From Candidatus Daviesbacteria bacterium (lineage in GTDB: Bacteria > Patescibacteriota > Microgenomatia > Daviesbacterales > UBA10151): 32,311 nt of DNA. Shown in pieces: positions 1-32,311 of this stretch (position 1 is its first letter; every line of letters begins with the position of its first letter). The stretch covers positions 172,647 through 204,957 of the forward strand of contig JAUYKM010000009.1 of the NCBI GenBank assembly GCA_030699125.1, written 5' to 3'. The position numbers were made by a program, and so were the translations under genes. The notes under the pieces are model-generated. The model worked only from the letters and a program-made list of their open reading frames with translations. It was not told the origin of the DNA and did no database searches.

Positions 1-165
1 TAGAGGAGTACTAACACAAATTATGGCAAGAGCGCAGGCTTTATTTATTTGATCTCTGGTATTGTTATATTCTTGATATCCAGGATCATAAATCAAAGCA
101 TTGGGGAATAGACTCTTCATTCCTCTGCCAACATGTCCGAAACCGATAATTGCTATTTCATTCAT
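1..165 (-). CDS. Nucleotide-sugar dehydrogenase-like protein, N-terminal fragment (cut by window edge)
   Basis: Only the first 55 residues are present; the rest lies beyond base 1. The reverse strand reads from ATG at 165 without a stop. It opens with a Rossmann nucleotide-binding turn (IIGFGHVGRGM, residues 6-16), and residues 49-55 read ICVSTPL. That resembles the V-x-T-P turn after the Rossmann core in UDP-glucose/GDP-mannose 6-dehydrogenases. The gap between the two motifs is shorter than in classical UDP-glucose dehydrogenases, so a short variant or another NAD-binding family is possible. It lies 43 bases downstream of the amidotransferase gene on the same strand, probably in the same transcript. 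If it is a UDP-sugar 6-dehydrogenase it would supply a UDP-uronic acid (inference). No Shine-Dalgarno motif sits at normal distance from this start. Confidence 0.6.
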   Translation of the reverse strand, partial: MNEIAIIGFGHVGRGMKSLFPNALIYDPGYQEYNNTRDQINKACALAIICVSTPL

Positions 166-208
166 AAGCTTTAGATAAAATACATCTTCCTAATGTCATT
201 TTCCAGTA

Positions 209-2026
209 TCAATTACTAACCTTCCAATTTTTAAGCCAGCTGCTAAAAATTACCAACGTCCATAGTCTTTTTGAAAGATTTGCTCTTTTGTCCTTATGAT
301 CTTTAAAACTCTTCCACACCATCTTTTTATCGAAATAGTCAAAAAGATCACTATTTTTAAGATGGTCATAAGTCAAATCATTTAGCGGTCCCCAAATCCA
401 TGCAGCTAGGGGAATCCCAAAACCCTTTTTACCTCTCTTAACTATCTCATCAGGCAACTTACCTTTCAGAAGATTCCTTAATGAAATTTTGGTGGAAAAG
501 GCATTAAAATGTTTTTGATTTGTAAGATAAGCAAATTCTATAATACTAGGATCTAAAAATGGAACCCTTACTTCCAAAGAATTGTACATCGAGGCACGAT
601 CGACTTTAACTAATAAATCGTCAGTTAAATAGGTTAGGAAATCTAAAATTTGTAACCTGGTTTGCCAGTTGGTAGATACTTTTGACAATAAAAAAGATAA
701 AGAATTGTACCAATCATTTTGAGGAAAAGACTTATCTATACTCATCCATACTAAATGGCGTTGGTACAGCGGCAGTTTCAGTCCTGCTAGAAATAAAGCC
801 AGATTTTCCGAGAGAGGATAATTCTTGAAGGATACGGGCATCTTATGCAAAATTTTAATAAGAGCCTTTAAAGCTTGCTCGGGCAATTTTTCAACTATGT
901 TTGCCAATATATGTGCTGGATATGTAGGATAACCGGCAAATAATTCATCGCCTCCATCCCCTGATAAAACTACTTTGACATTTTGGGCGGCAAATTGACA
1001 AAGTTTATAAGTGGGAAAAATAGATGGGTCAGCTAATGGTTCATCCAGCTTAGAAGTGATCTGAGGAAATAAATTGAGTACATCTGAAACATTGAAACTT
1101 TCAGTAAAATGTTCTGTATTCAGAACATTAGCCACTTGATTAAAATATTTAGCCTCATCAAAATCTTTTTCCGCAAAGGAGATAGAAAATGTTTTTAACC
1201 GCCTGTTTTTAATACGGGAAAGATAGTAAGCTATGAGAGAAGAATCAATGCCTCCACTCAAAAATATTCCCACAGGTACATCAGCTCTGGATTGGATCCT
1301 GATAGTGTTTTCTAATAGATGATCTAAATTTAGATTTATATTTGAAGGTGAAAATCTCACATCAAGACCCCAAAATTTAATCTTTTGTATTCCCTGAATA
1401 GAAAATATTAAGGTTGTCCCAGGATCTAATTTATAGATATTTTGAAAAATTGAATAGGGGGTGGGAATATAACCTAAATATTTATATAATTCTAAGGCCT
1501 TTAAATTAATTTTTCTAATAATTTTAGGATATTTTAATATGGTTTTTAACTCCGAGCCAAAGATTAATTCATCCCCTCTTTGATAAAAATATAATGGTTT
1601 TATACCTGCAGGATCTCTAGCCAGTATTAATTGATGTTTGTTTTTATCCCAGATCGCAAATGCAAACATGCCGTTTAAAAGTTTCGGAAAACTCTCTCCA
1701 TATTGTTCATACAAATGGATAATTACTTCAGTATCAGTCTTAGTTTTAAAAATATGCTTTTGTCTAATTAGTTGTTGTCTTAACTGTCTATAGTTATATA
1801 TCTCACCATTGAAAATCACCCAGATACTTTTATCTTCATTACAAATAGGCTGATGTCCACCCTTTAAGTCAATGATGCTCAGCCTTTGTATTCCCAAAGC
1901 AGCATATTTATCAAAATAAGTCCCCTGGTCGTCAGGACCCCGATAACGAATTTGGGAAAGCATGTTGTAAAGATTTTTTTTATCTATGTCGGATTTAAGG
2001 TTAACGTAGCCGGTAATTCCACACAT
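209..2026 (-). CDS. asnB: Asparagine synthetase B-type glutamine amidotransferase (605 aa)
   Basis: Transfers amide nitrogen from glutamine to an ATP-activated carboxylate. The N-terminal class II glutaminase domain begins MCGITGYV with Cys2 as nucleophile. Arg48, the NGE triad (73-75) and Asp98 stand at the usual glutamine-binding positions. The synthetase domain has the PP-loop SGGIDSS at 257-263 and a later LSGDGGDELFAGY motif that completes the ATP site. Length is normal for AsnB. ATG at 2026 shares one base with the stop of the upstream GT2 gene (TGATG), so the two are probably translationally coupled. In glycan loci this family often amidates sugar uronic acids (WbpS/WbmI type) rather than aspartate. 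The flanking glycosyltransferase and dehydrogenase-like gene favour that role here, but the sequence does not settle the substrate. Confidence 0.93.
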   Translation of the reverse strand: MCGITGYVNLKSDIDKKNLYNMLSQIRYRGPDDQGTYFDKYAALGIQRLSIIDLKGGHQPICNEDKSIWVIFNGEIYNYRQLRQQLIRQKHIFKTKTDTEVIIHLYEQYGESFPKLLNGMFAFAIWDKNKHQLILARDPAGIKPLYFYQRGDELIFGSELKTILKYPKIIRKINLKALELYKYLGYIPTPYSIFQNIYKLDPGTTLIFSIQGIQKIKFWGLDVRFSPSNINLNLDHLLENTIRIQSRADVPVGIFLSGGIDSSLIAYYLSRIKNRRLKTFSISFAEKDFDEAKYFNQVANVLNTEHFTESFNVSDVLNLFPQITSKLDEPLADPSIFPTYKLCQFAAQNVKVVLSGDGGDELFAGYPTYPAHILANIVEKLPEQALKALIKILHKMPVSFKNYPLSENLALFLAGLKLPLYQRHLVWMSIDKSFPQNDWYNSLSFLLSKVSTNWQTRLQILDFLTYLTDDLLVKVDRASMYNSLEVRVPFLDPSIIEFAYLTNQKHFNAFSTKISLRNLLKGKLPDEIVKRGKKGFGIPLAAWIWGPLNDLTYDHLKNSDLFDYFDKKMVWKSFKDHKDKRANLSKRLWTLVIFSSWLKNWKVSN

Positions 2027-2985
2027 CAGAGTGATCTTATTGTTGGTTTCGCATAGATTGGTTTATTCAGACCTTCAAAATAAATTCTGACTATTAGCTC
2101 AGCCAAAACTCCCATCAAAATAAATTGCAATCCTACAATGATGAGGAAAATAGCAATCAAAAACAGAGGGTCTCTGTGAACAAAAACTCCTTGAAAAAAC
2201 TTTCTGTAGGCAACGGCAATTAGGACTAACCCGGCAGCAAATTCGGCTAAAATACCTAAAGTACCGAAAACATAGGAAGGTTTTGTATGATAAGAGCTTA
2301 AAAACTTGATGGTTATTAAATCAATTATTACTTTGAAAACTCTAAAGTAGCCATAATTTGATTTACCGAAAAGTCTGGGATGGTGATTAACTACTATCTC
2401 GGTAACTTTTGCGCCATTCCAGTAGATTAGGGCAGGAATTAATCGATGATATTCGCTATAGAGCTTAAAATTAGTCAAGGCTTTTCTTCTGACAACCTTA
2501 ATGGAGCAACCCATGTCATGCAGAGGAACTCCAAAGCCTCTTCTAATCATCAAGTTAGCCATTGATGAGAAAAATTTTCTAAAGAGATTATCGGTTCTAT
2601 TTTTTCTCCAACCCACTACCGCATCGTGACCTTCTTGAAGTTTATTTAATAATTTAGGGAAATCTTTAGGGTCATTTTGTAGATCTGCATCCATAAAAGC
2701 CAACACCTTTCCTCTAGCATAATCTATTCCTGCAGCTGTGGCTGCAGTTTGTCCCAAATTTCTTTCCAATTTTATAAGATAACTTTCAATTTCTTTAAAT
2801 TTATTTTTTTTGACAGCTATTTTTAAATTTTTCAAAGATTGATCTTTAGAACCATCATCCACATAGATTATTTCAGATTTATCGCCCATTATCCTTAAAA
2901 CATTAACTACTTGTTGATGTAATTTAGCTAAATTATCCTCCTCGTTATAGAAAGGGATAACTACCGAAAGTTTAATTGAATTCAT
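2026..2985 (-). CDS. GT2 polyprenyl-phosphate glycosyltransferase, GtrB/DPM1/ArnC-like (319 aa)
   Basis: Predicted to move a sugar from a nucleotide donor to polyprenyl phosphate on the cytoplasmic face, giving the lipid-linked donor that GT-C enzymes use. A GT-A fold opens with LSVVIPFYNEEDNL, followed by YVDDG (41-45), the metal-binding DAD at 99-101 within FMDADLQNDP, and DMGCSIKVVRRKAL near 157-170, as in DPM1/GtrB proteins. Two hydrophobic C-terminal segments (about 236-258 and 272-300) match the membrane hairpin of GtrB/ArnC. It is first in a minus-strand transcript continuing into asnB. A promoter-like pair sits just upstream (3006-3033). The sugar is unknown. It is the only protein of this type in the window and could feed the many GT-C-like proteins nearby. 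Confidence 0.9.
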   Translation of the reverse strand: MNSIKLSVVIPFYNEEDNLAKLHQQVVNVLRIMGDKSEIIYVDDGSKDQSLKNLKIAVKKNKFKEIESYLIKLERNLGQTAATAAGIDYARGKVLAFMDADLQNDPKDFPKLLNKLQEGHDAVVGWRKNRTDNLFRKFFSSMANLMIRRGFGVPLHDMGCSIKVVRRKALTNFKLYSEYHRLIPALIYWNGAKVTEIVVNHHPRLFGKSNYGYFRVFKVIIDLITIKFLSSYHTKPSYVFGTLGILAEFAAGLVLIAVAYRKFFQGVFVHRDPLFLIAIFLIIVGLQFILMGVLAELIVRIYFEGLNKPIYAKPTIRSL

Positions 2986-3005
2986 GAGTTAAATAAATTC
3001 ACTCA

Positions 3006-3033
3006 ATCATACATCATAATCTATAAAAAACAA
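3006..3033 (-). promoter_or_regulatory. Predicted sigma70-type promoter for the GT2-asnB transcript
   Basis: On the minus strand TTGTTT (3033-3028) is followed, after 16 bases, by TATGAT (3011-3006). Transcription would start about 14-15 bases before the ATG at 2985. It shares the 93-base divergent gap with a plus-strand promoter candidate. Assigned by consensus matching only. Confidence 0.45.
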
Positions 3034-3041
3034 CATAACAC

Positions 3042-3069
3042 TTGATTTGTTAATTATTATTTATATAAA
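3042..3069 (+). promoter_or_regulatory. Predicted sigma70-type promoter for the 3079 gene
   Basis: TTGATT (3042-3047) and TATAAA (3064-3069) are 16 bases apart. The expected transcription start is only a few bases before ATG 3079, so the message would be nearly leaderless. This agrees with the lack of a clear Shine-Dalgarno motif. Consensus match only, in an AT-rich gap where chance matches are common. Confidence 0.45.
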
Positions 3070-3078
3070 CTAAAAGAA

Positions 3079-4938
3079 ATGTTTAGAAGACATTTAGTTA
3101 GGTACTGGTATCTTTTAATATTTGCAATTTTTATTATAGTTACTCAAATTATCTTACTTAAGCCACATCTTAAGTATGGTTTTTCAGATGTTGATTGGGG
3201 ATTCTTAACAATTTATAAAACTCAGAATCCATACACATTAACACAATTTGTTGATAACTTTAAAGAGGGAAATACAAAGGGAGGAGTCTATACACATCAA
3301 ATTTATTATATTGGTATCCAAAGTGAATTTTTCGGATTAGATTTTGAAAAATATCAATTGACAACTCACATTTTTAAAATTTTGGCAATTTTTGCATCCA
3401 TCCCCATTTTTTTGGCAATCTCAGGAAGTTTATTTGTGGCATTTATATCAACACTTATTTTTGCATTTTCTTACTCTGCAGTTGGGACAATGTATACTAC
3501 GGTTACGAGCAGTGATTATTCAGCCATTTTTTCTGCAGGTTTGTTTGTTCTTTTATATTGGCAAATTATCAAAAGAAATACTGCTAATATTTTTGTAATA
3601 TCTTTATCCCTTTTATTATTATTGATTACACTATTTTTATCTACAGAAAGGATGTACCCTGTCCCCTTTTTTATATTAATCACGGAGATTTTTCTATTAT
3701 GGACCAGAAAGAGAATGGATAAGAATACATTCAAAAGAATATCAATCTTGCTTCTTCCTTTATTTTTTATTTTCCTTTTTCAACCTTTTGTTTTCCTAAG
3801 TTTCGTCATGGAACACGGGACAGAAATAATAAAAGGAGTCTCGTCAGGTAACATGAGTATATTATTGACACCGTTAATAGCTTTAGGAAGTGTCCTTATC
3901 CCTCCAAGCCTTATCCGATACCTAGGTTTTACAAATATAAATTATTTAAATTCAGTCTTTGATTTTTTCTTAGGGGGTCATACCCTAGTATTTATAATTT
4001 TAGCAATAATAATTGGAATAATCATATTTAAGAGTATAACTTCCACCTTACATATACTAGTTTTAACCCAAATAATGTTTACTCTGATATACATTCTCGG
4101 TATTAGCAATTCACAATATATAATAAGCGGCCAATCTACAGCTTACGCTTCTTTTGGAGGTTTTATTTTATCTATTGCTGCAACCAGTTTTATAAAATGG
4201 TTGAAAACTAAAGATAAAACCTTTGTAGCTTTATTTGCGAGTCCTTTATTAGCACTCTTATATATTATCTTGACATGGTTAGGAGCTTCAGTTGGCGAGG
4301 TATTCGCAGGTATCCATCGTTATCTGACTGTCCCGGCACTCTTAATGAGTTTATTCTTAGGGAATCTATTTGTTATTGCATTTCTAAGATTATGGAATCT
4401 CCCGAAACTTTATACAGCCTGTAAAGTGTTCTCAGTTATACCTGTATTGTTTTTATATATTTTTTTAAATATCAGTGCCAAAGAGATTCAGATTTTTTTT
4501 CAAATACAGTTGAGTCAAGGATTCGGAGCAGAAGATAAACAAATGATGAGAAGTCAATTACTTAAATATCTTGATAATTTATCATCTAGAGAACCCTCAC
4601 TTTTTTATTTTGATTTTAGTCAAGATAATGATAGAGGTTATTATTACGATAATACTATTACGGGAGGCTTTAAGACTTGGTTGCTTTGGCATGAAAACAT
4701 CAATCTTAACGAGGAACTAAAGCCCGAGATTTTTTGGAATAATATGGAAAGGTTGAAGAAGGCATATGTGGCATCAGAGGGTAGAGGTTTCATCTACCAC
4801 GCCCCTGAGGATCCGGTACCGGATAAATTTTACTCGTTTGATGATTTTTATGCCTTTAAATTAAAAAATAAGAAGGTAACGAATATAAAGGAAGAAGTTT
4901 TATCCCAATTAAGATTGACCAGTTCATTTAACAAATAA
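3079..4938 (+). CDS. Polytopic GT-C-like membrane protein, 600-aa paralog family member 1 (619 aa)
   Basis: A membrane protein with roughly a dozen hydrophobic stretches and a soluble C-terminal tail of about 150 residues. The first outside loop carries GFSDVDW (34-40), an acidic motif like that of GT-C glycosyltransferases, which use lipid-phosphate sugars. A mid-protein LIPPSLIRYLGF (from about 283) and IHRYLTVP (422-429) match positions in the 580- and 589-residue paralogs at 8635-10377 and 15976-17745. The tail holds SLFYFDF and a final YSFDDFYAFKL, a diverged version of the paralogs' FYFEGDG and YGFHLEGKD. It is transcribed alone, divergent from the GT2-asnB transcript, and its 3' end overlaps the convergent PMT-like gene by 15 bases. 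The GT-C call is inference; no family name is certain. Confidence 0.75.
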   Translation: MFRRHLVRYWYLLIFAIFIIVTQIILLKPHLKYGFSDVDWGFLTIYKTQNPYTLTQFVDNFKEGNTKGGVYTHQIYYIGIQSEFFGLDFEKYQLTTHIFKILAIFASIPIFLAISGSLFVAFISTLIFAFSYSAVGTMYTTVTSSDYSAIFSAGLFVLLYWQIIKRNTANIFVISLSLLLLLITLFLSTERMYPVPFFILITEIFLLWTRKRMDKNTFKRISILLLPLFFIFLFQPFVFLSFVMEHGTEIIKGVSSGNMSILLTPLIALGSVLIPPSLIRYLGFTNINYLNSVFDFFLGGHTLVFIILAIIIGIIIFKSITSTLHILVLTQIMFTLIYILGISNSQYIISGQSTAYASFGGFILSIAATSFIKWLKTKDKTFVALFASPLLALLYIILTWLGASVGEVFAGIHRYLTVPALLMSLFLGNLFVIAFLRLWNLPKLYTACKVFSVIPVLFLYIFLNISAKEIQIFFQIQLSQGFGAEDKQMMRSQLLKYLDNLSSREPSLFYFDFSQDNDRGYYYDNTITGGFKTWLLWHENINLNEELKPEIFWNNMERLKKAYVASEGRGFIYHAPEDPVPDKFYSFDDFYAFKLKNKKVTNIKEEVLSQLRLTSSFNK

Positions 4939-6243
4939 GGTACTTTGAATTTGGTTGGAAATAGCAAAGAAAGAGATAATGAAGATTGCCTGAAGGGTTA
5001 ATAGTCCAACTCTACTTTTAGTTGATTGTTTAAACAGATGGTATGTATACATACTAAACAACGCTAAAATAATTGGATATATGTGAGCTGAATACCTAGG
5101 CTCTACCGGTACTGCTAAGTAAGGTAATAAATTAATACCTATATATAAAGTTCCCAAGAAGGTAAAAAATTTTATTTTTCTTCTTTTTTCAACTAGGAAT
5201 ATATAGATTAAAACTCCTGATAAAATTAGGTAATTGGTCCCTCTTAATAGATGACTAACATTATCGGTGTTGCTAACATAGGCATCAATAAGATAAAGTT
5301 GGTCAAAAATAGAGAATAGATGACCAAGTATCATGACTGTATAGGTTGGAAGATCTTGCTTAATGTAATTTACTTGGCAGTTCAGTGGAGAGTTACAATG
5401 CCTACTTATTTTGTAATAATTATCCCAATTTATATATTGCATGAATGGATCCTTAAATTTAGAATCCAAGGTTGTATTAGTTTTATATAAATAGATTCCT
5501 ACCTTATACTGATGAAGAGCTAAGCCAGACGCACCTTCGGTAAATAAACCGAATTTATTGGTGACGGTAATTACATTCAGAGTAGCAATTAAAAAAATCA
5601 AAGCGCTACCGATTAAGAAAAAGATTAGCGGTTTAAAGATTCCAAGTCTAATCTGTTTAGAGATAACGTATAAAGCAATAAATAGGAATGGAATTAGAGC
5701 AGCAGGCCTGGTGAAAATAGAAAAAGCACTTGTCAAGCCAAGAGTGAAAAACCACCTATAATTTTGCTGCTGATTTGTTAACAGATAAAAGACCAAGCTT
5801 GCAAAAACAACGGAGAGATTTTCCGTTAGAAGCATATTGGTTAAACCCAAATTTATCACATTAAAAGAGCTAAAAAATAAAAAAAGATAAGCTATTTTTT
5901 TGGAAAATTTTTCTATTGATTTAAAAATAAATAAGTTTGAGATATGAAATAAGCTTAAATTAACAATATAGAAAAAAAATAGATTATATTCCTGACCAAA
6001 TAAAGAAAGGAATGTATGATTTAAAGCCAAAAAAGTAGGATAGACGAAGGTTCTGTTGTCATAATTAGTCGTTACGGGATTGAAATTATTGGAAATAACT
6101 TGGTGGGCCAATTTATAATATTGCAGTTGATCATAAATTATGGGAGGCGCCTGTTTAACGTAATAGATAAATATTAAAGTAGTTGAGAATAAATAAAAAT
6201 AAATTATTAAACGCTTCAATAAATTATTTTCTAAAATACCCAT
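4924..6243 (-). CDS. PMT_2/ArnT-like GT-C glycosyltransferase (439 aa)
   Basis: Predicted to transfer a sugar from a polyprenyl-phosphate donor to an acceptor on the outer face of the membrane. After a first membrane helix comes an outside loop with PPIIYDQLQYY (Asp38) and NRTFVYPTF (63-71). Helix-loop motifs LLTENL (Glu141) and FTRPAALIPF (Arg179-Pro180) follow the pattern of the PMT_2/GT39-like superfamily. A late EPRYSAHIYP supplies the Arg-Tyr-containing loop seen in other GT-C proteins here. About ten hydrophobic segments are visible. It is the last gene of the minus-strand block, 14 bases after the 190-residue orphan. Its 3' end overlaps the convergent 3079-4938 gene by 15 bases. Acceptor and sugar are unknown. 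Confidence 0.75.
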   Translation of the reverse strand: MGILENNLLKRLIIYFYLFSTTLIFIYYVKQAPPIIYDQLQYYKLAHQVISNNFNPVTTNYDNRTFVYPTFLALNHTFLSLFGQEYNLFFFYIVNLSLFHISNLFIFKSIEKFSKKIAYLFLFFSSFNVINLGLTNMLLTENLSVVFASLVFYLLTNQQQNYRWFFTLGLTSAFSIFTRPAALIPFLFIALYVISKQIRLGIFKPLIFFLIGSALIFLIATLNVITVTNKFGLFTEGASGLALHQYKVGIYLYKTNTTLDSKFKDPFMQYINWDNYYKISRHCNSPLNCQVNYIKQDLPTYTVMILGHLFSIFDQLYLIDAYVSNTDNVSHLLRGTNYLILSGVLIYIFLVEKRRKIKFFTFLGTLYIGINLLPYLAVPVEPRYSAHIYPIILALFSMYTYHLFKQSTKSRVGLLTLQAIFIISFFAISNQIQSTLFVK

Positions 6244-6257
6244 ATAAAACTTAATCC

Positions 6258-6830
6258 TTATCTTAGGGATACATTTAAAATTTGAATTGTTAAATTCTCT
6301 TCCAAATTAGGATTACTCCACTCAAAACGAATTTCATCGTAATCACCTGTCAGCCAATTGATTTTTGGACCTTCCTTACTGTCAAGATAAAAAGTTATAG
6401 TTCGTATTTCATCTTTGAATGAGGGTTCAACGGTGGCAGGTTTCCCTAGAGGTGGGGATCCACCCCTTCTAAAGATTCCAATCTTAAAGTTTATCTTTTG
6501 ATTGGTAATTAACTCTATATTTATTGTTTTTGCTTCGTATAATTTTTGAACTGGAATTAAGGTTTTACAGGAGAAAATACTACCTGAAGACTTCTTTGGA
6601 TATATTATTTCAAAAAAGGGTCTATCTCCCTCTAAACTGACACTTTTATAAAATAAAGGTTTAGTTTCTGATAGAATGCTCCAGCTTTCAAGATTTCCTA
6701 AATTACATAAACTAAAACTTTCTCTAAGTAAGGGGACATTCGGTTTAATTGAACGGATCAATAAGAGTGTTGTTATAAAGATCATAAATAGCAAAATGGT
6801 TTTGAAAAAAATGGCTGATCTTAATTTCAT
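6258..6830 (-). CDS. Membrane-anchored orphan protein, probably beta-rich outside domain (190 aa)
   Basis: Family not recognised. Residues 8-27 form one hydrophobic segment, followed by about 160 residues that should lie outside the membrane. These alternate short hydrophobic and polar stretches (for example TINIELITNQKINFKIGIFR and EIRFEW), suggesting a beta-sandwich, perhaps like a carbohydrate-binding jelly roll. That fold is a guess. Two cysteines (about positions 42 and 88) could form a disulphide. The ATG at 6830 overlaps the stop of the 602-residue GT-C-like gene by four bases (ATGA), so the two are likely translated together. A PMT-like gene follows after 14 bases. The context suggests an accessory subunit or acceptor-binding partner of the neighbouring membrane transferases. 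Confidence 0.7.
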   Translation of the reverse strand: MKLRSAIFFKTILLFMIFITTLLLIRSIKPNVPLLRESFSLCNLGNLESWSILSETKPLFYKSVSLEGDRPFFEIIYPKKSSGSIFSCKTLIPVQKLYEAKTINIELITNQKINFKIGIFRRGGSPPLGKPATVEPSFKDEIRTITFYLDSKEGPKINWLTGDYDEIRFEWSNPNLEENLTIQILNVSLR

Positions 6831-8635
6831 AAGTTTAATTCTTCTAGAATTTTTTGCTTAATATCAAATGCATCATTTTTGGTATATTGGATAGCAAAAA
6901 AATCTTCAAAAATATAATCCCAATTGAAAATTTTATTCTTTTCTAAGAGAATAGAACGAAGTTTATCTTTATCATTTAAAAAAATAACATTATTTATTTG
7001 GACTGGATTATAAAATCCAATCTGGGTTAATTTATGTCTTAAAATGTTTTCAGTGACATATTTTTCTTTATCTGTTAATTCACCTTCGTAATAAACTAAT
7101 TTTTCCTCCTTCTTATTTTTGACTTGTTCAAAAAAAGGTTTAGTAACTTTCCATAGATAATCTACGCTTTTTTTATCATCCGCCTCCACTCTGCTTATTA
7201 TTATTTGGCGAGTATTGATCAAATGGTAATTAATAAGTACTGGTATAAAGATAAAAATTGGTACGGCAATAAAAAGGGGGATAAAAATATTTTTAAAAGA
7301 TAGACTTCTGTACAAAACTAAATATCGGATTTTTTTAATAGATCGATATGAAAGCAGGAATATAACCCCTAATATAAGTCCCACTCCCATACTGGGGACT
7401 GTATAGTATCTACTGACAGCATAAAAAGCTGACTGAATATTATTTTCATCTTGCGGAAAAATTGCCCAGGGGAGCAGTAAATGGGTAGTTAAAATTAATA
7501 CTCCCAACATAAACAATTCCCAATACCCCTTATTTATTTTTAAAATGATCAAATTTAAAGGGATAAGGTATAAAAGGAAGGTCCCACCAATAAGTGTTGT
7601 AATAACAGCCGTGTTTTGCCAGTTTAAAGTGGAGTAAATTAATAATAAGGTTAATGGATAAATTAATGCAGGTAAAAAAGCAAATCCAATCAGAAATTTT
7701 TTTCTAGTTAGGAATATAAGGGCAAAAATGAATGTAGGAATAGAAATAATTGGAATCAGAAGTGATAAAGCAGTTTGAATATTTGTCAAAGGCAAATTAA
7801 TCAAAGCGCCTATATTAGAATAATAGAGAATTGTATTGCTATTCAATAAGATAAAAGAATGAATGATGGGAGGATAACCATTAACCAGAGACGATAGTAA
7901 CACTTGGGGAGATACTAATCTGAGGACTTCCGTAGTCACTTTTGTACTAGTAATTACAAAATATATAAAGATAATAATTAACAATAAAAGAAAATGTAAA
8001 ATTTTTAATTTTTTTGCAGTTGTTTGGCCGATATCAATTACAAAGAAATAAAGTTCTCCCGCAAAGATAATAAGCGGTAAAGCGTAAATTCTAAGGTGAG
8101 ATATATATAAGGCTGCAAAAAAACAAAACAGTGATTCTTTTAATAAGTTTCCTGATGGATTGTTATGAAAACTTCTCCAAAAATATAGTGATACACAAAA
8201 TAAGATGATGGAAGCATAAGCATGAAAATGAATTACCCATAAGGTATTTTCCAATCCTGGAGCACTAGAGAGGAAAAAAAGGGCGGCTATAATTCCTGTT
8301 ACTTTCACTTTACTCCACCAGGATATTAATAAATAGATTGAGACAGATGCTAAAAACCTAAGACCAACATTTAAGAAAAAATAAGCATTTTCATTTGGAC
8401 CAAAAATATAGCTGGCAATGCCAATCATAGCATAAGCTGTACCATATTGGCTTGTTAAATAAAATAGAATTGGGTTAGAGGAACGGATTACTCTTAATTG
8501 ATATTCCAATTCAAAATAATCCCACTCTCCAAGTCTTAAATCAACAATAGGATTAAATGTATAAAAAGTTAGTGGAATGACAAGAATTAAAAATAAAAAA
8601 TGGCGCTTAATCTGTTTTAATATAAGTTGAAACAT
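6827..8635 (-). CDS. Polytopic GT-C-like membrane protein, 600-aa paralog family member 2 (602 aa)
   Basis: Membrane protein with about a dozen hydrophobic stretches and a soluble C-terminal tail. Its first outside loop has LGEWDY (35-40), replacing the GDDW of its paralogs but keeping acidic residues around a tryptophan. The stretch TSQYGTAYAMIGIASYIFG (61-79) parallels TPYGAQDILMGFLYNIYG in the 580-residue neighbour. AVSRYYTVPSMG in the second half corresponds to the HRYL motif. The tail contains KLVYYEGEL, like the paralogs' LIFYFEGDG. I place the start at ATG 8635, which shares one base with the preceding stop (TGATG). A GTG at 8638 (four-base overlap) is the alternative and adds one residue. 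GT-C activity is inferred from motifs and context. Confidence 0.73.
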   Translation of the reverse strand: MFQLILKQIKRHFLFLILVIPLTFYTFNPIVDLRLGEWDYFELEYQLRVIRSSNPILFYLTSQYGTAYAMIGIASYIFGPNENAYFFLNVGLRFLASVSIYLLISWWSKVKVTGIIAALFFLSSAPGLENTLWVIHFHAYASIILFCVSLYFWRSFHNNPSGNLLKESLFCFFAALYISHLRIYALPLIIFAGELYFFVIDIGQTTAKKLKILHFLLLLIIIFIYFVITSTKVTTEVLRLVSPQVLLSSLVNGYPPIIHSFILLNSNTILYYSNIGALINLPLTNIQTALSLLIPIISIPTFIFALIFLTRKKFLIGFAFLPALIYPLTLLLIYSTLNWQNTAVITTLIGGTFLLYLIPLNLIILKINKGYWELFMLGVLILTTHLLLPWAIFPQDENNIQSAFYAVSRYYTVPSMGVGLILGVIFLLSYRSIKKIRYLVLYRSLSFKNIFIPLFIAVPIFIFIPVLINYHLINTRQIIISRVEADDKKSVDYLWKVTKPFFEQVKNKKEEKLVYYEGELTDKEKYVTENILRHKLTQIGFYNPVQINNVIFLNDKDKLRSILLEKNKIFNWDYIFEDFFAIQYTKNDAFDIKQKILEELNL

Positions 8636-10377
8636 CACAAGGTAGATAGTTTGTCGCGTAAAGCATCGGTAATATTTATCAATCGGTCCTTACCCTCCAG
8701 ATGGAAACCATATATTCTATTAATTGGGAATGGTTTTGCAGGTAGTCCGTATGCTTTGAGAGATTCTCCACTTTGAACAGCGGCGATAACTTCTTTAACA
8801 TCAGACATAGGAATTGGTAACCCCTCACCCTCTCTTAAATTATAAATTAAAGCCATATGAGGAGGAAAACCGAAGGTAATCACATCATGGATGATGCCTC
8901 CATTTGTTCCGTCACCCTCAAAATAAAAGATGAGAGGTTGTTTATCCTTTCCTACATCAGGAATGGTGGGGATACTTTTCCAGACTCTATCGCTTATTGA
9001 ACTGCTTCTTATTTGGGTAAGCTCGCTTAAATAATTTCTAGTGGAAAAAAGGTGAATAATCAAAAGCAATGAAAAAAGGGCCAGCAAAATTCTTTGCTGT
9101 GTTACATTTTTTGTCAAACTTAAGATTATTGATAAAAATATAGTAGTAGCCATACCGGTAACAATTAGGTACCTGTGAGTTGTCAAGTACAAACTATTGG
9201 GAACCCACCACCAGGCAAAGAAGAAGGATAACAAGAGCCAGCATAAGGCCAGGAACAATCCGTCAGAATAGCTCTTTTTGAATGACTTCAGTAAAATAAT
9301 CAATCCCAAAATTAAAATATAACCTCCAAATAAAACTAGTAAGATGAGAGCAGAGTTCGAAAAAGTTTGGCGGTTCCCAAGATAAATAAAAACAACCAGG
9401 ATATTCCAAACAAAGCTTAGTATTACCCCATCACGAAACAATTTTTTAATATTAGCCTTAATATTTATTTGTAAAATAAACAAGATTATTATAAAAAGTA
9501 AGTAAGATGGAATTATGGCGAATATGAACAGCTGTGTTCCTGAAGAAATCAGTCTCCCTCCTCCCAATATATTATCAGGGATAAAAGTGCTGCCAATGGT
9601 GGCTATTGGATAGGCAAGAAAGTCGAACTTTCCTTCCGAAAGCATCGCCAAATCTGTTTTTATTCCCAGCATAAATCTTTCTGCCGGTTCCTGTTTGGGA
9701 CCCTGCGATTCTCCTCCGTACCTGATAATTAAGAAAACCATAACTATTACTAATAATCTAAATAACACCGCTTTAGCAATTTGCTTATTTCTATTTTTAA
9801 TTAGCCAAAATAATTCCAGGAGGAAAATCAGGAAAATCGAACCATGCATTCTAATGGGAGTAACCACATAGGCAAGATAATAAAAAATTGCAGCTGGAAA
9901 AATAAGTTTTTTTGAAGCCGTTTCCCTAGACTTTAAAAAAAAGAATAAGAAAAAATTAAAAAGAGCGATTGTTACATATGTAGGCATATTAAAAACCCAG
10001 TTGGTAGTATCTAGTCCGGCCGAAGTGATTGAGAAAAAGAGAACAGCAAAATATGCTGCTATTTTGCTGTTTGTGAAATAAATTATCAGAGGATAAAAAG
10101 AAAGAGCCGCAATAAATCTTAATGCAAACGATGTTAAGTAATATGGAAGTGAGCTAAATCCATAAATGTTATACAAAAAACCCATTAAAATATCTTGAGC
10201 CCCGTATGGTGTTAAAAAGTAACTAAGATGCGTTTCACCCCTTACAGATTGTGGACCCAAATGCTCTATATACCTCCAAAAAGCCAACCAATCATCTCCA
10301 AACAGGGATAAATTAAAACTTGGTAAAAAAGCAATTAAACTAAATAAAAGTATTAATATGAAAGGTAATAAAAACAC
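8635..10377 (-). CDS. Polytopic GT-C-like membrane protein, 600-aa paralog family member 3 (580 aa)
   Basis: Begins with a GTG codon at 10377; the next in-frame ATG lies deep inside the conserved region. After one membrane helix comes FNLSLFGDDWLAFWRY (Asp28-Asp29-Trp30), the probable acidic catalytic motif of a GT-C enzyme. Other landmarks are TPIRMHG (173-179), TFIPDN (264-269) and THRYLIV (400-406) at the start of a late helix. The soluble tail, about residues 440-580, contains LIFYFEGDGTN (482-492), FGFPPHMALIY and a final IYGFHLEGKDRL. That tail is very close to that of the 589-residue protein at 15976-17745, so these two are the nearest paralogs. The 39-base gap upstream shows no clear ribosome-binding site. 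Sugar and acceptor are unknown. Confidence 0.77.
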   Translation of the reverse strand: MFLLPFILILLFSLIAFLPSFNLSLFGDDWLAFWRYIEHLGPQSVRGETHLSYFLTPYGAQDILMGFLYNIYGFSSLPYYLTSFALRFIAALSFYPLIIYFTNSKIAAYFAVLFFSITSAGLDTTNWVFNMPTYVTIALFNFFLFFFLKSRETASKKLIFPAAIFYYLAYVVTPIRMHGSIFLIFLLELFWLIKNRNKQIAKAVLFRLLVIVMVFLIIRYGGESQGPKQEPAERFMLGIKTDLAMLSEGKFDFLAYPIATIGSTFIPDNILGGGRLISSGTQLFIFAIIPSYLLFIIILFILQINIKANIKKLFRDGVILSFVWNILVVFIYLGNRQTFSNSALILLVLFGGYILILGLIILLKSFKKSYSDGLFLALCWLLLSFFFAWWWVPNSLYLTTHRYLIVTGMATTIFLSIILSLTKNVTQQRILLALFSLLLIIHLFSTRNYLSELTQIRSSSISDRVWKSIPTIPDVGKDKQPLIFYFEGDGTNGGIIHDVITFGFPPHMALIYNLREGEGLPIPMSDVKEVIAAVQSGESLKAYGLPAKPFPINRIYGFHLEGKDRLINITDALRDKLSTL

Positions 10378-10416
10378 ACTTTGATAATACTTAATATTTA
10401 ATTAAATTAGCAAGCT

Positions 10417-12771
10417 TCAATTACGATATGTTTTCCAAAGCTTGACTCCATTACCTAAGCCTGACCAAATTAGTTTAGCTTCACAAGAACAAATGGTTTT
10501 AGGATCAACGGTTTCTCCTAAAACCAGATAATCATACCAATCAGAAAATTTACCATATTGTTTAGGCTCAACATCAATTAAGCCGTTATAGAATGCTCCA
10601 CCGGGTTTTGAGTAGAGCTGCCGATTTATGAGTAATAGTCTTAATGCTCTAAAAATATTCTCAGTAATATTAGGTGGATAATCTATATAATATTTTCCCT
10701 TCATAGGAGCAATTCGATTCAGTTCGGAAAAGGTGCCTACTAAATTTTGTGCTTCATACAGATATTTATCCAAAACCTGGTAAATAATGATATCACTGGG
10801 AATCTCAAAAGGGTAGCCAAAAAGAATATATCCGGAAAATTGATGCATAGGTTTAAAATAGTAAGGGTTTTGTAAATCGTCTTGTCTACTTTTAGGCAAA
10901 TTTGTACGATACTCGCGGCTTGTAATAATATAATCTACTCCGAGTATTTTAAAAGTTTCCGGGTTAAGGGTATAGTAAAAATCGAAAAAATCAGGACTAG
11001 TATCGTAAAGACCGAACACAAAGGGCTTGGAAGGCCAAATAGGTGTTAATACACCTGCTTCCCTTGCAAGTTCCAAATTTGAAATAGAAACAGGATTTGT
11101 ATAAATCAATGAAATAACATCTTTGTCATAAGCTATGTTTTTTTTAATCCATTCGTATACTAGATTAATATTTGGTTTAGTGGTTATTAGGAAATTTTCC
11201 TTTTTCCTCGGAAAAAGATTTACAAAGATAGGTGTGATAGATGTTATGAGAATCCAAATAATGAGATAGTTAAGTAAAATTTTAAAGATCGCAATTTTGA
11301 ATTTTATAAAATTTAAAAAGTATACAATTAAAAAGGCGATACCTAATCCTGAAAAATAAAAAGACCATGTTAAAAATCGATTTCCATTCGGATTTGTATA
11401 TCCTTTAGGTACTAATCCGAAATAAGCTACAAGGGAAGTAGCAGCGCAAATTAATAAGATCCATATTAATATCTTGTCTGGAAAATTTTCATGATTTCTA
11501 CTCTTAGAATAAACAAATGCGCTTATTAGTAGTATAAGCAACTGGATATAAATGGCGGGATGAAACCATGCTAGTGGATTGTATTGTTCATCTGAAAAAA
11601 ATTTATTAGACGATTGATTCAAACGGTAAGTTCTATACAGGTATTCTCCATCAGGAGGGAAAATAAGTAAGAATTTAATTCCATATCTATTCAGTATTGA
11701 TTCCGTAACGATTCCTCCCTGAAAAAGAATTAGGGGTAAACTAACAGCAATGAGAATTAACACGTATTTTGCAAGTTTTTTAAAGGTGATTAAATAAGAG
11801 GCAAAAATAATGGCAGGGAAGGACAGTATAAAGATTGATTCATTTATAAGTGCAATGGCGGCTATAAAGATTGTTAAAACAAATATTACCCATCTTTTAT
11901 TATTTGGAAACAGCAGTGGAATTAATGCTGCCAAAAATAAGGAAAGACCTAAAGAGTGATGTAGAAAATAGATTAATGTGTCTACCTCTCCAAATGTGCC
12001 GTAATGTTCGAAAGATCTAGTGAGGGTCGGTAAATTTTTAAGCCAATTTATTAACCCGTTCTCCAAATTAATACTAAAATTAATTGGCCAGGCCAACATT
12101 ATATTCCCGATGGAAATTAAGCCGAATATTGGTGGAATAAATGATGTGATAAACCATTTAAAATTATTTAAGCTATCTTTTAGAAAAATATACGTTAGGA
12201 TTTGACCAATACATATAAGCAAAATGAAACTCAAAAAGGCATGTATGAAGTAGTAAGAGGCTGATGTAAAAATCTTTAAAGATGCCAAAAGCTCTAAGCC
12301 TCCAATATGGTAAAAAATAATATATGCCGGTTGCCAAGGTTGATATATAGGGTAATCTCCTCTAATAAATCTTGAAGTTAATGTGTAATAAACTGTTGAG
12401 TCGGCGCCATCAATAATTGAATGGGCTGCAATCTGATACGAAAAAATTACCCATATTGTTAGGGAAACAATCCAAAAGTATTTCTCGCTACCTTTCGGAA
12501 ACTCGATTTTATAAGATGGAATCTTAAAATGTACAATTATAGCAAAAATAATTTGTATTAATAAACTGAAATAAATAACAGGAGGACCTTTGATGACATG
12601 GGCCAATAAATTAATTACAAAGATATGGAAGGTGATACCAAACAATAGGCCTACTGGGAGTAAAATTTGTGCCCTGTTGTCTTTAGTTGCTCTTTTTATT
12701 ATTATTAAGCCAGTTATCAGTAAGATTAGGCAATAAAAAAATATCTTAAAATAGATTAGAATATCTATCAT
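10417..12771 (-). CDS. Large polytopic membrane protein, GT-C/oligosaccharyltransferase-like (784 aa)
   Basis: Roughly the first 520 residues alternate hydrophobic helices and loops; the last 260 are mostly soluble. The loop IIDGADSTVYYT (119-130), then SRFIRGDYPIYQPW and YIIFYHIGGLELLASL, resembles the acidic first loop and DYP-like segment of GT-C/STT3-type proteins. NGNRFLTWSFYFSG later carries the Arg-aromatic motif seen in the other GT-C-like proteins here. The C-terminal part has FKILGVDYIITSREYR, a phrase typical of large bacterial membrane glycosyltransferases of the YfhO/GT-C type. It is longer than, and not obviously homologous to, the four 600-residue paralogs. It starts at ATG 12771, seven bases after a methyltransferase gene. 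The exact family is not certain. Confidence 0.7.
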   Translation of the reverse strand: MIDILIYFKIFFYCLILLITGLIIIKRATKDNRAQILLPVGLLFGITFHIFVINLLAHVIKGPPVIYFSLLIQIIFAIIVHFKIPSYKIEFPKGSEKYFWIVSLTIWVIFSYQIAAHSIIDGADSTVYYTLTSRFIRGDYPIYQPWQPAYIIFYHIGGLELLASLKIFTSASYYFIHAFLSFILLICIGQILTYIFLKDSLNNFKWFITSFIPPIFGLISIGNIMLAWPINFSINLENGLINWLKNLPTLTRSFEHYGTFGEVDTLIYFLHHSLGLSLFLAALIPLLFPNNKRWVIFVLTIFIAAIALINESIFILSFPAIIFASYLITFKKLAKYVLILIAVSLPLILFQGGIVTESILNRYGIKFLLIFPPDGEYLYRTYRLNQSSNKFFSDEQYNPLAWFHPAIYIQLLILLISAFVYSKSRNHENFPDKILIWILLICAATSLVAYFGLVPKGYTNPNGNRFLTWSFYFSGLGIAFLIVYFLNFIKFKIAIFKILLNYLIIWILITSITPIFVNLFPRKKENFLITTKPNINLVYEWIKKNIAYDKDVISLIYTNPVSISNLELAREAGVLTPIWPSKPFVFGLYDTSPDFFDFYYTLNPETFKILGVDYIITSREYRTNLPKSRQDDLQNPYYFKPMHQFSGYILFGYPFEIPSDIIIYQVLDKYLYEAQNLVGTFSELNRIAPMKGKYYIDYPPNITENIFRALRLLLINRQLYSKPGGAFYNGLIDVEPKQYGKFSDWYDYLVLGETVDPKTICSCEAKLIWSGLGNGVKLWKTYRN

Positions 12772-12778
12772 CCAGTTA

Positions 12779-13660
12779 TTATTTTATAGGTTTTAAACCT
12801 AACGAAGTGGTGTGCATTCCAAATAACCTTAATACTTTGACATTTTCCATCTGTTCTGCCAATTTGATCATAGGAATTATGATCAGTTTATCCCATGCAA
12901 ATTTTGCCATCCCATTTATATTTTTCCATTCAATAAACAGATCAGTATATCTTAGGATGTGGGGGAACAATATCATGCCAGTTGTTTTAATATTTGTGAA
13001 TCCAGCCTGCTTAAGCCATTTTCTTTGTTCCCAGGGAAAATATGAAGGTTCATAACTGGTGATGTGTTTAAATAACTTATTTGTTAATTCATTTACAAAA
13101 TATGAACCCCACATATCAAGCTTATTATTAACCCCTGTTATAAATATCCCGCCTGGTTTTAAAACCCTAAATGCCTCATTAACTGCTTGTTGATTTTCTC
13201 TAATATGCTCAATGGTCCCGAAACTGAAAACTATATCAAAGGTATTAGATTTGAAAGGTAGTTTTCGTATATCCCCTACTTTAAAGTTTTTAACATTCAA
13301 TTTTTTTGAAAAATTTCTTCTGGCCAGTTTAACAACTTCTTTTGATAAGTCAACACCAAAATACTCATACTTTCTTTGTATAAACCAATCAGCCAATGTG
13401 GCAGTCATAGTTGCCTCATTGTAGAGATCAAGTTTTAATACTTTAAGACCCTTCTCATTAGGCACCCATTTCCTTAAATGTTTAGTAATAATTTTGACAA
13501 AATAGAGGTCCGTAAGTGTAGCCTTTTTTAATTCTTTATGTGGACTATTTTTAACAACAGCATCCCATCTTTTATCCAGATCCTTATTTATTTTTTCCCA
13601 ATTATGATAAAAATCGTTTTTATCGTATGTAGATAAACCGGGGGAGAGTCTAATTCTCAT
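12779..13660 (-). CDS. Class I SAM-dependent methyltransferase with atypical motif I (293 aa)
   Basis: Predicted to methylate a sugar or related glycan precursor in the cytoplasm. The core follows the Methyltransf_11 pattern: FGVDLS (101-106) with the acidic residue binding the SAM ribose, GDIRKLPF (119-126), [13 protein letters not shown] (131-143) and VLKPGGIFI. Motif I is unusual: where most class I enzymes have a glycine-rich E/DxGxGxG loop, this one reads [10 protein letters not shown] (74-83). I recall similar K-x-D-L variants in some methyltransferases, so activity is not excluded. The ATG at 13660 overlaps the decarboxylase stop by four bases (ATGA), and the 784-residue membrane protein follows after seven bases. 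Confidence 0.82.
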
Positions 13661-14979
13661 AGTAATTTATTAAGTATATCTGAGGGGCTTTCCTTCTTTC
13701 TTAAGTAAGTAAGTTGTCCTTTATCAGTAATAAATAATGCATCGGGTCTGAGCAGAGTAAACTGATTTGAGCGACTTAAAGAATATGCACCAGCATCTAA
13801 GACTATCACGACGTCTCCTACTTCCATCTTAGGCATTTTTTGGTCAACAGCTAAAACGTCTGCAGTGTTAAGTGACGGACCCGCTATATTATATTTATGG
13901 TTTGTCCTTGAGTTTATTTTATTTGCTACTATAAAACCACGCCGAATAAAGAAAATACTTTCAGGGATTAAATTTATACCACCGTCAATAAATATCCATT
14001 TATCCTTAACTGCTACAACTTTTGTTACTAGAATGCCAGTATCTGATACTATAAATCTCCCCGGTTCTAGAATAAGCTTCAGATTTCCCAGATTATATTT
14101 ATCAACTTGATTTTTAAAACGGTTAGCGATTCTTTTTCCGAAATCCTCTATTGGCGCTGCTTTACTATAATTTGAGATACCAGCCTTTTCTAAAATTACA
14201 TTTTGCAATGAATAATAATTAAGGCTTTGGATGCCGTATCCTCCGCCGATATTAATTTCTTCTATATTTATATTAAGTTCTGACTTGAGTATGGAAGCAA
14301 GTTGGATAAGCCTATCGACAGCCTTTTCATAATAAGAAGGATCAGTAATCATAGAACCAATATGGGTTGAGATAGCTATTGGTTCTATGTGAGACATCCC
14401 TTTTGCGATTCTATAACTGTCAACTGCTCTGGATATAGGAACTCCAAATTTAGCAATGTATCCTTCAATAAAACTCTTTAAAATAGACATTTTAATTTCA
14501 GGAAATATCCTGAAGCTTATTCTCACTCTTTTATTTATTCTTTTAGCGATAGTATTTAACCTTATTAATTCGTCTACTGAGTCTACGTTAAAGGTTTTAA
14601 TATTCTTCTTTATAGCATTTGCAATATCTTCATCTGTCCAAGCCGGGCCATCAAGTATTATTTGTTGACCCCTAAAGCCTGCCTTTTCCGCAAGTAATAT
14701 TTCCAGATATGATGCAGCTTCAGTAGATGCATTTAAGTCAAGTAATGTTTTAAGTATCTTAGTTTCATAATTTGTCTTGATTGAATAATAAATTCCAGTG
14801 TTTCGATAATATTGATTAAATGCTTTATAAAATAGTTGATAATTATCGATAAGTCGTTTCTGAGAAAAAATAAAAAACGGACTTTCAAATCTACTGGTAA
14901 GTGTTTTAATTAGAATTTGATCAAAAAAAACCTGTTTTTTCCTGATATTAATACCGCTTAATTTAATTTTAGGTTGCAT
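13657..14979 (-). CDS. PLP-dependent decarboxylase, LysA/ODC group with catalytic Cys replaced (440 aa)
   Basis: Belongs to the alanine-racemase-fold decarboxylases (diaminopimelate and ornithine/arginine decarboxylase group). The barrel domain shows YYSIKTN with PLP lysine Lys68, His206 in STHIGS (stacks on PLP), the phosphate-binding GGGYG (245-249) and EPGRF (305-309). The C-terminal beta domain shows DAGAYSLS (395-402) with Tyr399. In LysA/ODC a G-P-x-C-E-S-x-D motif gives the catalytic cysteine from the partner subunit; here it reads GPSLNTAD (367-374), with Leu370 at the cysteine position. Substrate is unknown. Related proteins occur in exopolysaccharide/exosortase clusters. It starts four bases after the epimerase gene and its stop overlaps the next methyltransferase start (ATGA). 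Confidence 0.88.
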
Positions 14980-14983
14980 ATTT

Positions 14984-15979
14984 TTATAAAGCCCTTATGG
15001 CATTTTTTATCCCTTTTTCATAATCAATTTTAGGATTAAATTTCAACTCTTTTTTAGCCTTCCTAGTATCATAACTAAAATTATCAGTTAATGTATAGAC
15101 CTTAACTGGTGAGATAAATGGTTCTTTTTTAAATAAATTTGGCAGTAACATAAATCCTATTTTATATATCAATTCATAAATATAGGCAACCAATAGAACT
15201 GGTAATCTAGGAATATATTTTAAAGATATTTTAATATTTAATTCTTTTCTTATTAACAAAAGTAAGTTATAAAGTGTTATTGGTTTAGCTGCTGCTAAGA
15301 TATAAGTTTGATTATGTCCGCCCATTTCTATAGCATTAATGAATCCTTGTACCAGGTCGTCTATGTAAATTAGGTGCAGAAGATTTTTTCCATTTCCAAT
15401 GATCAAAAATCTATTGTTTTTAACAAGGCTAATCATCTTCACCAGCATTCCTCGTTCGTTATCATTTGGACCATAAATTATTGCCGGCCTGATAATTGTA
15501 TAAGGAATATTGAAGTTACTAGATAATTCTTTGGTAATTTCCTCTGCTCTAATTTTACTTTTACCATAGATCCCCAATCCTGAAAGAAGAGAAGTTTCGT
15601 CTGCTGGAATTTTAGATAATCTTCCCATAGCGTAAACTGAGCTTGTGATTATAATATGTTTCAAAGAGGATTCTTTGCTAAAAAATTTTTTAATAACCTC
15701 GCTATTAATCTTAAAAAACTCTTCCTTAACCCCCCAGTTTGCTCTGATACCGGCAAGATTTACTAAGATATCACACTTATTCAATTGCCCGATAAAGGTT
15801 TTATGATGGGTTAAATCTCCCAATATCACCTTTATGCCCATTTTCATAAAGAAGGGGGTATCTGATTTTTTCCTTAATAGAACTGTAATCAGATATTTTC
15901 TTTTATTAAGCTTCTTGACTAAATGTCTACCCACAAAGCCACTTGCACCAGTTATAAACAATTTCTTTTTGGGAGTCAT
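14984..15979 (-). CDS. NAD(P)-dependent epimerase/dehydratase, extended SDR (331 aa)
   Basis: A sugar-nucleotide-modifying extended short-chain dehydrogenase. The N-terminal Rossmann motif is TGASGFVG (10-17). The catalytic set is Ser113/Ser114 in IITSSVYAMG and Tyr138-x3-Lys142 in IYGKSK. IIRPAIIYGPND matches the substrate-domain entry of WcaG-like enzymes. Length is normal. The reaction (4-epimerisation, 4-reduction or other) cannot be read from the sequence. Its ATG at 15979 overlaps the stop of the preceding GT-C-like gene by four bases (ATGA), and it ends four bases before the decarboxylase start. It is one of two SDR epimerase-like proteins in the window, and the two are not close copies. 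Confidence 0.88.
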   Translation of the reverse strand: MTPKKKLFITGASGFVGRHLVKKLNKRKYLITVLLRKKSDTPFFMKMGIKVILGDLTHHKTFIGQLNKCDILVNLAGIRANWGVKEEFFKINSEVIKKFFSKESSLKHIIITSSVYAMGRLSKIPADETSLLSGLGIYGKSKIRAEEITKELSSNFNIPYTIIRPAIIYGPNDNERGMLVKMISLVKNNRFLIIGNGKNLLHLIYIDDLVQGFINAIEMGGHNQTYILAAAKPITLYNLLLLIRKELNIKISLKYIPRLPVLLVAYIYELIYKIGFMLLPNLFKKEPFISPVKVYTLTDNFSYDTRKAKKELKFNPKIDYEKGIKNAIRAL

Positions 15980-17745
15980 TTTAAATCTATTAGTTTCCTT
16001 CTAGTACTCTCGGTTGTATCGATTAAATTATCTTTTCCTTCTAGGCGGAAAGAATAAATCTGTTCAACAGGGATAGGTTTTTGAGGGCGATTGTGTGGTG
16101 CTAAAGATTTGCCATCTATGACTGCAGATGTTACGTCTTTCCATTCGCTCATAGGTATAGGCATCAAATTTTCCTCAGTGATCTTATAAATTATTCCCAT
16201 ATGGGGAGGAAAACCAAAGGTTATGCTATCACCAACTATGGCTGCATTTGTACCATCTCCCTCAAAATAAAATATTAAGGGTTCAGTACTCCTCCCAACC
16301 TCCGGTATATAAGGCATAGAAGACCAAATTTTTCTCACTGTTTCCCTACTGTGAGTTTTATATTGCTGGTTTAGATAATTTCGAACAGTGTTAGAATGAA
16401 TAAGCAAAAAAATGCTGCCAATCACAAGTAATGTCAGTATACTCTTAGAATTTTTTCCAAGTCCAATTATCATTGCCAAAAGCAGGGATATGCCTACACC
16501 TGAAATTATTAAATAACGGTGACTAGTTAAAAAAATAGATCCTGGCGATACCCACCAAGGATATAGGAAAGAAATAATTGTCCATGCAAGGGCAATCAGA
16601 AGCCCACCCCTTACAGAGATATCTTCCTTCAGGAAAATAATTAATGAGAAAATTATAATCAAGAAATCCCCCCCTATTAGGAGTAAAGATATATAATTTA
16701 CATTGGAAAATGTAGTCAAGTTAAATTTGGAGATCACGGAAACAAATATAGCCCAGAATACTGACAGAGAGAGTAAGGTAGGAAAAAATTTGCCACTTAA
16801 ATTTTTAATGCTTTTATATAAAATAATTGCTAAGATAGAAAAAATAAAGAAAATTGGTACAAATATTTTTGATAAATACTGACTCAAAGAAGTGATTTCC
16901 CCTCCATGACGTAAGAAAGAATCCGGGATAAGCATACTTCCTATGGTAGCGACTGGATAAAACAAAAAATCAAAGCGACCTTGAGAAAAGAAAGAAAGGG
17001 TGTTATTTAATCCATTGTTGATTCCAATGACAGGATTGCCACTGATACTTTCCTTAAGACCAAGAAAATAAATCATTAAAAAGATTAGAAAAAATCCCCC
17101 CAGTCTCATTAAACTCGATTTGACTACTTTTCTACCCCTCTCAGATATCACCCAAAAAATTTCTAAAAAGATCATAAAAGGTAATAGTCCGTGAGCTCGA
17201 ATTGGATTAGAAGTAAATGTTAAGAAAAAGAAAAGGTAAGATAGAAATAGATATTTTATTTTTTTCTCTTGACGGAATCTGAAGTAAAACAGGAGAAGAA
17301 GATTAAAAAAGATTATTGCCAGATATGACGGCATGTTAAATACCCAAGCACTTGTTTCAAGGCCGATACTTGAGAATAAGAAAAAAAAACAGGCAAATAG
17401 GGCCGCAACTTTTTTCTTAGTGATATAAAATGCGGGCAAATAGAGAGAAAAACTGGCAATTACTCTTAGAATGTATGAGGTAAGAAAATAAATGTTTGAA
17501 TCTTGACCAAAGATTTTATATAGAGAGGCCATGATGGTATCTTGAGGACCATAAGAGTTAAAGAAATAGGTGAATCGATTAAAATAATCAGCAGAATAGG
17601 GGCCTAAGTGTTTAGGAGTTTCTGTATAGTAAAAATATCTAAATATGGTTAGCCAGTCATCCCCAAAAAGACCGAGATTAAAAAAGGGCATAAAGATTAC
17701 TACATTAATCAGCAAAATTAAAAGAGTAGTGAATAAAAGAATCAT
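15976..17745 (-). CDS. Polytopic GT-C-like membrane protein, 600-aa paralog family member 4 (589 aa)
   Basis: The open frame extends to 17820, but I place the start at ATG 17745. From there the protein aligns with the start of its closest paralog at 8635-10377 (both reach LFGDDW about 28 residues in), and the overlap with the upstream methyltransferase gene disappears, leaving 16 bases. Landmarks numbered from that Met: LFGDDWLTIFRY (27-38), NPIRAHG (180-186), MLIPDSF (271-277) and TSHRYLIISG (407-416). The soluble tail has PLIFYFEGDGTN, FGFPPHMGIIY and a final IYSFRLEGKDNL. Around a dozen membrane helices are visible. Probably a GT-C glycosyltransferase using a polyprenyl-phosphate donor (inference). 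Its two-gene separation from the closest paralog suggests a duplication followed by rearrangement. Confidence 0.77.
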   Translation of the reverse strand: MILLFTTLLILLINVVIFMPFFNLGLFGDDWLTIFRYFYYTETPKHLGPYSADYFNRFTYFFNSYGPQDTIMASLYKIFGQDSNIYFLTSYILRVIASFSLYLPAFYITKKKVAALFACFFFLFSSIGLETSAWVFNMPSYLAIIFFNLLLLFYFRFRQEKKIKYLFLSYLFFFLTFTSNPIRAHGLLPFMIFLEIFWVISERGRKVVKSSLMRLGGFFLIFLMIYFLGLKESISGNPVIGINNGLNNTLSFFSQGRFDFLFYPVATIGSMLIPDSFLRHGGEITSLSQYLSKIFVPIFFIFSILAIILYKSIKNLSGKFFPTLLSLSVFWAIFVSVISKFNLTTFSNVNYISLLLIGGDFLIIIFSLIIFLKEDISVRGGLLIALAWTIISFLYPWWVSPGSIFLTSHRYLIISGVGISLLLAMIIGLGKNSKSILTLLVIGSIFLLIHSNTVRNYLNQQYKTHSRETVRKIWSSMPYIPEVGRSTEPLIFYFEGDGTNAAIVGDSITFGFPPHMGIIYKITEENLMPIPMSEWKDVTSAVIDGKSLAPHNRPQKPIPVEQIYSFRLEGKDNLIDTTESTRRKLIDLK

Positions 17746-17761
17746 ATTGCAAATATAAAAG

Positions 17762-18340
17762 CTACACTTTTTGTAATTTAAAAGCAATATGTGAGAAAGG
17801 ATACAAAAAAGGCCTTTCAAGCTTAATTGTCTTTGATTTTAATCCTAATTTTTTAAATAATTCTTGCCAGTTTTCTGTATTTCTAAAAGTTAGTGGAATA
17901 AGTAAATCACCATAATGAAATTTATTAAGTAATATATCAGCAATCTTTCCCATAAAAGTTGGTTCTGCTTCAAAGATTAATACCTTATCTGCAATATTAA
18001 TTGCTTGATTAATTAATTGTTCCTGAGCTTCTTTAGGGATATGGTGGAGAACATCATTTAATAGAGCTGTGTTGAATATTCTGCTTGTATAGGGTAGCTG
18101 ATCATTTACAATCTTTTTAAAAGGTATCTTATACACCAAGTAGTTTTTTATATCACATCCTTCGATATCAATTCTAAAATATTCTTTTAGAAATTGCGTA
18201 GTAATACCATTTCCACAACCAATATCTAAAACCTTATCGCCTTTCTTTAGCCAGTTCTTATAAGCTTCAACAATTAACCTAGAGCGGTAGGAAGAAGTAG
18301 CCTTAGTTATTTTTAAGCCAAAAGTAGAAAGTATCATCAT
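17762..18340 (-). CDS. Small class I SAM-dependent methyltransferase (192 aa)
   Basis: Motif I is intact: KVLDIGCGNGITTQFL with GCGNG at 41-45. It is followed by EGCDIKNY (acidic residue for SAM ribose) and the post-core stretch FNTALLNDVLHHIPKEAQEQL, typical of Methyltransf_11/25 enzymes. The target is unknown; methylation of a sugar or lipid carrier precursor is plausible from the neighbours. It is the first gene of the ten-gene minus-strand block. Two consecutive ATG codons (18340 and 18337) could start it. The gap to the divergent GT2 gene is only 36 bases, so its promoter must lie in or next to that gap. Confidence 0.85.
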   Translation of the reverse strand: MMILSTFGLKITKATSSYRSRLIVEAYKNWLKKGDKVLDIGCGNGITTQFLKEYFRIDIEGCDIKNYLVYKIPFKKIVNDQLPYTSRIFNTALLNDVLHHIPKEAQEQLINQAINIADKVLIFEAEPTFMGKIADILLNKFHYGDLLIPLTFRNTENWQELFKKLGLKSKTIKLERPFLYPFSHIAFKLQKV

Positions 18341-18376
18341 AAGGCAATCTATTTATGATAATATTTATCACGAATT
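18341..18376. promoter_or_regulatory. Divergent promoter gap with a 6-bp dyad
   Basis: This 36-base gap separates the ten-gene minus block from the eight-gene plus block. It holds a perfect dyad TGATAA-TAT-TTATCA (18356-18370). Within it, GATAAT (18357-18362, plus) and TATTAT (18363-18358, minus) could each serve as a -10 box, each one mismatch from consensus. No convincing -35 is present for either. One regulator or polymerase site may therefore serve both large blocks. Short AT-rich dyads are expected by chance, so confidence is low. Confidence 0.35.
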
Positions 18377-19210
18377 ATGAATAGACCCAAATTGGTGTCC
18401 GTCGTTATTACTACAAAAAATGAACAGGACGTAATTGAAAAGCTATTGAAATCAACAAAGAATCAATCTTATAAAAGACTTGAAGTAATCTTAGTGGATA
18501 ATAATTCTAGCGATAGAACTTTAGAAATTGCAAAAAAAATGCATGTTAAATTCTATACATATGGTCCAGAAAGATCTGCCCAAAGAAATCTTGGAGCAAA
18601 TAAAGCAAGAGGAGAATATTTGCTTTTTTTAGATGCAGATATGGAGCTCACGAGTAATGTAATTAAAGAATGCATTAGAATAGCAAAAAGTGATAAAAAA
18701 ATTGGTGCAGTTATTATCCCTGAAACATCTAAGGCGCATAATTTTTGGGAAAAAGTGAAAGGTTTTGAGAGATCTTTTTATAACGAAAAAGGCGACCCTA
18801 TAACAGATGCGGCGAGATTCTTCTCAAAAAAAGCATTTATATCCGCAGGAGGTTACGATGAGACAATTACTGGTCCAGAAGATTGGGATTTACCGGAGAC
18901 TATTAGAGAGCTAGGTTTTAAAATTGTAAAAATATCTTCAAGGATAATTCATAAAGAAAGGATTTCATCACCTTTCTCGCTTGCGAAAAAAAAATTTTAT
19001 TACGGTCTGCGCGCGTATAGATATCTTTCTAAGCACAAGATACCATTAATCGGACCTAAAACAATCTATTTTCTGCGCCCTGTCTTTTTAAAAAATATTA
19101 ATAAAATTATTAAGCATCCGATACTATCTTTCGGCATGGTAATGATGTTATCAGCTGAACTGATTGGAGGTGGAATGGGCTATCTTGTTGGGAGGATTAG
19201 AAAACTTTGA
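18377..19210 (+). CDS. GT2 family glycosyltransferase (277 aa)
   Basis: A GT-A fold glycosyltransferase using a nucleotide sugar in the cytoplasm, probably adding a residue to a lipid-linked oligosaccharide. It begins VSVVITTKNEQDVI, with LVDNNSSDRT (39-48, Asp41) and the metal-binding DAD (86-88) in LFLDADMEL. ITGPEDWDL (164-172) supplies the probable catalytic base pair Glu168-Asp169. A hydrophobic segment near residues 248-271 may anchor it to the membrane. It leads the eight-gene plus-strand block. Its stop overlaps the TTG start of the next gene (TTGA), and its 3' end encodes the ribosome-binding site for that gene. Sugar specificity is unknown. Confidence 0.88.
   Translation: MNRPKLVSVVITTKNEQDVIEKLLKSTKNQSYKRLEVILVDNNSSDRTLEIAKKMHVKFYTYGPERSAQRNLGANKARGEYLLFLDADMELTSNVIKECIRIAKSDKKIGAVIIPETSKAHNFWEKVKGFERSFYNEKGDPITDAARFFSKKAFISAGGYDETITGPEDWDLPETIRELGFKIVKISSRIIHKERISSPFSLAKKKFYYGLRAYRYLSKHKIPLIGPKTIYFLRPVFLKNINKIIKHPILSFGMVMMLSAELIGGGMGYLVGRIRKL
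19191..19195 (+). promoter_or_regulatory. Shine-Dalgarno site supporting the TTG start at 19207
   Basis: GGAGG lies inside the last codons of the GT2 gene, 11 bases before TTG 19207. It is one of the few strong Shine-Dalgarno motifs in the window and supports the non-ATG start of the GT4 gene, which has no ATG nearby. Confidence 0.6.
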
Positions 19211-20325
19211 ACATACTGCAGTTGAGTGCACATTTTAGGCCAAATATTGGAGGGGTAGAGACGCATCTTGATGATCTTTGTAAAGTTTTATTAGAAAAGA
19301 AATTCAGGGTTTTTGTATTGACTTATCGTCCTCTACATACAAAAGCATTCTGGAAAATATATGAGAAAAATAATAATCTAGAAATTATCAGAATACCTTG
19401 GATACCGAATATGTTTTATAAGCTTATTGGTATTCCGTTTTTGGAATTTATTTATCTTTTACCGGGTCTTTTTTTTGTAGCACCTTTTGTTATTTTCTTG
19501 AAAAGAATTAATTTAATTCACGCACATGGATTGGTGGCTGGTTTTGTTGGTGTATTCTGGGGATGGGTATTTAAAAGAAAAGTGGTTATCTCTACTCATA
19601 GTATCTATAATTTTCCGAAAGAAGGATTATATAGAGGATTTGTCAAATTCATTTTTGAAAATTCAGATTATAATTTTGGTTTATCGAGACAAGCAGAGAA
19701 TGAAATTAGATCACTTGTTACAGATAAAAATAAAGTAGGAAATTTTACATACTGGATAGACCTAAAAAAATTCAAGAAAATAAAGAATGGAAAAAGCGTT
19801 TTAGGTTGGAAAAATAAATTTGTTGTTTTATTCGTGGGTAGACTGGTACCAGAAAAGGGTATATTAGAACTTCTGCAGGTTGCTAAGATTTGGAATAATA
19901 ACATAAGTTTAAAAATTATTGGTGCTGGCCCTTTGGAAAAAAAGATTGAATCTATGGGTAAAAAAAATAAGAACTTTGAATATTTGGGGAAGGTTGAAAA
20001 TGACGAATTACCAATTTATTATAGTGGAGCAGATGTTTTAGTAATCCCATCAACTCATGAGGAAGGGTTTGGAAGGGTAATACTCGAGTCTTTATCATGC
20101 GGAACACCAATTATCGGTTCAAAAAGAGGCTCAATACCTGAGGTAATAGATAAATCTGTCGGAGTAGTTATTGACATAAACTCTAAAATCATTAAAAATA
20201 CTGTGGAATATTTTTATTTACATCCACAGGCTTTGAGTAAGCTTTCCCGGAATTGCCGCAGATTTGCTGAAAGGAGATATTCAGAAAAAAATGCCCAAGT
20301 AATAATTAATGCATATGGAAAATAA
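19207..20325 (+). CDS. GT4 family glycosyltransferase (372 aa)
   Basis: A retaining GT-B fold glycosyltransferase. The acceptor domain begins NILQLSAHFRPNIGGVETHL, with the GGVE loop of GT4 enzymes. The donor domain has VGRLVPEKG (Arg212, Lys217), which holds the nucleotide-sugar phosphates. It is followed by the E-x7-E motif Glu286...Glu294 in EEGFGRVILESLSCGTP. Length is typical. A hydrophobic stretch at about 75-100 probably provides membrane association, as in GT4 enzymes acting on lipid-linked acceptors. The start is TTG at 19207, overlapping the upstream TGA stop and preceded by GGAGG. Its 3' end overlaps the following methyltransferase start by 17 bases. Confidence 0.92.
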   Translation: MNILQLSAHFRPNIGGVETHLDDLCKVLLEKKFRVFVLTYRPLHTKAFWKIYEKNNNLEIIRIPWIPNMFYKLIGIPFLEFIYLLPGLFFVAPFVIFLKRINLIHAHGLVAGFVGVFWGWVFKRKVVISTHSIYNFPKEGLYRGFVKFIFENSDYNFGLSRQAENEIRSLVTDKNKVGNFTYWIDLKKFKKIKNGKSVLGWKNKFVVLFVGRLVPEKGILELLQVAKIWNNNISLKIIGAGPLEKKIESMGKKNKNFEYLGKVENDELPIYYSGADVLVIPSTHEEGFGRVILESLSCGTPIIGSKRGSIPEVIDKSVGVVIDINSKIIKNTVEYFYLHPQALSKLSRNCRRFAERRYSEKNAQVIINAYGK

Positions 20326-21136
20326 TTTAAATATTGCTTTAAAAAACGTAGGAGACATGGCCCTTAAAAGAAGAGCCAGAAGAATCGTAGAGGAGTTGAA
20401 TCTTCAGGATGGCGATAAAGTGCTGGAAGTGGGTTGTGGAAATGGGTACTATCTCAGTTTATTAAATAGAATTGGGAAGAAGGTTGATTTGGTTGGAATT
20501 GATCATGATAGATTAGCCCTCAAGGACGCAATAAAGTATATAGGTAACAATAAGGTTAAATTAATTTACTCAAAAGCAGAAAATCTCCCATTTGAAAGCT
20601 CGGTTTTTGATAAAGTAGTCATGAGTGAAGTTATAGAGCATGTAAATGACGAAGAGAAAACTCTAAAGGAAATTAAAAGAGTTTTAAAAAAAGGAGGAAT
20701 ACTAGTTTTGACAACTTGTAACATTGAATACCCATTTTTATGGGATCCAATTAACTGGGTATTGCAGCATTTTTTTAATACACATATAGAAAGTGGTTTT
20801 TGGGCGGGTATCTGGAATCAACATACCAGACTTTATAAAGAAAAGACAGTTCAAAAATTAGTCAATAAGGCGGGTTTAGAAGTTGAAGTTTTAGAATCAT
20901 TGACATTTTGGTGCTTGCCATTTAATCATTATATTGTTAATTTTATAGCCAGGCTCTTTTACTCTCATAAGCTACCCAGGGCGCTTGCTACAGGTATGAA
21001 TAAATTCAAAAACAATCAACAATCATTTTTAATCGTGCTTGGTTTTTGGCTTATCAATCTCTTAGATAGTTTAAATGATTTATTACCTCAGGAGACAGGT
21101 GTATCGATATTTCTTAAAGCTAGGAGAAGGTTTTAA
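20309..21136 (+). CDS. Class I SAM-dependent methyltransferase (275 aa)
   Basis: Contains a standard SAM site: KVLEVGCGNGYYLSLL (GCGNG at 42-46), VGIDHDRLAL with the ribose-binding acidic residue, KAENLPFESSVFDKVVMSEV and IEHV, then RVLKKGGILVLTT. These place it in the Methyltransf_11 group. A hydrophobic segment near residues 228-258 suggests membrane association, so the substrate may be lipid-linked. ATG 20309 overlaps the GT4 stop by 17 bases; ATG 20315 is an equally good start. The next gene follows after three bases. It probably methylates a sugar hydroxyl or carboxyl made by this block (inference). Confidence 0.88.
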   Translation: MHMENNLNIALKNVGDMALKRRARRIVEELNLQDGDKVLEVGCGNGYYLSLLNRIGKKVDLVGIDHDRLALKDAIKYIGNNKVKLIYSKAENLPFESSVFDKVVMSEVIEHVNDEEKTLKEIKRVLKKGGILVLTTCNIEYPFLWDPINWVLQHFFNTHIESGFWAGIWNQHTRLYKEKTVQKLVNKAGLEVEVLESLTFWCLPFNHYIVNFIARLFYSHKLPRALATGMNKFKNNQQSFLIVLGFWLINLLDSLNDLLPQETGVSIFLKARRRF

Positions 21137-21139
21137 CAC

Positions 21140-22876
21140 ATGTATATTTTGGGTATACATAACAGTCATGATGCATCAGTGTGTTTAATCAAAGACGGCA
21201 AAATTGTATATTATATTCAGGAAGAAAGACTTAATGGTATAAAGCACTTTGGACCTGCATTGCCAATGCATGCCCTAGATCTATGTTTCGAAACCCAAAA
21301 AATTTCTCAGAGGGATTTAGATATAATCGTTATTCCCGGATTACATCAGATTAAGGATATAAAGTTGCTATTTCATGCCCAAAGTAGTGAGAAAATTGAC
21401 ATTAGTTCAAATGAAACAAAATTTTCCGATAAACTGCGAGCCATGGCAGTAAATGCTGCTGGCTATTTCAGTTATTTGAATATTACAGATCAAATGGACT
21501 TTCCGGTTTATAGACCTACCTACCCCATAAAAAGTAAAACCAGATTATTACAAGTTAATCACCATCTTTCACATGCTGCATCAACCTATTACACCTCTGG
21601 GTTTGATGAATGTCTAGTAGTAACCGCAGATGGTTCTGGGGATGGACTATCTGTTACTGCTTGGGTGGGTAAGGCAGGAGAACTAAAACCGGTTATTAAA
21701 ATAGGTAGGAATGGCTCTTTAGGTTTTTTTTACAATATTGTGACTGAAGCGCTCGGTTGGCAAATTAGTGAGGGCGAAGGGAAGACAATGGGATTGGCTC
21801 CCTATGGTACTACCAATAAAACTAAAGGTGTCTTAGATTTCATCACCCCTGTTTATTCTGACGGCAGATTAGTTAAACCACAATTTTTTGGAATTTTTAA
21901 ATCCTGGAAAACAGATGGAACTTTTCATTGGCATACGCCACAAAGTTCAAAGGTTAAAAAACTAATTGATAAATATGGCAGGGAGAATATTGCAGCAGAG
22001 GCACAAAGAGTTTTAGAGGAACAAATGTTAAATTTTGTACTTCCTTGGATAAAAAGAAGCGGCATAAAAAAAGTAGCTGCAGCAGGTGGAGTGTTTCTTA
22101 ATGTAAAAATGAACCAAAGAATTTGGGAAAGCGGACTCCTGGATGATTTCTATATTTTTCCAGATGCAGGTGATGCAGGGTTAACCGTAGGTTCAGGATT
22201 ATTTACTAATTACTCTGTTTTGAAAAACAGATATATTCCTAGAAGAATAAAAAATACTTACTGGGGAAAAGAATATTCAGATGAAGAGATTGAGAAAATA
22301 TTACGTTTAAGAAAAATTAAATTTACAAAATATGCAGATAAATCAAAATTAATTAAGGATACAGCGATGTTTTTGGCCAAAGGTAAAATCGTGGCTTGGT
22401 TTCAAGGAAGAATGGAGGCAGGCCCTAGAGCTTTAGGAAACAGATCAATTTTGATGGATCCCAGAAAAGCTGAAAATAAAGACATCATCAATTCGCGGGT
22501 AAAGTTTAGAGAAGGTTTTAGACCATTTTGTCCTTCAATGACTCCTGAAGCAGCCAAAAAATATTTAATCAACCCAACTTCGGCAGATTTCATGATCATT
22601 TCTTTTGATGTACCTAAACAATTGGTACAAGATATTCCTGCTGTTGTTCATGTTGATAGAACAGCCAGACCACAGGTTGTTACCAAAGAAGCAAATCCCT
22701 TATATTTTCAATTGATTGATGAATTCGGTAAATTAACGGGAGTACCAGTCTTGCTTAATACTTCTTTTAATATAAAAGGACAACCAATAATCGAGGACCC
22801 ACAAACTGCTATTAAATGTTTCTTTGATACGGGTTTAGATTATCTAGCATTTGGGAATTTTCTCTTGAAAAAATAA
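21140..22876 (+). CDS. O-carbamoyltransferase, NodU/CmcH/TobZ family (578 aa)
   Basis: Transfers a carbamoyl group from carbamoyl phosphate, through carbamoyl-adenylate, onto a hydroxyl such as a sugar OH. The N-terminal Kae1-like domain begins YILGIHNSHDASVCL. It carries the metal-binding NHHLSHA (140-146, HxxxH), the nucleotide loop VVTADGSGDG (160-169) and AAGGVFLNVKMN (314-325). The C-terminal YrdC-like domain shows FQGRMEAGPRALGNRSI (421-437), FRPFCPS (460-466) and LLNTSFN (538-544). Length is normal and no key motif is missing. A ribosome-binding stretch GGAGAAGG (21123-21130) precedes ATG 21140. Placed between a methyltransferase and sugar-nucleotide genes, it probably carbamoylates a glycan sugar. 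Confidence 0.93.
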   Translation: MYILGIHNSHDASVCLIKDGKIVYYIQEERLNGIKHFGPALPMHALDLCFETQKISQRDLDIIVIPGLHQIKDIKLLFHAQSSEKIDISSNETKFSDKLRAMAVNAAGYFSYLNITDQMDFPVYRPTYPIKSKTRLLQVNHHLSHAASTYYTSGFDECLVVTADGSGDGLSVTAWVGKAGELKPVIKIGRNGSLGFFYNIVTEALGWQISEGEGKTMGLAPYGTTNKTKGVLDFITPVYSDGRLVKPQFFGIFKSWKTDGTFHWHTPQSSKVKKLIDKYGRENIAAEAQRVLEEQMLNFVLPWIKRSGIKKVAAAGGVFLNVKMNQRIWESGLLDDFYIFPDAGDAGLTVGSGLFTNYSVLKNRYIPRRIKNTYWGKEYSDEEIEKILRLRKIKFTKYADKSKLIKDTAMFLAKGKIVAWFQGRMEAGPRALGNRSILMDPRKAENKDIINSRVKFREGFRPFCPSMTPEAAKKYLINPTSADFMIISFDVPKQLVQDIPAVVHVDRTARPQVVTKEANPLYFQLIDEFGKLTGVPVLLNTSFNIKGQPIIEDPQTAIKCFFDTGLDYLAFGNFLLKK

Positions 22877-22894
22877 GTCATAAGTTGAATTCTA

Positions 22895-22923
22895 TTGACG
22901 ATTGGAAAAGTTTAAGCTAAACT
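22895..22923 (+). promoter_or_regulatory. Predicted internal promoter before the Gfo/Idh gene
   Basis: TTGACG (22895-22900) and TAAACT (22918-22923) are 17 bases apart. Transcription would start about 22930, just before ATG 22935. This could give separate expression of the sugar-nucleotide half of the plus block. It also argues against the in-frame TTG at 22902 as start, since that codon lies inside the spacer. Confidence 0.4.
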
Positions 22924-22934
22924 CCACAAAGCGT

Positions 22935-23945
22935 ATGATAAAGTGTGGGTTAATAGGATACGGGTATTGGGGGCCTAATATTGCCCAATCACTTACTAAA
23001 TTAACGCATGTTAATTTAGTAAGTATTTGTGATTTGAGTAAAGGTAAACTTAGAGAAGCTAGATCTCTATATCCGCAAATCGAAGTAATCAATGATTATG
23101 ATAAACTTATACAAAACCCCAGTATAAACGCAATAATAATTGCTACACCAGCATATACTCATTTTGACCTTTCATATAAAGCTTTAAGGGAGGGTAAACA
23201 CGTATTAATAGAGAAACCACTAACAATAAATTCTAATCAGGCCTTAAAGCTTATAAGATTAAACAAGAAAGTAAAAAAAATTGTTATGGTAGGTCATACT
23301 TTTGAATATAACCCAACAATTCGCAGAATAAAAAAGATTATCAAAGAGGACAATTTTGGTAAGATCTACTATATTTATTCAACTAGAGTAAATTTGGGTC
23401 AAATCCGGGGAGATATAAATGCTCTTTGGAATTTAGCTCCACATGATATTTCAATATTAAATTTTCTTCTGGATACAACCCCTATAGAAGTTAAAGCTAC
23501 CGGTGGTTCTTTTCTCCAGAAAGGAATAGAAGATGTAGTATTTGCTCTTTTGAAATATCCCAATAATATTCTGGCAGAAATTCATGTAAGTTGGCTAGAT
23601 CCGGTTAAAGAAAGAAGTATGACGGTTGTTGGCTCTAAGAAAATGTTGATTTTTGATGATCTTGATAATGAAATGCCGCTTAAGATATATGATAAGAGGG
23701 TAGATACTGGAGAAGTTGCAAAGGGGCTTAGTACTGAATATAAGATTAGATTACACTCAGGTGATATTTACATTCCCCAAATTGAAAACAAAGAGCCTTT
23801 ACTTGAGGAACTAAAACATTTTTTTGAATGTATTAAAAAAAATATACAACCTAATACTGATTTAACTAACGGTCTGAAAGTGGTACGTGTTTTAGAAGCT
23901 TGTCAGCAGTCTCTCTCAAGAAAAAATTCATGGATAAAAATTTAA
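22935..23945 (+). CDS. Gfo/Idh/MocA family oxidoreductase, WlbA/WbpB-like candidate (336 aa)
   Basis: An NAD-dependent sugar dehydrogenase. The N-terminal Rossmann motif is GLIGYGYWGPN (5-15). HVLIEKPLT (89-97) carries the conserved Lys94. WNLAPHDISI (165-174) carries the His170-Asp171 pair, the usual catalytic region of this superfamily. Followed by an acyltransferase and a DegT aminotransferase, it fits WlbA/WbpB, which oxidises C3 of UDP-GlcNAcA before transamination; this role comes from gene order. I chose ATG 22935, directly before the Rossmann motif, over an in-frame TTG at 22902. A perfect 15-bp-stem hairpin lies about 56 bases into the gene. The 3' end overlaps the next gene by 16 bases. 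Confidence 0.88.
   Translation: MIKCGLIGYGYWGPNIAQSLTKLTHVNLVSICDLSKGKLREARSLYPQIEVINDYDKLIQNPSINAIIIATPAYTHFDLSYKALREGKHVLIEKPLTINSNQALKLIRLNKKVKKIVMVGHTFEYNPTIRRIKKIIKEDNFGKIYYIYSTRVNLGQIRGDINALWNLAPHDISILNFLLDTTPIEVKATGGSFLQKGIEDVVFALLKYPNNILAEIHVSWLDPVKERSMTVVGSKKMLIFDDLDNEMPLKIYDKRVDTGEVAKGLSTEYKIRLHSGDIYIPQIENKEPLLEELKHFFECIKKNIQPNTDLTNGLKVVRVLEACQQSLSRKNSWIKI
22991..23024 (+). repeat. Perfect inverted repeat (15-bp arms, 4-base loop) inside a coding region
   Basis: ACTTACTAAATTAAC (22991-23005) is followed by GCAT (23006-23009) and its exact reverse complement GTTAATTTAGTAAGT (23010-23024). The hairpin lies within the Rossmann domain of the Gfo/Idh gene, encoding the SLTKLTHVNLVS region. 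No T-tract follows, so it is not a classical terminator. Confidence 0.9.
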
Positions 23946-24514
23946 ATATTATTTCCAAAGATATTAAATTGGGTAAAAATGTGAAAATTGAAGAATTCGT
24001 AACTATTGGAAATAATTGTAGAATAGGTAAAGATGGTTTAATAAGATCGTTTACGGTAATTTATAATGGGAATAAAGTAGGCAAAAATTTTAGGACTGGT
24101 CATGGAGTATTAATCCGGGAGAATAATATTATAGGGAATAATGTAAGTATTGGGTCTCATTCCGTTATAGAGCATGATGTGATAATAAAAGATAATTGTA
24201 GAATACACTCAAATGCTTTTATTCCAGAATTGACTGTTTTGGAAGAAGGTTGCTGGATTGGTCCTTCGGCTGTCTTAACTAATGCTAAATATCCTAATAC
24301 ATCATTTACCAAGAAAAAATTAAAAGGGGTAAAAGTGGGTAAAAATGCTAAAATAGGTGCTGGTGCAGTTATTTTGCCCGGTATAACAATAGGTAAGAAT
24401 GCTTTAATTGGGGCAGGAAGTGTGGTAACTAAAGATGTGAAAAAGGGAGAGGTTGTTGTAGGGAACCCGGCAAAGATTATAAAGGAGATATCTGAAATCA
24501 AGGATTATGAATAG
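23930..24514 (+). CDS. Left-handed beta-helix acyltransferase, WlbB/WbpD-like (194 aa)
   Basis: A hexapeptide-repeat acyltransferase, trimeric in known relatives, probably N-acetylating a 3-amino sugar nucleotide with acetyl-CoA. Hexapeptide turns run almost the whole length, starting at ISKDIKLGKNVKIEEF and ending VGKNAKIGAGAVILPGITIG, IGAGSVVTKD and VVGNPAK. The segment EEGCWIGPSAVLTNAKYPN resembles the WlbB/WbpD active-site region. I chose ATG 23930, which overlaps the Gfo/Idh stop by 16 bases, over an in-frame TTG at 23900. Its stop overlaps the DegT start by eight bases. Order and spacing support a joint three-gene pathway with the flanking oxidoreductase and aminotransferase. Confidence 0.87.
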   Translation: MDKNLNIISKDIKLGKNVKIEEFVTIGNNCRIGKDGLIRSFTVIYNGNKVGKNFRTGHGVLIRENNIIGNNVSIGSHSVIEHDVIIKDNCRIHSNAFIPELTVLEEGCWIGPSAVLTNAKYPNTSFTKKKLKGVKVGKNAKIGAGAVILPGITIGKNALIGAGSVVTKDVKKGEVVVGNPAKIIKEISEIKDYE

Positions 24515-25628
24515 AACAAAAAATATGACAATTTCGTTAATGGATTTACCAGGGCAGTATAAATATATAGAGGAAGAAGTGCTTCCAGAAATTAAGAAAG
24601 TACTTGCTTCTGGATTGTATGTTCAAGGTCCCAAGATAACAGAATTTGAAGAAAATTTTGCTAAATATTGCGGTGCTAAATATTGTATAGGAGTAAGCTC
24701 TGGAACAGATGCTCTAATTTTTGCCCTGAAGGCTTTAAATATTGGGATAGGTGACGAAGTTATAACAGTTCCTAATACTTTTACTGCAACAGCTGAGGCG
24801 ATTGTTTTGGTAGGAGCGAGGCCTGTTTTTTGTGATATTGATCCCAATACACAAAACATGGATCCAGAATCTTTAGAAAAAAGACTCACAAAAAGAACGA
24901 GAGCTGTTATACCTGTTCATCTTCATGGTAATCCTGCGGATTTAGATAAGATTTATAGGATTTGTAAGAGGAAAAAAATAGCTATTATAGAAGATGCTGC
25001 TCAAGCACATGGTTCAATATATAAAGGAAAGAAAATTGGTTCTCATAAATCTGATTTCGTCTGTTTTAGTTTTCATCCTGTTAAGAATCTAGGCGCATTT
25101 GGAGACGCCGGAGCCATTGTAACAAACAATAAGAAATTAGCGGAGTTGGTTAGAAAATTGATTAACCACGGAAGAGAAGAACATCATAGACATACATTAA
25201 TAGGTACAACAGGAAGATTGGATACTATTCAAGCAGCCATTTTAGATATTAAATTAAAAAAATTAGACAACTGGATTAAATCAAAAATTAACCTAGTTGA
25301 ATATTACAAGGAAAAACTGAATGGGATCTGCAAATTTATAGATACAACTCCAAAATCAGAAAGTGCCTATCATGTTCTGGCAATACTTACTACAGAAAGA
25401 GATGAATTAGCTAAGTTTTTAGAAAAATATGGTATAGAAACAGGTATGCATTATCCAATCCCATTGTACCTTCAAACCGCATATAAATCCTTGGGATATA
25501 AAAAGGGTGATTTTCCCAACGCAGAAAAATATGCAAGTCAAACATTAACCTTACCGCTGTTTCCTCATATGAAAAAATCACAAATAGACTATATAGTTGA
25601 CAAAATTAAAAAATTTAATGAAAAATAA
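24507..25628 (+). CDS. DegT/DnrJ/EryC1/StrS aminotransferase, WlbC/WbpE-like (373 aa)
   Basis: A PLP-dependent sugar aminotransferase moving an amino group, usually from glutamate, to a keto-sugar nucleotide. Visible motifs: VSSGTDAL (63-70), IIEDAAQAHGS (160-170) with the PLP-pyridine aspartate, and FSFHPVKNLGAFGDAGA with Lys193 as internal aldimine lysine. HGREEHHRH and GTTGRLDTIQAAIL are typical of the family, as is full length. The upstream Gfo/Idh and acyltransferase genes make C3 transamination of a UDP-uronic acid the leading hypothesis; C4 transamination feeding N-formylation is an alternative. Start ATG 24507 overlaps the upstream stop by eight bases. Met8 (24528) is possible but less likely. 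Confidence 0.93.
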   Translation: MNRTKNMTISLMDLPGQYKYIEEEVLPEIKKVLASGLYVQGPKITEFEENFAKYCGAKYCIGVSSGTDALIFALKALNIGIGDEVITVPNTFTATAEAIVLVGARPVFCDIDPNTQNMDPESLEKRLTKRTRAVIPVHLHGNPADLDKIYRICKRKKIAIIEDAAQAHGSIYKGKKIGSHKSDFVCFSFHPVKNLGAFGDAGAIVTNNKKLAELVRKLINHGREEHHRHTLIGTTGRLDTIQAAILDIKLKKLDNWIKSKINLVEYYKEKLNGICKFIDTTPKSESAYHVLAILTTERDELAKFLEKYGIETGMHYPIPLYLQTAYKSLGYKKGDFPNAEKYASQTLTLPLFPHMKKSQIDYIVDKIKKFNEK

Positions 25629-26568
25629 AAAAATTTTAATAACTGGGGGAACTGGATTTATAGGAAGCTGGCTTATTGAGAAGTGGTATAAAAATAATCA
25701 AATTACCTTGTTTGATAATGGTAGAAGAAATGCTTTTCAATTTTTACCATTAGATATTCAAAAAGAGATCAGAGTCATCAGAGGAGATATTCAGGATATT
25801 GATGCTGTCAAAAGAATCGTTAAGGAGAAAGAAATCATAATTCATTTGGCGGCAATTGCCGGAGCATCTTTTTACGAAAAAGAGCCCCTTTTAACCTTAA
25901 GTGTTAATATGTTTGGGACTGCTAATTTACTCAAATGTTTGTTAAATGAAACCCCAGAGAAAGTTATAATTTTTTCTTCTTCCGAAGTTTATGGTGAGAA
26001 AGCAGAGGATGTTTCTGAAGATGATGCAACATGTATAGGTACGGTAGGAGGTGGTAGATGGTCATATGCAGTTTCCAAATTAGCTGGTGATCATTTGGCG
26101 TTTGCTTATTTTAAAAAATATAATTTACCTATAACAATTGTAAGACCGTTTAATATTTACGGTCCAAGGCAAGTAGGAGAGAGTGCGATAAGTAGTATGC
26201 TAACTAATGTCTTAAAAAAAGGAGAAATTTTTGTAACAGGTGATGGCAGCCAAAAGAGGGCTTGGTGTTATGTTTCGGATTTAGTTCAAGCTGTGGAAGA
26301 CATATGTAAGGTTAAACTTGATGGTGAATGTTTTAATATAGGAAATCCGCAAGCCTATTTAACAATACTGCAGCTTGCAGAAAAAATAAAAAAAATAAAC
26401 CCTGGATCTAAAATAATTTTTACGGATGCTAAAAAAACAGAGATAATTGTAAGGAAGCCTATAATTAAAAAAGCTAAAGAGCGAATCAAATTTTCTCCAT
26501 CTGTCAGTATAGATGAAGGACTAGAGCTAACTCTTAATTGGTGGATAAAAAATATTTCTAAATTTTAA
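25618..26568 (+). CDS. NAD-dependent sugar-nucleotide epimerase/dehydratase, extended SDR (316 aa)
   Basis: Extended SDR acting on a nucleotide sugar. From the chosen start, the Rossmann motif is TGGTGFIG (9-16). FSSSEVYGEK holds the catalytic serine region, and Tyr150-x3-Lys154 lies in WSYAVSKLAGDHL. RPFNIYGPRQ and GDGSQKRAWCYVSDL are shared by UDP-glucose 4-epimerase, UDP-glucuronate decarboxylase and dTDP-glucose dehydratase-like enzymes, so the reaction stays open. I start at ATG 25618, which overlaps the DegT stop by 11 bases, rather than at an in-frame TTG (25597). It ends the plus-strand block and overlaps the convergent GT-C gene by 11 bases. Confidence 0.9.
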   Translation: MKNKKILITGGTGFIGSWLIEKWYKNNQITLFDNGRRNAFQFLPLDIQKEIRVIRGDIQDIDAVKRIVKEKEIIIHLAAIAGASFYEKEPLLTLSVNMFGTANLLKCLLNETPEKVIIFSSSEVYGEKAEDVSEDDATCIGTVGGGRWSYAVSKLAGDHLAFAYFKKYNLPITIVRPFNIYGPRQVGESAISSMLTNVLKKGEIFVTGDGSQKRAWCYVSDLVQAVEDICKVKLDGECFNIGNPQAYLTILQLAEKIKKINPGSKIIFTDAKKTEIIVRKPIIKKAKERIKFSPSVSIDEGLELTLNWWIKNISKF

Positions 26569-28081
26569 ATACTTGTGTTGTTTCAGTTTCCAGAATTAAG
26601 TTTTTTCTTTTCAGTTTCAGTTTCAGTTCACTTGCTTTAGCATAATCTTTCTTTAGTACTAAAATATTAAGATTATATTTTCTGGCAATCTTATTAATGG
26701 GTTTTCGTATAACAGGAAAGACATCATCGACTCTTTTTAAATCCCCTGCTTGTATTTCTACTAAAACTTTGGCATGAGTATTGTAGATAAACATCGTGGT
26801 TATCTGGTGAGGAATACAGAGTATTCTGGGAACAGGTTTAAGTTTGTTAATAAATCTAAAAACTTCTTCCATATCTTTGGTCATGGACCTATTTTTATCT
26901 TCGATAATACCTTTAATCTGAAGGAAAATTATTAAAGACAAGTTAGTAATTAATATTGCAATATAAAGAAAGATTACGGCATTTTTATATGGTGAATTTA
27001 TAAAAACGAAGAAAGCAACAGCAGAAATAATAGCTATAGGTGCTAACGACATCTCCATATATCTTTGCCCTTCACCTATGGGAGTTAATTGCTTAATTGA
27101 TAGTACAGCAATTGAGAATATGTAGAAAAAGAATATCCAAATATACACCATTAACATCAAAGGATCAGTTAAGGAATAAGGGGTATCAGGTATCTGAATT
27201 GGGAAACTAAATCTAATTATTACAAAAAGAAAAAGTGGAATAATTATCCATAAATTAGTCCCAATTAGGGTTAATGGTGGGAAGGTAGTCATTGTTGAGT
27301 AGATTTTTCCCACCAAATCCTTTCTTTTGGGTGGGGATAAACCTCTAACCTGATGAGAAAATCTATATTTGTAGTTTTTTATCCAAAAAAGAATATTAGC
27401 AATATGTCCGTGGAGAATCCTAAGATAGTAGCCCTTGCTAATAAGAGTGGCCGTGATCATTCCAATAAAAAAAATGGAAATATAAAATGGATTGAGGTTA
27501 ATAACGGATAAAAATATACTAATAAATAGAAAAGACTGAACTGCAAATTTATGTGTGAAAAACAGGATCAATAGAAAGAAGAATCCAAATATGAGATATT
27601 GCGGTTTTGGAACAAGAGAATAAAGAAGAATGGGGTAAAAGGCTAGAGTAAAAATTAAATAGCCTAGCGATCTAGGAGTTAAGTAGCTATTCTCAAGTAC
27701 TGTAAGCGGGATAGTTGCATAAATAATTTGAGATAAAATAGCAGCCCAAATACTATTAGTTAACTGTAGGGTGATTAGAAAAACTAAGCAGTTTTGAATA
27801 ATATCAAATAAAGGAGCAATAAATCCCTGAATTTTCAAAAGTTCTTTTCTTGGAATAAAAGATAAAAGCCATGGTAGCGCAGGAGGGTAGTCAAGATAAC
27901 CATCTAATATGAAGCCACCACTAATCCTTTTAGTTGGAACTTTATGATGATTTTTTCTGAAATAATCAGCTTCGATCATTCTTGTCCAAACATCTACTCC
28001 AAAATATCTATTAAAGAGTCGGGGATAGGTTTGTAATATGTAGCTAAATAAAGGTATAATTAGTCCAAAAAGAAAGTGCAT
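26558..28081 (-). CDS. STT3/GT-C-like polytopic glycosyltransferase (507 aa)
   Basis: A membrane protein with about eleven hydrophobic stretches and a soluble tail of about 100 residues. After the first helix, YFGVDVWTRMIEADYFRKN (Asp30, Glu37, Asp39) matches the acidic first outside loop of STT3 and related GT-C enzymes. GFILDGYLDYPPALPWLL (Asp64-Tyr-Pro-Pro) matches their second conserved loop. GEGQRYMEMSLAP supplies the late Arg-Tyr. It probably transfers a sugar or oligosaccharide from a polyprenyl carrier on the outer face. It is transcribed alone from a well-formed promoter (28089-28116), with a transcription start at or beside its ATG. The C-terminus contains a small codon repeat (26609-26626). 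Confidence 0.8.
   Translation of the reverse strand: MHFLFGLIIPLFSYILQTYPRLFNRYFGVDVWTRMIEADYFRKNHHKVPTKRISGGFILDGYLDYPPALPWLLSFIPRKELLKIQGFIAPLFDIIQNCLVFLITLQLTNSIWAAILSQIIYATIPLTVLENSYLTPRSLGYLIFTLAFYPILLYSLVPKPQYLIFGFFFLLILFFTHKFAVQSFLFISIFLSVINLNPFYISIFFIGMITATLISKGYYLRILHGHIANILFWIKNYKYRFSHQVRGLSPPKRKDLVGKIYSTMTTFPPLTLIGTNLWIIIPLFLFVIIRFSFPIQIPDTPYSLTDPLMLMVYIWIFFFYIFSIAVLSIKQLTPIGEGQRYMEMSLAPIAIISAVAFFVFINSPYKNAVIFLYIAILITNLSLIIFLQIKGIIEDKNRSMTKDMEEVFRFINKLKPVPRILCIPHQITTMFIYNTHAKVLVEIQAGDLKRVDDVFPVIRKPINKIARKYNLNILVLKKDYAKASELKLKLKRKNLILETETTQVFKI
26609..26626. repeat. Three tandem copies of TTTCAG
   Basis: TTTCAG repeats exactly at 26609-26614, 26615-26620 and 26621-26626. Read on the minus strand it encodes Leu-Lys dipeptides near the C-terminus of the STT3-like protein (ELKLKLKRKN). 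Unit changes would stay in frame. Probably minor sequence drift. Confidence 0.7.
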
Positions 28082-28111
28082 AGGTGGTATTATACTGATT
28101 TACACCACCTA
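28081..28111. promoter_or_regulatory. Operator-like 8-bp dyad in the divergent gap
   Basis: TAGGTGGT (28081-28088) and its exact reverse complement ACCACCTA (28104-28111) are 15 bases apart. They flank the -10 box of the minus-strand promoter: one arm follows the -35, the other lies between -10 and the start codon. Because the arms are GC-richer than the surroundings, the dyad stands out. It could bind a repressor controlling both divergent genes. Confidence 0.5.
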
Positions 28112-28116
28112 AACAA
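28089..28116 (-). promoter_or_regulatory. Predicted sigma70-type promoter for the STT3-like gene
   Basis: On the minus strand TTGTTT (28116-28111) precedes a perfect TATAAT (28094-28089) by 16 bases. The transcription start would fall at or next to ATG 28081, predicting a leaderless message. On the plus strand TATACT (28091-28096) could be a -10 for the formyltransferase gene, but no -35 is evident for it. Confidence 0.55.
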
Positions 28117-28127
28117 TAGAGTTGAAA

Positions 28128-29045
28128 ATGTCAAAGATTTTATTTGTAGGAGGTCGAGAAAAGGGATACGTAATACTTAGCGATTTACTCAAATTAGATG
28201 CGGAAATCGTTAAGGCGTTTATATTAGAAGAAGACAGCCATGAAACAGAAAGATTTTCTTCCAAGATTTCACAACTTTGTGAAGCTAAGAAAATTCCATT
28301 TAAGGTATGTAAAAATATAAATAATCAATACGATGAGCTAAGTAAATTAGCAATTGATCTTTTAGTGGTCAGTGGTTGGAGGAGTATAATTCCGAAGAGA
28401 ATAATTGACTTAGCAAAAAAAGGAGGAGTTGCTTTCCATGAATCATTGCTGCCAAAATACAGAGGTTTTGCTCCTATCAACTGGGCTGTGATAAATGGAG
28501 AGAAAAGAACAGGAGTAACGCTTTTTTATCTTGATCAGGGAATAGATAATGGTAGGATCATCGCCCAAGAGACCATTGAGATTAGACCCAATCAAACTAC
28601 TTTTGATATTTACAAAAAAACAATTAAAACCTCTTCAAATTTATTAAAGAGAAACTTCTCAAAACTAATAACAGGAAAAGTTAAAACAAAAAAACAGAAT
28701 GAATTAGAAGCAACATATACATGTGCGAGAACTCCGGAGGATGGAAAAATTATTTGGTTAAATACTACGGAAAGGATTCATAATTTAATTAGAGCCTTAT
28801 CGAATCCTTATCCAGGAGCATTCTGTTTCATCAAAAATAAAAAAATAATTATTCAAAAGTCAAAAACTCCACCACAAAAAAATTGGATAGGGAAAATACC
28901 TGGACGAGTTGTCAGTATAAATAAGGATATTGGAGTGGAGGTGCTTACAGGCAATGGTTCCATTTTGATTAAATTGATAGAAGTTGATGGTAAAGTATTA
29001 AATGCTGCTGATTATATTAAATCAATTAAAAGTACCTTAATTTAG
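28128..29045 (+). CDS. Formyltransferase-family protein (Fmt/ArnA-like) with altered catalytic Asn (305 aa)
   Basis: Member of the N10-formyltetrahydrofolate-dependent formyltransferase family. The N-terminal catalytic domain has FHESLLPKYRGFAPINWA with His104, then FYLDQGIDNGRII with Asp140. These numbers coincide with His104 and Asp140 of ArnA, but the position of its catalytic Asn102 is Ala here (GVAFHES). The C-terminal domain (about 200-300) resembles the Fmt C-terminal OB-like domain, with YTCARTPEDGKIIW and IRALSNPYPGAFCF. In this setting the substrate is probably an amino sugar nucleotide. I chose ATG 28128 over an in-frame TTG six bases earlier. The stop overlaps that of the convergent GT4 gene by four bases. 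Confidence 0.88.
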   Translation: MSKILFVGGREKGYVILSDLLKLDAEIVKAFILEEDSHETERFSSKISQLCEAKKIPFKVCKNINNQYDELSKLAIDLLVVSGWRSIIPKRIIDLAKKGGVAFHESLLPKYRGFAPINWAVINGEKRTGVTLFYLDQGIDNGRIIAQETIEIRPNQTTFDIYKKTIKTSSNLLKRNFSKLITGKVKTKKQNELEATYTCARTPEDGKIIWLNTTERIHNLIRALSNPYPGAFCFIKNKKIIIQKSKTPPQKNWIGKIPGRVVSINKDIGVEVLTGNGSILIKLIEVDGKVLNAADYIKSIKSTLI

Positions 29046-30214
29046 TCAGGGATTCTCTCGAATGCTTTTTTTAATATATTGTTAATATCATATCCTTCAG
29101 AAAGTTTGACAGCAGCTTTTTTGTAGGATTCGTATTTTTCTTTACTACTTAACATTTTTACAATAGTTTTGGCTAAATCTTTTTCACTAAAATTAATAAT
29201 TTCACCTGATCTGCTTGCTCTAATTAATGGCGCAATGGTTGTAACGTTTGTTGTTATAACCGGCAATCCACACGCTAAATATAATTTTATTTTACTCGGA
29301 TCTGAATAAAAGCTTAAACTATTTGGGTTCGGTACGAAAGGAGCAAGTCCGATGCTCCCTTTTGAGATTATTTGACTCATTTTTTTGAAACTATCAATAT
29401 AACCTGTGAATTTGACAAACTTTTCCACTTTCAATTTCTTGATCAATTTTTTTAATTCATTCTCATAAATTCCCTTACCTATGATTGTGTAATAAATTTT
29501 GGGAAATTTCTTCAAAAGATATGGTAAGGCTAAAATTCCCAATTGTGGTCCAGAGTTTTCAAGCAATGCTCCTGCAAAAATTATGTTATAAAAATCTATT
29601 TTGTCAACTGACTTAATTTTTATTAATTTAAAATTATAACCAACAGATGCTAGGGCAAAAGGTGAGGAGTCTTTCTTTGTTATACTATTTTTTCTCCTAA
29701 TTTTAATCTGCTCTTTTACCATTACCCAATTAAGGTCGGAATGCTTACAAGCGAATCGATCAAGAAAATGATAAATTTTATTTAGTAGTTGATTGGAAAA
29801 TCGCTGAGGAACGTAATCTACTGAATAATAGACAAGTCGTTTAATCATTCCTAAAAGTCGGAGTGGATATAGAATAAAAAACGATAAGTTCTCGTGAGCA
29901 ATACATAAATCATATCGTAATCCAACTTTTAACAGTAGCAAATAAGTCATTAAAATATGATTTAGATATTGTAATATTTCCGGTCCTTTCCAAGTAGGGA
30001 CTCTTTCATCCCTAGTTAGTCGACCATTTTCATAGCTTTCCATGAGTGTCTCTTTAAAGGGACTAGTAGGAAAGGGGTTGCCGATAAAAACAATTTTCTT
30101 TGTTTTACCTAGCAAAAAGTTTATAGTTTTTTGGTCGGTTTCTTCACTGTTTTTACCACGAGTCATATAATGATTTATATACAAAACCCTTGTTGTGTCC
30201 TTCGAAAGTTGCAT
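29042..30214 (-). CDS. GT4-type (GT-B fold) glycosyltransferase (390 aa)
   Basis: The C-terminal donor domain is recognisable: YYTIIGKGIYENEL, KFTGYIDSFKKM, then SIGLAPFVPNPNS and KIKLYLACGLPVITT, like Glyco_trans_1 proteins. The classical E-x7-E is not obvious, so it is a divergent member. The N-terminal half (VLYINHYMTRG, DLCIAHENLSFFILYPL, LVYYSVDYVPQRF) is like a GT-B acceptor domain. I start at ATG 30214 rather than an in-frame TTG at 30235, because that codon falls inside a strong promoter -10 box (30234-30239). It is transcribed alone, divergent from the methyltransferase-GT2 pair, and converges on the formyltransferase gene with a four-base overlap. Substrate is unknown. Confidence 0.82.
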   Translation of the reverse strand: MQLSKDTTRVLYINHYMTRGKNSEETDQKTINFLLGKTKKIVFIGNPFPTSPFKETLMESYENGRLTRDERVPTWKGPEILQYLNHILMTYLLLLKVGLRYDLCIAHENLSFFILYPLRLLGMIKRLVYYSVDYVPQRFSNQLLNKIYHFLDRFACKHSDLNWVMVKEQIKIRRKNSITKKDSSPFALASVGYNFKLIKIKSVDKIDFYNIIFAGALLENSGPQLGILALPYLLKKFPKIYYTIIGKGIYENELKKLIKKLKVEKFVKFTGYIDSFKKMSQIISKGSIGLAPFVPNPNSLSFYSDPSKIKLYLACGLPVITTNVTTIAPLIRASRSGEIINFSEKDLAKTIVKMLSSKEKYESYKKAAVKLSEGYDINNILKKAFERIPD

Positions 30215-30233
30215 AGGAATATTGGGCAGAAGC

Positions 30234-30262
30234 AATATATTGTATAATTATTGCCTAGTCAA
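30234..30262 (-). promoter_or_regulatory. Strong predicted sigma70 promoter for the GT4 gene
   Basis: On the minus strand TTGACT (30262-30257) and TATATT (30239-30234) are separated by the ideal 17 bases. Expected transcription start is about 30227, giving a leader of about 13 bases before ATG 30214. The -10 lies inside a 10-base palindrome, CAATATATTG (30233-30242). Confidence 0.62.
30243..30248 (+). promoter_or_regulatory. Predicted -10 box for the methyltransferase-GT2 pair
   Basis: A perfect TATAAT on the plus strand, with a weak TTGGGC (30222-30227) 15 bases upstream. The expected start about 30255 fits ATG 30272 but not the in-frame TTG at 30251. It overlaps the spacer of the divergent GT4 promoter, so the two promoters could compete for polymerase. 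Confidence 0.5.
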
Positions 30263-30271
30263 GCAAATAAT

Positions 30272-31102
30272 ATGTTTTTTCAAAAGGTCACCATCATAAA
30301 GGTAAGAGATTTTTGGGATAGGAGACCTTGTAATATTCGTCATTCCAATGCCAAAATCGGATCCAAAAAGTATTTTGATGAAGTAGAAAAAAGGAAGTAT
30401 TTTGTAGAACCCCATATTCCCCAGTTTGCGGATTTTTATAGATGGAAGGGTAAGAAAGTCTTAGAAATAGGTTGCGGTATTGGTACAGATACAATTAACT
30501 TTGCTCGCGCAGGAGCTTTTGTTACCGCAGTTGAGCTTTCTAAAAAATCACTAGAGATAGCAAAAAAAAGAGCAAAGGTTTTTAAGTTTCAAAGTAAAAT
30601 TAAATTCTATCTAGCTAATGCGGAAGAACTATCAACAGTTGTTCCAGTGAAACCCTACGATTTAATTTATTCATTCGGTGTTATTCATCACTCACCTAAT
30701 CCCGAGAAAATTATAAATGAAATTAAGAAATATTGTAACGTAAATACTGTGGTGAAAGTTATGATTTACTACCGATACTCCTGGAAAGTTTTATGGATAT
30801 TGTTTAAATATGGAAAAGGCGCTTTTTGGAAATTAGATCGGCTTATTGCTGAAAATTCCGAGGCGGCTACTGGTTCTCCGGTTACTTATGTTTTTTCAAA
30901 AGAAGAGGCAATAAGATTATTAAATGATTTCGAAATAATAGACCTCAAGGTTGATCATATTTTTCCCTATATTATTTCTGATTATATAAAATATAAATAT
31001 AAAATCGTGTGGTACTTTCGAATTCTTCCCAAAAATATTTTTAGATGGTTAGAGACTAATTTTGGATGGCACCTTTTAATAACTGCAAAATTAATTGGGT
31101 GA
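30272..31102 (+). CDS. Class I SAM-dependent methyltransferase with DFW-RRPCNIRHS N-terminus (276 aa)
   Basis: Residues 11-25 read VRDFWDRRPCNIRHS, followed by KKYFDEVEKRKYFVEPHIP. This is a distinctive N-terminal segment that I recall from a methyltransferase family found near glycan genes. The SAM site is regular: KVLEIGCGIGTDTINFA (GCGIG at 67-71), VTAVELSKKSLEIAKKRA, AEELSTVV and YDLIYSFGVIHHSPNPEKII. ATG 30272 is preferred over an in-frame TTG at 30251 because the -10 box (30243-30248) would leave that TTG untranscribed. It is followed nine bases later by a GT2 gene, so the methylated product may be that enzyme's donor or acceptor. Target atom unknown. Confidence 0.87.
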   Translation: MFFQKVTIIKVRDFWDRRPCNIRHSNAKIGSKKYFDEVEKRKYFVEPHIPQFADFYRWKGKKVLEIGCGIGTDTINFARAGAFVTAVELSKKSLEIAKKRAKVFKFQSKIKFYLANAEELSTVVPVKPYDLIYSFGVIHHSPNPEKIINEIKKYCNVNTVVKVMIYYRYSWKVLWILFKYGKGAFWKLDRLIAENSEAATGSPVTYVFSKEEAIRLLNDFEIIDLKVDHIFPYIISDYIKYKYKIVWYFRILPKNIFRWLETNFGWHLLITAKLIG

Positions 31103-31111
31103 ATACTTAAT

Positions 31112-32155
31112 ATGTTGATGAATTCCAATTTTTATAAAGATTTTTCAGTTATTATCCCCACTTACAATAGAAGCAATTTCTTAAAGAAGGCTATAACTTC
31201 TGTTTTAAGGCAAAAAAACGTTACTTTTGAAATAATTATTGGAGATAATGCATCTAAAGATAACACCGCAGATATAGTTAAAAACTTTAGTGACTCGAGA
31301 ATAAAATATTTTAAAAACTATAAAAATTTGGGGCATCAGAAAAATTTCAAAAAATGTTTCGAAAAAGCATCAGGTGAGTATATATTTGCCTTAGGAGATG
31401 ATGATTTTATTCTAGAAGATCATGCTCTTTTTAAGATTCTAAAAGTAATGAGAAAAAATAAAGTGGGCGTTGGGGAGATTGGAGCTATATATTATTCTGA
31501 ATCGATTCAAAATCCCTGTAGACTTTTTACTCTTGGGGATAGACTAATATTAATCAAATCGAGAAAAGACAAAAAGTTACCTCTAAAAGCAATGGATATC
31601 AACGTTTCATTTTTCTCAGGACTTATTTTTGATAATTCAGTAGTTAATTCAAATAGGATAACCAATAGTTACAATTACCCTTACTTCCCACTCGTGTATG
31701 ATGCAATACGAAAAAAAGGAGCAATTTTTATTCCAAATTTACACCTAGTAGCTCATATTAGTCTTAGGTTTGTGCCGGAATATTTTAGCCTTGATAAATT
31801 AGGCAGCTTCTATATGGAAGATTATTTAGATATGGTAAGAAAGTATTTAAATGTTGAAGACTATCAGAAACATAAAAAAGAATTCTTGCGTGAATCCACA
31901 ATTTTACTTCCAAGTATCAAATTATTTACCGATAATATGAATTATTTAAAGATTCTGCGAAGAATGATTCTGCTTGACTCATTATTAATTATTTTCCCCA
32001 GATTTATTATTCTTGCATTAATCGGATTTCTTCCAAAATTTATATTAAAAAGTCTAAGAGAGTTGATGATTTATCAAGGAGAAAAAAGAATTAGGAAGAT
32101 AGTTAAAAAATATGATTATTATCAAAAAATTAAGAGATTTGTGAATTTGACCTAA
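31112..32155 (+). CDS. GT2 family glycosyltransferase (347 aa)
   Basis: GT-A fold enzyme: FSVIIPTYNRSNFLKKAI at the N-terminus, IIIGDNASKDNT (41-52, Asp45), KNLGHQKNFKKC and a metal-binding ALGDDDFI (Asp96-98, a DDD variant of DxD). The C-terminal part is less conserved and includes a hydrophobic stretch near 305-325 that may sit on the membrane. Two start codons, 31112 and 31118, are in frame; a GGTGA stretch (31098-31102) lies upstream. It forms a two-gene unit with the preceding methyltransferase. Its 3' end overlaps the convergent partial Gfo/Idh gene by 26 bases. Sugar specificity is unknown. Confidence 0.88.
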   Translation: MLMNSNFYKDFSVIIPTYNRSNFLKKAITSVLRQKNVTFEIIIGDNASKDNTADIVKNFSDSRIKYFKNYKNLGHQKNFKKCFEKASGEYIFALGDDDFILEDHALFKILKVMRKNKVGVGEIGAIYYSESIQNPCRLFTLGDRLILIKSRKDKKLPLKAMDINVSFFSGLIFDNSVVNSNRITNSYNYPYFPLVYDAIRKKGAIFIPNLHLVAHISLRFVPEYFSLDKLGSFYMEDYLDMVRKYLNVEDYQKHKKEFLRESTILLPSIKLFTDNMNYLKILRRMILLDSLLIIFPRFIILALIGFLPKFILKSLRELMIYQGEKRIRKIVKKYDYYQKIKRFVNLT

Positions 32156-32311
32156 TAGCAGTTATTAATTCTTGTATTCTGAGGCCTTCTTTAAAAGAGG
32201 GAATCATTTGATTTCCATTAATACATGAGCTAATAAACCTTTCTGCAATTTTTCTTACTTCTTTTACTCTTTCATCCGCATTTATTTCATCAACTTCTTT
32301 CGCTAAAGTGA
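32130..32311 (-). CDS. Gfo/Idh/MocA-type oxidoreductase, C-terminal fragment (cut by window edge)
   Basis: The minus strand has an open frame from the right edge to a TAA at 32130-32132, coding 59 residues. It ends with MIPSFKEGLRIQELITAIRS, the C-terminal phrase typical of Gfo/Idh/MocA sugar oxidoreductases (P-S-F-x-x-G-L-R-x-Q-E-L-x-x-A). The Rossmann part lies outside the window, so the call rests on this motif. It would be the second member of the superfamily here. Its last 26 bases overlap the end of the convergent GT2 gene. Confidence 0.75.
   Translation of the reverse strand, partial: TLAKEVDEINADERVKEVRKIAERFISSCINGNQMIPSFKEGLRIQELITAIRSNSQIS

Follow-up and report, generated by a model that had tools for sequence, protein, structure and literature searches.

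What do four membrane proteins of about 600 residues, encoded in one locus of a small bacterial genome, contribute to the cell, and how did the locus come to hold several of them? The genomes of CPR bacteria are very small, and these bacteria are presumed to live attached to or next to other cells, which makes the cell surface the contact point with the partner. To our knowledge, the building of CPR surface glycans has been little studied, and our literature search returned nothing specific on surface-glycan GT-C families of these bacteria. The window analysed here, a stretch of 32,311 nucleotides from a Candidatus Daviesbacteria genome (G000, 1.13 Mb in 19 contigs; contig C8, positions 172647-204957), encodes the four proteins P0001 to P0004. 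We assign a probability of roughly 0.8 to the view that these four, together with two copies outside the window, are GT-C-fold glycosyltransferases; the extracytoplasmic mechanism proposed below is one reading of how they would work.

Six homologous copies in one genome

The four open reading frames were found at the positions and with the lengths given in a preliminary description of this DNA, apart from one corrected end. P0001 (3079-4938, forward strand, 619 residues) belongs to clade II/IV, and P0002 (6827-8638, reverse strand, 603 residues, GTG start; its end had been placed at 8635) belongs to clade III. P0003 (8635-10377, reverse strand, 580 residues, GTG start) and P0004 (15976-17745, reverse strand, 589 residues counted from the ATG at 17745) are both members of clade I; an in-frame TTG at 17820 offers an alternative start for P0004, which would overlap the adjacent gene. 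The motifs that had been described as shared are present in all four proteins. The acidic Trp motif is located at residue 36 in P0001 (SDVDW), 37 in P0002 (GEWDY, part of an LGEWDY that retains the Asp of the catalytic position) and 26 and 27 in P0003 and P0004 (FGDDW, in P0003 as LFGDDW). The motif near residue 410 appears as HRY at 413 in P0001, SRYY at 409 in P0002 and HRY at 401 and 409 in P0003 and P0004, and the segment in the soluble tail as YFDFSQ at 510, YYEGEL at 516 and YFEGDG at 485 and 493, in the same order.

P0001 to P0004 are real homologues. All six pairs are more alike than chance, with Smith-Waterman z values of 10.1-52.7 against a background of local shuffles (20-residue window), and nearly all control pairs with other compared proteins remain at z ≤2.6, the exceptions being P0003-P0005 (5.8) and P0004-P0005 (4.7). 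P0005 may be another distant GT-C protein, considering its weak similarity to P0003; P0005 (4924-6243) and P0007 (26558-28081) are further polytopic proteins of the window with no Pfam match. To call some of the four near-copies, as had been done, is too strong, because the closest pair, P0003 and P0004, is 42% identical and the other pairs are 15-21% identical. The description of a four-member family holds for the window but not for the genome, where a search with P0004 found six members, all within a 26-kb stretch (C8:164428-190391). The fifth copy, of clade III (L035:7907-9715, reverse strand), and the sixth (L035:14082-16031, forward strand) are both located to the left of the window. In the compared loci, the family defined by an iterated HMM comprises 77 matches.

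Predicted fold and the nearest structural relatives

Neither Pfam nor NCBIfam contains a family matched by P0001 to P0004 up to E = 1, and within these two collections the earlier remark that no named family shows this combination of features is thus borne out. The same scans were empty for the neighbouring P0005 to P0008, and one relative out of 31 reached Pfam PMT_2, at 0.0097; scanning the window for Rfam families and tRNAs likewise gave no match. Searching the PDB sequences with a profile gave nothing meaningful (best E 0.19), and therefore a comparison of folds was needed. The AlphaFold2 model of P0004, built from an alignment of 30 sequences from the window and public records, has a pLDDT of 90.8 and a pTM of 0.91, and consists of a GT-C membrane core, recognised as such with Foldseek, with a helical EL1 between TM1 and TM2, and a soluble tail of about 110 residues. 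P0004 is the one copy for which the fold was predicted, the others being placed by homology. The Foldseek matches of the model in the PDB that rank 1 to 19 are without exception GT-C enzymes (probability 1.00), among them STT3 (E = 3.9e-5), ArnT (4.2e-4), DPY19 (1.2e-3), AglB (3.1e-3) and PglB (4.2e-3). The TM-scores are moderate, 0.33-0.43, and therefore speak for the same fold class and for no close relative, leaving activity unproven by fold. Structure prediction, the fold search with P0004 and the conserved motifs together support the GT-C type that had been proposed. The data show homology, copy number, deep divergence, residue conservation and gene linkage directly. Whereas the fold of the family and that of P0008 are predicted, the enzymatic activity, its direction, the donor, the acceptor and the role of P0008 are what we infer.

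Other membrane proteins of polysaccharide pathways come to mind as well. A polytopic protein of about 600 residues with a variable sequence, encoded in a polysaccharide locus, could be a polymerase, an O-antigen ligase or a flippase rather than a GT-C enzyme of the ArnT/STT3 type. However, polymerases and ligases are not among the fold-search matches listed, transporters are matched by Foldseek with a probability of 0.1-0.4 compared with 1.00 for GT-C enzymes, and Pfam yields no polymerase or flippase match; we consider this explanation highly improbable. A role closer to the structural matches would be that of an oligosaccharyltransferase or a ligase-like enzyme, which moves a whole lipid-linked glycan, not single sugars, to a protein or carrier: STT3 subunits are the best structural matches, and AglB and PglB are found within the top 16. 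Such a role is nevertheless unlikely, given that the WWD[YW]-type sequon-binding motif occurs in 0 of 47 family sequences, that the soluble tail has only about 110 residues whereas the soluble domain of PglB and AglB is larger, and that six copies accompanied by ArnC/GtrB-type synthases fit the decoration with single sugars better. Membership in the oligosaccharyltransferase family GT66 was ruled out by the missing WWD motif in the 47 sequences.

Conserved residues

In P0004, D29-D30-W31 are located directly after TM1, where GT-C enzymes hold a catalytic acidic residue. In the family alignment of 47 sequences (P0004 numbering), R183 and Y411 are invariant (47/47 each), E195 is kept in 43, and position 30 is occupied by Asp in 41 and by Glu in four sequences. 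D30, R183 and the R410-Y411 pair resemble residues that are important in other GT-C enzymes, a correspondence based on motifs and on location along the fold rather than on superposed structures. In ORF12 of GT136, activity is abolished by D31A and R349A and nearly abolished by Y350A (PMC11127046), and TMTCs have a DD motif in EL1 and an Arg ahead of TM10 that have been assigned to the active site and the lipid phosphate (PMC7801869).

On the one hand, 14 out of 26 sequences of clade II/IV, all of them from other genomes, have Tyr, Trp, Gly or another residue in place of R410, and D30 is substituted in six of the 47 family sequences; some relatives may therefore lack activity or function in another way. 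This variation, as well as Foldseek matches to the GPI transamidase chains 7w72_U and 8imx_U (E 0.01-0.04), would be consistent with some or all copies being non-catalytic GT-C-like scaffolds that bind lipid or glycan, as PIG-U does in GPI transamidase. On the other hand, D30, R183, E195, R410 and Y411 are all present in each of the six host copies despite identities down to 15%, which argues against scaffolds; we regard them as quite improbable and retain the reading of the family as GT-C glycosyltransferases.

Age and distribution of the copies

The host genome's six copies require six separate placements in a tree of 59 relatives, and the nearest relative of each copy is found in another genome, not in its own (37-55% identity). 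Therefore, the paralogues are either old or have moved between lineages. The preliminary description had assumed repeated duplication, which stands in a deep sense only: the copies belong to separate clades common to other genomes, so that neither recent or local duplication nor a locus-specific set of copies agrees with the tree. Recent tandem duplication as the origin was ruled out by the tree and the nearest-relative tests. Other genomes of the host's taxonomic family contain up to nine matches each. Among the samples of 281 class and 380 phylum genomes, every full-length match scoring above 200 bits comes from the class of the host, chiefly from its own family; weaker matches elsewhere mostly cover the first 200-300 residues, at a level that any GT-C relative might give. 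The named relatives found in a collection scan with a nine-row alignment of closer members are mostly Candidatus Daviesbacteria (Microgenomates/Patescibacteria).

Genomic context

The family-2 glycosyltransferase encoded head-to-head with P0001 (2026-2985, reverse strand) matches ArnC (7.7e-49) and GtrB sll0501 (8.8e-39) over nearly the full length; judged by this similarity, it is a probable polyprenyl-phosphate sugar synthase. Shorter family-2 enzymes encoded near other members have weaker matches to ArnC and dolichol-phosphate mannose synthase, and family-2 genes directly adjoin family members in G000, G004, G009 and G015. The enzyme beside P0001 and the R/Y residues that resemble a phosphate site are circumstantial evidence for polyprenyl-(pyro)phosphate sugar donors. 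Two genes for GtrA-family flippases are located in the host genome outside the window, and Pfam found no flippase gene, GtrA included, in the window itself.

The surrounding genes fall into several groups. A SAM methyltransferase of 192 residues (17762-18340, reverse strand) is encoded directly upstream of P0004, and wherever this methyltransferase occurs in the compared loci (five copies), it adjoins a clade I member. Between P0006 and P0004, a methyltransferase, a PLP decarboxylase-like enzyme and an NDP-sugar epimerase (12779-15979, reverse strand) form a block that recurs in G020 with 51-73% identity; the PLP enzyme, although within a glycan locus, is ornithine/DAP-decarboxylase-like. Sugar-nucleotide genes for a GFO/IDH oxidoreductase, a hexapeptide acyltransferase, a DegT aminotransferase and an epimerase follow at 22902-26568 on the forward strand. 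The window also encodes family-1 and family-2 glycosyltransferases, NDP-sugar epimerases, a carbamoyltransferase, a formyltransferase and several methyltransferases, and its content of sugar-nucleotide and glycosyltransferase genes identifies it as a surface-polysaccharide locus. The carbamoyltransferase and formyltransferase genes at 21140-22876 and 28122-29045 suggest that the surface glycan contains carbamoylated and formylated sugars.

Some neighbours recur beside particular family members. P0006 (10417-12771, reverse strand), a polytopic protein of 784 residues that has about 13 hydrophobic stretches and is matched by no Pfam family, is encoded directly upstream of P0003, and its relatives have the same position relative to family members in three other genomes (L043, L045, L054); a relative also exists in the host genome (L071:14265-16634). 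A DUF5667 protein of 168 residues is encoded at L035:6252-6755, and in four other genomes (L038, L043, L046, L059) its relatives are encoded immediately upstream of members of clade II/IV.

A candidate acceptor-binding partner of clade III

The partner of clade III is P0008 (6258-6830, reverse strand, 190 residues), for which an N-terminal membrane helix and a CBM-like beta-sandwich are predicted. A P0008-like gene for about 190 residues directly follows the clade III member on the same strand in six out of six distinct members from three genomes. The sixth of these pairs (L068:8829-10730 with L068:8255-8872) comes from a region that was fetched as a test after the pattern had been noticed, and behind the clade III member L035:7907-9715 two P0008-like genes are arranged in tandem (L035:6762-7328 and 7336-7941). 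A P0008 profile found matches in two of the 281 class genomes, the same two that hold strong clade III members; the third genome, G021, is known through its own loci.

The model of P0008, built from a shallow four-row alignment, has a pLDDT of 80 and a pTM of 0.70. Its PDB matches are those of a beta-sandwich in a broad sense and include CBM4, CBM11, CBM86, CBM27 and CBM29 at 2e-5 to 4e-4, as well as MAM domains and others. Two cysteines, C42 and C88, are invariant in the six aligned copies. In G003, three distant GT-C relatives (L050:6683-8770, identical with L013:382-2469; L050:10412-13099; L051:6131-8611) carry an F5/8-type C (galactose-binding-like) domain at the C-terminal end, the match being significant in two cases. 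A review from 2021 speculated that small GT-Cs may need a second, acceptor-binding protein and gave no example (PMC8035078); P0008 is a good candidate for such a separate acceptor-holding protein. That the clade III GT-C and P0008 form a two-subunit glycosyltransferase, in which the tethered P0008 presents the growing surface glycan, we put forward tentatively, at somewhat less than even odds. The fused module of GT136 binds the acceptor glycan, yet it was dispensable under the conditions tested (PMC11127046); therefore, a cell without P0008 might be affected only mildly.

Proposed mechanism

The best reading of the family is that of GT-C transferases in multi-component extracytoplasmic glycosylation, whose members probably act on the outer side of the membrane, adding sugars to the surface coat. 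In this scheme, family-2 enzymes of the cytoplasm, for example that encoded at 2026-2985, would load a sugar on polyprenyl phosphate, and a flippase would move the charged lipid to the outer face. There, Arg and Tyr residues of the GT-C protein near the membrane face (R183 and R410-Y411 in P0004) may hold the lipid phosphate, and D30 after TM1 could serve as the base that aids an acceptor hydroxyl of the surface polysaccharide in attacking the donor sugar, so that each GT-C would transfer its sugar to the surface glycan on the extracytoplasmic side. In clade III, represented by P0002, the task of holding the acceptor chain would fall to P0008, the separately encoded CBM-like protein with its predicted membrane tether. 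Separate copies may add separate sugars or use separate acceptor positions, and six copies would then correspond to several decorations; a distinct linkage or acceptor for each copy, suggested in the preliminary description, is plausible given the clade-specific partner genes. A six-copy GT-C family that is uncatalogued in Pfam and NCBIfam and has clade-specific partners in a 1.13-Mb genome provides concrete genes for experiments, and with the P0002/P0008 pair it can be tested directly whether GT-C systems employ separate subunits for acceptor binding.

Comparison with known systems

ArnT (GT83) with ArnC shares with the family the GT-C fold (5ezm, 4.2e-4), an acidic residue after TM1 and a soluble C-terminal segment, and the gene arranged head-to-head with P0001 codes for a relative of ArnC over nearly the full length. 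Unlike ArnT, the family has six diverged copies, and there is no detectable sequence similarity (no Pfam match); moreover, we know of no reason to expect a lipid A acceptor in a CPR cell. STT3, AglB and PglB (GT66) are the best fold-search matches for P0004, but the family differs from them by the lack of the WWD motif, a smaller soluble domain and the absence of a sequence match. In the TMTC/PMT clan, EL1 holds a comparable Asp pair and an Arg precedes one of the late TM helices, and the likeness to TMTCs extends to QDEW and KET motifs in distant relatives of the family; however, the window proteins have no PMT_2 match, and R183 replaces KET in the family proper. The multi-component transmembrane glycosylation systems of Firmicutes (CsbB/GtcA/YfhO and others) combine a GT2 Und-P-sugar synthase, a flippase and a GT-C with an outer-loop acidic motif (PMC8035078), the logic that we propose for the family as well, although their GT-C belongs to a different family. 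The three-component system of GT136 (Citrobacter ORF12) resembles the family in the Asp after TM1, the Arg-Tyr pair relevant for activity and, through clade III, a putative sugar-binding module (PMC11127046), a likeness of motif and position, CAZy families having been compared where Pfam models exist. In GT136 the CBM is fused, whereas the CBM-like protein of clade III is a separate, membrane-anchored product and none was recognised for the other clades. If the proposed pairing is true, clade III and P0008 represent a split version of the fused-module arrangement in GT136, EmbC and AftD.
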